From: Roseibacterium elongatum DSM 19469
GTDB lineage: Bacteria > Pseudomonadota > Alphaproteobacteria > Rhodobacterales > Rhodobacteraceae
Assembly (NCBI RefSeq): GCF_000590925.1
Contig: NZ_CP004372.1
Coordinates: 1,345,001-1,409,000 of the forward strand
Reading direction: 5' to 3'
DNA length: 64,000 nucleotides
Shown here: piece by piece, positions 1 to 64,000 of the stretch
Numbering within the stretch: the stretch's first letter is position 1
Layout: each line of letters starts with the position of its first letter
Translations under genes and position numbers: made by a program
Notes under the pieces: model-generated
Seen by the model: the letters and a program-made list of their open reading frames with translations, nothing else
Databases searched by the model: none
Told to the model about the DNA's origin: nothing

Positions 1-425
1 ATTGGTCCGAAGAGATCCTGTTGATCGTCGCCGGACGCGTCACAGAAGAATGCGATGAGGATGCCAAGCGCTTGGAAGCGGATGGAGCGCAGATCGTCAA
101 TCGATTCATCTCCGATGAGGAGTTGGAAAGCCTCTATCTCATTTCGGATTTCATATGGTGCTGCTATCATCCTGACTATGATCAGGCGTCCGGCATTTTC
201 GGACGCGCTGTGCAGTTGGAGCGGACATCCTTGGTGCGAGGTGGCTCATACCTCGCCCGCATGACTCAAGCCCCGTTCAGGCTTGGCCCTGCATTAACGA
301 TCGACCCCGATAACGCGTTGCTGCGCGAGCTCTGTACACCGTGCGATCCAGCAGGCGAGAACGCCGGCGCACATCAATTCCGGCTATCTTCGGAGACCCT
401 TTTGAGTTGTGTCGAGGCCGCATGA
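1..425 (+). CDS. glycosyltransferase, C-terminal part (5' end outside window)
   Basis: The reading frame is open from base 3, so the gene begins upstream of the window. About 140 residues remain. They look like the nucleotide-sugar-binding C-terminal half of a GT-B glycosyltransferase: a hydrophobic strand (LLIVAGR), an ISDEEL stretch, and a YHPDYDQASGIFGRAVQLE segment of the sort that binds the donor in family 4 enzymes. The stop overlaps the start of the next gene as ATGA, so it is cotranscribed with the polymerase and glycosyltransferases that follow. It probably adds one sugar to the repeat unit of the surface polysaccharide on the cytoplasmic side. Family and substrate cannot be fixed from this fragment. 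Confidence 0.6.
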   Translation, partial: WSEEILLIVAGRVTEECDEDAKRLEADGAQIVNRFISDEELESLYLISDFIWCCYHPDYDQASGIFGRAVQLERTSLVRGGSYLARMTQAPFRLGPALTIDPDNALLRELCTPCDPAGENAGAHQFRLSSETLLSCVEAA

Positions 426-1807
426 CGACGGCTTCTCAAAAAAATCTTCATGATATCGGGCCGGTTCGAAAGGCGCGATATTCTACGAATTTTCTCCTTT
501 TTGTTCTATCCTGCGCAGCTTACCTGATTTTCGCTTCTAGCTTCGAAGTGCCGTTTCTCTTTTCAGTCCTGAATGCTCTAATTGCGTTGACGGCACTCTC
601 GTGGCTCTTCTTGTTCGATCGTGCGCCCACCTCTTTGCGGCATGTGTTTGCGATAAGCAGTCTGATTTTCTATGCGATCTCGCCAAGGATAGAGTTCAGC
701 GAGCGTATCCCGTATTACTTGGGGAGCTCATCTGTTTTCTCCTATTATGAAATCGCTGCGCTATATGCATTGATTGGAATGTGGGTCTATATGGCTGGCT
801 TCTCGCTAGGCATGCGAAGTCGCCTAAGCTTCGGTCTAAGGAAAAGCGCCCAATTGCACGAAGTAGCTCTATCTGGGCATCGACTGATTTTCATGAGTCT
901 ATTAGTGGTTTTATTGATATACTTTCTAAATGGCTTTTCTGTAGTCAATATACTTTTTCGTGACACCTCGGATGCGAATAATATTTTTCGTTTGCCGCAA
1001 CACTTTCATCTGATCTACAGTACCGCCATCCGTTCCATGCCGTCCATTATATTTGTTGTCTATATGCTATTTGGCGCGCGACGCCCTCAGGTAGCCATTA
1101 TCCTGTTTATACTCATGCTCGTTGGTAATCCGATCACTGGATTTGCTCGTTGGCAAGGCGCGATGTTGTACCTTGCTGCGATTCTAGCGACCTTTCGCCC
1201 ACTTCTGAAAACACCTCATTTCGTAGCTGGATCTCTGTTTTTCGGGCTATTCTTCATTTTTCCGCTTCTCAATGTGTTTCGTCGTTTCACCGAAGATGTA
1301 AGCCTACGTTGGTCATTGGCCTGGATGGAGCATGGCCACCTCGATTCCTTCCAGAATTTCGCGCGGGCGTTGGAATACGAATATATCTCATACGGCCAGC
1401 AAATTTTGGGCGTGCTATTCTTTTTCGTCCCAAGGCGCTTTTGGCCAGATAAACCAATTGGCTCGGGGGCGCAGATTGCAATAGAGTCTAATCTCGTGCA
1501 TGAAAATATTGGAATGAATATTCTTGGCGAAGGCTACATGAATTTCGGGGTGCTAGGCGTCATCTTGTTTGCTCTGGCCTTCGGGTTCTTCTGTGGCCAG
1601 TTGGACCGGGCGTTTTGGCGTGACCGTCGCTTCTCCTACACGTTTCAAGCTTATTACCTGTTTTTTCTTGGAGGGGCGGTGTTTGTGTTCCGCGGCGCCT
1701 TGATCAGTGCGTTTTCCTACATGGTGGGCACCCTGGTGGCGATCTGGCTTGTCCTCTTGTTGAGCGACGGGTCGCGGATGCGCTTTCGCATAAGTCGGGT
1801 AAGATGA
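422..1807 (+). CDS. Wzy-like O-antigen/capsule repeat-unit polymerase (multi-pass membrane protein)
   Basis: A 461-residue protein made almost wholly of hydrophobic segments (for example near residues 25-45, 50-70, 95-115 and 165-185, and several in the second half). A larger loop near residues 290-370 carries the motifs FFFVPRRFWPDKP and NILGEGYMNFG. This layout and the G-E-x-Y-x-N-F-G signature are typical of O-antigen polymerases, which join lipid-linked repeat units at the periplasmic face of the inner membrane. The start at 422 is chosen because it makes an ATGA overlap with the upstream glycosyltransferase; a longer open frame begins at 341 but would overlap that gene by 80 bases. Base composition is clearly more AT-rich than genes after 4.1 kb, as is common for polymerase genes exchanged between strains. 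Confidence 0.75.
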   Translation: MTTASQKNLHDIGPVRKARYSTNFLLFVLSCAAYLIFASSFEVPFLFSVLNALIALTALSWLFLFDRAPTSLRHVFAISSLIFYAISPRIEFSERIPYYLGSSSVFSYYEIAALYALIGMWVYMAGFSLGMRSRLSFGLRKSAQLHEVALSGHRLIFMSLLVVLLIYFLNGFSVVNILFRDTSDANNIFRLPQHFHLIYSTAIRSMPSIIFVVYMLFGARRPQVAIILFILMLVGNPITGFARWQGAMLYLAAILATFRPLLKTPHFVAGSLFFGLFFIFPLLNVFRRFTEDVSLRWSLAWMEHGHLDSFQNFARALEYEYISYGQQILGVLFFFVPRRFWPDKPIGSGAQIAIESNLVHENIGMNILGEGYMNFGVLGVILFALAFGFFCGQLDRAFWRDRRFSYTFQAYYLFFLGGAVFVFRGALISAFSYMVGTLVAIWLVLLLSDGSRMRFRISRVR

Positions 1808-2904
1808 AGGTCGCCGTGTTCCAGCCCGCTCTGCCGGCCTATCGGGTGGATTTCTTTCGGAGGCTCGCGCAGGCCTACGGATCTTGCTTTGCTCTATACT
1901 ATTCGCCTGTGGATATGGGTGCCCTTACCTCGGCACATGACGTTCAGCCGTGGGAGCGCCCCATAGGTGTCATGCGGCATCCCGTGCGCGGTGTGGAATG
2001 GCAGGTCGGCGCGTTATCCGTGCGCATCAACCGCGGCGATCTGGTGGTGGTCTGCGGCGCGCCGCGCACCTTAAGCACGCTTTTGGTCTTGCTCAAGGCA
2101 CGGCTCAAAGGCGCGCGCAGCATCTGGTGGGGCCAGTACTGGACCGCTGGCGCTTCGCCCCGGCGGCAGCGCATGACCATGCGCCTTGTTCATCTGGCCG
2201 ATGCCATCCTGTTCTACACTGATGCCGAGGTCGCACGCTTCCACGCTGAGGGTTGGCGCCATCGCGGGCCGGTCGGGTCGCTCAACAACGGGTTGGACCT
2301 GACCGATGTGGTGCGAACCCGACAGCCATACCAAGCGAGTGCGCGCGGACGGAGCCTGCTGTTCATTGGACGGCTCACGGCGAAGGCCGACCTTGGGCTG
2401 GCCATCCATGCCCTGGCCCGCCCCGAATTGTCCGACGTGACCCTGCATGTCATCGGCGACGGCGATCAACGCGTGCAACTTCGGGCGCAGGCCGAGGCCC
2501 TCAACGTGGCCGACCGCATCGTCTGGCATGGCGGCACAACGGACGAGCGCCGCATCGGCGAGGTGGCCAATCGATGCGCGGCCTTCATCTATCCCGGACA
2601 AGTCGGCCTGTCTCTGATCCATGCTATGGGGTATGGGCTGCCGTGCCTCGTCCATGGCGACTCGGCACAACAGATGCCGGAAATCGCGGCGTTTGAAGAC
2701 GGCAAAACGGGGCGCATGTTCGAGAGAGGGTCGGTCGAGTCCCTGGCGCAGGCGGCTGTCGCCTTGCTCGAGACGCCCGCCGAACGTGAGGCCATGGCGG
2801 CCCGCTGTATCCAGATAGTGGAGGATGCGTACACGACCGCCCGAATGGCCGAGCGGTTTCTGGCTTTTGCAGATCGTCTGATGAAGGCAGAGCCGGTTGA
2901 ATGA
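1804..2904 (+). CDS. glycosyltransferase family 4 protein
   Basis: A 366-residue GT-B fold glycosyltransferase. The C-terminal half has the usual donor-binding run: LLFIGRLTAKADL near residue 180, the VIGDGDQ strand, and a GLSLIHAMGYGLPCLVHGD segment near residue 270. In that segment the usual acidic-x7-acidic donor motif is relaxed, with the first acidic residue missing. It probably transfers a sugar from a nucleotide donor to the growing lipid-linked repeat unit. ATGA overlaps link it to the polymerase before it and to the next glycosyltransferase after it. Composition is closer to the chromosome average than its two neighbours, so the AT-rich block is a mosaic. Confidence 0.8.
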   Translation: MKVAVFQPALPAYRVDFFRRLAQAYGSCFALYYSPVDMGALTSAHDVQPWERPIGVMRHPVRGVEWQVGALSVRINRGDLVVVCGAPRTLSTLLVLLKARLKGARSIWWGQYWTAGASPRRQRMTMRLVHLADAILFYTDAEVARFHAEGWRHRGPVGSLNNGLDLTDVVRTRQPYQASARGRSLLFIGRLTAKADLGLAIHALARPELSDVTLHVIGDGDQRVQLRAQAEALNVADRIVWHGGTTDERRIGEVANRCAAFIYPGQVGLSLIHAMGYGLPCLVHGDSAQQMPEIAAFEDGKTGRMFERGSVESLAQAAVALLETPAEREAMAARCIQIVEDAYTTARMAERFLAFADRLMKAEPVE

Positions 2905-3983
2905 CAAGTCTTCCCGACGATCGCCCAGCAGTCTTTGTATGGACCCCGGACACCACCGTTGTGAATGGGCAGAATATCGTCACTCGCCGTGTCGTGAAAC
3001 ATCAGAATGATTTTGACATTTCAGTCTTCGAATATCCCGCCGGTGGGGGCCTTTCAATTCCAAGTGCCTTTTGGGCGGGTTTTCGTTTTCTCTCCGCATC
3101 AATAGTCAGGCGCCCCTATGTCGCGTATCTAGTCTGTGCGCGCTCAACACTTGGTTTCGTGAGAGATATTCCAGCACTCCTCATAAGTCGGTCTTCGATT
3201 CGGGCGGTCGTCCATATCCATGGATCAGATTTCCCAGAGCTCTTCGCAAAGCCATTTGTCGGAAGGATTGCAAAGTGGATATATAGTAATTGCGAAATCA
3301 TCCTTCCATCGGCGCACTTGGTTCCGCAACTCGTAGAAAAGGATTTCAAGAGACTGGTCGTGTGCGAGAATTTCGGCAAGGTCACTGAAGGCTGCCCTCA
3401 ATCTGACGTTGCGCCGTTGCGAAAGGACGCTGAATTCCAAGTGCTCTGGAGTTCCAATATCATGTCCTCGAAGGGCTTCTTCGATCTTGTGGACGGGATG
3501 AAACTGGCTCGGAAATCCCATCCGAAACTGTGCCTCGTTGTTCTAGGGCGGCCGCATGCCGACGCGGAGAAAACGGAACAAGAGATAAAATCTGCACTCG
3601 ATGAGCTTGGTTTGCATGATTGGGTGCATCTGGTTGGGGCCGTGCCGCCCGAGGCGGTCACGCAATACCTGGAGGCCTGCGATGCGGTCGCACTACCGTC
3701 AACCTATCCAAGTGAGTGCCAACCTCTGTCGATCATCCATGCGATGACGGTTGGCCGAAAGATACTTGTTGCGGATACACCGGCTCTTTGCGCAACGCTG
3801 GGCAATTATCCTGCGGTATTTGTGGATCGAACGGCAGACTCTATCGCGCAGGGTTTGCTACAGCTGATCGAGTCCAGTTCGGCAAAAACAGATGTGACGG
3901 AAGCGCACAGAGCCGAAGCAGAAATCAGATTCTCACCCAGTTCATTTGATGCGAGAATAACGAAGATCTTGAGATCACCCTAA
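2901..3983 (+). CDS. glycosyltransferase family 4 protein
   Basis: A 360-residue glycosyltransferase with a two-domain GT-B pattern. The N-terminal domain carries VVHIHGSDFPEL near residue 105. The C-terminal domain carries a VLWSSNIMSSKGFFDLV strand-loop, VVLGRPHAD, and the donor-binding ALPSTYPSECQPLSIIHAM segment, in which E is followed by further conserved positions. It starts in an ATGA overlap with the preceding glycosyltransferase. Codon use is AT-rich compared with genes from manC onward, suggesting recent exchange together with the polymerase gene. Acceptor and donor sugars are unknown. Confidence 0.8.
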   Translation: MTSLPDDRPAVFVWTPDTTVVNGQNIVTRRVVKHQNDFDISVFEYPAGGGLSIPSAFWAGFRFLSASIVRRPYVAYLVCARSTLGFVRDIPALLISRSSIRAVVHIHGSDFPELFAKPFVGRIAKWIYSNCEIILPSAHLVPQLVEKDFKRLVVCENFGKVTEGCPQSDVAPLRKDAEFQVLWSSNIMSSKGFFDLVDGMKLARKSHPKLCLVVLGRPHADAEKTEQEIKSALDELGLHDWVHLVGAVPPEAVTQYLEACDAVALPSTYPSECQPLSIIHAMTVGRKILVADTPALCATLGNYPAVFVDRTADSIAQGLLQLIESSSAKTDVTEAHRAEAEIRFSPSSFDARITKILRSP

Positions 3984-4026
3984 ATGAGTGTGCTCGGGTA
4001 GTCAGAGATCATGAAGTAATAGACAT

Positions 4027-4450
4027 ATGAGCAAGCAAAGTCTCAGAACGGCTCTTTTATCAGCACGCCTTACGGCCCGTGCCGAGGTCCTTCTAACCCG
4101 GGCCCGGATTTCGTGGGGGGCGGATGGCGATGCATCACGGCTTGCAGCGATCGGGTACGAATTATCTGCTTTTGTCCCTGTTGCGTCTGGGCACGCCGGT
4201 TCTCAATTATCGCGACCCGGCCCGAAATGACCCGCGCCACAAGCATTGCCGGTGGCAATCCGACAAGAGCACCCTGATCGCCCCGATCGCACGACAATAC
4301 GGCAATGACTTCGCCCCCGAGACCATAGACGCCCTGGATGCGATTTGCCGCGTCCCGAAGGGCACGGCCCATGTCGTCGCCACCGGCGAGGTCGAGGCCG
4401 CGCTTGCTGCTGCCCCCGCAGGCGGCGACATCGCTCTCGGAAAACCATAA
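4027..4450 (+). pseudogene. sulfotransferase-like fragment split by a frameshift and apparently truncated
   Basis: Two short frames make one product when a single G is removed from the six-G run at 4115-4120. The first frame gives MSKQSLRTALLS...RISWG. After the shift the second gives RMAMHHGLQRSGTNYLL and continues to the stop at 4450, about 140 residues in total. The RSGTNYL stretch resembles the 5'-phosphosulfate-binding loop of P-loop sulfotransferases, and NYRDPARNDPRHKHCRW follows closely. Real sulfotransferases are roughly twice this length or more, so the C-terminal part seems lost even without the frameshift. It lies 18 bases before a GT2 gene inside the polysaccharide cluster, where an intact copy would fit as a sugar-modifying enzyme. 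The assignment rests on one motif. Confidence 0.45.
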
Positions 4451-4468
4451 AGGACGGCCCTGCATACC

Positions 4469-5212
4469 ATGAAAACCTCTGTCGTGATGGCCGCCTACAA
4501 CTCCGAGGCCACGATCGGCACGGCGATCGAGTCGTTCCTTGCGCAGGATCATCCCGACAAGGAACTGATCGTGATCGACGGGGCCTCCACGGATCGCACC
4601 TGTGAAATCGTGCGCGGCTTTGACAGTCCCCTGATCCAACTGCATTCCGGCCCGGACAAGGGGATCTACGATGCGATGAACAAGGGCTTGCGGCGCGTCT
4701 CGGGCGAGGCCTTCGGGTGCCTCAATTCCGACGACCGGTACCACGATGCGGGCGTGCTGGGCAAACTGGCCCGCGCGTTGCAAGGGGCGGACCTGGTCAG
4801 CGGGCGTCTGCATTTCGTGCGCGAGCATGGCAGTGCGCCGGTCCGGGTCTGGCAGGCGGATCGCCATCGCCCCGGTGCCTATGCGCGCGGGTTCACCCTG
4901 CCGCACCCGGCCACCTATGCCCGCCGCGCGGTGCTGGAGCGCGTCGGGGACTTCAGCACCGATTTCCGCAGCGCCGGCGACTATGATTGGTTGATGCGCG
5001 CGCTCGAGGTCGAGGGGTTTTCCCATTCCGTGATCGAGGATGTGATCGTCGACATGCGCATCGGCGGCGAAAGCACGGGTGGCGCGAAGGCCATTCTCAA
5101 GAACAGCCGCGAAATGCTGGAAATCCGGCGCCGGCGGCTCGGCAGTGGCGTGGTCGACGCCGCCCTGTTTCTCAACCTTTTCATCAAGTTCAAACAGGTC
5201 TTGCTGCGCTGA
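4469..5212 (+). CDS. glycosyltransferase family 2 protein
   Basis: A 247-residue GT-A fold enzyme. It begins with the nucleotide-binding strand SVVMAAYNSEATI, has VIDGASTDRT near residue 36, the DKGIYDAMNKGL segment near 62, and the metal-binding LNSDDRY (DxD-like) near 85, all hallmarks of family 2 transferases of the WcaA/PGL type. A further conserved block, HPATYARRAVLERVGDFSTDFRSAGDYDWLMR, contains the ED-like catalytic region. It probably builds the fucose- or mannose-containing repeat unit, since gmd follows 36 bases downstream. The ATG at 4469 starts right at the conserved first strand. Composition is high GC, unlike genes before 4 kb. Confidence 0.88.
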   Translation: MKTSVVMAAYNSEATIGTAIESFLAQDHPDKELIVIDGASTDRTCEIVRGFDSPLIQLHSGPDKGIYDAMNKGLRRVSGEAFGCLNSDDRYHDAGVLGKLARALQGADLVSGRLHFVREHGSAPVRVWQADRHRPGAYARGFTLPHPATYARRAVLERVGDFSTDFRSAGDYDWLMRALEVEGFSHSVIEDVIVDMRIGGESTGGAKAILKNSREMLEIRRRRLGSGVVDAALFLNLFIKFKQVLLR

Positions 5213-5248
5213 GCGACCGCTTGTGCGACGGCGAACGAGAGGATCCCC

Positions 5249-6368
5249 ATGAAAAAAGCACTCATCACGGGCATTACCGGCCAGGACGGCAGTTATCTGG
5301 CCGAGTTCCTGCTTGAAAAGGGCTACGAGGTGCACGGCATCAAGCGCCGTGCCTCGTCCTTCAACACGCAGCGGATCGATCACATCTACCAGGATCCGCA
5401 CACGCCCGACCCCAAGATCAAGCTGCATTACGGCGATCTGACGGACAGTTCGAACCTGACCCGAATCCTGTCACAGGTCGAACCCGACGAGGTTTACAAC
5501 CTCGGGGCCCAGAGCCATGTCGCCGTCAGCTTCGAGGCGCCGGAATACACCGCCGATGTCGATGCGATGGGCACCATGCGCCTGCTCGAGGCGATCCGCT
5601 TTCTCGGCCTCGAGAAAAAGACGCGGTTCTATCAGGCGTCCACCTCGGAGCTTTACGGCAAGGTGGTCGAGATCCCGCAAACCGAGACGACGCCCTTCTA
5701 CCCGCGCAGCCCTTATGCGGTGGCGAAACTCTATGCCTACTGGATCTGCGTGAATTACCGCGAGGCCTATGGCGTCTATGCCTGCAACGGAATCCTGTTC
5801 AATCACGAAAGCCCGCGCCGCGGCGAGACCTTCGTGACCCGCAAGATCACGCGCGGCATGGCCAACATCGCGCAGGGCCTCGAGGATTGCCTTTACATGG
5901 GCAATATCGACGCGCTGCGCGACTGGGGCCATGCAAAGGATTACGTGCGCATGCAGTGGATGATGCTGCAACAGGATACCCCCGAGGATTTCGTGATCGC
6001 CACCGGGGTGCAGTATTCGGTGCGCGAGTTCATCACCTGGACCGCGCGCGAATTGGGGATCGAACTGGCGTTCAGCGGCGAGGGCGTGGACGAGATTGCC
6101 ACGGTGGCCTCGGTCACCAGTGACATGGCCCCCACGCGTCAAACCCGGCGATGTCGTCATGCGCATCGACCCGCGCTATTTCCGGCCCGCCGAGGTCGAA
6201 ACCCTGTTGGGCGACCCGAGCAAGGCCAAGCAGAAACTGGGTTGGGTTCCGGAAATCACGGCGCAGGAGATGTGCGCGGAAATGGTCGCCGACGATCTGA
6301 AAACCGCCCGGCGTCACGCGCTGTTGAAAGAACACGGGTACGAGCTTCCCGTGGCGCTCGAGGGGTAA
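5249..6368 (+). CDS. gmd: GDP-mannose 4,6-dehydratase (composite across a one-base frameshift)
   Basis: Converts GDP-D-mannose to GDP-4-keto-6-deoxymannose, the precursor of GDP-L-fucose and related deoxysugars. Family marks are the Rossmann motif [13 protein letters not shown] at residues 7-19, the [15 protein letters not shown] block, NLGAQSHV, the active-site YGK with [15 protein letters not shown] (YxxxK), and [17 protein letters not shown]. The frame breaks in the five-C run at 6129-6133: dropping one C joins VTSDMAP to [18 protein letters not shown] and gives a normal 372-residue protein ending at 6368. As read, the first frame instead runs through into fcl. The family is otherwise fully conserved here, so I think a base-calling error is more likely than a dead gene. 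Confidence 0.9.
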
Positions 6369-6373
6369 GACGC

Positions 6374-7345
6374 ATGACCAAGATCTACATCGCCGGCCAT
6401 CGGGGCATGGTGGGCGGCGCGATCCTGCGCCTGTTGCAGGCGCGGCAGGCGGCGGGCGAGGATCTGAGGCTCGTCACCCGCACCCATGCCGAGGTCGATC
6501 TGACCGATCAGGCGGCCGTGCGCGATTTCATGCAGGCCGAGGCGCCCGATGTCGTCATCCTGGCCGCGGCCAAGGTCGGCGGGATCATGGCCAACAACAC
6601 CTATCCGGCGGATTTCATCTACGAAAACCTGATGATCGAGTGCAACGTCATCCATCAGGCCTTTGCCGCCGGGGTGACGCGCCTGCTGCAACTGGGCTCG
6701 TCCTGCATCTACCCGCGCGCCGTGCCGCAGCCGATGCGCGAGCACGCGTTGCTGACCGGCGTGCTGGAACCCACGAACGAACCCTACGCCATCGCCAAGA
6801 TCGCGGGCATCAAGCTGTGCGAGAGTTACAACCGCCAGCACGGCACCGATTACCGCAGCGTGATGCCCACCAACCTTTACGGGCCGGGCGACAATTTTCA
6901 TCCCGAAAACAGCCATGTTCTGCCCGCCCTGATCCGCCGCTTTCACGAGGCGACGGAAGAGGGCCGCGACGAGGTCGTGATCTGGGGCAGCGGCATCCCG
7001 CGCCGCGAGTTCCTGCATGTCGACGACATGGCCGAGGCCAGCCTGTTCGTGTTGGACCTGCCGCACGAAGACTACGCCGCCAATACCGAGCCGATGCTGA
7101 GCCACATCAATGTGGGCTCCGGCACCGATGTGTCGATCCTCGAACTGGCGCAGATGGTCGCCGAGGTGACCGGCTTCAAAGGCCGCATCGGCACCGACAC
7201 CAGCAAGCCCGACGGCACCATGCGCAAGCTGATGGACGTGTCGCGCCTGGCCGCGATGGGGTGGACGGCGCGGATCGGCCTGCGCGACGGCATCGAGGAT
7301 GCCTATCGCTGGTTCCTCGACCATCGTGATACCGCCCGTCTCTGA
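6374..7345 (+). CDS. fcl: GDP-L-fucose synthase
   Basis: Epimerises and reduces GDP-4-keto-6-deoxymannose, the Gmd product, to GDP-L-fucose using NADPH. The 323-residue length is normal. Visible marks are the N-terminal GHRGMVGGA dinucleotide loop, [12 protein letters not shown], the catalytic-serine block [24 protein letters not shown] (YxxxK), and [25 protein letters not shown], a strong Fcl signature. It starts 5 bases after the corrected gmd stop, and it happens to be in the same frame as the front part of gmd, so the frameshift creates an artificial fused reading frame of about 698 codons. Together gmd and fcl predict fucose or a related 6-deoxyhexose in the surface polysaccharide. Confidence 0.93.
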
Positions 7346-7377
7346 CGCCACTGCCGCATTCGCCCACGGAGCCTTCC

Positions 7378-8797
7378 ATGACGCAAGACATTCATCCCCT
7401 TCTCCTTTGCGGCGGTTCCGGCACGCGGCTGTGGCCGCTGTCGCGCAAGAGCTACCCCAAGCAATTCGCGCCCCTCACCGGCGAACGCAGCCTGTTTCAG
7501 GCCTCGGCGCTGCGCCTGTCAGGGCCCGGTTTCGCCGCGCCGACGGTCATTACCGGGTCGGATTATCGCTTCATCGTCACCGAGCAATTGGCCGCAGTGG
7601 AAATCGCGCCCGCCGGCATCCTGATCGAACCCGAGGCGCGCAACACCGCGCCGGCGATCTGTGCGGCCGCGGTGGCCTTGCATGACCGCGCGCCGGGGGC
7701 CTTGATGCTGGTGGCGCCCTCCGATCACGTGATCCCCGATGCCGACGCATTCCGCGACACGGTGGCCGCCGCGGTCGCCGCCGCCCGGTCGGGGCGCATC
7801 GTCACCTTCGGCATCCGCCCCGACCGGGCCGAAACCGGCTATGGCTGGCTGGAACCCGTCGCCGAACCCGATGGGTTGCAACCGCTCAAGGCTTTCGTCG
7901 AAAAGCCCGATGCCGCCACGGCGCAGGCCATGCTCGATGGCCGCAAGCACCTTTGGAATGCCGGGATCTTCCTGTTCTCCACCGAGGCCATCCTTGCCGC
8001 TTTCGAGGCCTATGCCCCCGACATGTTGGCCGGCGTGCGCCAGGCCGTCGCCGAGGGCAGCCAGGACCTTGGCTTCACCCGGCTGGCGCCCGCCCCTTGG
8101 GCCGGTCTCGCGGATCTGTCGATCGACTATGCCGTGATGGAAAAGGCCGACAACCTGTCGGTCATGCCCTACGAGGGGGGCTGGTCCGACCTGGGCGGCT
8201 GGGAAGCCGTCTGGCGCGAGGCTGGCCCGGACGAGGCCGGCATCGTCACCAACGGGCCGGCCACGGCGATCGAGTGTCACAACGTCTTGCTGCGCGCCGA
8301 ATCCGAGGATCAGCAGCTGGTGGGCATCGGCCTGCAGGATATCGTGGCCATCGCCATCGCCCGACGCCGTGCTGGTCGCCCACAAGGACCGCGCGCAAGA
8401 GGTCAAGCGCGCCGTCACAACGCTCAAGGCCCAGGGCGTGTCGCAGGCCGATACCCTGCCGCGCGACTACCGGCCCTGGGGCTGGTACGAAAGCCTGGTG
8501 GTCGGTGCGCGGTTCCAGGTCAAGCGCATCGTCGTGCATCCCGGCGCGGCGCTGAGCCTGCAAAGCCACCATCACCGCGCCGAGCACTGGATCGTCGTCG
8601 AGGGGACGGCCAAGGTCACCGTGGACGACAGGGTACAACTCGTGACCGAGAACCAGTCCGTCTACATCCCGCTCGGCGCCGTGCATCGCATGGAAAACCC
8701 CGGCAAGGTTCCGATGGTGCTGATCGAGGTGCAGACCGGCAGCTACCTGGGCGAAGACGACATCATCCGCTACGACGACGTCTACGCCCGTGGCTGA
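7378..8797 (+). CDS. manC: mannose-1-phosphate guanylyltransferase / mannose-6-phosphate isomerase (composite across a frameshift)
   Basis: Makes GDP-mannose, the substrate of Gmd next door. The N-terminal nucleotidyltransferase domain has LLCGGSGTRLWPLSRKSYPKQF at residues 9-30, VAPSDHVI, FVEKP and LWNAGIFLF. The C-terminal cupin half has RPWGWYESL, SLQSHHHRAEHWIVVEGTA and the metal-binding histidines of the isomerase domain. The halves are in different frames. Removing the C at about 8358 reads IAMPDAVLVAHKDRAQEV, the usual junction of these proteins, and gives 472 residues, normal for the bifunctional type. The stop overlaps the GTG start of the next gene. No phosphomannomutase (manB) gene is in the window. 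Confidence 0.9.
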
Positions 8798-9650
8798 GCC
8801 TTCGCGTCTGCTGCTGCTCGGGGCCTCGGGCCGTGTCGGGCGCATGGTGACGCATCACTGGCGACGTGCGCCGCCCAATGGTGCCGTCATCACGGCGCAA
8901 CACCGCGATCCCGATCGTGCCGACGGCCTGTTCTGGCCCCTGCTCGACCCCTCGGCCAAGGGCCCGCAGCCCGGCGCGTTTGACGCGACCATCTGCCTTG
9001 CGGGTGTGACGCCGGGGCCGGGGGCGGACCTGTCCCTGAACACAGGCCTGGCCGAAGCGGCCTTGACCGCCGCCCATCGCGCCGGGATCGGCCGCGTGCT
9101 GGTGGCCTCGTCCTCGGCGGTCTACGGGGCGGGGGATGGGACACCGTTTTCCGAAACCGCCCGCACCGATCCCGTCAATGCCTACGGCGCCGCCAAACTG
9201 GACATGGAACGCGCCTGCGCCCCCTGGCGGGACAAGGGCGTCGAGGTCTGCTGCCTCAGGATCGGCAACGTGGCGGGCGCCGATGCGCTGTTGCTGAACG
9301 TGGCGCGCAGCGCGCCCGATCAGCCCCTGGTGATCGACCGCTTCGCCGATGGCCGCGGGCCGGTGCGGTCCTATATCGGCGCGCGCAGCATGGCCGATGT
9401 GCTTTTGACCCTCGCCACGACGCCGCGTGACTTGCCCGAGGTGCTGAATGTCGCCGCCCCCGGCCATGTCTGGATGGAGGATCTGGCCAGGGCCGCCGGG
9501 CACCCGTTCGACTTTCGCGATGCGCCGCCGACCGCGTATCAGTCCATCACGCTCGCGTGTGCCCGCCTTGCCGCGCTGCATGACTTTGCGCCCGACGCCG
9601 CCGATCCCGCCGCGCTGGTGACGCAATGGAAAGAAACACTGCCCCGATGA
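8790..9650 (+). CDS. NAD(P)-dependent epimerase/dehydratase (SDR family)
   Basis: A 286-residue extended short-chain dehydrogenase. It shows the dinucleotide loop LLLGASGRVGRMV at residues 7-19, VLVASSSAVYG (active-site serine region), and NAYGAAKLDMERAC with the YxxxK pair near residue 131. Such proteins epimerise, reduce or dehydrate nucleotide sugars; the exact substrate cannot be read. The GTG start overlaps the manC stop by 8 bases, and its own stop overlaps the next gene's start as ATGA, so it belongs to the sugar-nucleotide/transferase operon. Confidence 0.8.
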   Translation: MAEPSRLLLLGASGRVGRMVTHHWRRAPPNGAVITAQHRDPDRADGLFWPLLDPSAKGPQPGAFDATICLAGVTPGPGADLSLNTGLAEAALTAAHRAGIGRVLVASSSAVYGAGDGTPFSETARTDPVNAYGAAKLDMERACAPWRDKGVEVCCLRIGNVAGADALLLNVARSAPDQPLVIDRFADGRGPVRSYIGARSMADVLLTLATTPRDLPEVLNVAAPGHVWMEDLARAAGHPFDFRDAPPTAYQSITLACARLAALHDFAPDAADPAALVTQWKETLPR

Positions 9651-10252
9651 CCCCCGCAAAACGCCTGTTCGACCTTGTCTGCGCCATCCTCCTGTCGATC
9701 CTGCTCGCGCCGGTGATCGTCCTTGTCGCGATGCTGATCCTCGTGCTCGATGGCCGGCCAATATTCTACATCTCCGAGCGGATGAGATCCTCGACCCAGG
9801 GGTTCGATCTGGTCAAGTTCCGCACCATGAAACCGGTCGCGGGCGACAGCGGCGTTTCGGGTGGCGACAAGTCGGACCGCATCACCAGGACCGGCGCCTT
9901 CCTGCGGCGGACGCGACTCGACGAGGTGCCGCAATTGTGGAACGTGCTCCGCGGCGACATCAGCTTCGTCGGGCCGCGACCGCCCTTGCGCCAGTATGTC
10001 GACCGCTTCCCCGACCTCTACGGGCGCGTGTTGCAATCGCGCCCCGGCATCACCGGGCTGGCCTCGATCTACTTTCATGCGCACGAGGAACACCTGCTGG
10101 CCCGCACCTCCAGCCGCGAGGAAACCGACGCGGTCTATTCCCGCGCCTGTATCCCGCGCAAGGCGCATCTGGACCTGATTTATCAGGAAAACCGCACTGT
10201 CTGCATGGACATGATGGTGATGCTCAAGACGGTGTTCAAACGCCTTCGCTGA
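9647..10252 (+). CDS. initiating sugar-1-phosphate transferase (polyisoprenyl-phosphate hexose-1-phosphate transferase, ExoY/WcaJ family)
   Basis: Transfers the first sugar phosphate to undecaprenyl phosphate, beginning the repeat unit at the inner membrane. The 201-residue form has the small monotopic layout: AKRLFDLVCA followed by a hydrophobic hairpin at about residues 8-32, then FYISERMR, DLVKFRTM, RRTRLDEVPQLWNVLRGDISFVGPRPPL with the catalytic D-E region, and RPGITGLASI. The ATG at 9647 gives an ATGA overlap with the upstream gene and places the KRLFD motif close to the N terminus as usual. An ATG at 9626 is possible. It is the last gene before a strong terminator. Confidence 0.88.
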   Translation: MTPAKRLFDLVCAILLSILLAPVIVLVAMLILVLDGRPIFYISERMRSSTQGFDLVKFRTMKPVAGDSGVSGGDKSDRITRTGAFLRRTRLDEVPQLWNVLRGDISFVGPRPPLRQYVDRFPDLYGRVLQSRPGITGLASIYFHAHEEHLLARTSSREETDAVYSRACIPRKAHLDLIYQENRTVCMDMMVMLKTVFKRLR

Positions 10253-10289
10253 CGGGAAACCCGTCGGCGTCGCGGAAAATCACCGGGCG

Positions 10290-10304
10290 TTAATCATTCC
10301 TCAA
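10290..10304 (+). promoter_or_regulatory. imperfect CtrA-like box upstream of the spike genes
   Basis: TTAA, seven bases, then TCAA; the CtrA consensus is TTAA-N7-TTAA, so one base differs. It lies about 90 bases before the spike-base gene, but also upstream of a terminator hairpin, so it could equally be chance. Confidence 0.25.
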
Positions 10305-10337
10305 CCCTTTAAGGGCAAGGTAGCTCCGTCACTCACC

Positions 10338-10374
10338 GAGGCCGCCCCGCATTTCGCGCAGGCGGCCTTTTCTT
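10338..10374 (+). terminator. Rho-independent terminator after the sugar transferase operon
   Basis: An AGGCCGCC arm and a GGCGGCCT arm flank a 14-base loop and are followed by a T-rich run (TTTTCTT). It separates the nucleotide-sugar/transferase operon from the two spike genes, implying that those have their own promoter or rely on read-through. Confidence 0.7.
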
Positions 10375-10392
10375 GTTCAGGAGCCTGCCCGC

Positions 10393-10656
10393 ATGAATCC
10401 CTTTCAGAACCGCGCCCCGCAACTGTCCGGCCCCGCCACCGATGCCTTGCCCGTCACCCCCGACGATGGGGCCGACCTGTCGCGCGTCGCCATCGGGCTG
10501 TATGTCGAAACCGGCGGCAGCCTTTCGGTCGTGACCGTGAATGGTCAGACGCGGTCCCTGTCCGTGGCCGATTTCTCGATCCTGCCGCTTGGCGTGCGGC
10601 GTGTCAGGGCCACGGGCACGACGGCCAGCGGCATCCACGCCATGGTGCTGGCATGA
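10393..10656 (+). CDS. ghsA: GTA head-spike base protein, Rcc01079 (GhsA) family
   Basis: An 87-residue protein that matches, from memory, the spike base family named after R. capsulatus Rcc01079. Shared traits are the start MNPFQNRAPQLSGPATDA, a VTPDDGADL turn, a repeated beta-strand pattern (AIGLYVETGGSLSVVTVNG), and a LPLGVRRVRATGTTASGI ending. In R. capsulatus this protein anchors spikes at the vertices of the GTA head. A GGAG ribosome site precedes the ATG, and the stop overlaps the next gene as ATGA, so the base and fibre genes are cotranslated. It lies within a polysaccharide locus and far from any GTA structural cluster in this window. Confidence rests on pattern recall, not on a search. 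Confidence 0.75.
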   Translation: MNPFQNRAPQLSGPATDALPVTPDDGADLSRVAIGLYVETGGSLSVVTVNGQTRSLSVADFSILPLGVRRVRATGTTASGIHAMVLA

Positions 10657-11495
10657 AACTGGTCACCGATGTTTCGCTGACATCCCGACCTGCGGCGGTG
10701 GCGGTGGGGTGGACACCCGCCGCCCTGTTCGCGGCGGGTGAGCCGGGCGCATGGTTCGATCCATCCGCGCCCGGGGCGCTGTTTCAGGACGCAGCGGCCA
10801 CCATTCCGGTCACGGGGCCCGATCAGCCGGTGGGTTGCATGCTCGATCTGTCGGGCCGGGGCTGTCACGCGACACAGGACGATCCCGCCGCACGCCCCAT
10901 GTATCGCAGGTTCGGGGATATCCATTCGCTCGAGTTCGACGGTCTGGACGACATGCTTTCGACCCCGGGCATCGATCTGACGCAGACACCGCAGCTGGGC
11001 GCTTTCGCCGGGGTGCGAAAGCCGGCAGACATCTTCGGGCCCTATGTCGGACAAGGCGATTGGACCGCGGGCGATCTCGGGGCGTGGGATCTGGCCGTTG
11101 GCGCGTCTTTTCCCGGCAGCACCCCGGTCCTGCGCGACACCTATCGCGGCGGGTATCGGCAGATGTCCGATTTCAATACGGTTGTCGGCCGCCCCTTTTC
11201 CGGTCAGCGCGACGATGTGCATGGCGTGTATTTCGACATGTCGGCGACGGGGCAAGTCGCCAAGATCGGCTTGCGGATCAATGGCGCACCACCGCCGACA
11301 GTTGCCCTTGCGGGGGACGATGCGACGGGGCCGGGTTTTCGCAATGATCCGGTCGTGATCGGCGCACGCAACGGATCGTTCGCGACGATCTGTCTGCATG
11401 GGCTCGTCATTCGCGGCGCGTCCTTCACACCGTCCGAGATCGCGCAGACCGAGGCGTATCTGGCCCTCCGGTCGGGTGTCACCCTCTCGCTCTGA
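10653..11495 (+). CDS. ghsB: putative GTA head-spike fibre protein (GhsB/Rcc01080-like, receptor-binding)
   Basis: A 280-residue protein cotranslated with the spike base gene through an ATGA overlap. The first 30 residues are a short linker. Then come AWFDPSAPGALFQDAAAT, DLSGRGCHATQ and LEFDGLDDMLS, a pattern of concanavalin/LamG-like jelly-roll domains common on phage fibres. No enzyme motif is visible. By position and fold it is the likely receptor-binding spike fibre, and in R. capsulatus the equivalent protein is needed for the GTA to bind capsule. Fibre proteins diverge fast, so its match to Rcc01080 is inferred mainly from the neighbour. It ends 22 bases before the convergent phosphatase gene. 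Confidence 0.6.
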   Translation: MKLVTDVSLTSRPAAVAVGWTPAALFAAGEPGAWFDPSAPGALFQDAAATIPVTGPDQPVGCMLDLSGRGCHATQDDPAARPMYRRFGDIHSLEFDGLDDMLSTPGIDLTQTPQLGAFAGVRKPADIFGPYVGQGDWTAGDLGAWDLAVGASFPGSTPVLRDTYRGGYRQMSDFNTVVGRPFSGQRDDVHGVYFDMSATGQVAKIGLRINGAPPPTVALAGDDATGPGFRNDPVVIGARNGSFATICLHGLVIRGASFTPSEIAQTEAYLALRSGVTLSL

Positions 11496-11517
11496 CGGCG
11501 GTAACGGAGACAGCGGG

Positions 11518-12270
11518 CTATCTGGTCTGGATGAAGCGCACCAACCCGTCCGGGTCGATCCGTGCGGCGGTCAACGGCCCGCCGTAAACGGCCCCGGTGT
11601 CCAGGGGCACGCGGCCGCGCTCCGCCTTCGGGTCCTCGACCGGGACATGCCCGTAAGCGACCCATTGGGCGTCGGTGCGGTCGATGCGGCCAAAGCTGCT
11701 GGTGCCCCAGAGCAACGTGTTTGCCTCTTGCGCAGGCATCGGCAGGGCCGGATCCGCGGCGGCATGAACGGCCCACAACGTGCCCGAGTTCCAGGACAGC
11801 GGCAGCGCTTGCAACCATGCGATCCTGTCGGCGCCCAAGGCTGCGCGGATGTCGAAGGCAAGATCGACAAGCGCGGCCGCATCGCCGCCTTCGCTGGTGA
11901 CCTGCGCACGCAACCCCATGCTGGCCACCGTTTCCAGCCCGCCATGACGCAGCCATCGTTTTGCCGGGCCGGTCGGATCGTCGAGAAAGTCGAGCATCAT
12001 GCGCTCGTGATTGCCCAGAAGGCAGGTGATCAGATCCGGCGCTTCGGTCTGCGCCCCGTGCAGGAACTCAAGAACCACGGCAGAGTCCGGCCCGCGATCG
12101 ATGTAGTCGCCAACAAAGACAAGGGCCGGATCCCCCGATATCGCATAGTCGAACTCGGCTTCGACCAGTTGCATGAGATGTTCGAGTTCGGCGGCGCACC
12201 CATGGATGTCGCCCACCAGAAAGGTCGTCCGGGTTGGAGATGGCGATGCCCAGTTGTCCCGTTTCGTCAT
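11518..12270 (-). CDS. PPP-family metallophosphoesterase (serine/threonine-type protein phosphatase)
   Basis: A 250-residue calcineurin-like phosphatase. All core metal-binding motifs are present: GDIHG at residues 20-24, GDYIDRG at about 53-59, GNHE near 87, and two later histidines (VHAAAD and YGHVPV). Such enzymes hydrolyse phosphoserine, phosphothreonine or phosphotyrosine. It is convergent with the spike genes and divergent from the export lipoprotein gene, sharing a 241-base promoter region that contains a strong palindrome. The polysaccharide operon encodes a tyrosine autokinase but no Wzb-type phosphatase is in the window, so this enzyme could be its partner. That is inference. Confidence 0.85.
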   Translation of the reverse strand: MTKRDNWASPSPTRTTFLVGDIHGCAAELEHLMQLVEAEFDYAISGDPALVFVGDYIDRGPDSAVVLEFLHGAQTEAPDLITCLLGNHERMMLDFLDDPTGPAKRWLRHGGLETVASMGLRAQVTSEGGDAAALVDLAFDIRAALGADRIAWLQALPLSWNSGTLWAVHAAADPALPMPAQEANTLLWGTSSFGRIDRTDAQWVAYGHVPVEDPKAERGRVPLDTGAVYGGPLTAARIDPDGLVRFIQTR

Positions 12271-12429
12271 GTGTTCCCTGTCTCAACTTGTGGCCGCCAA
12301 TTGGTGTGCCGAAAATGCATCGGTTGGGCCTCAATCCCGAGGGCCATATCCTCACGCCTCGTACCGCGCAAGCAAGGCCGGTAAAACCGCGATCAAAAGA
12401 ACAACTGCGAAGCAGGTGGGCGGACGCAT

Positions 12430-12450
12430 AGCAACACCCGCGGTGTTGCT
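12430..12450. promoter_or_regulatory. 21-base palindrome in the divergent phosphatase/export promoter
   Basis: Arms AGCAACACC and GGTGTTGCT are perfect inverted repeats around CGC. It lies 62 bases before the export lipoprotein start and 160 bases from the phosphatase start. There is no T run, so it reads as an operator for a dimeric regulator rather than a terminator. The regulator is unknown. Confidence 0.5.
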
Positions 12451-12511
12451 GCCAAGACGTCCCGCAATTTGTCGCTTTGCAGGGGCGTACACAACAAGAC
12501 GGCTGTCGAAC

Positions 12512-13867
12512 ATGTATCTTAAATCCTTGGTTGCCGTGGCAATTGCGTTTCTGGTGTCGGGATGCGGCTCCGCCTATGTTGCCAGCGATATCAACGATGT
12601 GGCCGGCGTGGAGGAGATCGAGGTCGTCGACATCTCGGCCTTTGTCGTGCGTCAGGCAAACAATGCGCCCTACGCACCGCAGGATTTGCCGGATGCGTTT
12701 TCCTTGATCGCAAGTGGATCGACACCGCCCCGGGCGCCGCGCCTGCCGGACCAGGTTTTCGATCCCGAGGCCCGCCCCGGCGCAACCGTCCTGCGCGCGC
12801 CGCCCGTCGTGAACCCCGAGCCGTATCGCATCGGCGTGGGCGACGTGCTGATCCTGGCCACGCCGCGCGGCCAATCCACCGTCGAGGAACTTGCCGGCCT
12901 CGTCGCGGCTCAGAACCAGCGCCAAGGATACACCGTTCAGGACGATGGCATGATTTCGGTGCCGTCGATCGGGCGCATCATGGTTGGCGGCATGACGCTG
13001 GATGCGGCCGAAGATGCGATTTTCCAAAGGCTGATCGACGCCCGGATCGATCCGACCTTCAGCCTCGAGATTGCCGAGTTCAACTCGCAGCGGGTGTCGG
13101 TCGGCGGCGCCGTCGGCAGCCCCGGCGTCGTGCCGATCACGATCCAGTCCGTCACCCTGGACGAGGTCTTGGCGCAGCGGGGCGGCGTGAACGCGCGGGA
13201 TGCCGATTACACCGTGATCCGTATCTATCGTGATGGCACGCTGTACCAGATCCCGCTCAACGATTTTTATGCCGAAAACTCCTTGCGCCGCCTGCGGATG
13301 TTGAGCGGGGACAGTGTCTTTGTCGATACCGACTACGACCTCGACCTGGCGCAGGCCTTTTTCCAGGAACAGATCGCGCGCGCGAACTACAACCGCTCGG
13401 TGCGTGCGGCCGCGATTTCGGAATTGCAGGCCGAGATCTCGATTCGTCGCGGGGCGCTGCAGGAAACGCGCAGCAACTTCCAGGCGCGTCTCGATCTTGG
13501 CGCGGAAAGCCGCGAGCATGTCTACATCATGGGCGAGGTGCCGAATCCGGGCCGGTTCGCTCTTCCTTACGAGAATGTCGCCGTGCTTGCGGATGTGTTG
13601 CTGGATGCCGGCGGCGTGCAGCAAAGCACCGGCAACCCCGGTCAGATCTACGTGATGCGCGCGCCCTACGAAGATGGAACGACGCTGCGCCGTGTGACCG
13701 CCTATCGACTGGATGGCCGCAACGCGGCGAACATGGTGCTGGCAACGCGCTTTGAAATGCGGCCGGGCGATGTGGTCTTTGTCGCAGCGCAACCGATTGC
13801 CCGCTGGAACCGCTTCATTTCCCTGGCGCTTCCGACCCTGAACCTGGGTAATCGTTTGAACAACTGA
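12512..13867 (+). CDS. outer-membrane polysaccharide export lipoprotein (OPX, Wza/KpsD/ExoF type)
   Basis: A 451-residue secreted lipoprotein. The signal peptide ends in LVSGCG, a lipobox with Cys at residue 18. The polysaccharide export domain starts at about residue 107 (YRIGVGDVLILATP) and is followed by the SLBB-type repeats around VSVGGAVGSPGVVPI and VYIMGEVPNPGRFALP, which form the periplasmic rings of the export channel. ATG 12512 is chosen because it starts the signal peptide; the frame is open further upstream but without a signal sequence. It works with the Wzc-like kinase gene 0.1 kb downstream to carry polymer across the outer membrane. Confidence 0.9.
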   Translation: MYLKSLVAVAIAFLVSGCGSAYVASDINDVAGVEEIEVVDISAFVVRQANNAPYAPQDLPDAFSLIASGSTPPRAPRLPDQVFDPEARPGATVLRAPPVVNPEPYRIGVGDVLILATPRGQSTVEELAGLVAAQNQRQGYTVQDDGMISVPSIGRIMVGGMTLDAAEDAIFQRLIDARIDPTFSLEIAEFNSQRVSVGGAVGSPGVVPITIQSVTLDEVLAQRGGVNARDADYTVIRIYRDGTLYQIPLNDFYAENSLRRLRMLSGDSVFVDTDYDLDLAQAFFQEQIARANYNRSVRAAAISELQAEISIRRGALQETRSNFQARLDLGAESREHVYIMGEVPNPGRFALPYENVAVLADVLLDAGGVQQSTGNPGQIYVMRAPYEDGTTLRRVTAYRLDGRNAANMVLATRFEMRPGDVVFVAAQPIARWNRFISLALPTLNLGNRLNN

Positions 13868-14007
13868 ATGTCGTACAGCGTGGAGCCGGCGCGCATCCCG
13901 TCGGACGCGCGCTGTGCAGTAACGGACGGGTCGTCTAGACTTGGCATGGGTGTGTATTGCCGCTACGGCCAATGCAGCCCGGCAGGGGTCGGGAATACTC
14001 GGTGCGG

Positions 14008-16146
14008 ATGGTGGCGGACAAAATGCAAGACATGACCTCGTTCCCAAGCAATGGACCTGAACAGGACTCGCAGGACGAGATCGATCTGGTCGAACTGCTG
14101 AGAACGATCTGGCGCGGCAAGTGGGTTATCGTCCTCACCACCGTTCTGGGCATCTTGTTTGCGGTCTATCAGGCCTTCGTCGTGGCCGTGCCGCTGTACC
14201 CGGCGCGTGCGACCGTCGCCGTCGAAAGCGGCGACACGCAGATGGTGATCTCGGAAATCGACAGCGTCTTTTCCGGCGCCGGCACGGACTCGGTGGCGTT
14301 GAATACCGAGATCGAGGTGATCCTGTCACGCGATCTGATCGGGCAGTTGGTGGATGACCTCGACCTTGTCGCCGACCCGGAATTCAACGGTGCGCTCCGG
14401 GATCTGCCGTTTCGAACGAGGGCTTTGAACTGGGTGCGCGGGATCGAGCGGGCCTTGCCCAGCGATGCGCGGATGCGCGCCTCGGTGATCGACTCGGTCA
14501 TCAATCGCGTCAATGTCGAAAACCTCCGCTCCACGCGCGTGTTCAACATCGAGATCGAAACCACGGATCCGCAGAAATCGGCCATGATCGTGAACCGCCT
14601 GGCCGGGATCTATATCGACAGCCAGATTCGCCGCAAACTGGACGCCACGACGCGCGCCATCAGCTTTCTCAGCGACCGCACGACCGAATTGCAGGCCAAT
14701 GTGGCCGAACTGGAACGGCAACTGGCCGCGCAGACCGAGGAATCCAACGTCGTGTCGGCCGACCTCGTGCAGGCGCAGAACATCCAGTTGCGCGAATTGC
14801 GCGAGCGGATCGAGGATCAGGCACAGCGCCTTGCCGATGAGCAATCCATTCTTGCCAACCTGGTTTCGGCGCGGGGCGATTTCGACGCCTTGATCTCCGC
14901 CGCAGAGGCCAGTGGCGAGTCGCGCCTTTTGTCCATCACCCAGCGCTTCCGCATGGGGCGTCTGGACAGGGTCGAAGCGAATGCAGCCGTCGAAGACGTG
15001 ATCGCAACCCTTATCGCCAACAGCGAGCGCGCGGCCCAGCAGCTTGAGACATTGCGGCAATCCGAAAGCGATCTGGCAAGCCGTATCGCGGCACAATCCG
15101 CGGAACTGATCGCCTTGCAGCAGCTCGAGCGTGAAGTGAACGCCGCCCGCCTTTTGTACGAGACGTTTCTGACCCGCCTGCAGGAGGCCAGCGTCCAGCA
15201 GGGTCTGGAAACCGCCGACGCGCGCGTCCTGTCCGAGGCGGTGCCACGCGGCGCGTCGAGCCCGAGGAAATCCCTCTATGTCATGCTTGGCCTGATGCTC
15301 GGGGCGTTGCTCGGCATCGCGATTGTCCTCGTCCGCGAATGGCGGTTTGCCGGTTTCCGCACCACCGACGAGTTGCGGGACCTGACGGGCATGCCGGTGC
15401 TGGGCACGGTGCCGGCCCTGCCGACCACCGACCGGCGCGAGGTTCTGGCGCTGCTCAACTCGCAGCCCAATTCCGTCTTTTCCGAGGCCGTGCGGAACCT
15501 GCGCACATCCATCCTGATGGCCAGCATCGACCGCCAGCCGCAGGTCATCCTCATGACATCTTCGATACCGTCCGAGGGCAAAACCACGCTTGCCATCGCC
15601 TTGAGCCGGCTGCTGGGTGCCATGGAGGGGAAACGCGCCCTGCTGCTCGAGGCCGACATCCGGCGGCAGACACTGCGCGCCTATGTCGATCATGACCCCG
15701 GCGCATCGCTTGCGGATGTTCTTCTGGGGCGTCTCGATCTCGATGCCGCGGATTTGCTCGACCCCGATCTTGGCGTCGACGTGCTGAGCGGCGGCGAGGC
15801 AAAGGTCAACGCCGTGGACCTGTTCTCGTCACGCCGCTTTGGCGATCTGATGGAGGCCCTGCGCCACCGCTACGATTACATCGTGATCGACGCACCGCCC
15901 GTGCTGGCCGTGCCCGATGCGCGCGTTCTGGCCGCCTATGCCGATGTCACCGTCTTCGCAGCCCGTTGGTCGAGCACGTCGAAAACGCAACTGCGCCAGG
16001 GGCTCCAGATGCTCGAAACGGTCGGTCATCCGGCAGACGGGATCGTCATGTCGCAGGTGGATCTGAAAAAGCTCAAGACCTACGGCTACGCCGGCCAGTA
16101 CGGCTATGACAGTTATTCCTCGAAGTACTACAGCACGCAAAGTTGA
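14008..16146 (+). CDS. Wzz/Wzc-type chain-length determinant with C-terminal tyrosine autokinase (BY-kinase)
   Basis: An inner-membrane protein controlling polymer length and export. The N-terminal Wzz domain holds IDLVELLRTIWRGKWVIVLTTVLG (first membrane helix near residue 45), a long periplasmic coiled coil (about residues 190-370), and a second helix at LYVMLGLMLGALLGIAIVLV. The cytoplasmic kinase has a Walker A loop SSIPSEGKTTLA, a Walker A' LLLEADIRRQT, a Walker B YIVIDAPPVLAVPDARV, and a C-terminal tail with seven tyrosines in the last 22 residues, the autophosphorylation cluster. The start is uncertain: in-frame ATGs occur at 14008, 14023 and 14032 and the frame is open from 13957. It is paired with the export lipoprotein gene upstream. 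Confidence 0.9.
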   Translation: MVADKMQDMTSFPSNGPEQDSQDEIDLVELLRTIWRGKWVIVLTTVLGILFAVYQAFVVAVPLYPARATVAVESGDTQMVISEIDSVFSGAGTDSVALNTEIEVILSRDLIGQLVDDLDLVADPEFNGALRDLPFRTRALNWVRGIERALPSDARMRASVIDSVINRVNVENLRSTRVFNIEIETTDPQKSAMIVNRLAGIYIDSQIRRKLDATTRAISFLSDRTTELQANVAELERQLAAQTEESNVVSADLVQAQNIQLRELRERIEDQAQRLADEQSILANLVSARGDFDALISAAEASGESRLLSITQRFRMGRLDRVEANAAVEDVIATLIANSERAAQQLETLRQSESDLASRIAAQSAELIALQQLEREVNAARLLYETFLTRLQEASVQQGLETADARVLSEAVPRGASSPRKSLYVMLGLMLGALLGIAIVLVREWRFAGFRTTDELRDLTGMPVLGTVPALPTTDRREVLALLNSQPNSVFSEAVRNLRTSILMASIDRQPQVILMTSSIPSEGKTTLAIALSRLLGAMEGKRALLLEADIRRQTLRAYVDHDPGASLADVLLGRLDLDAADLLDPDLGVDVLSGGEAKVNAVDLFSSRRFGDLMEALRHRYDYIVIDAPPVLAVPDARVLAAYADVTVFAARWSSTSKTQLRQGLQMLETVGHPADGIVMSQVDLKKLKTYGYAGQYGYDSYSSKYYSTQS

Positions 16147-16447
16147 CGTAGCCGCAGCACACGGGTGGCCAGGGGGCGCGCTGTCCGGCGCGGTCCTTGT
16201 GATCTGCCACTCTGTCGAGGGGTGCCGACCTTGGCCGACACCGTGGTGATGACCATGCCGCGCAAGGGAAAACCCGACAAGGTCAGCGCATTTATGCCAC
16301 GGCCCCCACGAAATGCTGCGAGTGCAGCATATGAGGCGGCAATGACTCCGGACCTTCGATAACCTCAGGGAACGTTACGACGTTTGTTCACGACGGCGCG
16401 ACCACGGCGCGCACATGTAGTTTTCGCGGTGGTGGAACAATGGAACA
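16147..16447. other. 301-base gap between the tyrosine kinase and dehydratase genes
   Basis: No credible gene. It holds a perfect 7-base inverted repeat (ATGCTGC at 16313-16319 and GCAGCAT at 16324-16330) that could be an operator. Next to the following start codon is a near-tandem repeat of GGAACAAT (two copies plus GGAAC), which creates an extra out-of-frame ATG at 16440. Confidence 0.5.
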
Positions 16448-18406
16448 ATGGAACGATTTCTGGATTTCATCTTTGCACTGAGCCGTCGGCAGAAGCGCCT
16501 GGTTCAGGCCTTCATCGATGTCGCGATCATCTGCGTCGCCTTTGCCCTCGCCATGCTGCTTCGGCTCGATGGTCTGCGCTTCGCTTCCAACACGGCGAGT
16601 TGGAGCGTCCTGCTGCCCGTCATTCCGCTCACGATCGCGGCATTCTGGGCCCTGGGTCTGTACCAGGCCGTGGTGCGCTACATCGCCAGTTCGATGATCC
16701 GGACCATCGGGATAGGCGCGATCGCGTCTGCCATCGTGATGTTCGCGGCCGCGTTGCAGATGGATCTGCCGGTGCCGCGGTCGGTGCCGGGCATCTATGC
16801 GATCGTGCTCTTCCTGCTGGTCGGCGGCGCGCGCATGGTCGTGCGGTTGCTCAGTATCGCGCGGCGCGCGAACAAGTCGCGGAATGTCATCATATACGGG
16901 GCCGGATCGTCGGGGCGTCAGCTGATGCATGGGCTGCGCCAGGGGATCGAATTCAACCCGGTGGCTTTTGTCGATGACGACGCCAGCCTGCACAAAAGCC
17001 AGATCGGCGGGTGCAAGGTCTATGCCCCCCACATGCTTCAGCATCTGCTGGACCGCTATCAGGCCGGAGTCGTTCTGCTCGCCATGCCGAAACTCGGTCG
17101 CGCCGAGCGAAACAGGATCGTCTCCCGACTCGAGCCGCTCTCGGTGCAGGTGATGACGGTGCCGGGGCTGGCCGACCTGGTGTCGGGCAAGCATGCCATC
17201 AACGAGCTGCGCTCCGTGGCCCCCGAAGACCTTCTCGGGCGCGACCCCGTTCCGCCGCGCGCGGATCTGATGCACCGCAAGATCGAAAGCCGGACGGTGC
17301 TTGTGACGGGCGCGGGCGGCTCGATCGGCAGTGAACTGTGCCGCAAGATCCTGACCAGTCGCCCCGAGACCCTGATCCTGTTGGATATTTCCGAGTTTGC
17401 GCTCTACACGATCCACGAGGAATTGCAGATCGCGAAGCTCGAGGGCGACTATACCACCAATATCGTTCCCTTGATGGGGTCGGTGCAGAACGCGGATCGG
17501 ATGGCCAAGATCATGATCCGCTACAATGTGAATACCGTCTTTCACGCCGCCGCGTACAAGCATGTGCCGCTGGTCGAACAGAATGTCATCGAAGGCATCC
17601 GCAACAACGTTTTCGGGACCTTCTCGCTGATCAAGGCGGCGCGAGATCATGGCGTGCGCGACTTCACCCTCGTTTCGACGGACAAGGCCGTGCGCCCGAC
17701 CAACGCCATGGGGGCGTCCAAGCGGTTGGCCGAGTTGATCTGTCAGGCCCTGGCGCTCGACGAGGTCGGGATGACGATCTCGATGGTGCGCTTCGGCAAT
17801 GTTCTCGGGTCCTCCGGGTCGGTGATTCCGCGGTTTCACGACCAGATCCGCAAGGGCGGGCCCGTGACGGTGACCCATCCCGAGATGACGCGCTACTTCA
17901 TGACCATCCCCGAGGCCGCCGAACTGGTGATTCAGGCCGGCGCCATGGCGCGGGGGGGCGAGGTCTTCGTGCTCGATATGGGGCAGCCCGTCCGAATTCT
18001 CGACCTCGCGGAGCAGATGGTGCGGCTGCACGGCCTCAAACCCTATCGGCGCACCGATGCCGGAAACGAGCAAGATGGCGACATCGAAATCGTGATCGCC
18101 GGCTTGCGACCGGCCGAAAAGCTCTATGAAGAGCTGTTGATTGGCGACAATCCGCAGCCGACAAGCCACCCGCGAATCATGTGTGCCTCCGAGGATTGCC
18201 TGTCATTCGAGAATTTGACCGTCCTGCTGGAGCAATTGGACAAGGCATGTTCCAAGCATGACATCCCGCGGATCCTGCGGCTGATCTCGGATGCGCCGAC
18301 AGGGTATATTCCGTCCAGCACCATCCACGATCTGCTCTGGAGCGATAAGGCATGGATCGCGAAAAGTGATCCTGTCGCTCCGTTGAAGCAACTGGTCGGG
18401 CCCTGA
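16448..18406 (+). CDS. membrane-bound nucleotide-sugar 4,6-dehydratase/epimerase (FlaA1/CapD/WbpM family)
   Basis: A 652-residue enzyme with four N-terminal membrane helices in residues 15-130 and two Rossmann regions. The first is NVIIYGAGSSGRQLM near residue 144. The second and catalytic one is VLVTGAGGSIGSELCRKI near 284, with ALYTIHEEL, FHAAAYKHVPLVE, STDKAVRPTNAMGASKR (active-site residues) and RFGNVLGSSGSVIPRF. It converts UDP-N-acetylhexosamines into 4-keto-6-deoxy forms, supplying an aminosugar, often the first sugar of the repeat unit. It follows the export genes in the same direction after a 0.3 kb gap. The best ATG is 16448; 16440 is out of frame. Confidence 0.9.
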   Translation: MERFLDFIFALSRRQKRLVQAFIDVAIICVAFALAMLLRLDGLRFASNTASWSVLLPVIPLTIAAFWALGLYQAVVRYIASSMIRTIGIGAIASAIVMFAAALQMDLPVPRSVPGIYAIVLFLLVGGARMVVRLLSIARRANKSRNVIIYGAGSSGRQLMHGLRQGIEFNPVAFVDDDASLHKSQIGGCKVYAPHMLQHLLDRYQAGVVLLAMPKLGRAERNRIVSRLEPLSVQVMTVPGLADLVSGKHAINELRSVAPEDLLGRDPVPPRADLMHRKIESRTVLVTGAGGSIGSELCRKILTSRPETLILLDISEFALYTIHEELQIAKLEGDYTTNIVPLMGSVQNADRMAKIMIRYNVNTVFHAAAYKHVPLVEQNVIEGIRNNVFGTFSLIKAARDHGVRDFTLVSTDKAVRPTNAMGASKRLAELICQALALDEVGMTISMVRFGNVLGSSGSVIPRFHDQIRKGGPVTVTHPEMTRYFMTIPEAAELVIQAGAMARGGEVFVLDMGQPVRILDLAEQMVRLHGLKPYRRTDAGNEQDGDIEIVIAGLRPAEKLYEELLIGDNPQPTSHPRIMCASEDCLSFENLTVLLEQLDKACSKHDIPRILRLISDAPTGYIPSSTIHDLLWSDKAWIAKSDPVAPLKQLVGP

Positions 18407-18782
18407 CAGTCGGCCCCATAGCCACCCGTTCGCCGTTGCGGCGTGGGCACCGCCGGCCGCGCGCCCTCGGGTTTCCCGAAACGGGCGCAGGTCTGGTTCC
18501 GCCGTACCGTCCCGGCGCCTCGCGTGGCTGACAGGGGCTTTCCCCGCCTCAGGCGGGGGGGTGAGCGCATGGCGCGCCTTTCCCTTTCACGCGTCTTCTC
18601 CGGGCCGAATGGCGCAAGGGCGCGCAGCACGGCACAACCGGGTCGGACTGCGTCGCCCGGCCGACCGTCCCGCCTGCGTGTCCCGTGACTCACGAAGCGT
18701 CAGGGGGCGCGAGGCCACCCGTCGGCCTGCTTCAGCGCGGCCGATCGCAGGTTCTTGACGTGCCTTGACTGTTCAGGAGGTC
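18407..18782. other. 376-base gap, no gene seen
   Basis: GC-rich spacer between the dehydratase gene and tRNA-Thr. The one structure is a 7-base hairpin (CCCCGCC, loop TCA, GGCGGGG) at 18542-18558 with no T run, possibly a weak terminator for the polysaccharide operon. Open frames here look like GC-driven shadows. Confidence 0.5.
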
Positions 18783-18858
18783 TGGTGCCGCTGAAGGGAC
18801 TCGAACCCCCGACCCCATCATTACGAATGACGTGCTCTACCAGCTGAGCTACAGCGGC
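18783..18858 (-). tRNA. tRNA-Thr, anticodon CGU
   Basis: On the minus strand the cloverleaf folds cleanly: acceptor GCCGCTG pairs with CAGCGGC, the D arm is GCTC/GAGC, the anticodon stem CGTCA/TGATG encloses loop TTCGTAA, and the T loop is TTCGAGT. The anticodon CGT at loop positions 34-36 reads ACG threonine codons. The 3' CCA is encoded (TGG at 18783-18785 on the plus strand). Confidence 0.95.
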
Positions 18859-19023
18859 GTTCACCGTGACGGCCAGGGGCCGTCTGTCGAGAACGGCCTG
18901 CTTTTATCAGATGGTCTTGCGGCGTCAATCACATGCTGCGACCCAATTCCGCATCAAATGACGCAAGCGAAAAGAAAAGGGGGCGACCCGGCAGGCCGCC
19001 CCCTTTTGCTGTCGATATCAGGC

Positions 19024-20544
19024 TCAGGCCCGTTCCGGCGTCGGCCTTTCTTCGGCTGGCGCCTCGGCGGGCTGCGCATCGCCGGGGGTTGCGGTATCCG
19101 CGGCCTGGGCCGGGGCGGCGTCCTCGACGATCTCGGCCTCCTGCGCCGCTGCCGATCCCGGTGTCTGATCCTCCAGCGCGCCAACGATCAGGGGCAGCAT
19201 CTGCGCCGGGCCGGCCAGCGCCGCCTCGGATTGCGGGGCCGTCTTCCAGGTCAGCGTGTCAAAGCCGCCATCGGTGACCGGTTGCCATTCGGGATAGGCC
19301 TTGCCGTCAACCTCGCAGATCCACTGCGGCCCGCGCGAGGCGGTCACGGCCTTGGCCAGCCACGCCCGCACGACACGGTCCTCGGCACCCTGGCCGCGTT
19401 CGATCGCCGCCATGATGGTCAGCGACCGTGCGGTCGGAAGGGTTTCGGCCAGATCGCCAAGGGCCCGACGGGCGGCGGGGAAATCCTCGGCCGCGATGTG
19501 CAACTCCGCCTCGAGCATCTTGGATTCGGGATCGCTGGCATGCTTGGCCAGCAACGGACGAAAGCGCTTGAGGCGATCGGACGGCGACTCGTCTGGCGCG
19601 ATGGCGGCAAAGGCGGCGGCCAGATCGGGGTGCGGTGTGCTGTCCCAGGCTGTCTTGAGGATCTTGGTGGCGACGCGCGGCTTGCCATCGGCAATCGCCA
19701 GGCGTGCGGCCATGACGGCGGCAGGCACCAGCCCCGGCGCCATGGCATTGGCCGCGTTCGCTTCGCGCGTGGCCTCGGCCACCTTGCCCTCGGCCATGGC
19801 CTCGCGCGCATGGGCCAGAGCCAGAACGGCATCTCGGCGCTTGTGCATGTCGCGCGGTATGTTGCCGGACTTGAGCGCCGCGGCCAGCGTCTGACGCGCA
19901 CCCTGCCAATCCTCGGACCGGGCCTGAAGATCCAGCAGTTTGGTCTGCACCTCCTCGTTCTTGGGCCGCAGGACCAGGGCGCGTTTGCCCAGCTCGAGCG
20001 CGGTGTCGGTGTCGCCATCCTCGAGCTTTTGCTTCATCAGGCCACGCACGCCCACGAAGCGGGTGCGGTCGTCGGTGACCAGCGCCTTGTAGGTGTCGGT
20101 GGCAAGCTTGCGATCGCCGACCATCTCGGCGCCCTGGGCCACGACCAGCTTGGTCAGTTCGGGCCGCCCGAGGTATTTCTCGGCCCGCTCGGCCTTGCGG
20201 ATGGCCAGTCGCCCTTCGCCGGCGGCCAGTGCCATCATGCCCTCGCTCAGGGCCTCATAGCCCTTGCGCTCGGAGCGGCGGTCAAAATAGCGGCTGATGG
20301 CGGTTTCGTCCCCGTTGAGGAACCGCAAGGTGGCGATCAGCAGCCCCACGAGTTTGAACAACACCCAGACCGAGATCAGCAGCGCCAGCGCCCCGAGGAT
20401 CGCGATCAAGGGCGTCAGGACGAACTCGCGCCCGGCCACCGTCAGGACGGCGGCATCCTGCATCTCGGTCAGGTAGCCGACGCCCAGCGTCAGCAAACCC
20501 ACGATGGCGATGAAGATCAGTACTTTCAGCAGAGACCAGAGCAT
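19024..20544 (-). CDS. hemY: HemY-like membrane TPR protein
   Basis: A 506-residue protein with two N-terminal membrane helices (residues 3-25 and 43-68) and a long alpha-helical repeat region of tetratricopeptide type (for example ALSEGMMALAAGEGRLAIRKAERAEKYL and the VLALAHAREAMAEGKVAEATREA repeat). This is the HemY_N/TPR protein associated with heme genes in proteobacteria; it is not the protoporphyrinogen oxidase that shares the name. The C-terminal about 50 residues are low complexity (Ala, Glu, Pro). It lies 16 bases after the mic60 gene, third in a hemD-mic60-hemY operon. Its molecular role is unclear; a link to tetrapyrrole synthesis or membrane organisation is inferred. Confidence 0.85.
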   Translation of the reverse strand: MLWSLLKVLIFIAIVGLLTLGVGYLTEMQDAAVLTVAGREFVLTPLIAILGALALLISVWVLFKLVGLLIATLRFLNGDETAISRYFDRRSERKGYEALSEGMMALAAGEGRLAIRKAERAEKYLGRPELTKLVVAQGAEMVGDRKLATDTYKALVTDDRTRFVGVRGLMKQKLEDGDTDTALELGKRALVLRPKNEEVQTKLLDLQARSEDWQGARQTLAAALKSGNIPRDMHKRRDAVLALAHAREAMAEGKVAEATREANAANAMAPGLVPAAVMAARLAIADGKPRVATKILKTAWDSTPHPDLAAAFAAIAPDESPSDRLKRFRPLLAKHASDPESKMLEAELHIAAEDFPAARRALGDLAETLPTARSLTIMAAIERGQGAEDRVVRAWLAKAVTASRGPQWICEVDGKAYPEWQPVTDGGFDTLTWKTAPQSEAALAGPAQMLPLIVGALEDQTPGSAAAQEAEIVEDAAPAQAADTATPGDAQPAEAPAEERPTPERA

Positions 20545-20560
20545 TTTGCGGCGTCCCTTC

Positions 20561-22114
20561 TCAGTTGCTGCCGGCGAGCGCGTCGGCGACGGTCACCAGG
20601 GCCGCATCTACAGCGGCGCGTGTTTCGGCCTGGGCCATCCAGTCGGCCATTTCGGCCTGTGCCGTTTCGGGCAGGGCCGCGATCTCGGTCAGCGCGGCGG
20701 CGAAATCGGCGCGATCGACGGCGGCCTGGGCCCGCGACAGCACCGCGTCGGGGTCATCGCCTTCGCGCGGCTCGATCGAGCGTCCGCCGACCTGCCCCTG
20801 AAGGAAGGCCGTGAACCGCTCCACCGGGTCTTCGCCGGCGGTTTCGCGCAAGGCGACCGGCAGGGCCGCGCGGGCGGCGGCCGGAAAGCCATCCTGCAAC
20901 TCTTCGACGGTGGCGACACCGTTTTCGGCGGCGGCGGTCAGGGCCTGGGGCACCTCGGTCGCGGCGGAGATGGTGGCGACGGCCTCGGCAAAGGGGGCAC
21001 CGGTCGTGACCGCGATGCGCAATTCGCCCAGCGCGGCCTCGGCGGCGGCCTCTTCCAGCGCGGCCTGCGCCTGGGCCTCGGCCTCGGCGATGGCGGCCTC
21101 GGCCTGGGCGGCCGCCTCGGCGGCGGCGTCTTGCGCGGCGGTGGCCTCGGCCTCGATCCGGGCGGCTTCTTCCTCCTGGGCGCGCAACTGGCCTTCCAAC
21201 TCGGTCACGGTTTCGGCCGCGGCCGCAAGATCGGCGTCGACATCGCCCGAAAACAGTGGCCGATCCTCCAGCGTGGTGATCCGCGTCGCCAGGTCCGCGA
21301 TCGTATCGGTGGTTTCGCTCAGGCGTGTCTCGAGCGCGCCGATCTGCTCGCTCAGCGGCGCAAGATCGACCCCGGCGGTGGCGGGGGCCTCACCCAGGGC
21401 CGTCACCTGCGCCTGCAGGGCGCTGAGGGTTTCGGATTGCTGCGCGATCACGCTTTCCAGGCGGCTGGCGGCGGCATCATCGGCCGGCATCGGCAGATAG
21501 CCCATGTAGGTCGCGCCATAGCCCAACCCGGCGGCGACCACACCCCCCAGGAGCAGCGGCACAAAACCCGGCCCACGCTTTTCGACGACGGTCGCCGGCG
21601 GCGGGGTGTTCGGTTTCTCGGTTTCGGGTGTTTTAGCCTCGGGTGCCTCGGGTGCCTCGGGCGCGGCATCGCTGTCGGCCTCGACGGCGGCAAGAGTGTC
21701 TTCACCCTCGGTGCCGGGCGTCTCGTCGTCCCGCTCAGATGCGTCGCCGTCCGCGTCGGCCGTCTCAGCGGCTTCGGCGTCGATGGTGTCCTCGCCCTCG
21801 GGCGACATGCTGTCCTCGGCGGGATCTGCAGGAACATCCGCGAAGATACCCGTCGCGTCGGGCACCGGGTCTGACGTCGTTTCGGGGGTGTCGGCCATAT
21901 CCGCATCCGGGGCGACCGTTTCGGCATCTGCCACCGTGACGGTCTCGGCCCCGTCATCGGGGGGCATCATCGCCTCGTCGGCCCCGCTCCCGGTTTCGGG
22001 GGGGATGCTATCCTGTCCGATGTCCCCCTCGGGCGGGGTCGTTTCGGGGATCTGGGTTTCGTCGCGCGTATCGCTGGCCCCGTCAGAGCCTTTCGAGGAT
22101 CGTCTCGCCACCAC
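20561..22114 (-). CDS. alphaproteobacterial Mic60 / mitofilin-domain inner-membrane protein
   Basis: A 517-residue protein with an acidic, Thr/Glu/Asp-rich N-terminal stretch of about 170 residues, one membrane helix near residues 178-200 (PGFVPLLLGGVVAAGLGYGATYMGY), a long Ala/Glu coiled coil (about residues 215-370), and a C-terminal helical domain with the mitofilin-like signature (AVTTGAPFAEAVATI). In Alphaproteobacteria this COG4223/Mic60 protein shapes inner-membrane invaginations and is typically encoded beside hemD and hemY, exactly as here. The start is a GTG, with a second GTG directly after; AAGGA lies about 8 bases upstream. Confidence 0.85.
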   Translation of the reverse strand: MVARRSSKGSDGASDTRDETQIPETTPPEGDIGQDSIPPETGSGADEAMMPPDDGAETVTVADAETVAPDADMADTPETTSDPVPDATGIFADVPADPAEDSMSPEGEDTIDAEAAETADADGDASERDDETPGTEGEDTLAAVEADSDAAPEAPEAPEAKTPETEKPNTPPPATVVEKRGPGFVPLLLGGVVAAGLGYGATYMGYLPMPADDAAASRLESVIAQQSETLSALQAQVTALGEAPATAGVDLAPLSEQIGALETRLSETTDTIADLATRITTLEDRPLFSGDVDADLAAAAETVTELEGQLRAQEEEAARIEAEATAAQDAAAEAAAQAEAAIAEAEAQAQAALEEAAAEAALGELRIAVTTGAPFAEAVATISAATEVPQALTAAAENGVATVEELQDGFPAAARAALPVALRETAGEDPVERFTAFLQGQVGGRSIEPREGDDPDAVLSRAQAAVDRADFAAALTEIAALPETAQAEMADWMAQAETRAAVDAALVTVADALAGSN

Positions 22115-22209
22115 CTGAGTCCTTCTATCTTGCGCGCCCGACTGTCTAATTAACCTGACACCGGGCGAGAGTCAGCCTAAATTACCGTTTCATGCGGCTC
22201 AACCGGCCG

Positions 22210-22911
22210 CTAGGTGCCAATCCGTCGCGCGATCGCCTCCAGAATGGCCGCCGCGTCCGGGGTTTCGGCCAAGATCGTCCGGTCTTGCCAGGCCGCCGGC
22301 AGGGCATCGCGCGCCGCCGCACTGATCGCGACAAGGGTGAGTCGCGCGGCGTCCGCGCCCTCGGCGGCCTGCGCCAGCAGCTTGGCCGAGCGCGGCGAAA
22401 AGACCGGCGCGATCACCCCGTCCCGCGCCAGGGCCGCGTCAAGGGTCGCGTCCGGCGGCATTTCGCGCTGATCGTAGACGGCCGCCTCGCGGACATCCAG
22501 CCCGGCGCGGCACAACCGTTTGGCTACGTCGCCGCGCACATGCACGCCATGCAGGTGCCAGATCGGGCCGGGGGGCGGGTCCTGGGCCAGCCGTGCCACG
22601 AGGTCATTGGCCGTGCCGTCCACCGAATGCGCCCTGAACCCCGCCGCGCGGGCGGCCGCCTGGGTCCGGGTCCCGACGCACCAGGCCAGCCGGCCCTGTC
22701 CGGCCCCGGCCTGCGGGACCGCGTTTTCCGACGTGAAGATCATGGTCGGTGCCGTCCGCGCCTCGGGCGGGGCGGGCAGGGGCACCACCTCCATCAGGGG
22801 GGCGATGGCCACCGCGACCCCCGGCAGGCGTGTGTCCAGCGCGCGGGCGAACCGCTCGGATTGCGCCCTGGGGCGCGTCAGCAGGACAAGGGGGGGTGGA
22901 TTGTCAGACAT
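22210..22911 (-). CDS. hemD: uroporphyrinogen-III synthase
   Basis: Cyclises hydroxymethylbilane to uroporphyrinogen III, a branch point of heme, siroheme and cobalamin synthesis. The 233-residue protein shows the loosely conserved family pattern: [16 protein letters not shown] at the start, [44 protein letters not shown] and a C-terminal FSPRSAKLL...[11 protein letters not shown] block. The ATG at 22911 starts at the conserved VLLTRPR strand and is divergent from tsaD with a 69-base gap. It heads the hemD-mic60-hemY operon. hemC is not adjacent: tsaD occupies the upstream side. Confidence 0.88.
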
Positions 22912-22980
22912 CGGGCAGAGTGTTACCTGCCTTGCTCCAACGACACAAATGCCAAGGCCGGGTTCGGCCGTCTTTGCCAC

Positions 22981-24063
22981 ATGCCCCGCGCGCCCCTGAT
23001 CCTCGGCCTGGAATCCAGTTGCGACGACACCGCCGCCGCCGTGCTGCGCGGGCCGGGCGATGCGCCCGCGATCCTGTCCTCGGTCGTGTCCAGCCAGACC
23101 GATCTGCACGCGGCCTTCGGCGGCGTGGTGCCCGAGATCGCCGCGCGCGCCCATACCGAAAAGCTGGATCTGATGGTCGAGCAGGCCCTGGCCGAGGCAG
23201 GCGCTGCATTAACCGATATTGACGCGATAGCGGTTACAAGTGGGCCCGGCCTGATCGGGGGGGTGCTGGCCGGGGTCATGGCCGCCAAGGGGCTGGCCAT
23301 GGGGGCGGGCAAACCGCTGATCGGGGTGAACCACCTCGCTGGCCATGCCCTGACCCCGCGCCTGACCGACGGGGCGGCCTTTCCCTACCTGATGCTGCTG
23401 GTTTCGGGCGGGCATTGCCAATTCTTGCGCGTCGACGGCCCCGAGACGTTCCGCCGTCTCGGCGGCACGATCGACGACGCCCCGGGCGAGGCCTTCGACA
23501 AGGTCGCACGCATCCTCGGCCTGCCGCAACCCGGTGGCCCTTCGGTCCAGGCCGAGGCGCGGGCGGGCGACGCGACCCGCTTCGCGCTGCCGCGCCCCCT
23601 GATGGATCGCCCCGGATGCGACCTCAGTTTCTCGGGCCTGAAAACCGCCGTGATCCGCACCCGCGATCAATTGACCGAGGCGCAGGGCGGGCTTACCCCG
23701 CAGGACCGCGCCGACCTTTGCGCCGCGTTCCAGGCGGCGGCGGCCGATGTGCTGGCGGGCAAATCCGCCCGCGCGCTGGCCGCCTGCCAGGGGCTGACCG
23801 CCTTTGCCGTCGCCGGGGGCGTGGCCGCCAACCAGAGCCTGCGCGCGCGCCTGACAACGGTGGCCGAGGCGGCAAGTGTGCCGTTCCTCGCCCCGCCACT
23901 CAGCCTGTGCACCGACAACGCGGCGATGATCGCCTATGCCGGATTGCTGGCCTTCGAGGCCGGGCGCCGGGATGACATGACCTTGTCGGCGCGGCCGCGC
24001 TGGCCACTGGATCGCGCGGCGAAACCCTTGATCGGATCGGGCAGGAAAGGGGCCAAGGCATGA
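22981..24063 (+). CDS. tsaD: tRNA N6-threonylcarbamoyladenosine synthase subunit TsaD
   Basis: Transfers the threonylcarbamoyl group to A37 of tRNAs that read ANN codons, together with TsaB and TsaE. The 360-residue ASKHA-fold protein shows [15 protein letters not shown] at residues 9-23, the metal-binding HLAGHAL near residue 120, [28 protein letters not shown] and the [11 protein letters not shown] block. The partner tsaE is at 37.1 kb in this window. ATG 22981 places the conserved strand near the N terminus; the frame runs open upstream but overlaps hemD. The stop overlaps gpsA as ATGA. Confidence 0.94.
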
Positions 24064-25003
24064 GCACGCCCTTGATGGTCTACGGCGCGGGCGCCTTTGG
24101 TACGGCCCTGGCCATCACCTATGCGCGCGCGGGTCACCCGGTGACGCTCTGGGCGCGCGAAGGCGCATCCCGGATGCAGGCCGCCCGCGAAACACCCGTC
24201 GCCTGCCCGGTGTGCGCTTTCCCGACGGGGTGCGCGTCACCGACGACCCCGCGACCGAGGCCCCGATCGCCCTTTTGGCGGTGCCGACCCAATCGCTCGG
24301 GGCGTTCCTGCGCGACACGCGGCCGACCGCCCGCTACCTCGTTTCCTGCGCCAAGGGGATCGACCGGGCGACGGGCCGGTTTCCGACCGCGCTGATCGCC
24401 GATGCCGCACCCGGTGCGGTGCCGGCACAATTGACCGGCCCGAGTTTCGCGGTGGATATCGCCGCCGGTCTGCCCACGGCGCTGACCATCGCCTGCGCCG
24501 ATGATGCCGTGGGCGAAACGCTGCAGCACGCGCTGTCCACCCCAGCGCTGCGGCTTTATCGCAGTACCGATGTGGTCGGCGCCGAACTGGGCGGGGCGCT
24601 GAAGAATGTCATCGCCATTGCCGCGGGCGCGGTCATCGGCGCGGGGCTGGGCGACTCGGCCCGCGCCGCGCTGATCGCGCGCGGTTTCGCCGAGATGGCG
24701 CGCGTCGCCCGCGCCGCCGGCGCCCGGGAAGAGACCTTGACGGGCCTGTCCGGACTGGGTGACCTGATCCTGACCTGCGGGTCCGAGAAATCGCGCAATT
24801 TCCGTTTTGGCGTGGCGCTGGCCCATGGCGAAACCCTGCCCGAGGACGTGACCGTCGAAGGGCTGCACACCGCGCGCCAGATCGCGGCCGATGCCACGCT
24901 GGAGACGCCCCTGGCCGATGCGGTCGCCGCCCTGGCCGATGGGCGGGTTGACTTGGCGACGGTATTGGAAACCCTGCTGTCACGCCCCCTGAAACCGGAG
25001 TGA
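24060..25003 (+). CDS. gpsA: NAD(P)H-dependent glycerol-3-phosphate dehydrogenase (composite across a frameshift)
   Basis: Reduces dihydroxyacetone phosphate to sn-glycerol 3-phosphate for phospholipid synthesis. The front frame has the [14 protein letters not shown] dinucleotide loop and VTLWAREG; the back frame has [47 protein letters not shown], the catalytic-lysine block [13 protein letters not shown] and [12 protein letters not shown]. The frames join if one C is added to the run at 24195-24197, giving [15 protein letters not shown] and a 314-residue enzyme. The gene is normally essential, so a sequence error is likely. It starts in an ATGA overlap with tsaD, and its stop is 5 bases before the next ATG. 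Confidence 0.9.
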
Positions 25004-25008
25004 GCCCG

Positions 25009-25422
25009 ATGCGCTACTGGCTGTTCAAATCCGAACCGTCCACATGGTCGTGGGACGATCAGATCGCCAAGGGCGACGCAGGCGAGGAATGGGATGGCGT
25101 CCGCAACTACCAGGCGCGCAATTTCATGCGCGAGATGGCGGTGGGCGACAGGGGGTTCTTCTACCATTCGCAAAAGGAAAAGGCGGTGGTTGGCCTGGTC
25201 GAGGTGATCGCCGAAGCCCATCCCGACAGCACCACCGATGACGACCGCTGGGAGTGCGTGGACATCAAGGCGCTGGAAAGCCTGCCCGATCCCGTGATGC
25301 TCGAACAGATCAAGGCGCGCGAGGATCTGGCCCAGATGGTGCTGGTGACCAATTCGCGCCTGTCCGTCCAGCCCGTGACCGAGGCCGAGTTCCAGACCAT
25401 CTGCGCGATGGGCGGCCTGTGA
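25009..25422 (+). CDS. EVE domain-containing protein
   Basis: A 137-residue protein consisting of one EVE (PUA-like) domain: YWLFKSEPSTWSWDDQ at residues 2-17, WDGVRNYQARNFMREM, DRGFFYHS and VVGLVEV. EVE proteins bind modified nucleobases in RNA or DNA; the physiological role of this short form is not settled. ATG 25009 is preferred to the GTG at 25000 because it has GGAG nine bases upstream and begins at the conserved M-x-Y-W-L. Third gene of the tsaD-gpsA-EVE run. Confidence 0.88.
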   Translation: MRYWLFKSEPSTWSWDDQIAKGDAGEEWDGVRNYQARNFMREMAVGDRGFFYHSQKEKAVVGLVEVIAEAHPDSTTDDDRWECVDIKALESLPDPVMLEQIKAREDLAQMVLVTNSRLSVQPVTEAEFQTICAMGGL

Positions 25423-25443
25423 TCTGACACCGCCTGGCATCTG

Positions 25444-25479
25444 AAAAAATGGAGGGCCCCGATCGGCGGGACCCTCCAT
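25444..25479 (-). terminator. Rho-independent terminator (minus strand)
   Basis: Perfect 8-base arms ATGGAGGG and CCCTCCAT (25449-25456 and 25472-25479) with a GC-rich interior are followed on the minus strand by six T residues. On the plus strand there is no T run, so it does not serve the EVE gene well. Confidence 0.75.
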
Positions 25480-25620
25480 CACCCACACACGATTTGCTCG
25501 CTCCACGTGTGTTCGAATGTCGGGCCCGTCATCCTGCCGGGCTGATCCCTGTTTACCGCAACCGGGTGCCGGGGATCAAAGGAAATGCCCGCAGCATTCG
25601 AGGCGATTTGTCTTCAAACC
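25444..25620 (-). ncRNA. candidate small RNA in the gap between the EVE and DUF2853 genes
   Basis: On the minus strand this 0.18 kb segment lacks a gene, lies after the DUF2853 terminator, and ends in its own strong terminator. Internal structure includes a 7-base hairpin with arms ACACACG and CGTGTGT at about 25491-25518. No clear promoter was recognised and no known RNA family matched from memory. The boundaries are approximate; the 5' end is a guess. Confidence 0.35.
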
Positions 25621-25625
25621 CTACG

Positions 25626-25650
25626 AAAAAGGCCCGCCTTCCGGCGGACC
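25626..25650 (-). terminator. Rho-independent terminator after the DUF2853 gene
   Basis: Minus-strand stem of 8 bases (GGTCCGCC with GGCGGGCC, loop GGAA, one G-U pair) followed by five T residues, 24 bases after the stop codon. Confidence 0.8.
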
Positions 25651-25673
25651 CATTGCCGTCGCAACGCGCGCGA

Positions 25674-26015
25674 TCAGCCGTAAACGCTCTCTTTGCCGAA
25701 ATGCTTGGTCAGCATGTAATAGACCACGGCGCGATACTTGTTGCGCTCGGATTTGCCGTAGGTCTCGATCACGCTGTTGATGGCGTCCATCAGCTCGGGG
25801 CCGTCGGACAGGCCCAGCTTCTTGACCAGGAAGTTGTTCTTCACCGTTTCCAGCTCGTGCTCCTGGCTGCCGGCCACGGTCGAGGCATCGGCATCGTAGA
25901 TCGCCGGGCCGCAGCCGATCGTGACCTTGGTCAACAGGTCCATATCCGGCTCGATCCCGCATTTGTTGCGCAGGTCCTCGGCGTAGTGAGCGATCAGGTC
26001 GTCGCGCTTGCCCAT
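25674..26015 (-). CDS. DUF2853 family protein
   Basis: A 113-residue acidic helical protein: MGKRDDLIAHYAEDLRNKCGIEPDMDLLTKVTI at the start, a CGPAIYDADAS turn, and ERNKYRAVVYYMLTKHFGKE near the end. It resembles the DUF2853 family of small cytosolic proteins of Alphaproteobacteria; no biochemical role is known to me. ATG 26015 is used because GGGGGA lies about 8 bases upstream; an in-frame ATG at 26033 would add six residues. It is a single-gene unit with its own terminator. Confidence 0.8.
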   Translation of the reverse strand: MGKRDDLIAHYAEDLRNKCGIEPDMDLLTKVTIGCGPAIYDADASTVAGSQEHELETVKNNFLVKKLGLSDGPELMDAINSVIETYGKSERNKYRAVVYYMLTKHFGKESVYG

Positions 26016-26033
26016 CTTTGGTTCCCCCTTCAA

Positions 26034-26413
26034 GTGTCGTTTTGCGCATCGGGCTTTTCCGGCCAGCCCTTCGTCTGGCGCACCGGCGCGGCGTGGACGT
26101 TACCCGCAACCCGCAGGTCTGCGAAGAAAAACTTTGCCCCACGGGGCGCGCCGCCCCGTTTCGCGGTGCCGTTAGCGAGATCTTTACCCTTTCGGGCTAA
26201 CGTGGCCCGTGATCGCGATCTCTCTCAAGCATGGTCTCGCCCCTGGCCGAAGACAGCCCCCGAAGGGCCCAGGTTCAGCGGGATCGGATATGCGCACTCT
26301 CTCCGACCCGTCCGGTCTTTCGGCGGGCCGAGGCCGTGCCCCGCAAAAGGGGCGGCGCCGCTCCGACGCGTGTTCCGTATCGCCGCGGGATGCCTGCCCC
26401 CCCGAGTCTGCGT
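26034..26413. other. 380-base gap upstream of the DUF2853 gene
   Basis: No supported gene. It contains an inverted repeat with arms CGTTAGC and GCTAACG at 26170-26202 and several GC-rich hairpins. The DUF2853 promoter must lie here, but I cannot pick it out. Confidence 0.45.
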
Positions 26414-27403
26414 TCAGATCGGTTCGGTCTGATCCATGGCCAGCATGGCCTCCACCTCGGGCAGGGTCATGTCGCCGGGGCGCAGACGCTTGACCGCCAG
26501 ATGCGCCGCCACGCGGCATAGCCCCGCGTTCAGCGGCGTGTCCAGGCCATGCAACCGACCCAACAGCGCGATCTCCCCGTTCAGGTAATCCGTTTCCAAC
26601 CGGATCGCCCCTCGCAGCAGGCTCTGATTCGTCGAGCCGCCGACCCGTGCGACCCCGGGCAACGAGTCGACCGGCCGCATCAGGGCATCGCGCTGGGCGT
26701 CGGTTTCTTCCGGTGGCTGCCAGTCCAGCCCCGCCGCGCGAAAGACCGCTTCGGCCTCGGCGCGCACCCGCTGGCCCAACGTGCCGGTCTCGGCCTGATG
26801 CCCGAGGGCCGCCTTCAGGATATTCCCAAGGTTCAGCAGCAGCTTGCCGCGCTTGCTGGCCATCACGTCCGGCAGCAGATTGGTGGCGATCATCGCCGCC
26901 TCGAGCGCGGTGGCCATGCGCCGGTCGTCCGCGTCGACGCCACCGGGGTAGCGGCCCAGATCGAAGATTCCGAATTTCGGCTCGGTGAACACCGCGACCT
27001 CGCCCGGCACAAGGTAAAGCGCGGGCATCATCACCGTGACGCCATGCACATTGGGAAACAGCCGCAGCGCCGCGCTTTCGTTGGCCACGCCGTTCTGGGC
27101 GCAAAAAAGGGCCTGCCGCGTGACGCCGGCGCTACGCAGATCCTCGAGCGCGGCCTGCGTGTCCTGGCTTTTCATGCAAAGCAGGATCAGGTCGTCATCG
27201 CGCCAGTCGATCTCGGAGGGGTGGCACACCACCGGAACCGGGACCCACGCGTCCAGACCCGGCGCGCGCAGGCGCAGGCCCCGCGCCGCAACCGCCTGTG
27301 CCATCGCGCCGCGCGCGATGCCGATCACCGACTGGCCCGACCGCGCCAGCGCCGCCGCCACAACGCCCCCGACCGCGCCCATGCCATAGATGATGATGCG
27401 CAT
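26414..27403 (-). CDS. 2-dehydropantoate 2-reductase-like protein (ApbA/PanE family)
   Basis: A 329-residue ketopantoate reductase-fold protein. It starts with the NADPH loop IIIYGMGAVGGVVAAALARSG (GxGxxG), has LILLCMKSQDTQAAL and FCAQNGVANE (the QNG motif), and a C-terminal helical domain with the LLLNLGNIL region where the catalytic lysine (SKRGKLLLNL) sits, and LETDYLNGEI. The canonical enzyme makes pantoate for coenzyme A. Many paralogues act on other 2-keto acids, so no gene symbol is given. It is a lone minus-strand gene between the DUF2853 gene and ahcY. Confidence 0.8.
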   Translation of the reverse strand: MRIIIYGMGAVGGVVAAALARSGQSVIGIARGAMAQAVAARGLRLRAPGLDAWVPVPVVCHPSEIDWRDDDLILLCMKSQDTQAALEDLRSAGVTRQALFCAQNGVANESAALRLFPNVHGVTVMMPALYLVPGEVAVFTEPKFGIFDLGRYPGGVDADDRRMATALEAAMIATNLLPDVMASKRGKLLLNLGNILKAALGHQAETGTLGQRVRAEAEAVFRAAGLDWQPPEETDAQRDALMRPVDSLPGVARVGGSTNQSLLRGAIRLETDYLNGEIALLGRLHGLDTPLNAGLCRVAAHLAVKRLRPGDMTLPEVEAMLAMDQTEPI

Positions 27404-27576
27404 TGCGCCGCCCCCGATGCCCTGTGACTGTTCAGCGCCCGTCGTAGCGCGGCCCGTCCCGCCGATGGGCCCTGCAGCGGGGCGACATCCATGCCGGCAG
27501 TAGGATGCACCGGGCGACAGGTCGGTTCATGCCAACCATGAACGCGACCCTGCCGCCCGGTGCAAGCTTTTTGGCC

Positions 27577-28971
27577 TCAGTAGCGGTAGTGTTCGGGCTT
27601 GTACGGGCCCTCGACCGGCACGCCGATATAGTCGGCCTGTTCCTTGGCCAGTTCGGTCAGTTTCACGCCGATCTTCTTCAGATGCAGGCGCGCCACCTTT
27701 TCATCCAGCAGTTTGGGCAGGATATAGACGCGGTTCTCGTAGTCCTCGCCGCGGGTGAACAGCTCGATCTGGGCCAGCACCTGGTTGGTGAAGCTGGCCG
27801 ACATCACGAAGGACGGGTGGCCTGTGGCGTTGCCAAGGTTCAACAGACGCCCCTCGGACAGCAGGATGATGCGGCTGCCCGAGGGCATTTCGATCATGTC
27901 CACCTGATCCTTGATGTTGGTCCACTTGTGGTTCTTCAGCGCGGCGACCTGAATTTCGTTGTCGAAATGGCCGATATTCCCGACGATCGCCATGTCCTTC
28001 ATCTCGCGCATGTGCTCGATGCGGATGACATCCTTGTTGCCGGTGGTGGTGATGAAGATGTCGGCGTCGTGCAGCACGTCTTCCAGCAGGACGACCTCGT
28101 AGCCGTCCATCGCGGCCTGCAGCGCGCAGATCGGGTCGGCTTCGGTTACCTTGACGCGCGCGCCCGCCCCGCTGAGCGACGCGGCCGAGCCCTTGCCCAC
28201 ATCGCCATAGCCGCAGACGACGGCGACCTTGCCGGCCATCATCGTGTCGGTGGCGCGGCGGATGCCGTCGACAAGGCTTTCCTTGCAGCCGTACTTGTTG
28301 TCGAATTTCGACTTGGTGACGCTGTCGTTCACGTTGATGGCGGGGAAGGGCAGGTGGCCTTTCTCCATCATCTGATACAGGCGATGCACGCCGGTGGTGG
28401 TTTCCTCGGTCACGCCCTGGATCATGTGGCGCTGCTTGGTGAACCAGCCGGGGCTTTCGGCCAGGCGCTTCTTGATCTGGGCAAACAGCGCGACCTCTTC
28501 CTCGCTGGTCGGCACCTCGATCAGGTCGGTCTCGCCCTCTTCGACACGGGCGCCCAGCAGAACATACAGGGTCGCGTCACCGCCATCGTCCAGGATCATG
28601 TTCGCGCCGCCTTCCTCGAAATGGAAGATGCGGTCGCAATAGTCCCAGTATTCCTCGAGCGTTTCGCCCTTGACGGCAAAAACCGGCGTGCCGCCCGCGG
28701 CGATCGCGGCGGCGGCGTGATCCTGTGTCGAGAAGATGTTGCACGAGGCCCAGCGCACATCGGCGCCCAGCTCGACCAGCGTCTCGATCAGGACAGCCGT
28801 CTGGATCGTCATGTGCAGCGACCCGGCGATGCGCGCGCCCTTGAGCGGCTTGGAGGCGCCGTATTCCTCGCGCAGGGCCATCAGGCCCGGCATTTCGGTT
28901 TCGGCGATGTCCAGTTCCTTGCGGCCATAGTCGGCGAGCGTGATGTCCTTGACGATATAGTCCGTGCCCAT
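27577..28971 (-). CDS. ahcY: S-adenosylhomocysteine hydrolase
   Basis: Splits S-adenosylhomocysteine into adenosine and homocysteine, sustaining methylation reactions. The 464-residue length and motifs are typical: [27 protein letters not shown] at the start, [16 protein letters not shown], the active-site [13 protein letters not shown], the NAD loop [16 protein letters not shown], and the C-terminal KPEHYRY that closes a neighbouring active site. ATG 28971 has GGAG about 9 bases upstream and begins at the family N terminus; the open frame upstream is spurious. It is divergent from the HD phosphohydrolase gene. Confidence 0.96.
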
Positions 28972-29137
28972 GTCCGAGGCTCCATTTACAGCGAATGCGT
29001 TGGGCGGGCACATAGCACCGGACATGGGCAACGGCAACGCGGCGGCATGTGGGCGCAATCAATGCGGGGGCGTATGCGCTTTTCGTGCCGGCCGGGCCTT
29101 GCTAAACCCGGCGCGAAACTGCCAACGGGACCCGCCC

Positions 29138-29734
29138 ATGCCCAAAGCCCCCCCGCGCGCGTGGCAACGCATGTTGTCCGGCCGCCGTCTGGACCTGCTG
29201 GACCCGACGCCGATGGATATCGAGATCGAGGATATCGCCCATGGCCTTGCCTTTGTTGCGCGCTGGAACGGGCAGACGCGGGGCGATTTCGCCTATTCGG
29301 TGGCCGAGCATTCCATCCTGGTCGAGGAAATCCACACCCGCCTGCAGCCGCAGGCGCCGGTGAAATGGCGTCTGGCCGCGCTGCTGCATGACGCGCCCGA
29401 GTACGTGATCGGCGACATGATAAGCCCGGTCAAGGCCGCGGTCGGGCCGGGCTATGGCGAGCTGGATACGCGCCTGACCGCCGCGATCCACCTGAGGTTC
29501 GGGTTGCCGGCCATCCTGCCCAAGACGGTGAAGGCGGCGATCAAGCGGGCCGATCGCATCTCGGCCTGGCTGGAGGCGGTGCAACTGGCCGGGTTCGCCG
29601 AGGCCGAGGCCGACCGGTTCTTTGGCCGGCCGGATGCGGCGTTGGTCGAGGGCCTGACCCTGCGCCTGCGCCCGCCGGCCGAGGTCCGCGCCGAGTTCAC
29701 CGCGCGCCACGCGGCGCTGATGGCGGCGCTGTGA
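29138..29734 (+). CDS. HD domain phosphohydrolase (YfbR-like)
   Basis: A 198-residue HD-superfamily hydrolase. The metal ligands appear as SVAEHSILV (His near residue 55), LLHDAPEYVIGD (HD near 88) and a later KRADRISAWLEA (Asp). This is the pattern of YfbR-type 5'-nucleotidases, though roles vary. A preceding IEIEDIAHGLAFVARWNGQT segment is typical of the Rhodobacterales form. ATG 29138 has GGGA 8 bases upstream. The stop overlaps the next gene (GTGA), forming a three-gene operon with the two acetyltransferases. Confidence 0.85.
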   Translation: MPKAPPRAWQRMLSGRRLDLLDPTPMDIEIEDIAHGLAFVARWNGQTRGDFAYSVAEHSILVEEIHTRLQPQAPVKWRLAALLHDAPEYVIGDMISPVKAAVGPGYGELDTRLTAAIHLRFGLPAILPKTVKAAIKRADRISAWLEAVQLAGFAEAEADRFFGRPDAALVEGLTLRLRPPAEVRAEFTARHAALMAAL

Positions 29735-30207
29735 GCGAGGGTCTGCTGCGGATCCGCCCGGCTCGGCCCGAGGATGCGGCCGCGCTGGCCCCGGTTTTCG
29801 ACGCGATCCTTGCCTCGGGCATCCGGTCCTGGACCAAGGATGCCGATGCGGTGCTGGCCGACTATATCGCCCATCCCGACCGGATCGCCGTTCATGTGGT
29901 CGAAGCGGATGGCGGCCTTGGCGGGGTGCAATCGCTCAGGCGGTCAACCGGCGACACCCGTTGGGGGGTGCCTGCGGGGTGGGGCATCATCGGGACGCAT
30001 CTTGCGCCCGAAATGCAAGGGCGAGGCGCCGGGCGGCGCCTGTTCGCGCAGTCGCGACAGGCCGCGCGGGCGGCCGGGCTGCGCATTATCGTCGCCTCGA
30101 TCTCTGCCACATCCGCGCAGGCCCTTGGCTATTACCGCGCCATGGGCTTTCGCCCCGCGCGGCAGGAGGGCCGTATCATTCATCACCTGTTGGAGCTTGA
30201 GCCATGA
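29731..30207 (+). CDS. GNAT family N-acetyltransferase
   Basis: A 158-residue acetyltransferase. It begins with LRIRPARPEDAAALAPVFDAIL, and has the acetyl-CoA pyrophosphate loop EMQGRGAGRRLF near residue 95 and a C-terminal ALGYYRAMGFRP motif. The substrate is unknown. GTG start in overlap with the HD gene; its own stop overlaps the next acetyltransferase as ATGA. The two acetyltransferases are not close paralogues. Confidence 0.85.
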   Translation: MSEGLLRIRPARPEDAAALAPVFDAILASGIRSWTKDADAVLADYIAHPDRIAVHVVEADGGLGGVQSLRRSTGDTRWGVPAGWGIIGTHLAPEMQGRGAGRRLFAQSRQAARAAGLRIIVASISATSAQALGYYRAMGFRPARQEGRIIHHLLELEP

Positions 30208-30701
30208 CGCAATTGCACGTCCGCCCCGCCCATGATCTGGACGCGCGCGAAATGGCGGCCATTCTGAACGACGTGATCGCGATCGGCGGGACGACCGCAA
30301 TGACCGGGCGCATCGACGCGTCCTATTTCGTGGACCGGATGAGGGCCGAGCGCGACGCCGCGTCGTGGCTGGTGGCCGAAACGCCCGATGGGGAAATCGT
30401 GGGCTTTCAATGGATCACGCGCGGCGGTGCCTATCTGCCGCCCGAGGCCGCCGAGATCGCCACCTTCGCCAAACCGGGCTGGCAGGGGGTTGGCATCGGG
30501 TCGCGGCTGATGGAGGCGACCAAGGCGGCGGCCAGAACCCTCGGATATGCGTGGATCAACGCCAATATCCGTGCCGATAACGCCAGCGGGCTGACCTATT
30601 ACCAATCCTGCGGGTTCGAGGATTGGGGGCGGCAAAAGGGCGTGCGGCTGGGCGACGGGCAGATCGTGGACAAGGTGCTGAAGCGTTATGACCTGGTCTG
30701 A
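30204..30701 (+). CDS. GNAT family N-acetyltransferase (phosphinothricin acetyltransferase-like)
   Basis: A 165-residue acetyltransferase. LHVRPAHDLDAREMAAILNDVIAIGGTTA at the start, the acetyl-CoA loop GWQGVGIGSRLMEAT near residue 94, and SGLTYYQSCGFEDWG at the end place it near PAT-type GNAT proteins. Substrate unknown. Last gene of the HD-GNAT-GNAT operon. Confidence 0.85.
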   Translation: MTQLHVRPAHDLDAREMAAILNDVIAIGGTTAMTGRIDASYFVDRMRAERDAASWLVAETPDGEIVGFQWITRGGAYLPPEAAEIATFAKPGWQGVGIGSRLMEATKAAARTLGYAWINANIRADNASGLTYYQSCGFEDWGRQKGVRLGDGQIVDKVLKRYDLV

Positions 30702-30744
30702 CCGCCGCCCGAACCTGTAAGTTCCATGCCTGTGGGCCGACGGC

Positions 30745-30894
30745 TTACAGCCAGCGGCGCGGGCCGTTCAGTTCACGGCGTTCGGTCCGGGGCTTGTGGC
30801 GCACGCGACGCTCAGGGATCGGGTGCGGATCGGGTGCGCCCCAGTCTTTCTGGCGCGAGGCGGTCATGAAGCTGTTTGCGAAAATCGTGAACAT
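30745..30894 (-). CDS. small basic protein (49 residues), divergent from the LysR gene
   Basis: An ATG at 30894 with AGGAG seven bases upstream opens a 49-residue frame: it begins MFTIFANSFMTASRQKDWG, continues through APDPHPIPERRVRHKPRT, and ends in GPRRWL before TAA. The protein is rich in Arg, His and Pro, with a short hydrophobic start and no membrane helix. A good ribosome site, codon use in keeping with the genome and placement directly opposite a LysR-type regulator support a real gene. I do not recognise a function. The regulator may control it. Confidence 0.6.
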   Translation of the reverse strand: MFTIFANSFMTASRQKDWGAPDPHPIPERRVRHKPRTERRELNGPRRWL

Positions 30895-30964
30895 GGCGGG
30901 TCTCCTGCGGCTTGTGATGGGTTTGACCCTAGCCGTATTGTGCCGACGGGCCGAGTCAGCAATA

Positions 30965-30982
30965 CTGCCAACATGTTAGCAG
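30965..30982. promoter_or_regulatory. 18-base near-palindrome before the LysR gene
   Basis: CTGCCAACA and TGTTAGCAG are inverted repeats with one mismatched pair. It ends 9 bases before the regulator start codon, inside the divergent promoter region shared with the 49-residue gene. Candidate operator for LysR autorepression. Confidence 0.4.
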
Positions 30983-30991
30983 AACTTTCAG

Positions 30992-31891
30992 ATGGACTGG
31001 CGTGATATCCCCTCGCTTTCGGCGCTCCGGGCGTTCGAGGCGGCGGCGCGGCTGGGCTCGTATTCCGAGGCGGCGCGCGCGCTGAACGTCACCCATGCCG
31101 CCATTGCCCAGCATGTGCGCACGCTCGAGGCGCATTTTGGCCAGGCCCTGATGGCGCGGGCGGGGCGGGGCGTGGCCCCGACCGAGGCCGGCGCACGCCT
31201 GGCGCGGGACCTGTCGGCGGGGTTCGGGGAAATCGCGGGCGGCGTGCGGGCGTTGATGCAGGGGCGCGCCGACCGGCCGGTGACGGTCACCACGACGCCC
31301 AGTTTTGCCGAAGCCTGGCTGATGCCGCGCCTGGCGCAGTTCTGGTCGGCGCATCCCGAGGTGCCGCTGAGCGTGTCGGCCGAGGCGCGCGTGTCGGACC
31401 TGCGGCGCGACGGCTATGACCTGGCGATCCGCTATGGGCGCGGCGACTGGCCGGGGCTCGAGTCCCTGCGCCTGACCGACCCCGGCATCGTGGCCGTCGC
31501 CGCGCCGCAGGTGGCGCAGCGGCTGGCCGGGGCCTGGCCCGACCCCGAGGCGGAGGGCGCGTTGAAACGCCTGGACAGGCTGCGCTGGCTGGTCGATCCG
31601 CAGGATGCGGAGTTCTACGCCTGGCTGCGCGCGGGCGGTATCGACCCCGATGCCTTGCAGGCCACGCGGCTGGAAACCAACCCGATGGTGCTGGCCGCCT
31701 GCCGCAGCGGGGCCGGCGTGTCGGTGCAACCGCGCGCGGTGGTCGAGGGCGATCTGGCCGAGGGGCGGTTGGTGGTGCTGGCCGAGCAATCCGACAGCCC
31801 GCTGGCCTATCACCTCGTGCATCTGCCGGGGCCGATGCCGCCCCGGGTCAAGACCTTCGTCACGTGGCTCAGGCGATCGATGACGCCCTGA
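30992..31891 (+). CDS. LysR family transcriptional regulator (GcvA-like)
   Basis: A 299-residue LysR regulator. The N-terminal winged helix is DIPSLSALRAFEAAARLGSYSEAARALNVTHAAIAQHVRTLEAHFG, with the recognition helix VTHAAIAQHVRTLE typical of the GcvA subgroup. The effector domain begins at VTVTTTPSFAEAWLMPRLAQFWSAHPEV and includes YDLAIRYGRGDWPG, also GcvA-like. The inducer is unknown. It is divergent from the small 49-residue gene, the usual layout for a LysR target. Confidence 0.88.
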   Translation: MDWRDIPSLSALRAFEAAARLGSYSEAARALNVTHAAIAQHVRTLEAHFGQALMARAGRGVAPTEAGARLARDLSAGFGEIAGGVRALMQGRADRPVTVTTTPSFAEAWLMPRLAQFWSAHPEVPLSVSAEARVSDLRRDGYDLAIRYGRGDWPGLESLRLTDPGIVAVAAPQVAQRLAGAWPDPEAEGALKRLDRLRWLVDPQDAEFYAWLRAGGIDPDALQATRLETNPMVLAACRSGAGVSVQPRAVVEGDLAEGRLVVLAEQSDSPLAYHLVHLPGPMPPRVKTFVTWLRRSMTP

Positions 31892-31897
31892 AACCGG

Positions 31898-32395
31898 TTA
31901 TCGGAAGAAACAGGTGACGCCGGACCAGAGCAGCGCGATCTGTTCGCCCGTCGGGTCCAGCAGGCCGGCCACCCCGCCGCGCGAGAACTCGTCGCCCAGG
32001 GTCGTCACCTGAAAGCTGACCTGCGGCATCTGCACCCGCAACTGGCCGGGACGGAAGCCGCCTGCGACCGGCAGATCAGGGTCGCTGCTGGTCCAGCCGA
32101 GGAAGCTGCCCTCGACGAAATTCAGCGTCAGGCCATCCTCCCAGCTTGCTGCGGTGATGGGGCCTGCGCCGCATTCGGTCTGGGTGACGACCTGGGCCGG
32201 ACGCTCATCCAGCAGGCGCGACACGGTTTCGATCACGCCCACCTGTGCGCGGCCGAAATCGATGCGCAGGCCGGAGACGGTGGGTTCGATCCCCTGGCCA
32301 TCCAGCGTGAGGGGCGGGATCTCGGGTTCGCGGGTGCCGACGCAGGCCGACAGCAGAACGGCACACAGGGCAATCAGGGCGACGGGGCGGCGCAT
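31898..32395 (-). CDS. small lipoprotein of unknown function
   Basis: A 165-residue protein with signal sequence PVALIALCAVLLSAC, the lipobox Cys lying at about residue 17. The mature part has beta-rich segments, two cysteines (TQTECGAG and GVTCFFR at the very end) that could form a disulfide, and no known domain. ATG 32395 starts the signal peptide; the frame is open upstream but without a good start. It is downstream of regA on the same strand with an 87-base gap, and convergent with the LysR gene. Confidence 0.7.
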   Translation of the reverse strand: MRRPVALIALCAVLLSACVGTREPEIPPLTLDGQGIEPTVSGLRIDFGRAQVGVIETVSRLLDERPAQVVTQTECGAGPITAASWEDGLTLNFVEGSFLGWTSSDPDLPVAGGFRPGQLRVQMPQVSFQVTTLGDEFSRGGVAGLLDPTGEQIALLWSGVTCFFR

Positions 32396-32482
32396 GGGCA
32401 AGTCTTTCGCTCGGGTCAGGCAACGGGCCAAGGGCCCCGCGCGCTATAGCGCAAGGCGCGCGCGACGCAAAGATGGGTGGTG

Positions 32483-33041
32483 TCAGCGCGGGCTGCGCTT
32501 GGCAAGGATGCGCTGAAGCGTGCGGCGATGCATGTTCAGACGGCGCGCGGTTTCCGACACGTTGCGGTCGCAAAGCTCGTAGACGCGCTGGATATGCTCC
32601 CACCGCACGCGATCCGCCGACATCGGGTTCTCGGGCGGGGGCGGGCATCTCTTCTTCCTCGGCCAGCAGGGCCGCGGTGATGTCATTGGCATCGGCCGGT
32701 TTCGACAGGTAGTCGGTCGCGCCGATCTTGACCGCGGCCACGGCGGTGGCGATGGCGCCATAGCCCGTGAGCACGACAATGCGGCTGTCCGGGCGTTTTT
32801 CACGCAGGGTTTCGACCACGTCGAGGCCGTTGCCATCCTCGAGCCGCAGATCGACCACCGCATAGGCGGGCGGCCGCGCCGTGCAGATCGCCTTGCCGCC
32901 GGCGACCGACCCGGCGGCCTCGACCTCGAAGCCGCGCTTTTCCATCGCGCGTTGCAGCCTGCGCAGAAACGGTTCGTCGTCATCGACGATCAGCAGGGAC
33001 TTGTCTGCCCCGATGTCTCTCAGGTTGCGGTCTTGCGTCAT
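32483..33041 (-). CDS. regA: redox response regulator RegA/PrrA/ActR (composite across a frameshift)
   Basis: DNA-binding partner of RegB, controlling photosynthesis, respiration, carbon and nitrogen genes in relation to redox state. The receiver domain has LLIVDDDEPFLRRLQRAME, the phospho-acceptor AVVDLRLEDGNG, VVLTGYGAIATAV and KIGATDYLSKPADANDI. The C-terminal Fis-type helix-turn-helix is VYELCDRNVSETARRLNMHRRTLQRILAKR, extremely conserved. The two lie in different frames. Removing one base near 32637-32645 (a C-rich stretch on the coding strand) joins EEEEMPAPP to ENPMSADRVRWEHIQ and gives 185 residues, the family length. GAAGGA precedes the ATG. Confidence 0.92.
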
Positions 33042-33073
33042 GCGCTGATGTCCTTCGGTCTTGCTAGAGCTTC

Positions 33074-33101
33074 CTTATAGAGCAGTGCGACGCGGGGTCA
33101 A
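33074..33101 (-). promoter_or_regulatory. sigma-70-type promoter of regA
   Basis: On the minus strand TTGACC (33101-33096), 16 bases, then TATAAG (33079-33074), ending 33 bases before the regA start. It would give regA a transcript independent of senC. Confidence 0.6.
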
Positions 33102-33173
33102 TTTGTCGCGCATCGATTGTGATATCCGCTCTGTCGGTTTTTCCGCCCCGGTTTTCTGCACGAGCCGCCGGGC

Positions 33174-33818
33174 TCAACTGCCGCCTGCGGCGGCCTCGAT
33201 GAAGCAGGCGGTGGTGTCGGCCATCTGCCGCGGGGTGGTCTCGCGATTGAAGAACTCGACAAAGCCATGCTCGGGCAGCACGAGGTAGGAAAAGGCCGAG
33301 TGATCGACGAGGTAATAGGGATCGTCGCCTTCGCGGTTCACGCGGTAATAGACGCGATAGGCATCGGCCGCGGCATCGGTTTGATCGAGCGTGCCGGTCA
33401 GGCCCAGCATGCGGGGATGCACGTTGTCGGTGAAGGCGGCCATCACCTCGGGCGTGTCGCGCTCGGGATCGACCGAGATCATGACGGGCAGAACCTCGTG
33501 CCCCATCGTGTCGAGGATATCGACCGCCTCGGCGTTGCGCACCGTATCCAGAGGGCAGACATCGGGGCAAAACGTATACCCGAAATACAGGATCGTGGGC
33601 CCGGTGACGACATCGGCATCGGTAACGGTATCGCCGGTTTCCGACACCAGCGTGAAGGGGCCGCCCAACTGGGCGCCGCCGCCGGCGATGGCGCTGCCGC
33701 GGCATTGGGCAAACTGGTCCTCCGCGCCGCTCATGCGGCCCATCAGAACGGCGATCCCGGCGCCGGCCAGAAGCAGGGCGATCAGGATGACAGAGGCAAT
33801 GGCATAGATGCGGGACAT
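33174..33818 (-). CDS. senC: SCO1/SenC family copper chaperone for cytochrome oxidase
   Basis: A 214-residue membrane-anchored thioredoxin-fold protein. One N-terminal helix (residues 5-26) anchors it. The copper site is the FCPDVCPLD CxxxC pair near residue 86 plus the histidine in LVDHSAFSYLV. ILYFGYTFCPDVCP and VMISVDPERDTPEV are strong SCO signatures. SenC helps mature the CuA or CuB site of cytochrome oxidases. As in R. capsulatus, it sits between regB, transcribed in the other direction, and regA. Confidence 0.93.
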   Translation of the reverse strand: MSRIYAIASVILIALLLAGAGIAVLMGRMSGAEDQFAQCRGSAIAGGGAQLGGPFTLVSETGDTVTDADVVTGPTILYFGYTFCPDVCPLDTVRNAEAVDILDTMGHEVLPVMISVDPERDTPEVMAAFTDNVHPRMLGLTGTLDQTDAAADAYRVYYRVNREGDDPYYLVDHSAFSYLVLPEHGFVEFFNRETTPRQMADTTACFIEAAAGGS

Positions 33819-33915
33819 GGCGGTGATCCGGTCGTTTGCAGTCAGGGCGTCGTTGAATACCTAAGTGGGCCGGCCTATCAATTCATCTCGTTGTCCCTGC
33901 GACGGAACGCCCCTG

Positions 33916-35319
33916 ATGAGCCTCACGACCGATCCCGCCCTCGACCTGGTGCGCCAGGACACGCGCAGCGACTGGGTGCGCCTGCGCACGCTGCTGGTTC
34001 TGCGCTGGCTGGCGATCCTGGGGCAGACGATGACGGTGGTGCTGGCCAGTTTCTATTTCGGCCTGCGGGTCGAACTGGGCCTGTGTTTCCTGGCGATCGG
34101 GGCCAGCGTCGTGTCGAACCTCATCGCGATGACGATTTTCCCCGAGAACCAGCGCCTGAGTGATCGCGACGCGATGCTGACGCTGCTGTTCGACCTGGCG
34201 CAGTTGAGTTTCCTGCTGTTTCTGACCGGCGGGCTGAACAACCCCTTTGCCCTGCTGATCCTGGGGCCGGTGACGATCTCGGCGACGGCGCTGACCATGC
34301 GCTCGACGGCGATTCTGGGGGCCCTGGCCATCGGGTTGATCTCGCTCCTGGCGTATTTCCACGTGCCGCTGACCCTGTCGACGGGCGAGATCATGGAATT
34401 GCCCGATCTCTACATCCTGGGGTTCTGGATGGCGATCGTGATCGGCATCGTCTTCCTGTCGGCCTATGCCCGGCGCATCAGCTCGGAATCGCATTCGATG
34501 AGCCAGGCCCTGCTGGCGACGCAGATGGCGTTGGCGCGCGAGCAGAAGCTGACCGACCTGGGCGGCGTGGTGGCCGCCGCCGCGCACGAGTTGGGGACAC
34601 CGCTGGCCACGATCAAGCTGGTGTCGACCGAACTGGCCGAAGAGTTGGAGAACTACCCCGAACTGGCCGAGGATGCGCGCCTGATCCGCGATCAGGCCGA
34701 TCGCTGCCGCGATATCATGCGCTCGATGGGCCGGGCCGGGAAGGACGATCTGCACATGCGTTCGGCCCCGTTGGAAGAAATCGTGCGCGAGGCGGCCGAA
34801 CCCCATTCCGACCGCGGGATCGAGATCGTGACCGCCTTCGGCCCGGCGGGCGGCTGCACCGGGCCCCAGCCGATCGTCTGGCGCAAGCCCGAGATCATCC
34901 ACGGTCTGCGCAATTTCGTGCAGAATGCCGTCGATTTCGCCGAAACCCGCGTCTGGATCGACGGGCAGTGGATCAATGGCGAGATCAAGGTGAAGATCGT
35001 CGATGACGGGCCGGGTTTTCCGCCCGACCTGCTGGGGCGTCTGGGCGACCCGTTCCTGCGCCGCCGCTCGCGCGACAGCGACAGCCAGAGGCCCGGCTAC
35101 GAGGGGATGGGCCTGGGCCTGTTCATCGCCAAGACGTTGCTCGAACGATCCGGGGCCAAGGTGACCTTTCACAATGCCTCGGACCCGTTCCTGCTGGACG
35201 AGGATACGCCGCCGCGCAATGGCGCCATGGTCGAACTGGTCTGGCCGCGCGACGCCATCGCCCTGCACCAGGACGAGGCCAATGCGCCGCTGGGGCAGAA
35301 CCAGCCGATCACGGCCTGA
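33916..35319 (+). CDS. regB: redox sensor histidine kinase RegB/PrrB
   Basis: A 467-residue membrane kinase with six N-terminal helices (residues 25-180), the quinone-binding heptapeptide in TGGLNNPFALLIL, the phospho-acceptor box AAAHELGTPLATIKL (His near residue 222), the redox cysteine in RDQADRCRDIMRSMGR, and the ATP-binding motifs NFVQNAVDFA, DDGPGFP and GMGLGLFIAK. All residues known to matter for redox sensing in R. capsulatus RegB are kept. ATG 33916 begins at the family N terminus. It is divergent from senC-regA with a 97-base shared promoter region. Confidence 0.95.
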   Translation: MSLTTDPALDLVRQDTRSDWVRLRTLLVLRWLAILGQTMTVVLASFYFGLRVELGLCFLAIGASVVSNLIAMTIFPENQRLSDRDAMLTLLFDLAQLSFLLFLTGGLNNPFALLILGPVTISATALTMRSTAILGALAIGLISLLAYFHVPLTLSTGEIMELPDLYILGFWMAIVIGIVFLSAYARRISSESHSMSQALLATQMALAREQKLTDLGGVVAAAAHELGTPLATIKLVSTELAEELENYPELAEDARLIRDQADRCRDIMRSMGRAGKDDLHMRSAPLEEIVREAAEPHSDRGIEIVTAFGPAGGCTGPQPIVWRKPEIIHGLRNFVQNAVDFAETRVWIDGQWINGEIKVKIVDDGPGFPPDLLGRLGDPFLRRRSRDSDSQRPGYEGMGLGLFIAKTLLERSGAKVTFHNASDPFLLDEDTPPRNGAMVELVWPRDAIALHQDEANAPLGQNQPITA

Positions 35320-35352
35320 GGGATGACGTACCGTTGATGCGCGCGCCTGCGC

Positions 35353-35367
35353 TTAACCGCCTGTTAA
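35353..35367 (+). promoter_or_regulatory. full CtrA-type box TTAA-N7-TTAA
   Basis: TTAA at 35353-35356, seven bases, TTAA at 35364-35367 followed by CC, matching the Alphaproteobacterial CtrA consensus exactly. It lies 52 bases before the start of the PAS protein gene, in a 99-base gap after regB. Confidence 0.6.
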
Positions 35368-35418
35368 CCGTTCTGCGTCACGCTGAGCGTCGGGGGCAAC
35401 CTGGCGCGAGGCTGAAGC

Positions 35419-37126
35419 ATGATCTTTCCGGACGGGGTGGCATATCTCGCATTCGCGGCGATCAGCCTGCTGACCGCGGTTCTGGCGCTGATCATGACCG
35501 CAAAGCTGGCGCCGGGGCGGGCCGCGCCGGATGCGCTGCGGCCCGCCGCCTTGCGGCCGCAACTCGACCTGCTGCACCGTTACGAGTTCCGCGAAGGCTA
35601 CCTGTTGTCGCCGGTCGCCGAGGGGGACGCCTTTCTGCCGGAGAACGCCGACCGCACCGGGGCCTATGACATGCTTGGCGAGGTCCTGGGCGGGCTGCAC
35701 CCGGACGTGCCCGGATGCATGCGCGCGCTGCGCAAACGCGGCGAGGCCTTTGCCCTGACAGGACAGATGGGGGATGACCGGCTATCGGTTTCCGGCCGGC
35801 AGGAAGAGGGGCGGCTGGTCCTGTCGGTCGGGCCGGCCGAGCCGGGCGATGGCCGCGCCGTGGTCGATGGCCAGACCTTTGCCAAGTTGCAGGAAGAGGT
35901 CGGCGACATGCGCGCGATCCTGGACGCGACGGCGATCCCGACCTGGAAACAGGACGACGAGCGGCGCATTGTCTGGGCCAACGCCGCCTATCTGGCGCTG
36001 GCCGAGCGTTTTCTGGCCGGCGAGCATGGGCGCGCATCGCTGGGCTGGCCGTTGCCGCAGGTGTTCGGCGACCAGGTGACCCCCCTGCCGGCACAAGGCA
36101 CCGTGCGCCGATGCAGCCTCGCGGCGGCCGACCCCGACGCCGCCGCGTGGTTCGAGGTCTCGGCCGAGCCGCAGCCGGGTGGCGCGGCGATCTGCATGGC
36201 GCGCCCGATCGACCGGCTGGTTGCGGCCGAAACCTCTCTGCGCAGTTTCGTGCAGACCCTGTCCAAGACCTTTGCCAGCCTGCCCACCGGGCTGGCCGTC
36301 TTCGACAAGCGCCGGAACCTTGTGATGTTCAACCCGGCACTGGTGACCCAATCGACCCTCGGGATCGACTTTCTGTCGGCGCGGCCCAGCCTGGTCGAGT
36401 TTCTCGACCATCTGCGCGAGCGGCGGCGCATGCCCGAGCCGCGCGATTACCGCAGCTGGCGTGACCAGATCGCCCGCTTGGAAGAGGGGGCGGCCGATGG
36501 CACCTATCAGGAATTGTGGACCCTGCCCGACGGCGACAGTTTGCGGGTGACGGGCCGGCCCCACCCCGACGGCGCGGTTGCGCTGCTGTTCGAGGATATC
36601 AGCCAGGAGGTGACGTTGACGCGGCAGTTCCGGGCCGATCTGGACCTCTACCGGTCCGTGCTCGAGGACGATGCCGCGGCCCTGGCGGTCTTTGGGCGCG
36701 ACGGGCAGATGATGCTGTCGAATGCCGCCTATGCCAAGCTCGTGGGGGGATGACCCGCGCACGGCCGACATCCCGCCGCGCCTGATCGATGCGACCCGCC
36801 TGTGGCAGGCGCGATGCCAGCCCACCGGCCTGTGGAGCGATATCCGTCAGTTCGCCGCGTTCCAGATCGACCGCGCGCCCTGGGTCGACGTGGTCACCAC
36901 GCAAGAGGACGAGCGCATCGCCTGCCGTGTCGCCCCCTTGCGCGGCGGGGCCACGCTTGTGCGGTTCCAGTCCCTCGAAAGCGATTGGACGGACCCGCTG
37001 GCCTGGCCGGCCATCGCCTCGGACAGTCAGGCGACCTATGCCCCGCCGCCCCGGCCCCGCGCCGTCGCCGGCATGGCCGAAGCGGCAATCCCGCCCTATG
37101 CGCCGCCGGTCCCGGACGACCGCTGA
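35419..37126 (+). CDS. PAS domain-containing membrane signalling protein (composite across a frameshift)
   Basis: A protein of about 568 residues once one G is removed from the six-G run near 36745, joining NAAYAKLVG to DDPRTADIPPRLIDATRLW. It begins with one membrane helix (residues 5-28) and then holds at least two, probably three PAS-like segments: ILDATAIPTWKQDDERRIVWANAAYLAL, TFASLPTGLAVFDKRRNLVMFNPALV, and VLEDDAAALAVFGRDGQMMLSNAAYAKL. No histidine kinase, GGDEF or EAL motif follows; the C terminus is a proline-rich tail. So it senses but has no recognised output, unless it works through a partner. It follows regB and precedes tsaE. Confidence 0.7.
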
Positions 37127-37153
37127 ACGGTCGTGCTTGCGGGGCGTTGTCGG

Positions 37154-37690
37154 ATGGCTACACTGCCGCCGATGACGACCGCCCCCCGATCCGACGATCT
37201 GCCCGACTGGCCCGTGCTGGCCCGTGTCGCCTTGCCCGCGCCCGAGGCAACCGACGCCTTGGCGCGGCGCTGGGCGGGCGTGTTGCGCAAGGGCGACGCG
37301 CTGCTCTTGTCGGGCGAGTTGGGCAGCGGAAAGACGCATCTGGCGCGGGCGCTGATCCGGGCGGCACTGGGGCCTGACGGGGCGCAAGAGGACATCCCCT
37401 CGCCGAGTTTCACCCTCGTGCAGACCTATGAGGCCCCGAGGGCCGAGATCTGGCACGCCGATCTTTATCGCCTGTCGCATCCCGACGAGATCTTCGAACT
37501 GGGCCTCGACGAGGCGATGGAGGGCGCGATCTGCCTGATCGAATGGCCCGAACGCATGGCCCCGGACTGGCCCACCGGGGCGGCGCTGGCTCGGCTGACG
37601 GTGAGCGGAGAGGACGCGCGTATGCTGGATCTGTCGGGTGCGGGGGATCTGGCCGCGCGCCTTGCGGCCTGTATCGGGGCCGCGCCATGA
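37154..37690 (+). CDS. tsaE: tRNA threonylcarbamoyladenosine synthesis ATPase TsaE
   Basis: ATPase partner of TsaB and TsaD in t6A37 formation. The P-loop GELGSGKTHLARALIRA is near residue 55, followed by IPSPSFTLVQTYE and WHADLYRLSHPDE, the family signatures, and LIEWPERM. The start is ambiguous: GTG 37133, ATG 37154 and ATG 37172 are in frame and none has a strong ribosome site. 37154 is taken as a compromise. The stop overlaps the kinase gene as ATGA. It heads an operon that runs through amgK, murU, addB and addA. Confidence 0.9.
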   Translation: MATLPPMTTAPRSDDLPDWPVLARVALPAPEATDALARRWAGVLRKGDALLLSGELGSGKTHLARALIRAALGPDGAQEDIPSPSFTLVQTYEAPRAEIWHADLYRLSHPDEIFELGLDEAMEGAICLIEWPERMAPDWPTGAALARLTVSGEDARMLDLSGAGDLAARLAACIGAAP

Positions 37691-38670
37691 GCGACCGGCA
37701 AGAGGCGTTTCTGGAGCGGTCAGGCTGGGGCGGCGCGCAGGCGGTGCGTCTGGCCGGCGATGCCTCACAGCGGTTCTATTTGCGGCTGACAGCCGCCGAC
37801 GGGGCGCGCGCGATCCTGATGGTCGCGCCCTGTGCGACGCCCGCCGAGCGCGCCAGCCTCGATGCATTTCGGCGCATCGGGGGGCATCTGCGTCACCTGG
37901 GCCTGTCCGCCCCCGAGGAATTCGCCGCCGAGCCCGACGCGGGCCTGATCCTTATGGAAGATCTGGGCGACATGACCCTGTCGCGCCTGCTGCAAGAGAG
38001 CCCGGCTGTCGCCGCGGACGCCTATGGCACAACGGCGCGGGTGTTGGCGCGGCTGGCGGCCGAGGCACCGCCGGCGGGCTTGCGTGCGCCCGATGCCGGG
38101 GAAATGGCCGAGATGGCCGATCTGCCTTGTGCCCTGCTGAAGGCTGAGGGCGGTGATGTCGGCGCCTTGCGCGCCCGGCTGCGCGCGGCCCTGACCCAGG
38201 CGCTGCGGCAACATTCCGGGGGCGCGCCGGGCCTTGCGCTGCGCGATGTTCATGGCGACAACCTGATCTGGCTGCCCGACCGCGCGGGCGCGGCCCGGAT
38301 CGGCCTGCTGGATTATCAGGACGCGCTGCGTCTGCCGTTGGGGTATGATCTGGCCTCGCTGCTCGATGATGTGCGGCGTGACATCCCCGCGGGTTGGCGA
38401 AAAAATCTTGTAGAAGATTTTTCGGCCCAGACCGCGATGCCCCGCCAAGAGGCCCAGGCGCGCATCGACACCCTGTCGTTGCAGCGCAACATCCGCATCC
38501 TTGGGGTTTTTCGGCGCCTTGCGACGCTGCATGGCAAGGCCGGGTATGCCCGGTTTCTGCCGCGCACGCGCAGCCTGATCCGTCGCGCGCTAGCCTCGCC
38601 CGAACTTGCGCCGCTACGCGCGCCGGTCGAGGAGCTGTTGCAGCGCACGGCGCATTGGAGCCTGCCATGA
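37687..38670 (+). CDS. amgK: aminoglycoside phosphotransferase-fold sugar kinase, AmgK-like (N-acetylmuramate/N-acetylglucosamine kinase)
   Basis: A 327-residue COG3178 kinase. GDASQRFYLRL near residue 24 forms the nucleotide loop, ILMEDLGDMTLSRLL the hinge, LRDVHGDNLIWL the catalytic loop (Asp near 182), and GLLDYQDALRLPLGYDLASLL the metal-binding DYQDA region. AmgK phosphorylates anomeric MurNAc or GlcNAc in the recycling route that bypasses new UDP-MurNAc synthesis. The following murU-like gene (ATGA overlap) strongly supports this. An AT-rich palindrome at 38398-38424 is embedded in the coding region (residues GWRKNLVEDFSAQ). Confidence 0.85.
   Translation: MSDRQEAFLERSGWGGAQAVRLAGDASQRFYLRLTAADGARAILMVAPCATPAERASLDAFRRIGGHLRHLGLSAPEEFAAEPDAGLILMEDLGDMTLSRLLQESPAVAADAYGTTARVLARLAAEAPPAGLRAPDAGEMAEMADLPCALLKAEGGDVGALRARLRAALTQALRQHSGGAPGLALRDVHGDNLIWLPDRAGAARIGLLDYQDALRLPLGYDLASLLDDVRRDIPAGWRKNLVEDFSAQTAMPRQEAQARIDTLSLQRNIRILGVFRRLATLHGKAGYARFLPRTRSLIRRALASPELAPLRAPVEELLQRTAHWSLP
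38398..38424. repeat. AT-rich palindrome inside amgK
   Basis: The arms are CGAAAAAATCTT and AAGATTTTTCG around GTAG, with one extra A on the left. It stands out against the GC-rich gene and stays in frame (encodes RKNLVEDFS). Confidence 0.5.
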
Positions 38671-39368
38671 CGCGCGCCTGCATGATCCTGGCCGCCGGGT
38701 TCGGCACGCGCATGGGCAGCCTGACGCAGGACCGGCCCAAACCCCTGATCGAGGTCGGGGGGCAGGCCCTGATCGATCATGCGCTGGCGGCGGCCCGCGC
38801 CGGGGCGGCGGCCCCGATCGCGGTCAATGGCCATTACCGGGCCGCGCAGATGCGCGACGCCGTCACCCGCCGCGGCGATGACCTGCATTTCCTGCAGGAA
38901 ACGCCGGATATCCTGGATTCGGGGGGCGGTGTGAAGAATGCGCTGTCCGTGCTGGGGCAGGCCCCGCTTTTCACGCTGAACGCCGATGCGGTCTGGTCCG
39001 GCCCCGACGCGTTGCCGACGCTCGAGGCCGCTTGGGACGGGGGGCGCATGGGGGCGCTTTTGCTGCTGGTACCGCGCGCACGGGCGGTGGGGCGCACGGG
39101 CGGCGGCGATTTCGGATTGGGGGCTGAGGGGCGGCTGCACTGGGACAAGGGACCGGACGGGTTTGTCTATACCGGGGCGCAAATCCTCGACCCCGCACCG
39201 GTGGCTGCGCGGAGGGAGCGCGTGTTCTCGCTGCGCGACATCTGGCAGGAGATGATGGACGAAGGCCGCCTGTTCGGGGTGGTCCATGCCGGGCATTGGG
39301 CCGATGTGGGCCATCCCGACGGGATCGCGGCGGCGGAACGGATGCTGGACGGTGACCATGCTGTTTGA
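38667..39368 (+). CDS. murU: nucleotidyltransferase, MurU-like (N-acetylmuramate alpha-1-phosphate uridylyltransferase)
   Basis: A 233-residue sugar nucleotidyltransferase. MILAAGFGTRMGSLTQDRPKPLIEVGG at residues 6-32 is the signature pyrophosphorylase loop; then VNGHYRAAQM, DSGGGVKNAL, FTLNADAVW and WADVGHPDGIAAAERML follow. With AmgK just upstream it would make UDP-MurNAc from recycled MurNAc-1-phosphate, the pathway described in Pseudomonas. Its 3' end overlaps the addB start by 11 bases. Confidence 0.85.
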   Translation: MTRACMILAAGFGTRMGSLTQDRPKPLIEVGGQALIDHALAAARAGAAAPIAVNGHYRAAQMRDAVTRRGDDLHFLQETPDILDSGGGVKNALSVLGQAPLFTLNADAVWSGPDALPTLEAAWDGGRMGALLLLVPRARAVGRTGGGDFGLGAEGRLHWDKGPDGFVYTGAQILDPAPVAARRERVFSLRDIWQEMMDEGRLFGVVHAGHWADVGHPDGIAAAERMLDGDHAV

Positions 39369-42339
39369 CCACGAGGCCGCGCCGCGGCTGTTCGCCACCC
39401 CGATCGGCGTCGATTTCTGCGCCGCCCTGATCGTGGGACTGGATGCGCGCCTGGCCACACAGCCGCCCGAGGCGATCGCGCGGGTCGAGATCCATGTGGC
39501 GAACGCCCGTCTGCAGCGCCGGATCCAGACGCTCTATGCCGAACGCGGGCCGGGGTTCTTGCCCCGCATCCGGCCGGTCACGGCGCTGGGCGATCTGGCC
39601 GATCTGGCGGGCCTGCCCCCGGCGATCTCGCCCCTGCGGTTGCGCTTGATGCTGGCCGAGCAGATCGGGCGGCTGATCGATGCCGCGCCCGATCTGGCCC
39701 CGCGCACCGCGCTTTATGACCTGTCGGACAGTCTGGCCGACCTGATGGCCGAGATGTTCGAGGAACGCGTGACGCCCGAGATGATCCATGATCTGGACGT
39801 GGGCAGCCATTCGGACCACTGGGCGCGGGCGCAGACCTTTGTCACCGCGATCACCGCGTATTTCGCCGAAGAGGCGTCGCTGACGCCCGAGGCGCGCGCG
39901 GCGCGTGTCACCGACCACCTGATCCGCCAGTGGGAGGTCGCCCCGCCCGGCCACCCGGTGATCGTGGCCGGATCGACCGGGTCGCGGGGGGCGACCGCAC
40001 GGCTGATGGCGGCGGTTGCGCGCCTGCCGCAGGGGGCGGTGATCCTGCCCGGCCTCGACCGCGAGATGCCGGCCGCGATCTGGGCGCGCCTGTTGCAGGA
40101 CCGTCAGGGGCAGGGCCTTGCGGGCGAGGATCATCCGCAATTCCGGCTGGCGCGGATTGCCGAGATGCTGGGGCTGGATCCTGCGACCCTGCCCGATTGG
40201 GCGCCGGCCATGACCCCGGTCAACCGCGCGCGCAACGCCGCCGTATCACTGGCCCTGCGCCCGGCCCCGGTGACCGATCAATGGCGCAAGGAGGGGCCGC
40301 ACCTGCCCGATCTTGGCGGCGCGTTCGAGGGCGTGACCCTGCTCGAGGCGCCCAGCCCGCAGATCGAGGCCGGGGCCATCGCGCTGCGCCTGCGACAGGC
40401 GGTGGATAAGGGGCGGCGCGGCGCGCTGGTGTCGCCCGACCGGATCCTGACGCGGCAGGTGGCCGCCGCGCTGGATCGCTGGCGCATCACGCCCGATGAC
40501 AGCGCGGGCACGCCCTTGGATCAGACCGTGGCGGGGCGTTTTCTGCGCTTGGTGGCCGAGGTCTTTTGCGGGCCGGTCACGGCCGAGGTCTTCGTGGCCA
40601 TCCTGTCGAACCCGATGTGCCATTCGGGAACGGATCGCGGCCCGCATCTGCGCCTGCTGCGCGAATTCGAGTTGCGCGGGTTGCGCGGCAAGACGGGGTT
40701 TCCCGACCCTGCGACGTTGAACGCCTGGGCCGCGCGCCAGGAGGATCCGGCCGCGCAAGAGTGGGCGGATTGGGTGGGTCGCGTCCTGTTGCCGCCGCAG
40801 GCCAATGGCGATCTGCCCTTTGCCGATCATGTCGCCCGCCATGTGGTGCTGGCCGAGGCGTTGGCGACGGGGCAGGCGGGGGCCGATACGGGCGAGCTGT
40901 ACCGCGAGGCGGCGGGCGAAGATCTGGCGCGGCTTCTGGCCGAATTGCGGGCCGAGGGGGGCGCGGGCGGCGCGATGAGTGCGCGCGACTACGCCGACAT
41001 GTTCGGCGGGCTGATCGCCGACCGGCAGGTGCGCGACGGGCTGCGCCCGCATGCCCAGGTCCTGATCTGGGGCACGCAGGAAGCCCGCGTTCAGGGCGCC
41101 GATCTGGTGATACTGGCGGGGTTGAACGAGGGCACCTGGCCCGCCGCGCCCGAGGCCGACCCGTGGATGAACCGCCCCTTGCGGGCGGCGGCGGGCCTGC
41201 GCCTGCCGGACCGGGTGATCGGCCTGTCGGCGCATGATTTCCAGCAGGCCATCGCCGCGCCCGAGGTCTGGCTGTCGCGGGCCAGACGCGATGCCGAAAC
41301 CGACACGGTGCCGGCGCGCTGGCTGAACCGTCTGACGAACCTGCTGGACGGGGCGAGCGAGACCTCCAAGGCGGTTCTGGACGGGATGCGCCACCGTGGC
41401 GATGCCTGGATCGCGATGGCCGAGGCGCTGGCCAGCCCGACCGAGGCGCAACTCGCCGCGGCGCGCCCGGCCTCGCGTCCGGCCCCGGCCCCGCCGCTTG
41501 CGGCTCGGCCCCGGCAATTGTCGGTCACGCAGGTCGAGACGCTGATCCGCGACCCCTACGAGATCTACGCGCGCAAAGTCTTGCGCCTGAAGCCGTTGGA
41601 GCCGTTGCGCCAGGACCCCGACGCGGGCGAGCGGGGCACCGTGCTGCACGATATCCTGCGGGTCTTTGTCGAGGAAACGCGCGCCGGCCTGCCCGCGCAT
41701 GCGGCGGCCCGCTTGATGGAGATCGCCGACGATGTTCTGGCCGCGCGTGCCCCATGGCCGGCCGCGCGCCGGGTCTGGCGCGCAAGGCTGGACCGTGTCG
41801 CGCCGCATTTCCTCAAGACCGAGGCCGAGCGGCGCAGCTGTGGCGCGCCATGGTTGCTGGAAAGCCCTGCCAGTTGGGGCGTGCCGGGGATGGCGGTGAC
41901 CCTGACCGGCACCGCCGACCGGTTGGACCGCCTGAGCGACGGGGGCGTGGCCATCTACGACTACAAGACCGGACAGGTGCCCAGCGAGGATCAGGAGCGC
42001 GCCTTTACCAAGCAATTGTGGATCGAGGCGCTGATGGCCGAGGATGGCGCCTTTGACGGGCAGGACGGCCCCGATCTGGCGGCGCATATCGCCTATCTGG
42101 GGCTGGGCGCGACCCCGGCGACGGTGGCCCATGATCCGACGCCGCAGGATCTGGCCGAGATTCGGGCCGGCCTGCAGCGCCTGTTGGGGCATTTCAACGA
42201 CCCGCGCACGGGCTATAGCGCGCGGCGCGCGGTGTTCGAGGCGCGCTATACGCGCGATTTCGACCATCTGGCGCGCTATGGCGAATGGGATGAAACCGAG
42301 GCGGCGCAGGTGCTGCCGGTGGGGCGGACCGATGACTGA
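39358..42339 (+). CDS. addB: double-strand break repair protein AddB
   Basis: The helicase-like and nuclease subunit of the AddAB recombination complex, functional equivalent of RecBCD. The 993-residue protein has the alphaproteobacterial AddB layout: an N-terminal helicase-like domain without an intact Walker A loop, an ILAGLNEGTWPAAPEADPWMNRPLR motif near residue 585, and a C-terminal nuclease with GTVLHDILRVFVEE and the catalytic IYDYKTGQVPSEDQ near 865. ATG 39358 overlaps murU; the open frame upstream is noise. It overlaps addA by 8 bases. Confidence 0.93.
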   Translation: MLFDHEAAPRLFATPIGVDFCAALIVGLDARLATQPPEAIARVEIHVANARLQRRIQTLYAERGPGFLPRIRPVTALGDLADLAGLPPAISPLRLRLMLAEQIGRLIDAAPDLAPRTALYDLSDSLADLMAEMFEERVTPEMIHDLDVGSHSDHWARAQTFVTAITAYFAEEASLTPEARAARVTDHLIRQWEVAPPGHPVIVAGSTGSRGATARLMAAVARLPQGAVILPGLDREMPAAIWARLLQDRQGQGLAGEDHPQFRLARIAEMLGLDPATLPDWAPAMTPVNRARNAAVSLALRPAPVTDQWRKEGPHLPDLGGAFEGVTLLEAPSPQIEAGAIALRLRQAVDKGRRGALVSPDRILTRQVAAALDRWRITPDDSAGTPLDQTVAGRFLRLVAEVFCGPVTAEVFVAILSNPMCHSGTDRGPHLRLLREFELRGLRGKTGFPDPATLNAWAARQEDPAAQEWADWVGRVLLPPQANGDLPFADHVARHVVLAEALATGQAGADTGELYREAAGEDLARLLAELRAEGGAGGAMSARDYADMFGGLIADRQVRDGLRPHAQVLIWGTQEARVQGADLVILAGLNEGTWPAAPEADPWMNRPLRAAAGLRLPDRVIGLSAHDFQQAIAAPEVWLSRARRDAETDTVPARWLNRLTNLLDGASETSKAVLDGMRHRGDAWIAMAEALASPTEAQLAAARPASRPAPAPPLAARPRQLSVTQVETLIRDPYEIYARKVLRLKPLEPLRQDPDAGERGTVLHDILRVFVEETRAGLPAHAAARLMEIADDVLAARAPWPAARRVWRARLDRVAPHFLKTEAERRSCGAPWLLESPASWGVPGMAVTLTGTADRLDRLSDGGVAIYDYKTGQVPSEDQERAFTKQLWIEALMAEDGAFDGQDGPDLAAHIAYLGLGATPATVAHDPTPQDLAEIRAGLQRLLGHFNDPRTGYSARRAVFEARYTRDFDHLARYGEWDETEAAQVLPVGRTDD

Positions 42340-45300
42340 GACGGGGCAGATGACCGCCGCGACCGAGGCACAGGTGATTGCGGCACGGCCTGATGCCTCG
42401 ACCTGGCTGTCGGCCAATGCGGGTTCGGGCAAGACGCGGGTGCTGACAGACCGTGTGGCGCGGCTCTTGCTGGATGGGGTCGAGCCCGAGCGCATCCTGT
42501 GCCTGACATACACCAAGGCCGCCGCGATGGAGATGCAGAACCGCCTGTTCAAACGTCTTGGTGCCTGGGCGATGGCGCAGGATGACGCCTTGCGCGACGT
42601 GCTGATGCAGGTGGGCGTGGGCGCGGATCGGCTGACGCCCGACCTGCTGTCCGAGGCACGCACGCTCTTTGCCCGCGCGATCGAGGCGCCGGGCGGTCTC
42701 AAGATCCAGACGATCCATTCCTTCTGTTCCTCGGTGCTGCGGCGCTTCCCGCTCGAGGCGCAGGTCTCGCCCGGGTTTACCGAGATCGACGAACGCGTGC
42801 AGGCCCGTCTGATCGCCGAGATCCTGGACCAGATGGCCGATGACCCGGCGGCACAGCACGCCATCGACGCGGTGGTGCCCTACCTGTCGGACGAGGCCGG
42901 GATCGTCGCCCTGGCGCGTGCCGCGGCCAGCAAGGCCGAGGCGCTGTCGGACCCGATGGGTTGGGAAGACATCTGCGCCTGGGTGGGCATCGATGCGGGC
43001 CTGACGGACGAGGGTGTGATCGCCCATGCCCTGACCGGCGAAGAACGGGACATTTGCGACTCGATCTGGCCGCATCTGGACCCCGAGGCGCGCAATACCG
43101 GCCGCTTGCACCGTGAATTGCGCGACATGCCGTGGGAAGAGATGACCCTGTCCACGCTTGCCGCGCTCGAAGACCTCTGCCTGTCGGGGGAAAAGACGAA
43201 AACGCCCTTTAACGCCAAGGGCGACAAGATCGGCAATGCCGCCATGCGCAAACAGATGGACCCGGACGCGCTGGCCGGGTGGGTCGCGCTGACCGAGCGG
43301 ATGGAGGCAACGCGCCCCTTGCGCGTGGGCCTGATCACGGCGCGGCGCATCCATGCGCTGCACCTGTTCGCCGCCGCATTCCTGCCGGCCTACGGGCGGG
43401 CCAAGCAGGCGCGCGGCTGGCTGGATTTCGACGACCTGATCGGCAAGACGCGCGCGCTGTTGAATGCGCCGGGGGTGGCGCAATGGGTGCTGTTCCGTCT
43501 GGACGGCGGGATCGATCACATTCTTGTAGACGAAGCGCAGGATACCAGCCCCGAGCAATGGGATATCGTCGCCCGCCTGGCCGAGGATTTCGCGGCAGGC
43601 GAAGGCGCGCGAGCCGACGTGACGCGCACCATTTTCGTTGTGGGCGACAAGAAACAGTCGATCTATTCCTTTCAGGGGGCGGACCCGGCAGGCTTCGACC
43701 GGATGCGCGATCTGTTTTCGGACCGGTTGCGCGGCATCGGTCAGACGCTGGCCGACCGCGAACTGGTCTGGTCCTTCCGCTCGGCCGCGCCGATCCTCGA
43801 TCTGGTCGACGCGGTCTGCGCAGGCGGGGCCGCGCCGGGGGTGGGCGAGGGCATTCTGCACAGGGCGTTCAAGGCCGACAAACCGGGACGGGTCGATCTG
43901 TGGCCGGTGATCCCCAAGGCCGACGACCCCGAAGACCCCGATTGGGACGATCCGCGCGACATCGTGGCCGAAGACCACCACAGCGCGCGTCTGGCCCGCC
44001 TGCTGGCCGACCGGATCGACGCGATGCTGGCCGAGGGACCCGAGATCGAGGTCGACGGCACGCGCCGCCCGGTTCAGGCGGGCGATATCCTGATCCTCGT
44101 GCAGCGCCGCTCCGCCCTGTTTCGCAAGATCATCTCGGAAATCAAGAAACGCGATTTGCCCATCGCCGGGGTGGATCGGGCGCAACTGACCGCGCCCATT
44201 GCGGTCAAGGACCTGATCGCGCTGATGCGGTTTCTGGCCACCCCCGAGGATGACCTGTCGCTGGCCGCCGTGCTGCGCTCGCCCCTGGCCGGGTGGGACG
44301 AAGATGCGCTTTTCCGGCTGGCGCATGGGCGCAAGGGCTACCTTTGGGGCGCGCTGCGTGCGCGGGAGGCCGATTGGCCCGAGACCGTCGCGATGCTGCG
44401 CGATTTGCGCAACCAGGCGGATTTCCTGCGGCCCTATGACCTGCTGGAACGTGCGCTGGTGCGCCATGACGGGCGGCGGCGTCTGATCGCGCGGCTGGGG
44501 TCCGAGGCCGAGGATGCGATCGACGCCATCCTGTCGCAGGCACTGAATTACGAACGGATGGAGGTGCCCAGCCTGACCGGGTTCGTCGGCTGGCTGGAGT
44601 CGGGTGAGGTGATGGTCAAGCGTGACCTCGCGCAGGCCAAGGGCCAGATCCGCGTGATGACGGTGCACGGGGCCAAGGGGCTGGAGGCACCGGTGGTCAT
44701 CCTGCCCGATTGCGCGCAGATGCGCGGGCGCCCGCCCGGTGTGCATCTGGTCACCCCCGAGGGCGGCGGCCCGCTGGTCTGGGCGGGCGTGCGCGGCGAC
44801 ATGACCGACCCGGTGCGCGCAGGCCAGATCGCCAAGTCCGAGCGTGACCGCGAAGAGGCCAACCGCCTGCTTTATGTCGCGCTGACACGGGCCGAAAGCT
44901 GGCTGATCGTGGCGGCGGCGGGGCCCGTCGGGACGGCCGCGGACGGGTCGTGGTACAACATCGTCAAAGCCGCGATGGAGGGGATGGGCACCACCCCCCT
45001 GACCGTGCCGGGGGCCGAGGGCGAGGGGGTGCGCCTGCAACGGGGCGATTTTCCGCTGCGGGGCAGGGCGGGGGCCGAGCGGGCGACGCGGCCGTCACTG
45101 CCGGCTTGGGTTGCGGCGCCGGCCCCGGTGGTGCAGCGCGCCGAGCGGGTGATCACCCCCTCGGATCTCGGCGGGGACAAGGCCCTTCCGGCCGAGGGTG
45201 GGGCGGGCGCGGCCGATGCGTTGCGCCGGGGGCGTCTGGTGCATCATTTGCTGGAACATCTGCCGCGTCTGCCGCAACCGTCCTGGGCCGCCGCCGCGCC

Positions 45301-45730
45301 GGGCATCGCCGCGCTCGAGGCGCCGGATGTCGACGCGGCCGCGCTCGCCCCGCTGTTGGCCGAGGCCACGGGTGTGCTGACCGATCCGGCCTTGGCGCAT
45401 GTCTTTGCGCCCGAGGCCCTGGCCGAGGTGGAACTGGTCGGCCGCAGCACCGTGTTGCAGGCGCCGATGATGGGCGTGATCGATCGGCTGATCGTGACGC
45501 CGGATCATGTGCTGGCCGTGGATTACAAGACCAACCGCGTGGTCCCCGACCGCCCCGAGGACACGCCCGAGGGCCTTTTGCGGCAAATGGGGGCGTATGA
45601 CGAGATGCTGCGCGCGATCTATCCGGACCGGCGCGTCGAGGTTGCGATCCTGTGGTCGCGGACGCGCGCGTTGATGCCGCTGCCGCACGATCTGGTGAGT
45701 GCGGCCCTGGCCCGTGCCGCGCGCGCTTGA
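42332..45730 (+). CDS. addA: double-strand break repair helicase AddA
   Basis: Helicase-nuclease subunit of AddAB. The 1132-residue UvrD-like protein has Walker A ANAGSGKTRVLTDRVA near residue 28, ILCLTYTKAAAMEM (motif Ia), DFDDLI, ILVDEAQDTSPEQW (motif II), FVVGDKKQSIYSFQGADP (motif III), VMTVHGAKGLEAPVVILPD (motif V), LLYVALTRAES (motif VI) and the nuclease motif VDYKTNRVVP near 1067. It processes broken ends to Chi-like sites and loads RecA. Last gene of the tsaE-addA operon; trxA follows after 77 bases. Confidence 0.95.
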   Translation: MTETGQMTAATEAQVIAARPDASTWLSANAGSGKTRVLTDRVARLLLDGVEPERILCLTYTKAAAMEMQNRLFKRLGAWAMAQDDALRDVLMQVGVGADRLTPDLLSEARTLFARAIEAPGGLKIQTIHSFCSSVLRRFPLEAQVSPGFTEIDERVQARLIAEILDQMADDPAAQHAIDAVVPYLSDEAGIVALARAAASKAEALSDPMGWEDICAWVGIDAGLTDEGVIAHALTGEERDICDSIWPHLDPEARNTGRLHRELRDMPWEEMTLSTLAALEDLCLSGEKTKTPFNAKGDKIGNAAMRKQMDPDALAGWVALTERMEATRPLRVGLITARRIHALHLFAAAFLPAYGRAKQARGWLDFDDLIGKTRALLNAPGVAQWVLFRLDGGIDHILVDEAQDTSPEQWDIVARLAEDFAAGEGARADVTRTIFVVGDKKQSIYSFQGADPAGFDRMRDLFSDRLRGIGQTLADRELVWSFRSAAPILDLVDAVCAGGAAPGVGEGILHRAFKADKPGRVDLWPVIPKADDPEDPDWDDPRDIVAEDHHSARLARLLADRIDAMLAEGPEIEVDGTRRPVQAGDILILVQRRSALFRKIISEIKKRDLPIAGVDRAQLTAPIAVKDLIALMRFLATPEDDLSLAAVLRSPLAGWDEDALFRLAHGRKGYLWGALRAREADWPETVAMLRDLRNQADFLRPYDLLERALVRHDGRRRLIARLGSEAEDAIDAILSQALNYERMEVPSLTGFVGWLESGEVMVKRDLAQAKGQIRVMTVHGAKGLEAPVVILPDCAQMRGRPPGVHLVTPEGGGPLVWAGVRGDMTDPVRAGQIAKSERDREEANRLLYVALTRAESWLIVAAAGPVGTAADGSWYNIVKAAMEGMGTTPLTVPGAEGEGVRLQRGDFPLRGRAGAERATRPSLPAWVAAPAPVVQRAERVITPSDLGGDKALPAEGGAGAADALRRGRLVHHLLEHLPRLPQPSWAAAAPGIAALEAPDVDAAALAPLLAEATGVLTDPALAHVFAPEALAEVELVGRSTVLQAPMMGVIDRLIVTPDHVLAVDYKTNRVVPDRPEDTPEGLLRQMGAYDEMLRAIYPDRRVEVAILWSRTRALMPLPHDLVSAALARAARA

Positions 45731-45807
45731 CCTTGCCAAGGACCGTCCATACCTTGCGTCCGCGTTAACAGACACCCCCAAGGATCCCGCTCAGGAGGGC
45801 CAAGTCA

Positions 45808-46128
45808 ATGGCAACCGTTCCCGTTACCGACGCCACTTTCGATGCCGAAGTGCGCCAGTCCGACATCCCCGTGGTCGTCGATTTCTGGGCCGAGTGGTGC
45901 GGCCCCTGCAAGCAGATCGGCCCCGCGCTGGAAGAGCTGTCGGACGAATATGACGGCAAGGTCAAGATCGTGAAGGTGAATGTGGACGAGAACCCGCAAT
46001 CGCCGATGCAGATGGGCGTGCGCGGCATTCCGGCCCTGTTCATGTTCAAGGACGGCGAGGTCGTCTCGAACAAGATCGGCGCCGCCCCCAAGGCCGCGCT
46101 GCAGAAGTGGATCGACGAGGCCGTGTAA
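45808..46128 (+). CDS. trxA: thioredoxin
   Basis: A 106-residue thioredoxin with active site [13 protein letters not shown] at residues 27-39, [18 protein letters not shown] and the conserved cis-proline in GIPALF. It is the general cytosolic disulfide reductase. AGGAGG-like sequence lies upstream of the ATG. A strong terminator follows 26 bases after the stop. Confidence 0.96.
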
Positions 46129-46153
46129 TCTGGCAGTCCGACGGATCACGTTG

Positions 46154-46187
46154 AAAAAGGGCGTCCCCACGGGGCGCCCTTTTTTGT
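46154..46187 (+). terminator. Rho-independent terminator of trxA
   Basis: GGGCGTCCCC and GGGGCGCCC arms around AC, preceded by five A and followed by six T residues, so it may work in both directions. Confidence 0.85.
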
Positions 46188-46314
46188 TGTGACATAGCCG
46201 GATTGCAGGGAAGACGGATTGTTTTTCCGCCGGAATGTGAAACCCTGCCGGCGGATGGGACGTTGCCCGAGTTGATCCCGCGTCCCCAACAGCATGCACG
46301 AGAAAGGACACGCA

Positions 46315-46695
46315 ATGGACACCGAGGACTTGGCCGGCGGAACGCTGGAGACATGGACCCCCGAAGAGGTCGAGCGCGCCTTGAAACACGGCGAGATCGT
46401 TTTGCTGGATGTGCGCACGCCCAACGAATACGTGCACGAACATATCTATGGCGCCCTGCTGCTGCCGATGCAGGATTTCGAGCCCAGTTTCGTGCCCCAT
46501 GACGAACGCCCCCTGGTGCTGCATTGCGGGTCGGGGATCCGATCCAGGATGGTCGCCGAACGCATCCTGGCCTCGGGCGTGGACAAGGTCGCCCATATGG
46601 GCAGCGGGTTCACCGGCTGGAAGGAAAGTGGCCTGGACTACATGGGCACCAACCCCGCCGATGGCGCCCCCAAGAAGATGCGCAAACAGGTCTGA
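46315..46695 (+). CDS. single-domain rhodanese-like protein
   Basis: A 126-residue rhodanese domain: WTPEEVERALKHGEIVLLDVRTPNEYVHEHIYGALLLPM is the CH2A region, and the active-site loop is LHCGSGIRSRMVAER with Cys near residue 72. It may carry sulfane sulfur or act as a sulfurtransferase; the substrate is unknown. ATG 46315 has AAAGGA at good spacing, so it is preferred to ATG 46294. Confidence 0.88.
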   Translation: MDTEDLAGGTLETWTPEEVERALKHGEIVLLDVRTPNEYVHEHIYGALLLPMQDFEPSFVPHDERPLVLHCGSGIRSRMVAERILASGVDKVAHMGSGFTGWKESGLDYMGTNPADGAPKKMRKQV

Positions 46696-46705
46696 GCCTC
46701 CGGGC

Positions 46706-46731
46706 CGCAGAATTTTCCGGAAAATTCTGCG
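46706..46731. repeat. 26-base perfect AT-rich palindrome between convergent genes
   Basis: Centre TTTTCCGGAAAA with arms reaching CGCAGAA and TTCTGCG. It lies between the rhodanese gene and the convergent hydrolase gene and may act as a bidirectional terminator or be a dispersed palindromic element. Confidence 0.6.
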
Positions 46732-46746
46732 CGCGCACCGCGCGCG

Positions 46747-47667
46747 TCATTCCCATTCCATCTGCTGGAACAGGGTTTGTGCGTTGCGACCGGCCAGGGC
46801 CTCGAACTGGTCGAGATGCTCAAAGGCGGATTGATCCACGGCGACCGCGCCCAGAATGTCGCCGCCCGCGTCGATATGGGCGCGCATCGCCGCCCGCATC
46901 GCGACGAGGTAGTCGCGGGTGTCGGCGCGGGCGGTCGCAAGCGATGTCGCGGGCCCGTGGCCGGGCACGACGATGCGCGGCTCAAGCGCTGCCATGGCGT
47001 CGAAGCTTTCGATCCAGCCGGCGCTGTCGGACACCTCGAGGATCCCCAGCAGGCGCCCCACAAAGACGATATCGCCGGCAAAGACGATGCCGGCCTCGGG
47101 CAGCCAGACGAAACTGTCGCCGGGCGTGTGGGCCGGGGCCTGGTGAAAAAGTTCGACCGACACCCCACCTTGGGTGAAGGCATAGTGCCCGGAAAAGGTC
47201 ACATCGGCCGGGGCGGGGTTCGTTCGGGCCAGCCCCGCCTCGCCCACCAGTTCCCGCAGCATGCTCAGTTGCAGCGAGGCGCGGGCCTGTTGATCGGCCA
47301 CGGCGACCTCGGACGCGATGACCTCGGCGCCCTGGGCCTGCCAATAGCCGTTCCCCATCCAACGGTGGTCTTGCCCGCCGGTGTTGATGACCGTCGTGAT
47401 GGGGTGGTCGGTCAGGCGACCGATGACCGCGTCCAGCGCCTCGGCCCCCGCCCATGTTCCACCCGGATCGATCAGGATCGCGCCGTCGGCGGTGTCGATC
47501 AGGCCGAAGGTGGCGTTGTTGCCAAGGTTATCGGCGCTCCGCTGTTCGGCCGGGCCTTCGAGGACCCAGATGCCGGGGGCGATCTGTTCGGCCTCGAGAC
47601 CCTGGGCCGAGAGCGGGGCGGCGGAGAGCGCCAGGGCAAAGGCTGCACGGATCAGATGGTTCGGCAT
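46747..47667 (-). CDS. secreted metallo-beta-lactamase-fold hydrolase with altered metal site
   Basis: A 306-residue protein with a signal peptide (residues 1-20, cut after SAQ) and the MBL fold: IWVLEGPAEQRSADNLGNNATFGLIDTADGAILIDPG and HTPGDSFVWLPEAGIVFAGDIVF, with PGHG later. The canonical HxHxDH metal motif is changed: after VINT the sequence is GGQDHRWMGN, so two histidines are missing while DH is kept. Relatives of this fold in SoxH-type/PQQ-linked groups exist. Whether this one still binds metal is uncertain. GGAGGAGG lies before the ATG. Confidence 0.8.
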   Translation of the reverse strand: MPNHLIRAAFALALSAAPLSAQGLEAEQIAPGIWVLEGPAEQRSADNLGNNATFGLIDTADGAILIDPGGTWAGAEALDAVIGRLTDHPITTVINTGGQDHRWMGNGYWQAQGAEVIASEVAVADQQARASLQLSMLRELVGEAGLARTNPAPADVTFSGHYAFTQGGVSVELFHQAPAHTPGDSFVWLPEAGIVFAGDIVFVGRLLGILEVSDSAGWIESFDAMAALEPRIVVPGHGPATSLATARADTRDYLVAMRAAMRAHIDAGGDILGAVAVDQSAFEHLDQFEALAGRNAQTLFQQMEWE

Positions 47668-47768
47668 GCACGGGGCCTCCTCCTTCCCCTTGGGCAGGCT
47701 AGGGATGTCGCGCGTGCCTGTCACCCGCCAGGATCGTGTCGCGGCTGCCGACCCTGTGCCGCAATGCG

Positions 47769-47796
47769 AAAAGGGCGCCCCGGCGGGACGCCCTTT
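47769..47796 (-). terminator. Rho-independent terminator of amtB
   Basis: Minus-strand arms GGGCGTCCC and GGGGCGCCC, loop GCC, followed by TTTT, 22 bases after the amtB stop. Confidence 0.8.
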
Positions 47797-47817
47797 CCGA
47801 TTGATGTCTGCGCGAGA

Positions 47818-49167
47818 TCAGCCTTTGGCGAACTCGGGGTAGGCTTCCATGCCCAGCTCGGCCACGTCGAGGCCCGCCATCTCGGCCTCTTCCGAGACAC
47901 GGATGCCCATGGTGGCCTTGAGGATGAACCAGAAGATCAGCGACAGCACGAAGGTGGTGCCGCAGATCGCGACGATCCCCAGAAGCTGCGTGCCGATCGC
48001 CGCGTCGCCGTAGAAGATGACGGCGATGGTGCCCCAGATCCCGGCAAAGCCGTGCACGGGGATGGCGCCGACGACATCGTCGATCTTGAGCTTGTCGAGG
48101 AAAGGGACGGTGAAGACCACGATGACACCACCGATCGCCCCGATCCACAGCGCGCCGAAGAGCGTGGGGGCCAGCGGCTCGGCTGTGATCGAGACCAGGC
48201 CGGCCAGCGCGCCGTTCAGCACCATCGTCAGGTCGGCCTTGCCATAGACCAGCTGCGTCAGGACCAGTGCGGCGACAGCACCCGAGGCCGCGGCCATGTT
48301 GGTGTTGGAGAAGATGCGCGACACGTCGGCCACGTCACCGACCGAGCCCATCGCCAGCTGCGAGCCGCCGTTGAAGCCGAACCAGCCGAGCCAAAGGATG
48401 AACATGCCAAGCGTTGCCAGCGCCAGGTTCGAGCCCGGCATCGGGTGGATCTTGCCATCCTTGCCGTACTTGCCCAGACGCGGGCCCAGCACGATGGCAC
48501 CGGCCAGAGCGGCGGCGGCACCGCAGGCGTGCACGACGGTCGACCCGGCGAAGTCCGAGAAACCGGCTTCGGACAGCCAGCCGCCGCCCCACTGCCACGA
48601 GGCCGTGAGCGGGTAGATGAAGCCGGTCAGGATCATGGTGAAGATCAGGAAGGGCCACAGCTTGATCCGTTCGGCCAGCGCACCGGAGACGATCGAGGCC
48701 GTTGCGGCACAGAACATCAGCTGGAAGATGAAGTCCGACCCGGTCGAGGCGTAGGCGGCGTCATCGGCGCCTTCGAGACCCATGTCGTTGAGGTAGACCG
48801 GCTCGAGCACGCCCCAGGACGGGAACAGACCCGAGAAGTAGCCTTCGATCGCCCAATCCCCCAGCGGGTACATCAGGTTGTAGCCGATCAGCCAATACAT
48901 GATGGCCGCCAGCGAGAAGAGGCCGACATTCTTGGTCATCTGCATGGTGACGTTCTTCGAGCGCACCAGCCCGCCTTCGAGCATGGCGAAACCCGCGGCC
49001 ATGAAGAAGACGAGGAACCCGCCGATCAGGAACAGCAGGGTGTTGAAGATCCAGACCACCTCATCGCTGATGGCAGGGGCGGCCTCGGCCTCTTGGGCAA
49101 AGCCCATGGTGGGCAGCATTGCAGCCGTGGCGACGGCGGCAAGAGGCAGGAAATACTTGGTATTCAT
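47818..49167 (-). CDS. amtB: ammonium transporter
   Basis: A 449-residue Amt-family channel with an N-terminal signal sequence (ends near MGFAQ) and about 11 membrane helices. Signatures include FFMAAGFAMLEGGLVRSKN, DFAGSTVVHACGAAAALAGAIVLGPR, WLGWFGFNGGS and the twin-histidine region IPVHGFAGIWG. It conducts ammonium under nitrogen limitation and is closed by GlnK. It starts 31 bases after glnK, the universal glnK-amtB pair. ATG 49167 begins the signal sequence. Confidence 0.95.
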   Translation of the reverse strand: MNTKYFLPLAAVATAAMLPTMGFAQEAEAAPAISDEVVWIFNTLLFLIGGFLVFFMAAGFAMLEGGLVRSKNVTMQMTKNVGLFSLAAIMYWLIGYNLMYPLGDWAIEGYFSGLFPSWGVLEPVYLNDMGLEGADDAAYASTGSDFIFQLMFCAATASIVSGALAERIKLWPFLIFTMILTGFIYPLTASWQWGGGWLSEAGFSDFAGSTVVHACGAAAALAGAIVLGPRLGKYGKDGKIHPMPGSNLALATLGMFILWLGWFGFNGGSQLAMGSVGDVADVSRIFSNTNMAAASGAVAALVLTQLVYGKADLTMVLNGALAGLVSITAEPLAPTLFGALWIGAIGGVIVVFTVPFLDKLKIDDVVGAIPVHGFAGIWGTIAVIFYGDAAIGTQLLGIVAICGTTFVLSLIFWFILKATMGIRVSEEAEMAGLDVAELGMEAYPEFAKG

Positions 49168-49198
49168 CGAGTCATGTCCTTTTCGTGAAAAGGGGCGC

Positions 49199-49537
49199 TC
49201 AGAGAGCGTCGTCATTGGTCTCGCCGGTGCGGACGCGCACGGCGCTTTCCACATCGAGAACGAAGATCTTGCCGTCACCGATCTTGTCGGTCTTGGCGGT
49301 TGTCTGGATGGTCTCGACCACCTGGTCGGCCATCGAGGCCGCCACCACGATCTCGAGTTTCACTTTCGGCACGAAGTTCACGGCATATTCGGCGCCGCGG
49401 TAGATTTCGGTGTGACCCGACTGAGAGCCGAAGCCCTTGATCTCGGTCACCATCATGCCGCGCACACCGATGGAGGTGAGCGCTTCGCGCACCTCCTCGA
49501 GCTTGAACGGCTTGATCGCTGCGATGATGAGTTTCAC
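49199..49537 (-). CDS. glnK: nitrogen regulatory protein PII (GlnK)
   Basis: A 112-residue PII protein: KLIIAAIKPFKLEEVREAL at the start, GMMVTEIKGFG, the T-loop GHTEIYRGAEYAVNFVPK with the uridylylated Tyr51, and the B-loop TAKTDKIGDGKIFV. It binds 2-oxoglutarate and ATP/ADP and gates AmtB. The GTG at 49537 gives the exact family length and has GGAAGGG upstream; the frame is open further upstream but unlike PII. First gene of the glnK-amtB operon. Confidence 0.95.
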   Translation of the reverse strand: MKLIIAAIKPFKLEEVREALTSIGVRGMMVTEIKGFGSQSGHTEIYRGAEYAVNFVPKVKLEIVVAASMADQVVETIQTTAKTDKIGDGKIFVLDVESAVRVRTGETNDDAL

Positions 49538-49649
49538 TGCTGTCACCCTTCCGGTTGCTGGTGTCCCCGCCCCCGAAGGCCGCAGGGCACGGCGTGGGGA
49601 CGTCACGGACCTCAAGACAGGCTGCGACAACGCGTAGAGCAACGAAGGG

Positions 49650-49664
49650 GTGCAGATTTTGCAC
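49650..49664. promoter_or_regulatory. inverted repeat GTGCA-N5-TGCAC upstream of glnK
   Basis: Perfect 5-base arms in the 288-base divergent region between glnK and the penicillin-binding protein gene. The half-sites are in the opposite order to the enteric NtrC site (TGCAC-N-GTGCA), so assignment to NtrC is doubtful. Confidence 0.3.
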
Positions 49665-49825
49665 AACCCAGAGGTGATTATGCAAATTTTTTGCGCAAAT
49701 CGCGCGCAGTGCCTAAGTTTTGAGCAGCACAATTATGCGGCGCCGCGGCGTCGCCTCTCCACATGCGACTCGATTTTGACTACATTCGGGCAAAATGCAG
49801 GCAGCCGCCGAAAGGCAGTTTTCAC

Positions 49826-52035
49826 ATGAGCACTTCGGGACAAGGCCGCAGGCCATCCACGCGCGGACCGCGCAAACTCGTGGCCGACCGCCGGTCGCAG
49901 CCGCAGGCCAAGCGCGCGCAGGCCCCGCGCCGCAAGGCCGGGTCGGGCGGTGGCGGTACCGCCGGCAGCCGCAAGGCGCGCCGTCGTCGCGCCGCGGCGC
50001 CACGGCCCCGCGGCCTGTTCGGCTGGATCGCCTATGGCGTCCGGTTGGTGTTTCGCATCATCTGGGGGCTGATCTGGCGCGGGGCCGTGGCGGTGATGCT
50101 GATCCTGGCCGCCGCCACGGGCTATTACTACATGCAACTGCCCGAGGAGGTCGGCGCCGTCGCGACGCCCGGGCGCGCGGATCCGTCACGATGCTGGATC
50201 GCGACGGCAATGTCTTTGCCTGGCGCGGCGAACAGTTCGGCGGGATGATTGACGCCGAAACCGTCAGCCCGCATCTAGTCAACGCCGTTGTGGCGACCGA
50301 GGATCGGCGCTTTTACCGGCATCTGGGAATTTCGCCGCGCGGCATCGCCAGCGCCATCCGCATCAACCTGAGCGAGGGGCGCGGCCCCCTGTCAGGGCAC
50401 GGCGGGTCGACCATAACGCAGCAGGTGGCCAAGCTGATGTGTCTGGGTGTGGCCTATGACCCCGAGATCTGGGCCACCGAGGCCGAGTATGAATCCGACT
50501 GCCGCGAAAACTCGCTGTGGCGCAAGATCCAGGAGGTCCCGTTCTCGCTGGCGATGGAGTTGCGCTATTCCAAGGACGAGATCCTGTCGATCTACCTCAA
50601 CCGCGCCTATCTGGGCGCCGGGGCCCGGGGGTTCGAGGCCGCCGCGCAACGCTATTTCAGCGTTTCGGCCGCCGAGGTGACCCCGCAGCAGGCCGCGATG
50701 CTGGCCGGCTTGCTGGTCGCGCCGTCCTATTACGCGCCCACGCGCAATCTGGAACGGGCGCAGGAACGCGCCAATGTCATTCTCAACCTGATGGAGGAGC
50801 AGGGCTACCTGAGCGCGGCCGAGGCCGATGCCGCGCGCGCCAACCCCGCGCGTCTGTCCCAGGCGGCCGAGCAGAATATCGGCGGGTCCTTTGCCGACTG
50901 GATCATGGCCGAGGGGCCGGATTTCCTGACGCGCGAGACCACCGAGGATGTGGTCATCCGCACCACCTTCGACCCCGAGATGCAGGCCGCCGCCGAGCGT
51001 GCGCTGCAAAACGTGTTCGAAAACCAGGTGCGCGCCGGGTCCGAGGCGCAGGCCGCCATCGTGGTGATGAGCGCCGATGGCGCGGTGCGGGCCATGGTCG
51101 GGGGCCGCGACACACAAGGGGCGGGCCTGTTCAACCGCGCAAGCCAGGCGATGCGGCAGACGGGATCGGCCTTCAAGCCCTTCGTCTATGCCACGGCGCT
51201 GGACCTGGGCTGGCGGTTCGACGACATGATCCTGGATGCGCCGCTGACCCTGAACGTGCCCGGTTCGGGGCCGTATTCGCCGACCAATTACACGGGCGAG
51301 TATTACGGCGAAGTGACGCTGACCGACGCGCTGAGGACCTCGCTGAACACGCCGGCGGTGCGGATCGCCGATGAGGTGGGCCTGGATCTGGTGCGCACCG
51401 TCGCCTCGGAATTCGGCATCGAAAGCGATCTGGCGGCGGGCCCCGCGCTGGCGCTGGGGGCCTCGGAATCGACCCTGATCGAAATGACCGGCGCCTTTGC
51501 CGGCATCCTCAACGGCGGGTCCGCCGTGCGCCCCTATGCGGTGCAGGAATTGCGCCTGCTGGGCGACGACACGCCGATGTTCGAACAACGCACCGGCATT
51601 CGCGAGCGCGTGATCTCGGAATTCGCGGCGCGGCAACTGACCTACATGATGTCCGAGGTCGTCGCCAGCGGCACGGGCCGCCGCGCGGCGCTGCCCGACC
51701 GGCCGGTCGCGGGCAAGACGGGCACCACGCAGGCGGCGCGCGATGCGTGGTTCCTGGGATTTACCGCCGATTACGTGGCGGGCGTCTGGATGGGATATGA
51801 CGACAACACCCCGTTGTCGGGCGTCACGGGCGGCGGCTTGCCGGCCGAGATCTGGCGGCAGACGATGGAAGAGATCCACCGCGATCTGCCGCCACGCCCG
51901 TTGCCGATGATCGACCCCGTGGCCGAGGCCCGCCCCGCCCCGCAGATCGTCGAGGAGCAGCCGCAGGGCCGCCGCCCCGACCTTGCCGAACAGATCCTAA
52001 TGGAGGTGCTTGGCGGGCTGTTGGGCCGAAACTGA
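49826..52035 (+). CDS. class A penicillin-binding protein: transglycosylase/transpeptidase (composite across a frameshift)
   Basis: A bifunctional peptidoglycan synthase of about 736 residues. A basic N-terminal tail (about 60 residues, rich in Arg and Lys) precedes one membrane helix (IWGLIWRGAVAVMLILAAATGYYYM). The GT51 domain has VVATEDRRFYRHLGI and GGSTITQQVAKLM. The transpeptidase has the active-site serine in TGSAFKPFVYA, the SLNTPAV motif and AGKTGTTQ. The front is in another frame: adding one base near 50165-50175 would read PEEVGAVVDARARGSVTMLDRDG. ATG 49826 starts the basic tail. It is divergent from glnK. Confidence 0.9.
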
Positions 52036-52143
52036 GGCCCCGGCCAGGCGCCGCAGGGCAATCGGCCCTTCCTCGGGCTTCCCGCAAGGGGAAGCCGCTC
52101 GGTCGGGCCGCTCGGCGCAAGGGCGCCTCGGGGGCCCGCCCCG

Positions 52144-52770
52144 TCACATGGCGCGCAAGTCGCGGGTCAGCGCATCGATATCGCCGCGGCGGGCCTCGAG
52201 CATGGAGCCGATTTCCGTCCGTTCCGAGATCATCAGGTTCACGCCTTCGATGATCAGGTTGAAGAACCGCGGGCTGCCCGACCCGTCCGAAACGAACCAG
52301 CGCAGGTCGTAGGGGGCATAGCCGGGCTGATCCACGACCGAGATGACCTCGATGAAACTGCGCACCGGGCGCGAGCCGGTGACGGTGATCTGCGAGCCGA
52401 TGAATTCGCGGAAACGGCGGCCGTACTTGTTCGAGATGTAGATCTCGAAGGCTTCGGAAAAGGCGCGCAACTGGGCGCTGCTGGCGGTGCGCGCCGGCGG
52501 CCCGAGCACCGAGCGCGCGATCACGGGCACGTCCCCGTAATTCCGAAAGATGGTGCGAAAGTCGCGCAGCATGGCCCCTTCGCTGCGGCCGGAATTGATG
52601 ATGCGCATCACATCGGCCACCGCGCGCGTTACCAAGGCCTCGGCCTGCGGCCCCGACTGGGCCAGGGCCGGACGAGGCGCGCCGAGGGCCGGCACGACCG
52701 CGACAAGGCTTGCCGCCCCCAATCGGGTCAGGGCGCGGCGGCGATCTGGGCGCAGGGCAGTGCGGGGCAT
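52144..52770 (-). CDS. mlaC: phospholipid-binding periplasmic protein MlaC (Ttg2D family)
   Basis: A 208-residue exported protein with a Tat-like signal (RRRALTRLGAASLVAVVPAL) cut near residue 38. Mature marks are TRAVADVMRIINS, FRTIFRNYGDVPVIARSVLG, SAQLRAFSEAFEIYISNKYGRRF and the LIIEGVNLMISER end, typical of MlaC. It ferries phospholipids between the outer-membrane MlaA complex and the inner-membrane MlaFEDB complex. mlaA lies upstream in the same operon; a hexanucleotide repeat sits between them, just before the AAGGA ribosome site. Confidence 0.88.
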   Translation of the reverse strand: MPRTALRPDRRRALTRLGAASLVAVVPALGAPRPALAQSGPQAEALVTRAVADVMRIINSGRSEGAMLRDFRTIFRNYGDVPVIARSVLGPPARTASSAQLRAFSEAFEIYISNKYGRRFREFIGSQITVTGSRPVRSFIEVISVVDQPGYAPYDLRWFVSDGSGSPRFFNLIIEGVNLMISERTEIGSMLEARRGDIDALTRDLRAM

Positions 52771-52783
52771 TCTCGGCAATCCT

Positions 52784-52811
52784 TGGGTCTGGGTCTGGGT
52801 CTGGGTCTGGG
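52784..52811. repeat. hexanucleotide tandem repeat, 4.7 copies of TGGGTC
   Basis: Four exact TGGGTC units (52784-52807) plus TGGG. Read on the minus strand it lies between the mlaA stop and the ribosome site of mlaC, so copy number would change that spacing. Confidence 0.8.
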
Positions 52812-52822
52812 GCGATGGGCGG

Positions 52823-53686
52823 TCATTGGGCGTAAGGGTCGAAATACGGGTCCGAATAGGGATCGTAATAGGGGTCGGCCAGCGGATCGGCGGAGGGGGC
52901 GGGCCCGGCCTGGGCCGTGTCGCCCTCGAGATAGGGATCGAGATAGGCGGACGGATCGTCGCCGCGCAACTCGTAGCGGCGGTTTTGCAGATAGAGCGAA
53001 CGCATCTGCAGATAGCTGTCCTGAGAGCCGTAGAGAACATCCTCGACGGTGCTGCCGAACTCGTACCGGCTATCCACCCCGGCCCCGATCCGGGCGAGGG
53101 TCAGGTAGGCGCTTTCGGGCGGGTCGACAACGTGGCGCAGCGGGTTCAGGGCGAAATCGACGACCATGCCGACCGTATCGCGCGTGGTCGAAGGGCCCAC
53201 GACCGGCAGGACGACATAATCGCCCTCGGGCAGGCCATAGACATGCATGGTTTCGCCGAAATCGGTCTCTTCGGCGGTCAGGCCGATCTCGCCGGCGGGG
53301 TCGAACAGCCCCCCGATCCCGACGGTCGTGTTGATCGCGAAACGCAACGTGTTGCGCGCCGCATCGTCCAGCCGCAGCTGCAACAGGTTGTTCAGCACAT
53401 AGCCCGGCTGGCTCAGGTTCGAGGCGAAATTGCTGACGCCGCGCCGCACGGGTTGCGGGATGGCATCGCCGTACCCGTCCGAGGCCGGCCCGACCAATGC
53501 CCGGTCCAGCGCCAGGTTCAGCGCGTGGGCCGAGCGATTCTGCGCCTCGTGCGCGTCTTCGATCATGTCGCCGGGTGGCAGGGTCGCCGGCCCGCAGGCC
53601 GTCAACACGGCAAGGGCGCCAAGCGACCAGAGGCGCAACGCGACGTCACGCCCTGAACGGCGCGGCAGATGTGACTTGCAAGGCAC
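52823..53686 (-). CDS. mlaA: MlaA (VacJ) family outer-membrane lipoprotein
   Basis: A 287-residue lipoprotein (lipobox LTAC near residue 31) of the MlaA family: NRSAHALNLALDRALVGPASDGYG, RGVSNFASNLSQPGYVLNNLLQL, FAINTTVGIGGLFDPAGEIGL and GDYVVLPVVGPSTTRDTVGMVVD, then the VEDVLYGSQDSYLQMRSLYLQNRRYEL block. It forms a ring in the outer membrane that removes misplaced phospholipids, with MlaC and MlaFEDB. The start is a GTG at 53686; a later TTG is possible. The C-terminal tail is unusual: a tandem run of D-P-Y-x units (DPYYDPYSDPYFDPYAQ). Confidence 0.88.
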   Translation of the reverse strand: MPCKSHLPRRSGRDVALRLWSLGALAVLTACGPATLPPGDMIEDAHEAQNRSAHALNLALDRALVGPASDGYGDAIPQPVRRGVSNFASNLSQPGYVLNNLLQLRLDDAARNTLRFAINTTVGIGGLFDPAGEIGLTAEETDFGETMHVYGLPEGDYVVLPVVGPSTTRDTVGMVVDFALNPLRHVVDPPESAYLTLARIGAGVDSRYEFGSTVEDVLYGSQDSYLQMRSLYLQNRRYELRGDDPSAYLDPYLEGDTAQAGPAPSADPLADPYYDPYSDPYFDPYAQ

Positions 53687-53875
53687 TTGGCAGCATCCCC
53701 GGACAACCTATCACGTCCCAAGCTTATGCCTAACCGCCGCCATGCGAAAGGGTGCGCGCGGTCGGCGGGCCACACCGGCGCCCATTAGAAAAGCGTCAAC
53801 CTTGCCGTGCCAGACAGAAGCGGGCATGTGACAGACAGTTGCGGCCGGATCGGCGTTGCAGAAATCGGAGGACAG

Positions 53876-55642
53876 GTGACGCGCCAGAACGCGAAAACGG
53901 CAGGGTCGGCGGCAGCACGGGCCAAGGGGCGCACGGGCAGCGCCGAGTTGCGCGCATTCCGACGGCGCAACGGGTGGCTGTTGTGGTCGATCGGCGCGTT
54001 CAGCATGGGCGTGAACGTTCTGATGCTGACCGGACCGATCTACATGTTGCAGGTCTATGACCGGGTTCTGGGCTCGGGCTCGGAAGAAACGCTTTTGGCG
54101 CTGACGATCCTGGTGGCGTTTCTTTTCCTGATGATGGGGTTTCTGGATTTCGCGCGGGGGCGCGTCGGGGCGCGGTTCGGGGCACGTCTGCAGGAAGACA
54201 TGGAAAACCGCATCTTCCGGGCGTCGCTGGCCCATGCCCGGCGCAGCGGCGCGACACAGCCCGCGCTGCGCGATCTGGCTGCGGTGCAGCGGCTGACGGC
54301 CTCGCCCGTGTTCATGGCGGTGTTCGACCTGCCCTGGACGCCGCTTTTCGTGGCGGCGATTTTCATGTTTCACCCGTGGTTGGGCTGGCTGGCGCTTGCC
54401 GGCGGCGGCGTGCTGATCGCGATCACGCTGCTCAACCAGCGGGTCTCGCGCGACCCATTGGCCGAGGCGGCGATGGCCAACCAGAAGGCCGAACAGATGG
54501 CCGCCGAAATGCAGGGCGAGGCGGAATTGATCCGCTCGCTGGGCATGACGCGGGCGGCCTTCGACCGGTGGCACGCACAGCGGGCGCAGGCGCTGGATGA
54601 CGCGATGCTGGCCGCCGACCGCGTGGGCGGGTTCACCACGACGACCCGCACGCTGCGCCTGTTCCTGCAATCGGCGATCCTGGGCCTTGCGGCCTATCTG
54701 GTCCTGCGTGGCGAATTGTCGGCCGGGGCCATGATCGCGGGGTCGATCCTGCTGGGGCGCGCGCTGGCCCCGATCGAGTTGGCCATCGGCCAATGGCAGG
54801 CGATCGCCGAGGCATGGCAGGGTTGGCGCCGATTGGGCGATCTGCTGGAGGCGGAGCCCGAGGAGTTGCCGCGCATGCCCTTGCCGCGCCCGCGCGCGCG
54901 ACTCGAGGTGTCGCAGTTGTCGGTGGTGCCGCCGGGCAGCGGGCGCCCGACCCTGCGGGGTGTGAACCTGGTCGTGACGCCGGGCAGCGCCGTTGGCGTG
55001 ATCGGCCCATCGGGGTCGGGGAAATCCACCCTGGCGCGGACGGTCACGGGCGTCTGGCAGCCCTCGGCCGGACAAATCCGCCTCGATGGGGCGTCCCTCG
55101 ACCAGTACGATCCCGATGTTCTGGGGCAACTGATCGGCTATCTGCCGCAGGCGGTGACCCTGTTCAACGGCACCATCGCCGAGAACATCGCGCGCCTCGA
55201 CGGTCAATTCGATGGCGCGCGCGTGGTCGAGGCGGCGAAACGCGCCGCGGCCCATGACCTGATCCTGGCTTTGCCGAACGGCTACGACACGCGCGTCAGC
55301 GGCATGTCGGCGCGGCTGTCGGGTGGACAGATCCAGCGGATCGGCCTGGCGCGGGCGCTTTACAGCGACCCGGTGATCCTGGTGTTGGACGAGCCGAACT
55401 CGGCCCTGGACAATGACGGGTCCGAGGCGCTGAACCGCGTCGTGCAGGACCTCAAGGCCGACGGTCGGGCCGTGTTGATCATGGCGCACCGCCCCAGCGC
55501 GATCAAGGAATGCGACCGCTTGATGGTGCTCAAGGATGGTGTGCCCACCGCCTTCGGCCCGACCCGAGAGGTGCTGGAAAAGGCGCTGCGCAACTACAAG
55601 GACATCAAGCGGCCCGATGCCGGCCCCGGAGGTGTGACATGA
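53876..55642 (+). CDS. type I secretion ABC transporter, permease-ATPase fusion (PrtD/HlyB-like)
   Basis: A 588-residue ABC exporter. The membrane part starts at about residue 30 and includes MGVNVLMLTGPIYMLQVYDRVLGSGSEETLLAL, the fingerprint of PrtD-type type I secretion ATPases. The ATPase has Walker A GVIGPSGSGKSTLART, LPQAVTLFNGTIAENIARL, signature ARLSGGQIQRIGLARAL and Walker B VILVLDEPNSALDNDG. It would export an unfolded protein, usually with a C-terminal signal or RTX repeats, through HlyD-type and TolC-type partners. The GTG at 53876 has GGAGGA seven bases before. The adaptor gene overlaps as ATGA. No RTX substrate is in the window. Confidence 0.9.
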   Translation: MTRQNAKTAGSAAARAKGRTGSAELRAFRRRNGWLLWSIGAFSMGVNVLMLTGPIYMLQVYDRVLGSGSEETLLALTILVAFLFLMMGFLDFARGRVGARFGARLQEDMENRIFRASLAHARRSGATQPALRDLAAVQRLTASPVFMAVFDLPWTPLFVAAIFMFHPWLGWLALAGGGVLIAITLLNQRVSRDPLAEAAMANQKAEQMAAEMQGEAELIRSLGMTRAAFDRWHAQRAQALDDAMLAADRVGGFTTTTRTLRLFLQSAILGLAAYLVLRGELSAGAMIAGSILLGRALAPIELAIGQWQAIAEAWQGWRRLGDLLEAEPEELPRMPLPRPRARLEVSQLSVVPPGSGRPTLRGVNLVVTPGSAVGVIGPSGSGKSTLARTVTGVWQPSAGQIRLDGASLDQYDPDVLGQLIGYLPQAVTLFNGTIAENIARLDGQFDGARVVEAAKRAAAHDLILALPNGYDTRVSGMSARLSGGQIQRIGLARALYSDPVILVLDEPNSALDNDGSEALNRVVQDLKADGRAVLIMAHRPSAIKECDRLMVLKDGVPTAFGPTREVLEKALRNYKDIKRPDAGPGGVT

Positions 55643-57027
55643 GCCCGCGCGACAGCGGCGGCCCCGCGCCGACCGGCCCCGAACGCGGCGGGTCGCCCGA
55701 CAAGATGCCCCACCCGGTCGAGAAAGAGCGCGCGCGACCGGCCTGGTCGGTGCGGGGACCCATGCTGATCGGGCTGTTTGCGATGCTGCTTTTGATCGCC
55801 GGGTTTTTCGGCTGGGCGATGACATCGCGGCTGGCCGGGGCCGTCATTGCCGCGGGACAGATCGAGGTCGATCGCAACCGTCAGCCGCTGCAACACCCCG
55901 AGGGCGGGCTGGTGGCCGAATTGTTCGTCGACGAGGGCGACCGGATCGCGCAAGGCGCGCTGATCCTGCGATTTGATGGCGCGGATGTGCAAAGCGACCT
56001 TGCGGTGCAGCGTGACAGGCTGGCCGAGTTGCGGGCGCGCCGCGCCCGGCTGGAGGCGGAACGCGACGGCGATGAGGCCGTGCAGTTTGCCCCCGATCTG
56101 CTGGCGCAGGCGGCCGAGGACCCGGAGGTTGCCGATTTCCTCGACGGGCAACGCAACCTGTTTCAGGCCCGCGCCGACACGCTGCAGAGCGAGGTGCGCC
56201 AACTGTCGCGCCGCCTCAGTCAGATCGCCCTGCAGATCGACGGGTTCGACGCCCAGGAAACCGCGCTGCAGGAGCAGCTGGCCATCGTCGAAGAGGATCT
56301 GGCGCGGCAGAGCGATGCCCTCGAGCGCGGTGTCGGATTGAGCGGGCCGGTGCTGAACCTGCAACGCGAGGCGGCCCGGATGCGCGGGCAGCTGGCCGGG
56401 ATCGAGGCAAGCCGGGCCGAGGCAGCCGAGCGAACGGTCGAGGTCGAGCTGGCCATCTTGCAGCGCTCGATCTCGCGGCGCGAGGAGGCGATCGCGGAAC
56501 TGCGCGAGATCCGCGCCTCGGAACAGGAAGCCGCCGAACGGGTCGCGGCTCTGGAGCGGAACCTAACCGAGCGCGAATTGCGGGCGCCGGTGTCGGGCAT
56601 CGTGTTCGGCCTGACGGTGTTCGGCGACCGCGGCGTCGTACGGCCCGCCGATCCGATCGGGTATATCGTGCCCGACGGCCGGCCGCTGGTCCTTGGCGTG
56701 CAGGTGCCCGCCATCGATGTCGATCAGGTGTTTGTCGGGCAGGATGTGATGCTGCGCTTTCCGGCCTTTCCGCAGCGCGAAGTGCCCGATCTGACCGGGC
56801 AGGTCACGCTGGTTTCGGCCGATGCCTTCGTCGACGAGGCCACGGGCGGCAGTTTCTACCGCGCCGAGATCGTCATGGATGAAAGCCAGATCGCGCTGTT
56901 GGGGGACAAACGGCTGATTCCCGGCATGCCGGTGCAGGCGTTCATCCGCACCGCCGACCGGACTCCGCTGGAATACCTGCTGGAACCGATTGCCGACTAT
57001 TTCAACCGCGCCTTCCGCGAAAGCTGA
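55639..57027 (+). CDS. type I secretion periplasmic adaptor (HlyD/PrtE family)
   Basis: A 462-residue membrane fusion protein. A cytosolic Pro-rich start, one membrane helix (residues 45-65), QPLQHPEGGLVAELFVDEGDRIAQGALILRFD (lipoyl-like domain), a long coiled coil (about residues 120-310), RELRAPVSGIVFGLTVFGDRGVVRPADPI, and a beta-barrel domain ending in FIRTADRTPLEYLLEPIADYF are all typical of HlyD/PrtE adaptors. It links the upstream ABC protein to an outer-membrane TolC, whose gene is not in the window. Confidence 0.9.
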   Translation: MSPRDSGGPAPTGPERGGSPDKMPHPVEKERARPAWSVRGPMLIGLFAMLLLIAGFFGWAMTSRLAGAVIAAGQIEVDRNRQPLQHPEGGLVAELFVDEGDRIAQGALILRFDGADVQSDLAVQRDRLAELRARRARLEAERDGDEAVQFAPDLLAQAAEDPEVADFLDGQRNLFQARADTLQSEVRQLSRRLSQIALQIDGFDAQETALQEQLAIVEEDLARQSDALERGVGLSGPVLNLQREAARMRGQLAGIEASRAEAAERTVEVELAILQRSISRREEAIAELREIRASEQEAAERVAALERNLTERELRAPVSGIVFGLTVFGDRGVVRPADPIGYIVPDGRPLVLGVQVPAIDVDQVFVGQDVMLRFPAFPQREVPDLTGQVTLVSADAFVDEATGGSFYRAEIVMDESQIALLGDKRLIPGMPVQAFIRTADRTPLEYLLEPIADYFNRAFRES

Positions 57028-57147
57028 TCGGCGGGCGCGCCGTTTCGGCCCTTTCCCTTTGGTGGCGTCCCCGCTAGCCTCCGGCGCGACGACCTAATCC
57101 GGCCGCGCCGCGACGGCGCGGGCCGGTTCAGAAACGGAGAGACCCCG

Positions 57148-57615
57148 ATGAGCGGTGAGATCGAAACACGCCTTGCAGAGCTGGGCGTGACCCTGCCCGA
57201 TGCCCCGGCCCCCGCGGCCAATTACGTCCCGTTCGTGGTTGCGGGCGACATGGTCTATGTGTCCGGCCAGATCTCGATGGCCGATGGCCAAATGATCAAG
57301 GGCAAGCTGGGTGCCGATATGGATACGGCCACCGCCGCCGCCGCTGCCCGGCACTGCGCCATCGCGCTTCTGGCACAGCTCAAGGCCGCCTGCGGCGGCG
57401 AGATCGACCGGCTGGAACGCGTGGTGAAGCTGACCGGTTTCGTCAACTCGACCCCCGAATTCGGCGAGCAGCCGGCGGTGGTGAACGGGGCGTCGGATTT
57501 CCTCGTCGAGGCGCTGGGCGACAAGGGGCGGCATGCCCGCTCGGCGGTCAGCGCGGCCTCGCTGCCCTTTGGCGTCGCGGTCGAAATCGAGGGGATCTTC
57601 CAGATCCGGAGTTGA
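57148..57615 (+). CDS. RidA/YjgF family protein
   Basis: A 155-residue RidA-fold protein of the longer YjgH-like subgroup: YVPFVVAGDMVYVSGQISMADGQMIKGKLGADMDTATAAAAARHCAIALLAQLKAACGG and FGEQPAVVNGASDFLVEALGDKGRHARSAVSAASLPFGVAVEIEGIF. The conserved arginine of catalytic RidA is in KGRHARSAV. Family members hydrolyse reactive enamines/imines; a specific role is not visible. GAGA upstream. The phosphodiesterase gene follows after 4 bases. Confidence 0.85.
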   Translation: MSGEIETRLAELGVTLPDAPAPAANYVPFVVAGDMVYVSGQISMADGQMIKGKLGADMDTATAAAAARHCAIALLAQLKAACGGEIDRLERVVKLTGFVNSTPEFGEQPAVVNGASDFLVEALGDKGRHARSAVSAASLPFGVAVEIEGIFQIRS

Positions 57616-57619
57616 GACC

Positions 57620-58384
57620 ATGCTCATCGCCCCCGAATTCCTCAAGGCCCCGATCGCACATCGTGCGTTGCACGACATGTCGCAGGGTATCCCGGAAAAC
57701 AGCCTGGCGGCGATCCGCCGGGCGATGCGGGCGGGATACGGCATCGAGATTGATGTCCAGCTTTCGGCGGACGGGCAGGCGATGGTCTTTCACGACGACA
57801 CGCTGGACCGGATGACTCATGCCTCGGGCCCCGTGCGGGGCCGCCCGGCGCGCGAGTTGTGCGATCTGCGCCTTGCCGGGTCCGAGGATCACATTCCGAC
57901 CCTGCGCCATGTGCTCGAGGTCGTGGGCGGGCAGGTGCCGCTGCTGATCGAGCTCAAGGACCAGTCGGGCGGCATTGGCGCCGATGACGGGGCGCTGGAA
58001 CGCGCCGTGGCTCAGGATTTGGCGGCTTATGACGGCCCGGCGGCGGTCATGAGTTTCAACCCCTACATGATCGGCGTGCTGCGCGAGATCGCCCCAGCGG
58101 TTCCCCGCGGCCTCGTCACCTGCGGGTTCATTCCGTCGAAATGGCCCCATCTCGCCGCCGAGACCTGCCATGCCTTGCGCTCGATCCGGGCCTTCGGGCA
58201 GGTTGGTGCGGGGTTCATCAGCCACGACTGGACCGATCTGGGCAGTCCCCGCGTCGCCGAGTTGAAGGGGCAGGGCACCCCGGTTCTGTGTTGGACGGTC
58301 ACCAGCCCCCAGGTCGAAGCCGAGGCGCGGCGCGTGGCCGACAACATCACCTTCGAAGGGTATGTGCCGCCCATCCCCGGTTGA
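57620..58384 (+). CDS. glycerophosphodiester phosphodiesterase family protein
   Basis: A 254-residue GDPD TIM-barrel protein. IAHRALHDMSQGIPENSLAAIRRAM (catalytic His-Arg and Glu-Asn), GIEIDVQLSADGQAMVFHDDTLDR (metal-binding EID and catalytic HDD) and LLIELKDQSGG are all intact. It hydrolyses glycerophosphodiesters to glycerol 3-phosphate and an alcohol. It lacks a signal peptide, so it acts in the cytosol. Four bases after the RidA gene; the two form a common Rhodobacterales pair. Confidence 0.88.
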   Translation: MLIAPEFLKAPIAHRALHDMSQGIPENSLAAIRRAMRAGYGIEIDVQLSADGQAMVFHDDTLDRMTHASGPVRGRPARELCDLRLAGSEDHIPTLRHVLEVVGGQVPLLIELKDQSGGIGADDGALERAVAQDLAAYDGPAAVMSFNPYMIGVLREIAPAVPRGLVTCGFIPSKWPHLAAETCHALRSIRAFGQVGAGFISHDWTDLGSPRVAELKGQGTPVLCWTVTSPQVEAEARRVADNITFEGYVPPIPG

Positions 58385-58473
58385 CGGCGCGCGAGGCGCC
58401 AAGGGAATTGACGCGCCCGCACGCGGCCCCATCTTGAAGCGTATTGCAGCGACAAGACCGGAGGTTGCGGCCC

Positions 58474-59664
58474 GTGGACGGCAGCCCCACCATCGAGATC
58501 GAGGTCCTTTCGACCCTCTCCGGGATCGACCCGGCCGAATGGGATGCCTGTGCCTGCCCCGAAGCCGCCGACGGGGGGCGTCCGGCCGATCCGTTCACCA
58601 CCCATCGCTTCCTTGCGGCGCTGGAAACCTCGCGCTCGGTCGGGCCCGGCAGCGGGTGGGAGCCGCGCTACCTCGTCGCGCGCGCCAATGGCGAGGTCAT
58701 CGGCACCGCCCCGCTCTATGCCAAGGGGCACAGCCAGGGCGAGTACATCTTCGATCACAACTGGGCGCACGCCTATGAGCGCGCCGGTGGGCGCTATTAC
58801 CCCAAGCTGCAAATGGCCGTGCCCTTTACCCCCGCCACCGGGCGTCGCCTGCTGACCAGGCCCGGCTGGGAAGAGACCGGCCGCGCCGCCCTGGTGCAAG
58901 GCGCGGTGCAACTGGCCGCCGATCATGACCTGAGCTCGCTGCACATCACCTTTTGCACCGAGGGTGAGGCGCAGGACGGCGACCGCATGGGCCTAATGCG
59001 CCGTTGGAGCCAGCAGTTTCACTGGGAAAACCACTGGTACGACACGTTCGACGATTTCCTCGGGTCGCTGAGTTCGCGCAAGCGCAAGAACATCCGCAAG
59101 GAACGCCAGCGGGCGCAGGCGTTCGGCGGCGAGATCGTCGCCCTGACCGGGGATCAGATCCGCCCCGAACACTGGGACAGCTTCTGGCGGTTCTATCAGG
59201 ATACCGGCGCGCGGAAATGGGGCACGCCGTATCTGACGCGCCGCTTTTTCGACGTCGCGCAGGACAGTCTGCGCGACGACATGCTGCTGGTGCTGGCCGT
59301 GCGCGGCGGCCGCCCCGTGGCCGGGGCGCTGAACTTCATCGGGCGCGAGTCGCTGTATGGCCGCTACTGGGGCTGCATCGAAGACCACCCCTGCCTGCAT
59401 TTCGAACTGTGCTATTACAGGGCGATGGATTTCGCCATCGAACACGGGCTGAAAACCGTCGAGGCCGGCGCGCAGGGAACCCACAAGCTGGCCCGGGGTT
59501 ACATGCCGGTGACCACCCATTCGCTGCATTGGGTGCGCGACGCCGGCTTTGCCGAGGCCATCGCGCGCTACCTGCAGGCCGAGCGCGCGGCGGTAGACGA
59601 AGAGATCGAAGTGCTGACCACCTATGGTCCGTTCAAGAAAGCCCATGTGGAGGAACAGGAATGA
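58474..59664 (+). CDS. GNAT/FemAB-like protein of the COG3146 type
   Basis: A 396-residue protein with two GNAT-like halves: the first around [57 protein letters not shown], the second around [41 protein letters not shown] and [19 protein letters not shown]. These blocks are the COG3146 peptidoglycan/acetyltransferase-like family; substrate unknown. The GTG at 58474 has GGAGG upstream, better than the ATG at 58444. It overlaps the pterin dehydratase gene as ATGA. Confidence 0.82.
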
Positions 59665-59969
59665 CCACGCCGCACAAGTTGACCGGGGATGACCGCGCCA
59701 ATGCGCTGAGCGCGCTGGCCAATCACGGGTGGGCCGAGGTCGAGGGCCGCGATGCCATCGCCAAGCGGTTCACATTTGACGATTTCAACGACGCCTTCGG
59801 CTGGATGACACGCGTCGCGCTGGTGGCCGAGCACATGGGGCACCACCCCGAATGGTTCAACGTCTACAAGACCGTCGAGGTCACCTTGACCACCCATGAC
59901 GTGGGCGGGTTGTCGAATCTCGACGTGGCCATGGCCTCGAAGATGGACCGTTTCGCCGACGGCACCTGA
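59661..59969 (+). CDS. phhB: 4a-hydroxytetrahydrobiopterin (pterin-4a-carbinolamine) dehydratase
   Basis: A 102-residue [53 protein letters not shown] contains the catalytic motif with the histidines E-H-x-x-H-H-P. It recycles the pterin cofactor after aromatic amino acid hydroxylation, or serves as a folate-related dehydratase. No phenylalanine hydroxylase gene is next to it here. Cotranslated with the upstream gene. Confidence 0.92.
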
Positions 59970-60032
59970 CCCACCTCGCACAGACAACGGATAAGGCCGT
60001 ACCACCTGCGCGTGGCACGGGAAGGAGCTTGC

Positions 60033-60917
60033 ATGGATTTCGACAGCATCCTGTCCACCGAGATCGCCAATGGCGTGACCATCGGCGATCTGTTCACGGT
60101 CGAGTTTCTGGCAGCCCTGTTGGGGGACGTGGTGCTGGCCATCGTGCTGCTGGTCGCGGCCTTCGTGGTGGCGGGCTGGGTGCGTCGCCGGATCGCGCGT
60201 CTGGCCGAGGCGCACCGGCAGCTTGACCAAACGCTGTTCGGCTTTCTGGCCAATATCGCACGTTACGTCATCCTGGCCTTTGCGGTGCTGTTCATTCTCA
60301 ACACGTTCGGTGTGCGCACCACGTCGCTGGTGGCCGCCATCGGTGCCGCCGGCGTCGCCATCGGTCTGGCGCTGCAAGGGACGTTGTCGAACCTCGCGGC
60401 GGGGATCATGATCATCATCTTCCGCCCGATAAAGGTGGGTGATTTCGTCGAGGTGGCGGGCGAGATGGGCACGGTGAAATCCATCACTCTGAACATGACC
60501 GAGCTTGCATCCCTGGGGAATGTGCAGATCCTGATCCCCAATTCCGAGGTCTGGGGCAACGAGATCAAGAATTACTCGGCCTACCCCACCCGCCGGGCCG
60601 AGTGGACATTCGGGGTCAGCTACGATTCGAACTTGGCCGAAGCCGAACGCATCATCCGCGAAACCCTGATCGCGGACCGCCGCACCCATTCCGACCCCGA
60701 ACCTTTCGTGCAGGTGAACAGCCTGGGGGACAGTTCGGTCGATTTCCTTGTCCGCGCCTGGGTCGATTCCGGCGAGTATTTCGCCTATCAGGCCGACATG
60801 ACGCGTGCGATGAAAGAGGCGTTCGACGCCGGCGGCATCGGCATTCCGTTCCCGACGCGCACCGTGGTGCATGACAACGCGCCAATCCGGGTTGCAGCGC
60901 CAAGCGCGGCCGAATAG
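60033..60917 (+). CDS. small-conductance mechanosensitive channel (MscS family)
   Basis: A 294-residue MscS-core protein. Three helices: residues 28-50, 70-92 and 95-125, the last being the Gly/Ala-rich pore helix TTSLVAAIGAAGVAIGLALQGTLSNLAAGIMIIIFRPIKVGDFVEV. The beta-domain and alpha-beta domain follow (NVQILIPNSEVWGNEIKNYS). It opens under membrane tension to release solutes at hypoosmotic shock. ATG 60033 with GAAGGAG 8 bases upstream is preferred to the GTG at 60012. Confidence 0.92.
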   Translation: MDFDSILSTEIANGVTIGDLFTVEFLAALLGDVVLAIVLLVAAFVVAGWVRRRIARLAEAHRQLDQTLFGFLANIARYVILAFAVLFILNTFGVRTTSLVAAIGAAGVAIGLALQGTLSNLAAGIMIIIFRPIKVGDFVEVAGEMGTVKSITLNMTELASLGNVQILIPNSEVWGNEIKNYSAYPTRRAEWTFGVSYDSNLAEAERIIRETLIADRRTHSDPEPFVQVNSLGDSSVDFLVRAWVDSGEYFAYQADMTRAMKEAFDAGGIGIPFPTRTVVHDNAPIRVAAPSAAE

Positions 60918-60938
60918 GTCACCGGCTTTGTGTCAGGT

Positions 60939-61616
60939 TCATGGTTTGGCCGCATCAAAGCTGACCTCACCCGACAGCAGCCGACCGATCAAGGCACACC
61001 CGTTGTCCGCCTGTCGGAAGTGCAGCCAGGCATTGGCGGCAAAGCGGCGCGGGCTCATCCGATAGATCCAGATGTCGATCCGGCTGTCGCTGGGCCGGTC
61101 GAGCATCGCGTGATCAAGGATCGTCTGCCGCCATGCGGGGTCCATCAATTCAAGCTCAAGTGCGTTGGCGATGTACTCGTGATCGATCAGGGGAACCTCA
61201 CGATCGGCGCTGTTCTGCTCGATCAACGCGTGGGTCAACTCGTGCGACAGGAGCGTGTGGATCAGCACCTCGGGCGGGAAAGACATGTATGGATCGTCGG
61301 CTGCAACCAGGTCGCCATAGTCGTCGCGGACAACAAGCCTGATCCGGTCGAAGGCGCAATCATATGCCGCAAGACAGTCGGCAAAGGGGTGCGCGACCGT
61401 GTCCACCTCGACGATGTTGATCGGGCGCTGCTGGGGCAAGCCACAGTCGGCCAGCCGTGCCAGCAGGGTTTCTGCCGATTGGCAAAGGCTGCCGCGCAGG
61501 GCGTCGGACCCGGCATCCACCGTAAGTGTTCCGGTCGGGCAAGCGACAGGCTGTGCCGATCCGGGGACGGCCGCCAAAAGGAAAAGCGTCGCGATCAGCT
61601 TGGGCATGGGTGTCAT
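60939..61616 (-). CDS. secreted protein with an HExxH zinc-peptidase-like motif
   Basis: A 225-residue protein with a signal peptide (LIATLFLLAAVPGSAQPVAC). The mature part has six or more cysteines in its first half (ACPTG, SLCQS, ADCGLP, ADCLAAYDCAF), likely in disulfides, and a central TLLSHELTHALIEQ with HELTH, the HExxH zinc motif, and a later acidic region EYIANALELELMD that could hold the third ligand, as in gluzincins. It could be a small secreted metallopeptidase or an inactive relative (possibly the DUF6639 group). The start is uncertain: 61616 or 61607. Confidence 0.6.
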   Translation of the reverse strand: MTPMPKLIATLFLLAAVPGSAQPVACPTGTLTVDAGSDALRGSLCQSAETLLARLADCGLPQQRPINIVEVDTVAHPFADCLAAYDCAFDRIRLVVRDDYGDLVAADDPYMSFPPEVLIHTLLSHELTHALIEQNSADREVPLIDHEYIANALELELMDPAWRQTILDHAMLDRPSDSRIDIWIYRMSPRRFAANAWLHFRQADNGCALIGRLLSGEVSFDAAKP

Positions 61617-61687
61617 TGCATCAAGATGCGGGCCGCCGGATCGCTTGGCAATGAAAACCGGCCCGCAGCCCGCAGGGCCGGCGCGGG

Positions 61688-62170
61688 TCAGATCACGGCA
61701 AGCAAAGCCTCGCCGGTCGAGATCGCGCATTCGCCGGGTTGCTCGACCTGAAGGTGCGTTATGACGCCATCCTCGGCCACAAGCGCGTAGCGTCTGGACC
61801 GGTCGTGGAACCCGACCTCGGGCTTGGTGTAGGTCATCCCCATGGCGCGGGTGAAGCTGCTGTCGGCATCCGCCAGCAGGGTGATCCCCGCAGCCGTCGC
61901 GCCCGTCGTCTCGCCCCATAGCCGCATCACATGCGCATCGTTGACCGAGATGCACAGGATTTCGTCGATGCCCTTGGCGTCGAACTGGATCTTGGTGCGC
62001 ACGAAACTGCGCAGATGCCTGGCATCGCAGGTCGGCGTGAAGGCACCGGGCACCGCGACAAGCACGATGCGCCGGCCCTTGGCCTTGTCGGTCAGCGAGA
62101 CCTCTTCCGGTCCGGCCTCGCCCATGCGGACGAAGCGCGCATCGGGCAGTGTATCGCCGATCGCGACCAT
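61688..62170 (-). CDS. peroxiredoxin (Prx5/AhpE-like), second of a tandem pair
   Basis: A 160-residue peroxiredoxin with active site VPGAFTPTCDARHLRSF (peroxidatic Cys in PTC) and LWGETTGATAAGITLLADADSSFTRAMGM. It reduces hydrogen and alkyl hydroperoxides with thioredoxin or glutathione. It lies 8 bases after a paralogue on the same strand; the two are clearly related but differ along their length. It has fewer cysteines, with a C-terminal one in GECAIST. Confidence 0.9.
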   Translation of the reverse strand: MVAIGDTLPDARFVRMGEAGPEEVSLTDKAKGRRIVLVAVPGAFTPTCDARHLRSFVRTKIQFDAKGIDEILCISVNDAHVMRLWGETTGATAAGITLLADADSSFTRAMGMTYTKPEVGFHDRSRRYALVAEDGVITHLQVEQPGECAISTGEALLAVI

Positions 62171-62178
62171 CCCGCGCC

Positions 62179-62667
62179 TCAGATCGCGGACAGCAGCGCT
62201 TCGCCGCCCGAGGTTTCGCAGACGCCGGGGTTTTCCTCGGCGTGCAAGACCTTGACCACCCCGTCCTCGACATACATCGCATACCGCCCCGAGCGCGCAA
62301 TCAACCCGGCGGGCGGCGCGGTGAAATCCATACCGATGGCGGTGGTAAAGGCGCTTTCGGCATCGCCCAGCATGGTGATGCCGGCCGCGGTTGCGCCTGT
62401 GGCCTCGCCCCAGGCGCCCATCACGAAGGGGTCGTTGACCGAGATGCAGATGATCTCGTCAACGCCCTTGGCGTCGAAATCGCCCTTGGTGCGGACAAAA
62501 CTGGGCACATGGGCCGAATGGCAGGTGGGGGTAAAGGCACCGGGCACGGCAAAAATCACCACCTTGCGCCCCTTCACCTTGTCGCTCAGCTGAACCTGTT
62601 CGGGCCCGTCCGCGCCCATCTGAACCAGCGTTGCATCGGGCAGGGTATCTCCGACGGAAATGGGCAT
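62179..62667 (-). CDS. peroxiredoxin (Prx5 family), first of a tandem pair
   Basis: A 162-residue peroxiredoxin: FAVPGAFTPTCHSAHVPSFVRT is the active site, ICISVNDPFVMGAWGEATGATAAGITMLGDAESAFTTAIGMDFTAPPAGLIARSGRYAMYVEDGVV is the classical Prx5 core. A C-terminal Cys (PGVCETSGGE) could resolve the sulfenic acid. The ATG 62667 begins with PISVGDTLPDATL. Divergent from the flavoprotein gene (86-base gap). Confidence 0.93.
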   Translation of the reverse strand: MPISVGDTLPDATLVQMGADGPEQVQLSDKVKGRKVVIFAVPGAFTPTCHSAHVPSFVRTKGDFDAKGVDEIICISVNDPFVMGAWGEATGATAAGITMLGDAESAFTTAIGMDFTAPPAGLIARSGRYAMYVEDGVVKVLHAEENPGVCETSGGEALLSAI

Positions 62668-62753
62668 TTGGCGCGTCTCCTTCGCTTGTCTATCCGCACC
62701 AGCGGCATATAGGGTCCGCCGCGCAGGACGCCAGTCGCAAAGGGGCAGGGACC

Positions 62754-63959
62754 ATGGAAAAGATCGTTGTCGTGGGGGCCGGGCAGGCCGGGGCGGCCTG
62801 CGTGGCCAAACTGCGATCCGAGGGGTTCGCGGGACAGGTCACCCTGATCGGCGAGGAACATGTGCCGCCCTACCAGCGCCCGCCGCTGTCCAAGGCCTAT
62901 CTGCTGGGCGAGATGGCCCTCGAGCGGCTGTTCCTGCGTCCGGAAAGCTATTACGCCGAAAACGGGATCGACCTGATGCTGGACACCCGCGTCGATGCCA
63001 TCGACCGCGCCGACCGAAAGGTGATCGCGGCGGGGCATCCGCTGGATTACGACGCGTTGGTGCTGGCCACGGGGTCGGTGCCGCGCCGCCTGCCCGCCGC
63101 CATCGGGGGCGAATTGCCGGGCGTGCATGTCGTGCGCACCTTGCGCGATGTGGACGAGATGGCCCCAGAAGTGGTCGATGGCCGCCGCGCCCTGATCGTG
63201 GGGGGCGGTTATATCGGGCTGGAGGCCGCCGCCGTCTGCCGCAAGAAGGGGATGGAGGTCACGCTGATCGAAATGGCCGAGCGCATCCTGCAACGCGTGG
63301 CCGCCCCCGAGACCAGTGATTGGTTCCGCGACCTTCATACGCGCCACGATGTGACGATCCGCGAGGGCGTGGGGCTGGAGCGTCTGGTGGGCGAGGATCA
63401 CGTCACCGGCGCCATCCTTGGCGACGGCACCCAGGTGCCGGTGGATCTGGTGATTGTCGGCATCGGGATCACACCGGCGACCACATTGGCCGAGGTGGCG
63501 GGCGTCGAGATCGACAACGGCATCGCCACCGACGTGCAGGGCCGCACCAGCGATCCGGCGATCTGGGCCGCAGGGGATTGCGCCTCGCTGCCGTTTCGCG
63601 GCGACCGTATCCGGCTGGAATCGGTGCAGAACGCCATCGACCAGGCCGAGGTGGTGGCCAAGAACATTCTCGGCGCGGGCGAGGCGTATGACCCGAAGCC
63701 GTGGTTCTGGTCCGACCAGTATGACGTGAAACTCCAGATCGCGGGCCTGAACCGGGGCTACGACCGTGTTGTGGTGCGCGATGGGGACGGGGCGCGGTCG
63801 CATTGGTATTACGCGGGCGAGAGGCTCTTGGCCGTCGATGCGATGAACGATGCGCGCGGCTACATGATCGGCAAGCGTCTGATCGAGGCGGGCAAATCGC
63901 CCGATCCGGCGATCATCGCGGACGCCGCGGCCGATCTGAAACCGTTGCTGAAAGGCTGA
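62754..63959 (+). CDS. FAD-dependent NAD(P)H:ferredoxin (rubredoxin/putidaredoxin-type) reductase
   Basis: A 401-residue two-dinucleotide-domain reductase: FAD loop IVVVGAGQAGAACVAKL at residues 4-20, PYQRPPLSKAYL, LATGSVPRRLP, NAD loop LIVGGGYIGLEAAAVCRKKG near 147, and WAAGDCASLP near 270 that completes FAD binding, with a C-terminal reductase domain (WFWSDQYDVKLQIAGL). It likely supplies electrons to a ferredoxin for a P450 or dioxygenase; the partner is not here. GGGG-type ribosome site; the frame is open upstream but starts here. Confidence 0.9.
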   Translation: MEKIVVVGAGQAGAACVAKLRSEGFAGQVTLIGEEHVPPYQRPPLSKAYLLGEMALERLFLRPESYYAENGIDLMLDTRVDAIDRADRKVIAAGHPLDYDALVLATGSVPRRLPAAIGGELPGVHVVRTLRDVDEMAPEVVDGRRALIVGGGYIGLEAAAVCRKKGMEVTLIEMAERILQRVAAPETSDWFRDLHTRHDVTIREGVGLERLVGEDHVTGAILGDGTQVPVDLVIVGIGITPATTLAEVAGVEIDNGIATDVQGRTSDPAIWAAGDCASLPFRGDRIRLESVQNAIDQAEVVAKNILGAGEAYDPKPWFWSDQYDVKLQIAGLNRGYDRVVVRDGDGARSHWYYAGERLLAVDAMNDARGYMIGKRLIEAGKSPDPAIIADAAADLKPLLKG

Positions 63960-63964
63960 GCGCC

Positions 63965-64000
63965 ATGCGGATCGTGGCCGGGCGTTGGCGTGGCAAGAAA
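63965..64000 (+). CDS. rsmD: 16S rRNA (guanine966-N2)-methyltransferase, 5' end only
   Basis: Twelve codons before the window ends, starting MRIVAGRWRGKK, which is the typical N terminus of RsmD (MRIIAGxWRGRKL). Five bases after the reductase stop, so likely in one operon. Confidence 0.6.
   Translation, partial: MRIVAGRWRGKK

What the first reader, a model, noticed from the sequence alone, without database searches (positions are those of the whole stretch)
10393..11495. GTA head-spike genes embedded in a fucose/mannose surface-polysaccharide locus: a linked ligand-receptor module
The 87- and 280-residue genes look like ghsA/ghsB (Rcc01079/Rcc01080), the spike base and fibre of gene transfer agent heads. 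They lie between the initiating sugar transferase and the OPX/BY-kinase export genes. In R. capsulatus the capsule is the GTA receptor, and as I recall the spike genes there also neighbour capsule genes (rcc01081-01086). Linkage of the binding fibre with the polymer it binds would let a lineage swap both together, making GTA exchange specific to cells that make matching capsule. The fibre sits next to AT-rich, probably exchanged, polymerase genes, which supports coevolution of the pair.
Basis: partly seen in the sequence, partly recalled or inferred. Interest (0 to 1): 0.85.

Follow-up and report, generated by a model that had tools for sequence, protein, structure and literature searches.

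The report
GTA spike genes inside capsule locus
Two small genes for the sugar-binding spike of a virus-like gene-swapping particle sit inside the gene cluster that builds the cell's own surface sugar coat, an arrangement that recurs in many genera of this bacterial family, and in a few cases the spike's binding tip appears to have been swapped along with coat-building genes.

Summary
The 87-aa gene is a GTA head-spike base (NF048002, 111 bits, cut-off 28; fold closest to Rcc01079). The 280-aa gene has a docking-tag-like N-terminus, a conserved anchor and a hypervariable, probably lectin-fold tip. They lie in a polysaccharide island that ends at a tRNA-Thr gene and has no long DNA match in 4 of 4 congeners. 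An RcGTA-type cluster lies about 1 Mb away; its megatron gene is frameshifted.

Spike-capsule adjacency is already published for R. capsulatus. Apparently new is its generality: 10 of 18 spike-base genes in 16 large-contig genomes lie within 10 kb of polysaccharide assembly genes (0.46 expected). Also new: the fibre gene can mark the cassette border. In Celeribacter, homology runs through ghsA and 83-91 codons into the fibre gene; the tips differ and downstream genes are a mosaic, one strain's resembling another genus. Across genera, 10 of 16 fibre-sharing pairs share a neighbouring gene (144 of 2262 other pairs).

Against: a rank test of tip versus downstream genes is null (p 0.80), independent swaps are few, ligand specificity is untested, and the window's fibre gene is not next to the AT-rich polymerase.

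The parts
10393..10656 (+). ghsA: head-spike base protein, 87 aa, 'type S' (C-terminus TGIHAMVLA type)
   Evidence: NF048002 111.1 bits, cut-off 28; phmmer to Rcc01079 3.2e-9; AF2 pLDDT 90.7, top Foldseek hit 6tb9 TM 0.76
10653..11495 (+). ghsB-like head-spike fibre, 280 aa
   Evidence: overlaps ghsA stop; phrog_10356 2e-6; ConA-like fold matches
10653..10967 (+). fibre docking tag and conserved anchor, residues 1-105
   Evidence: residues 31-105 mean pairwise identity 0.47-0.60 in A2 (25 rows, 24 distinct)
10968..11492 (+). hypervariable tip, residues 106-280, presumed sugar-binding part
   Evidence: mean pairwise identity 0.13-0.27
9626..10252 (+). initiating sugar-phosphate transferase (Bac_transf)
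   Evidence: PF02397 8.4e-51; Bac_transf is also adjacent to ghsA in L167-L171
8790..9650 (+). NAD-dependent epimerase/dehydratase
   Evidence: PF01370 3.9e-20
7378..8850 (+). mannose-1-phosphate guanylyltransferase-like protein
   Evidence: PF00483 1.2e-41; TIGR01479 327 bits, below its cut-off of 373
5249..7345 (+). fused GDP-mannose 4,6-dehydratase / GDP-L-fucose synthase
   Evidence: TIGR01472 516.8 bits and NF047922 516 bits, both over cut-off
4469..5212 (+). glycosyltransferase-2-like protein (session HMM only)
   Evidence: hit by the GT2a HMM made from L127; not confirmed by Pfam
1804..3983 (+). two glycosyltransferases of group 1
   Evidence: PF00534 1.2e-18 and 6.8e-18
341..1807 (+). 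Wzy-like O-antigen polymerase, AT-rich
   Evidence: PF14296 28.5 bits, cut-off 26.6; GC 0.486
11518..12270 (-). calcineurin-like phosphoesterase, antisense, between fibre and OPX
   Evidence: PF00149 9.8e-11
12173..13867 (+). OPX polysaccharide export protein
   Evidence: PF02563 2.4e-14, SLBB_2 9e-29
13957..16146 (+). Wzc-type co-polymerase with BY-kinase-like domain
   Evidence: PF02706 1e-16, PF13807 1.4e-13, PF13614 1.1e-7
16448..18406 (+). CapD/FlaA1-type nucleotide-sugar epimerase/dehydratase
   Evidence: PF02719 6.3e-118
18783..18858 (-). tRNA-Thr(CGT), right border of the variable island
   Evidence: ARAGORN; homology to 4 of 4 congeners starts here

Best explanation
The pair encodes the head spike of the gene transfer agent: GhsA forms the pentameric base on capsid vertices and GhsB is a fibre plugged into it by an N-terminal tag, with a lectin-fold tip that binds surface polysaccharide. 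Because the genes sit inside the polysaccharide cassette, the variable tip is inherited, gained and sometimes exchanged with the sugar genes that make its likely ligand. Homology can cross the conserved neighbours, ghsA and the fibre anchor, so recombination there can replace tip and sugar genes together. Shown here: identity of the base, family-wide linkage, anchor/tip architecture, GTA cluster in the genome, island status of the locus, a few co-exchange cases. Inferred: that the fibre is on the particle, that its ligand is the polymer made by this locus, and that linkage keeps donor and recipient matched.
For: Base family and fold. GTA cluster in the same genome: portal to Rcc01684 1.9e-180, major capsid to Rcc01687 7.5e-187, RcGTA_tape 350.8 bits, Rcc01695-type distal tail. 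Linkage: 10 of 18 spike-base places in 16 genomes within 10 kb of a Bac_transf, Wzz or Poly_export match, 0.46 expected, binomial p 4e-12; a core gene in 57 of 111 loci against 1 of 20 random windows; a sugar-gene hit in 70 of 82 loci of the second set. Docking tag: alternation 3.50 over all 68 downstream ORFs of 180 aa or more, shuffled maximum 2.60 in 1000. Anchor/tip step at residue 105. Celeribacter: blastn block averaging 87-89% from -10 kb through ghsA to +534/+563, then a break; PS-C1/naphthalenivorans GhsA 89%, fibre 1-85 75%, rest 28%; HF31's rest is 53% identical to Aliiroseovarius crassostreae against 24-29% to congeners, and seven downstream genes are shared with it at 62-75%; fibre tree 100/99, Celeribacter clade rejected p-AU 0.007. 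Cross-genus: 10 of 16 similar-fibre pairs share a neighbour, 144 of 2262 others do. Spike base and a following tagged ORF inside an O-antigen-type locus on a conjugative plasmid.
Against: Tip versus downstream genes, rank test over 62 loci: r = -0.024, p = 0.80, whereas anchor (r 0.126, p 0.005) and GhsA (r 0.092, p 0.03) do correlate. The Celeribacter downstream region is a mosaic: PS-C1 and naphthalenivorans still share five downstream genes, two of them at 85% and 95%; HF31 shares two with naphthalenivorans and three with PS-C1, at 50-70%. HF31's anchor is only 51-56% identical to its congeners'. 6 of 16 similar-fibre pairs share no neighbour, and shared neighbours were not each shown to be sugar genes. 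Few independent swaps; clades tested after inspection. GhsA does not reject HF31 + A. crassostreae (p-AU 0.60). 34 of 110 one-per-genus loci show no sugar-gene hit. Ten of 11 Ruegeria loci keep ghsA without a recognisable fibre directly after it. The own-genome megatron gene is frameshifted. No sequence match of the window fibre to Rcc01080 was obtained, and its model is moderate (pLDDT 69.5).
Confidence: 0.55

Rival explanations
1. The genes share a locus because spike and capsule need the same regulation (recipient state, quorum sensing), not because tip and polymer must match; co-exchange is a passive by-product of linkage.
For: R. [quoted passage not shown] Linkage alone could give the Celeribacter pattern; the tip rank test is null.
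Against: Regulation does not predict a border inside the fibre gene or a hypervariable tip beside a conserved anchor; 10 of 16 similar-fibre pairs share a neighbour across genera.
Confidence: 0.28
2. The type-S spike pair is no longer, or not only, a GTA part: a phage-derived surface lectin or capsule-associated protein recruited by polysaccharide loci.
For: Type S differs from the Rcc01079-like type R; ghsA persists without fibre in 10 of 11 Ruegeria loci; one type-S locus is in a genome without GTA_TIM (G114); the window genome's megatron is frameshifted.
Against: 34 of 35 type-S loci are in genomes with GTA_TIM (that domain is not exclusive to GTAs, up to 7 copies per genome); docking tag and base fold are kept; GTA_TIM is commoner in spike-base genomes, 97 of 102 against 162 of 193, p 0.005.
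Confidence: 0.13
3. Remnants of prophages that landed in polysaccharide islands, hitch-hiking without function.
For: Viral contigs and phages carry spike bases, and the locus is on an island at a tRNA gene.
Against: 0 of 111 loci contain a homologue (phmmer E 1e-4) of eight own-GTA structural proteins (other phage types were not sought); open frames and the close ghsA-fibre spacing recur across genera.
Confidence: 0.04

Closest known systems
RcGTA head spikes GhsA/GhsB (Rcc01079/Rcc01080) of Rhodobacter capsulatus
   Same: Same base family and fold; adjacent base and fibre genes; next to capsule genes, as reported for R. capsulatus (PMC10218006, passages); outside the main GTA cluster.
   Different: Base is of another subtype (GIHA C-terminus, Glu12 replaced by Ser); tag MKLVTDVSL instead of IALGLGLGL; fibre 280 aa instead of 325; locus with initiator, OPX, Wzc and a Gmd-Fcl fusion.
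Phage spike bases and fibres (Carin1, Rc phages, RcapNL, RcapMu)
   Same: Spike base of the same fold in Carin1 (8cjz) and related proteins in Rc phages; Carin1 also has the fibre anchor module; matches of Rcc01079 in RcapNL and Rcc01080 in RcapMu are reported (PMC8601537, passages).
   Different: Encoded in phage genomes, not beside the host's polysaccharide genes.
Phage tail-fibre tip exchange (modular anchor plus variable tip; recalled)
   Same: Conserved anchor, swapped tip.
   Different: Here the tip appears to move with cellular genes that may make its receptor.

Membership tests
RcGTA-type head-spike base (NF048002) | Profile match over the curated cut-off | tested here: met
   111.1 bits, cut-off 28
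RcGTA-type head-spike base (NF048002) | Jelly-roll fold of Rcc01079 | tested here: met
   Foldseek top hit 6tb9, E 2.2e-6, TM 0.76
RcGTA-type head-spike base (NF048002) | Glu12 for cation contact with the capsid protein (a feature of Rcc01079, not demanded by the profile) | tested here: not met
   Ser12 in the window in an ungapped alignment to Rcc01079 (Glu12 from PMC7296036 passages); not Glu in the other type-S rows
RcGTA-type head-spike base (NF048002) | Present on particles | not testable with these tools
   needs proteomics or cryo-EM
Head-spike fibre (Rcc01080-like) | Gene directly after the base gene | tested here: met
   4-base overlap
Head-spike fibre (Rcc01080-like) | Five alternating hydrophobic residues at the N-terminus | tested here: inconclusive
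   Window M-L-T-V-L, score 3; 68 downstream ORFs as a set exceed 1000 shuffles
Head-spike fibre (Rcc01080-like) | Sequence homology to Rcc01080 | tested here: inconclusive
   No PDB or NCBIfam match; the Rcc01080 sequence was not in hand; phrog_10356 2e-6
Head-spike fibre (Rcc01080-like) | Binds capsular polysaccharide | not testable with these tools
   ConA-like fold matches only
RcGTA-type gene transfer agent in this genome | Conserved structural cluster | tested here: met
   tape, distal tail, peptidase, prohead protease, portal, capsid
RcGTA-type gene transfer agent in this genome | Intact megatron gene | tested here: not met
   TIM domain split over two frames near L035:17945; sequencing error not excluded
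Wzy-type surface-polysaccharide locus | Initiator, polymerase, glycosyltransferases, OPX and Wzc | tested here: met
   a Wzx flippase was not looked for

The most novel reading that the evidence does not exclude
GTA spike tip and capsule genes form a self-matching recognition cassette: whichever capsule a cell makes, the GTAs it releases bind that capsule, so exchanging the cassette moves a lineage from one DNA-exchange group to another. Gene transfer agents would then be kin-directed by physical linkage of key and lock.
Probability: 0.3. Interest if true: 0.9.

Novelty: new variant of a known kind. Interest (0 to 1): 0.68.

Why it matters
How gene transfer agents persist is an open question, because producers die to spread DNA. 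If the particle's binding tip is physically tied to the genes for the recipient's coat, transfer would be directed to cells carrying the same cassette, that is, to kin. The recurring linkage and the border inside the fibre gene make this testable with strain collections and purified fibres. It would also suggest one reason why spike genes lie outside the main GTA cluster.

Tried and rejected
Prophage reading: no homologue of eight own-GTA structural proteins in any of 111 loci. AT-rich exchanged fibre: GC 0.660. tRNA-end duplication marking an integrase site: none in the 30.8 kb to the left, so the island borders the tRNA gene but how it arrived is unknown. Global rank tests of fibre against neighbours: whole-fibre score given GhsA r 0.156, p 0.002 (neighbour ORFs over-excluded), r 0.174, p 0.0005 (62 loci) and 0.148, p 0.0035 (48 loci); the tip alone is null. 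The 57 of 111 against 1 of 20 used HMM seeds taken partly from case loci; the Pfam test has no such bias, though it uses rounded genome sizes and start-to-start distances. Thresholds and clades were chosen.

Rows dropped: one search lists 115 places (my count); 111 regions were used (a second place within L037, two pieces in G100:C15 and G223 left out); L132 gave no ORF, so types are of 110, set by a C-terminal motif only. The second set is the window, L166 and 80 loci, which kept the best 80 of 152 and whose pattern favours type S. Of these 82, 62 entered the matrices: 14 had no downstream ORF of 180 aa or more, and six were dropped by eye (L171, L192, L244 for their N-termini; L176, L216, L227 open-ended). 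As that favours the tag statistic, repeats it on all 68. One search kept only fibres with a tag score of 3 or more.

Full report
What is there. The two ORFs are real and at the stated coordinates. The first is a head-spike base: NF048002, E 2.4e-32, phmmer to the solved Rcc01079 chain 3.2e-9, and a confident all-beta model (pLDDT 90.7) whose nearest solved structure is the GTA spike base 6tb9 (TM 0.76), then the Carin1 phage base 8cjz. The second, overlapping it by four bases, matches nothing in Pfam, NCBIfam or PDB sequences beyond phrog_10356, head and packaging (2e-6). Aligned with relatives (25 rows, 24 distinct) it has a conserved anchor (residues 31-105, mean pairwise identity 0.47-0.60) and a hypervariable remainder (0.13-0.27). 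Its model is moderate (pLDDT 69.5, parts of the variable half below 50). The best PDB matches, at TM about 0.4-0.5, include trans-sialidases, whose lectin domain has a ConA-like fold (recalled), and several viral matches are named ConA-like lectins; Pfam Laminin_G_3 reaches E 0.0033 in 2 of 25 members. In RcGTA the fibre's first residues, IALGLGLGL, plug five hydrophobic pockets of the base pentamer (PMC7296036, passages). The 68 downstream ORFs of 180 aa or more in my second set show such alternation: mean 3.50, shuffled maximum 2.60 in 1000. The window's own tag (MKLVTDVSL) is a weaker instance, score 3.

Surroundings. Upstream: Wzy-like polymerase, two group-1 glycosyltransferases, a Gmd-Fcl fusion, a ManC-like enzyme, an epimerase and Bac_transf; downstream: antisense phosphatase, OPX, Wzc, CapD-like enzyme. 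In the genus, homology to 4 of 4 congeners begins at the tRNA-Thr gene (18783) and runs rightwards at 73-80%. In the stretch searched to its left (window 2000-18782; 40 candidates scored per genome) only the ManC region matches with any length, at 65-67%, in three of the four, besides short matches. So the spike genes belong to a lineage-specific polysaccharide island. One congener (L166) has a spike base of the other type (R) with a different, 490-aa fibre beside other sugar genes.

GTA in the genome. The genome is a 3.56-Mb single contig. An RcGTA-type cluster is at about 2.32-2.33 Mb: portal (1.9e-180 to Rcc01684), capsid (7.5e-187 to Rcc01687), prohead protease, tape measure, distal tail, peptidase. 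The megatron gene is split over two frames inside its TIM domain.

Is linkage general? Of 295 family genomes, 102 have a spike base and 259 have GTA_TIM (not exclusive to GTAs); 97 of the 102 have both. For the 16 genomes whose spike-base contig is 1 Mb or longer, Pfam searches gave 44 Bac_transf, 31 Wzz and 40 Poly_export matches. Ten of 18 spike-base places lie within 10 kb of one, 0.46 expected, p 4e-12. With session-made HMMs, 57 of 111 loci hold a core gene within about 10 kb against 1 of 20 contig-matched random windows. Counting sugar and glycosyltransferase genes too, 29 of 35 type-S and 47 of 75 type-R loci are positive, as are 70 of 82 loci of the second set. PLSDB annotation shows sugar-polymer genes around the spike base on four of five plasmids inspected (Tritonibacter, the conjugative Pontibrevibacter plasmid, Rhodovulum, and Roseinatronobacter, the last without a fibre directly after it) and not on the fifth, Sulfitobacter faviae.

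Do tip and polymer genes move together? In Celeribacter PS-C1, naphthalenivorans and HF31, one blastn block averaging 87-89% runs from -10 kb through ghsA to +534 to +563, 83 to 91 codons into the fibre gene, and breaks there. PS-C1/naphthalenivorans: GhsA 89%, fibre residues 1-85 75%, rest 28%. HF31 against its congeners: GhsA 82-85%, residues 1-85 51-56%, rest 24-29%; against Aliiroseovarius crassostreae: 69%, 62% and 53%. HF31 shares seven downstream genes with A. crassostreae at 62-75%; of these three are glycosyltransferases, one a hexapeptide transferase, and three have no Pfam match or were not scanned; its upstream flank follows its genus. The region is a mosaic, not a clean block: PS-C1 and naphthalenivorans still share five downstream genes at 48-95%, and HF31 shares two or three with each congener at 50-70%. 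The fibre tree joins HF31 and A. crassostreae (100/99) and rejects a Celeribacter clade (p-AU 0.007); GhsA keeps Celeribacter together (95/71), though its 85 columns cannot reject the alternative (p 0.60). In A. halocynthiae the conserved block ends 0.17 kb before ghsA, and the spike and downstream genes differ. In Maritimibacter HL-12/S23 three upstream genes are 72-84% identical, no downstream gene is shared and the tips are 27% identical. In Thioclava and four other Aliiroseovarius, fibre and sugar genes stay together. Of 24 closely related pairs, the 16 with tip identity of 60% or more share 1-9 downstream genes at 55% or more, the 8 below share 0-4; these are few independent events. In the one-per-genus set, 16 cross-genus pairs have fibres at 40% identity or more in alignments reaching at least 100 residues past residue 85, and 10 of them share a neighbour gene at 50% or more, against 144 of 2262 other pairs (Fisher 8e-9; pairs are not independent, 4 of 7 groups by my count; the neighbours were not all identified). 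Against: over all 62 loci tip and downstream genes do not correlate (r -0.024, p 0.80) while anchor and GhsA do weakly, and 6 of 16 pairs share nothing.

Mechanism. Shown: linkage, architecture, a border at or inside the fibre gene, a few exchanges. Inferred: recombination in the conserved ghsA-anchor stretch can replace the tip with sugar genes, so released particles bind the coat of cells with the same cassette. In R. capsulatus head spikes mediate capsule binding (PMC7296036, PMC10218006, passages), which makes the inference reasonable but not proven here.

Known and new. Adjacency and co-regulation of spike and capsule genes in R. capsulatus are published (PMC10218006, passages); a 2026 preprint notes that scattered GTA loci may evolve faster (PMC13420450, passages). 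Search listings from the open library showed me no title or abstract on family-wide linkage or joint exchange. Brimacombe 2013, Hynes 2016 and Shakya 2017 are not held and Westbye 2016 was not tried, so priority is uncertain.

Odds. On checking, the mosaic downstream region and the unverified identity of shared neighbours made me lower the best explanation from 0.60 to 0.55, the novel case from 0.35 to 0.30 and interest from 0.70 to 0.68, and raise the rivals slightly.

Noticed in passing
L035:16187-18403 (G000:C1, about 2.33 Mb): The GTA megatron gene is frameshifted inside its TIM domain near L035:17945; inactivation or sequencing error cannot be told apart.
   Followed up: partly
G000:C1:587377-587613 (L034): A second, divergent spike-base gene (68 bits) without a tagged fibre directly after it and without sugar-gene hits; a like gene with a similar C-terminus is in congener G235 (L037, where two lie in tandem), and G296 has another weak match that was not examined.
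   Followed up: partly
window 5249-7345: GDP-mannose 4,6-dehydratase and GDP-fucose synthase are fused in one 698-aa ORF.
   Followed up: no
L179, L189, L191, L193, L198, L203, L218, L225, L239, L243: Ten of 11 Ruegeria loci keep ghsA but have no recognisable fibre gene directly after it; L225 ends soon after ghsA.
   Followed up: partly
L329 (NZ_CP049814.1 92983-113237): Spike base and a following tagged ORF lie in an O-antigen-type locus on a conjugative plasmid (MOBP, MPF_T), a possible vehicle for the cassette.
   Followed up: partly
L172, L174, L182, L184, L195, L202: Similar fibres (tip 59-73%, L172/L174 92%) share the next gene (71-77%; an NAD-dependent epimerase in L184), while little else of these mostly short contigs is shared: a possible two-gene mobile unit.
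   Followed up: partly
G292:C17:654-899 and 11493-12383: In this genome a type-R spike base lies about 10.6 kb from a GTA_TIM gene, unlike the separation in the window's genome.
   Followed up: no
L331 (NZ_CP116421.1): A Sulfitobacter plasmid carries a spike base beside replication and partition genes, not sugar genes.
   Followed up: no
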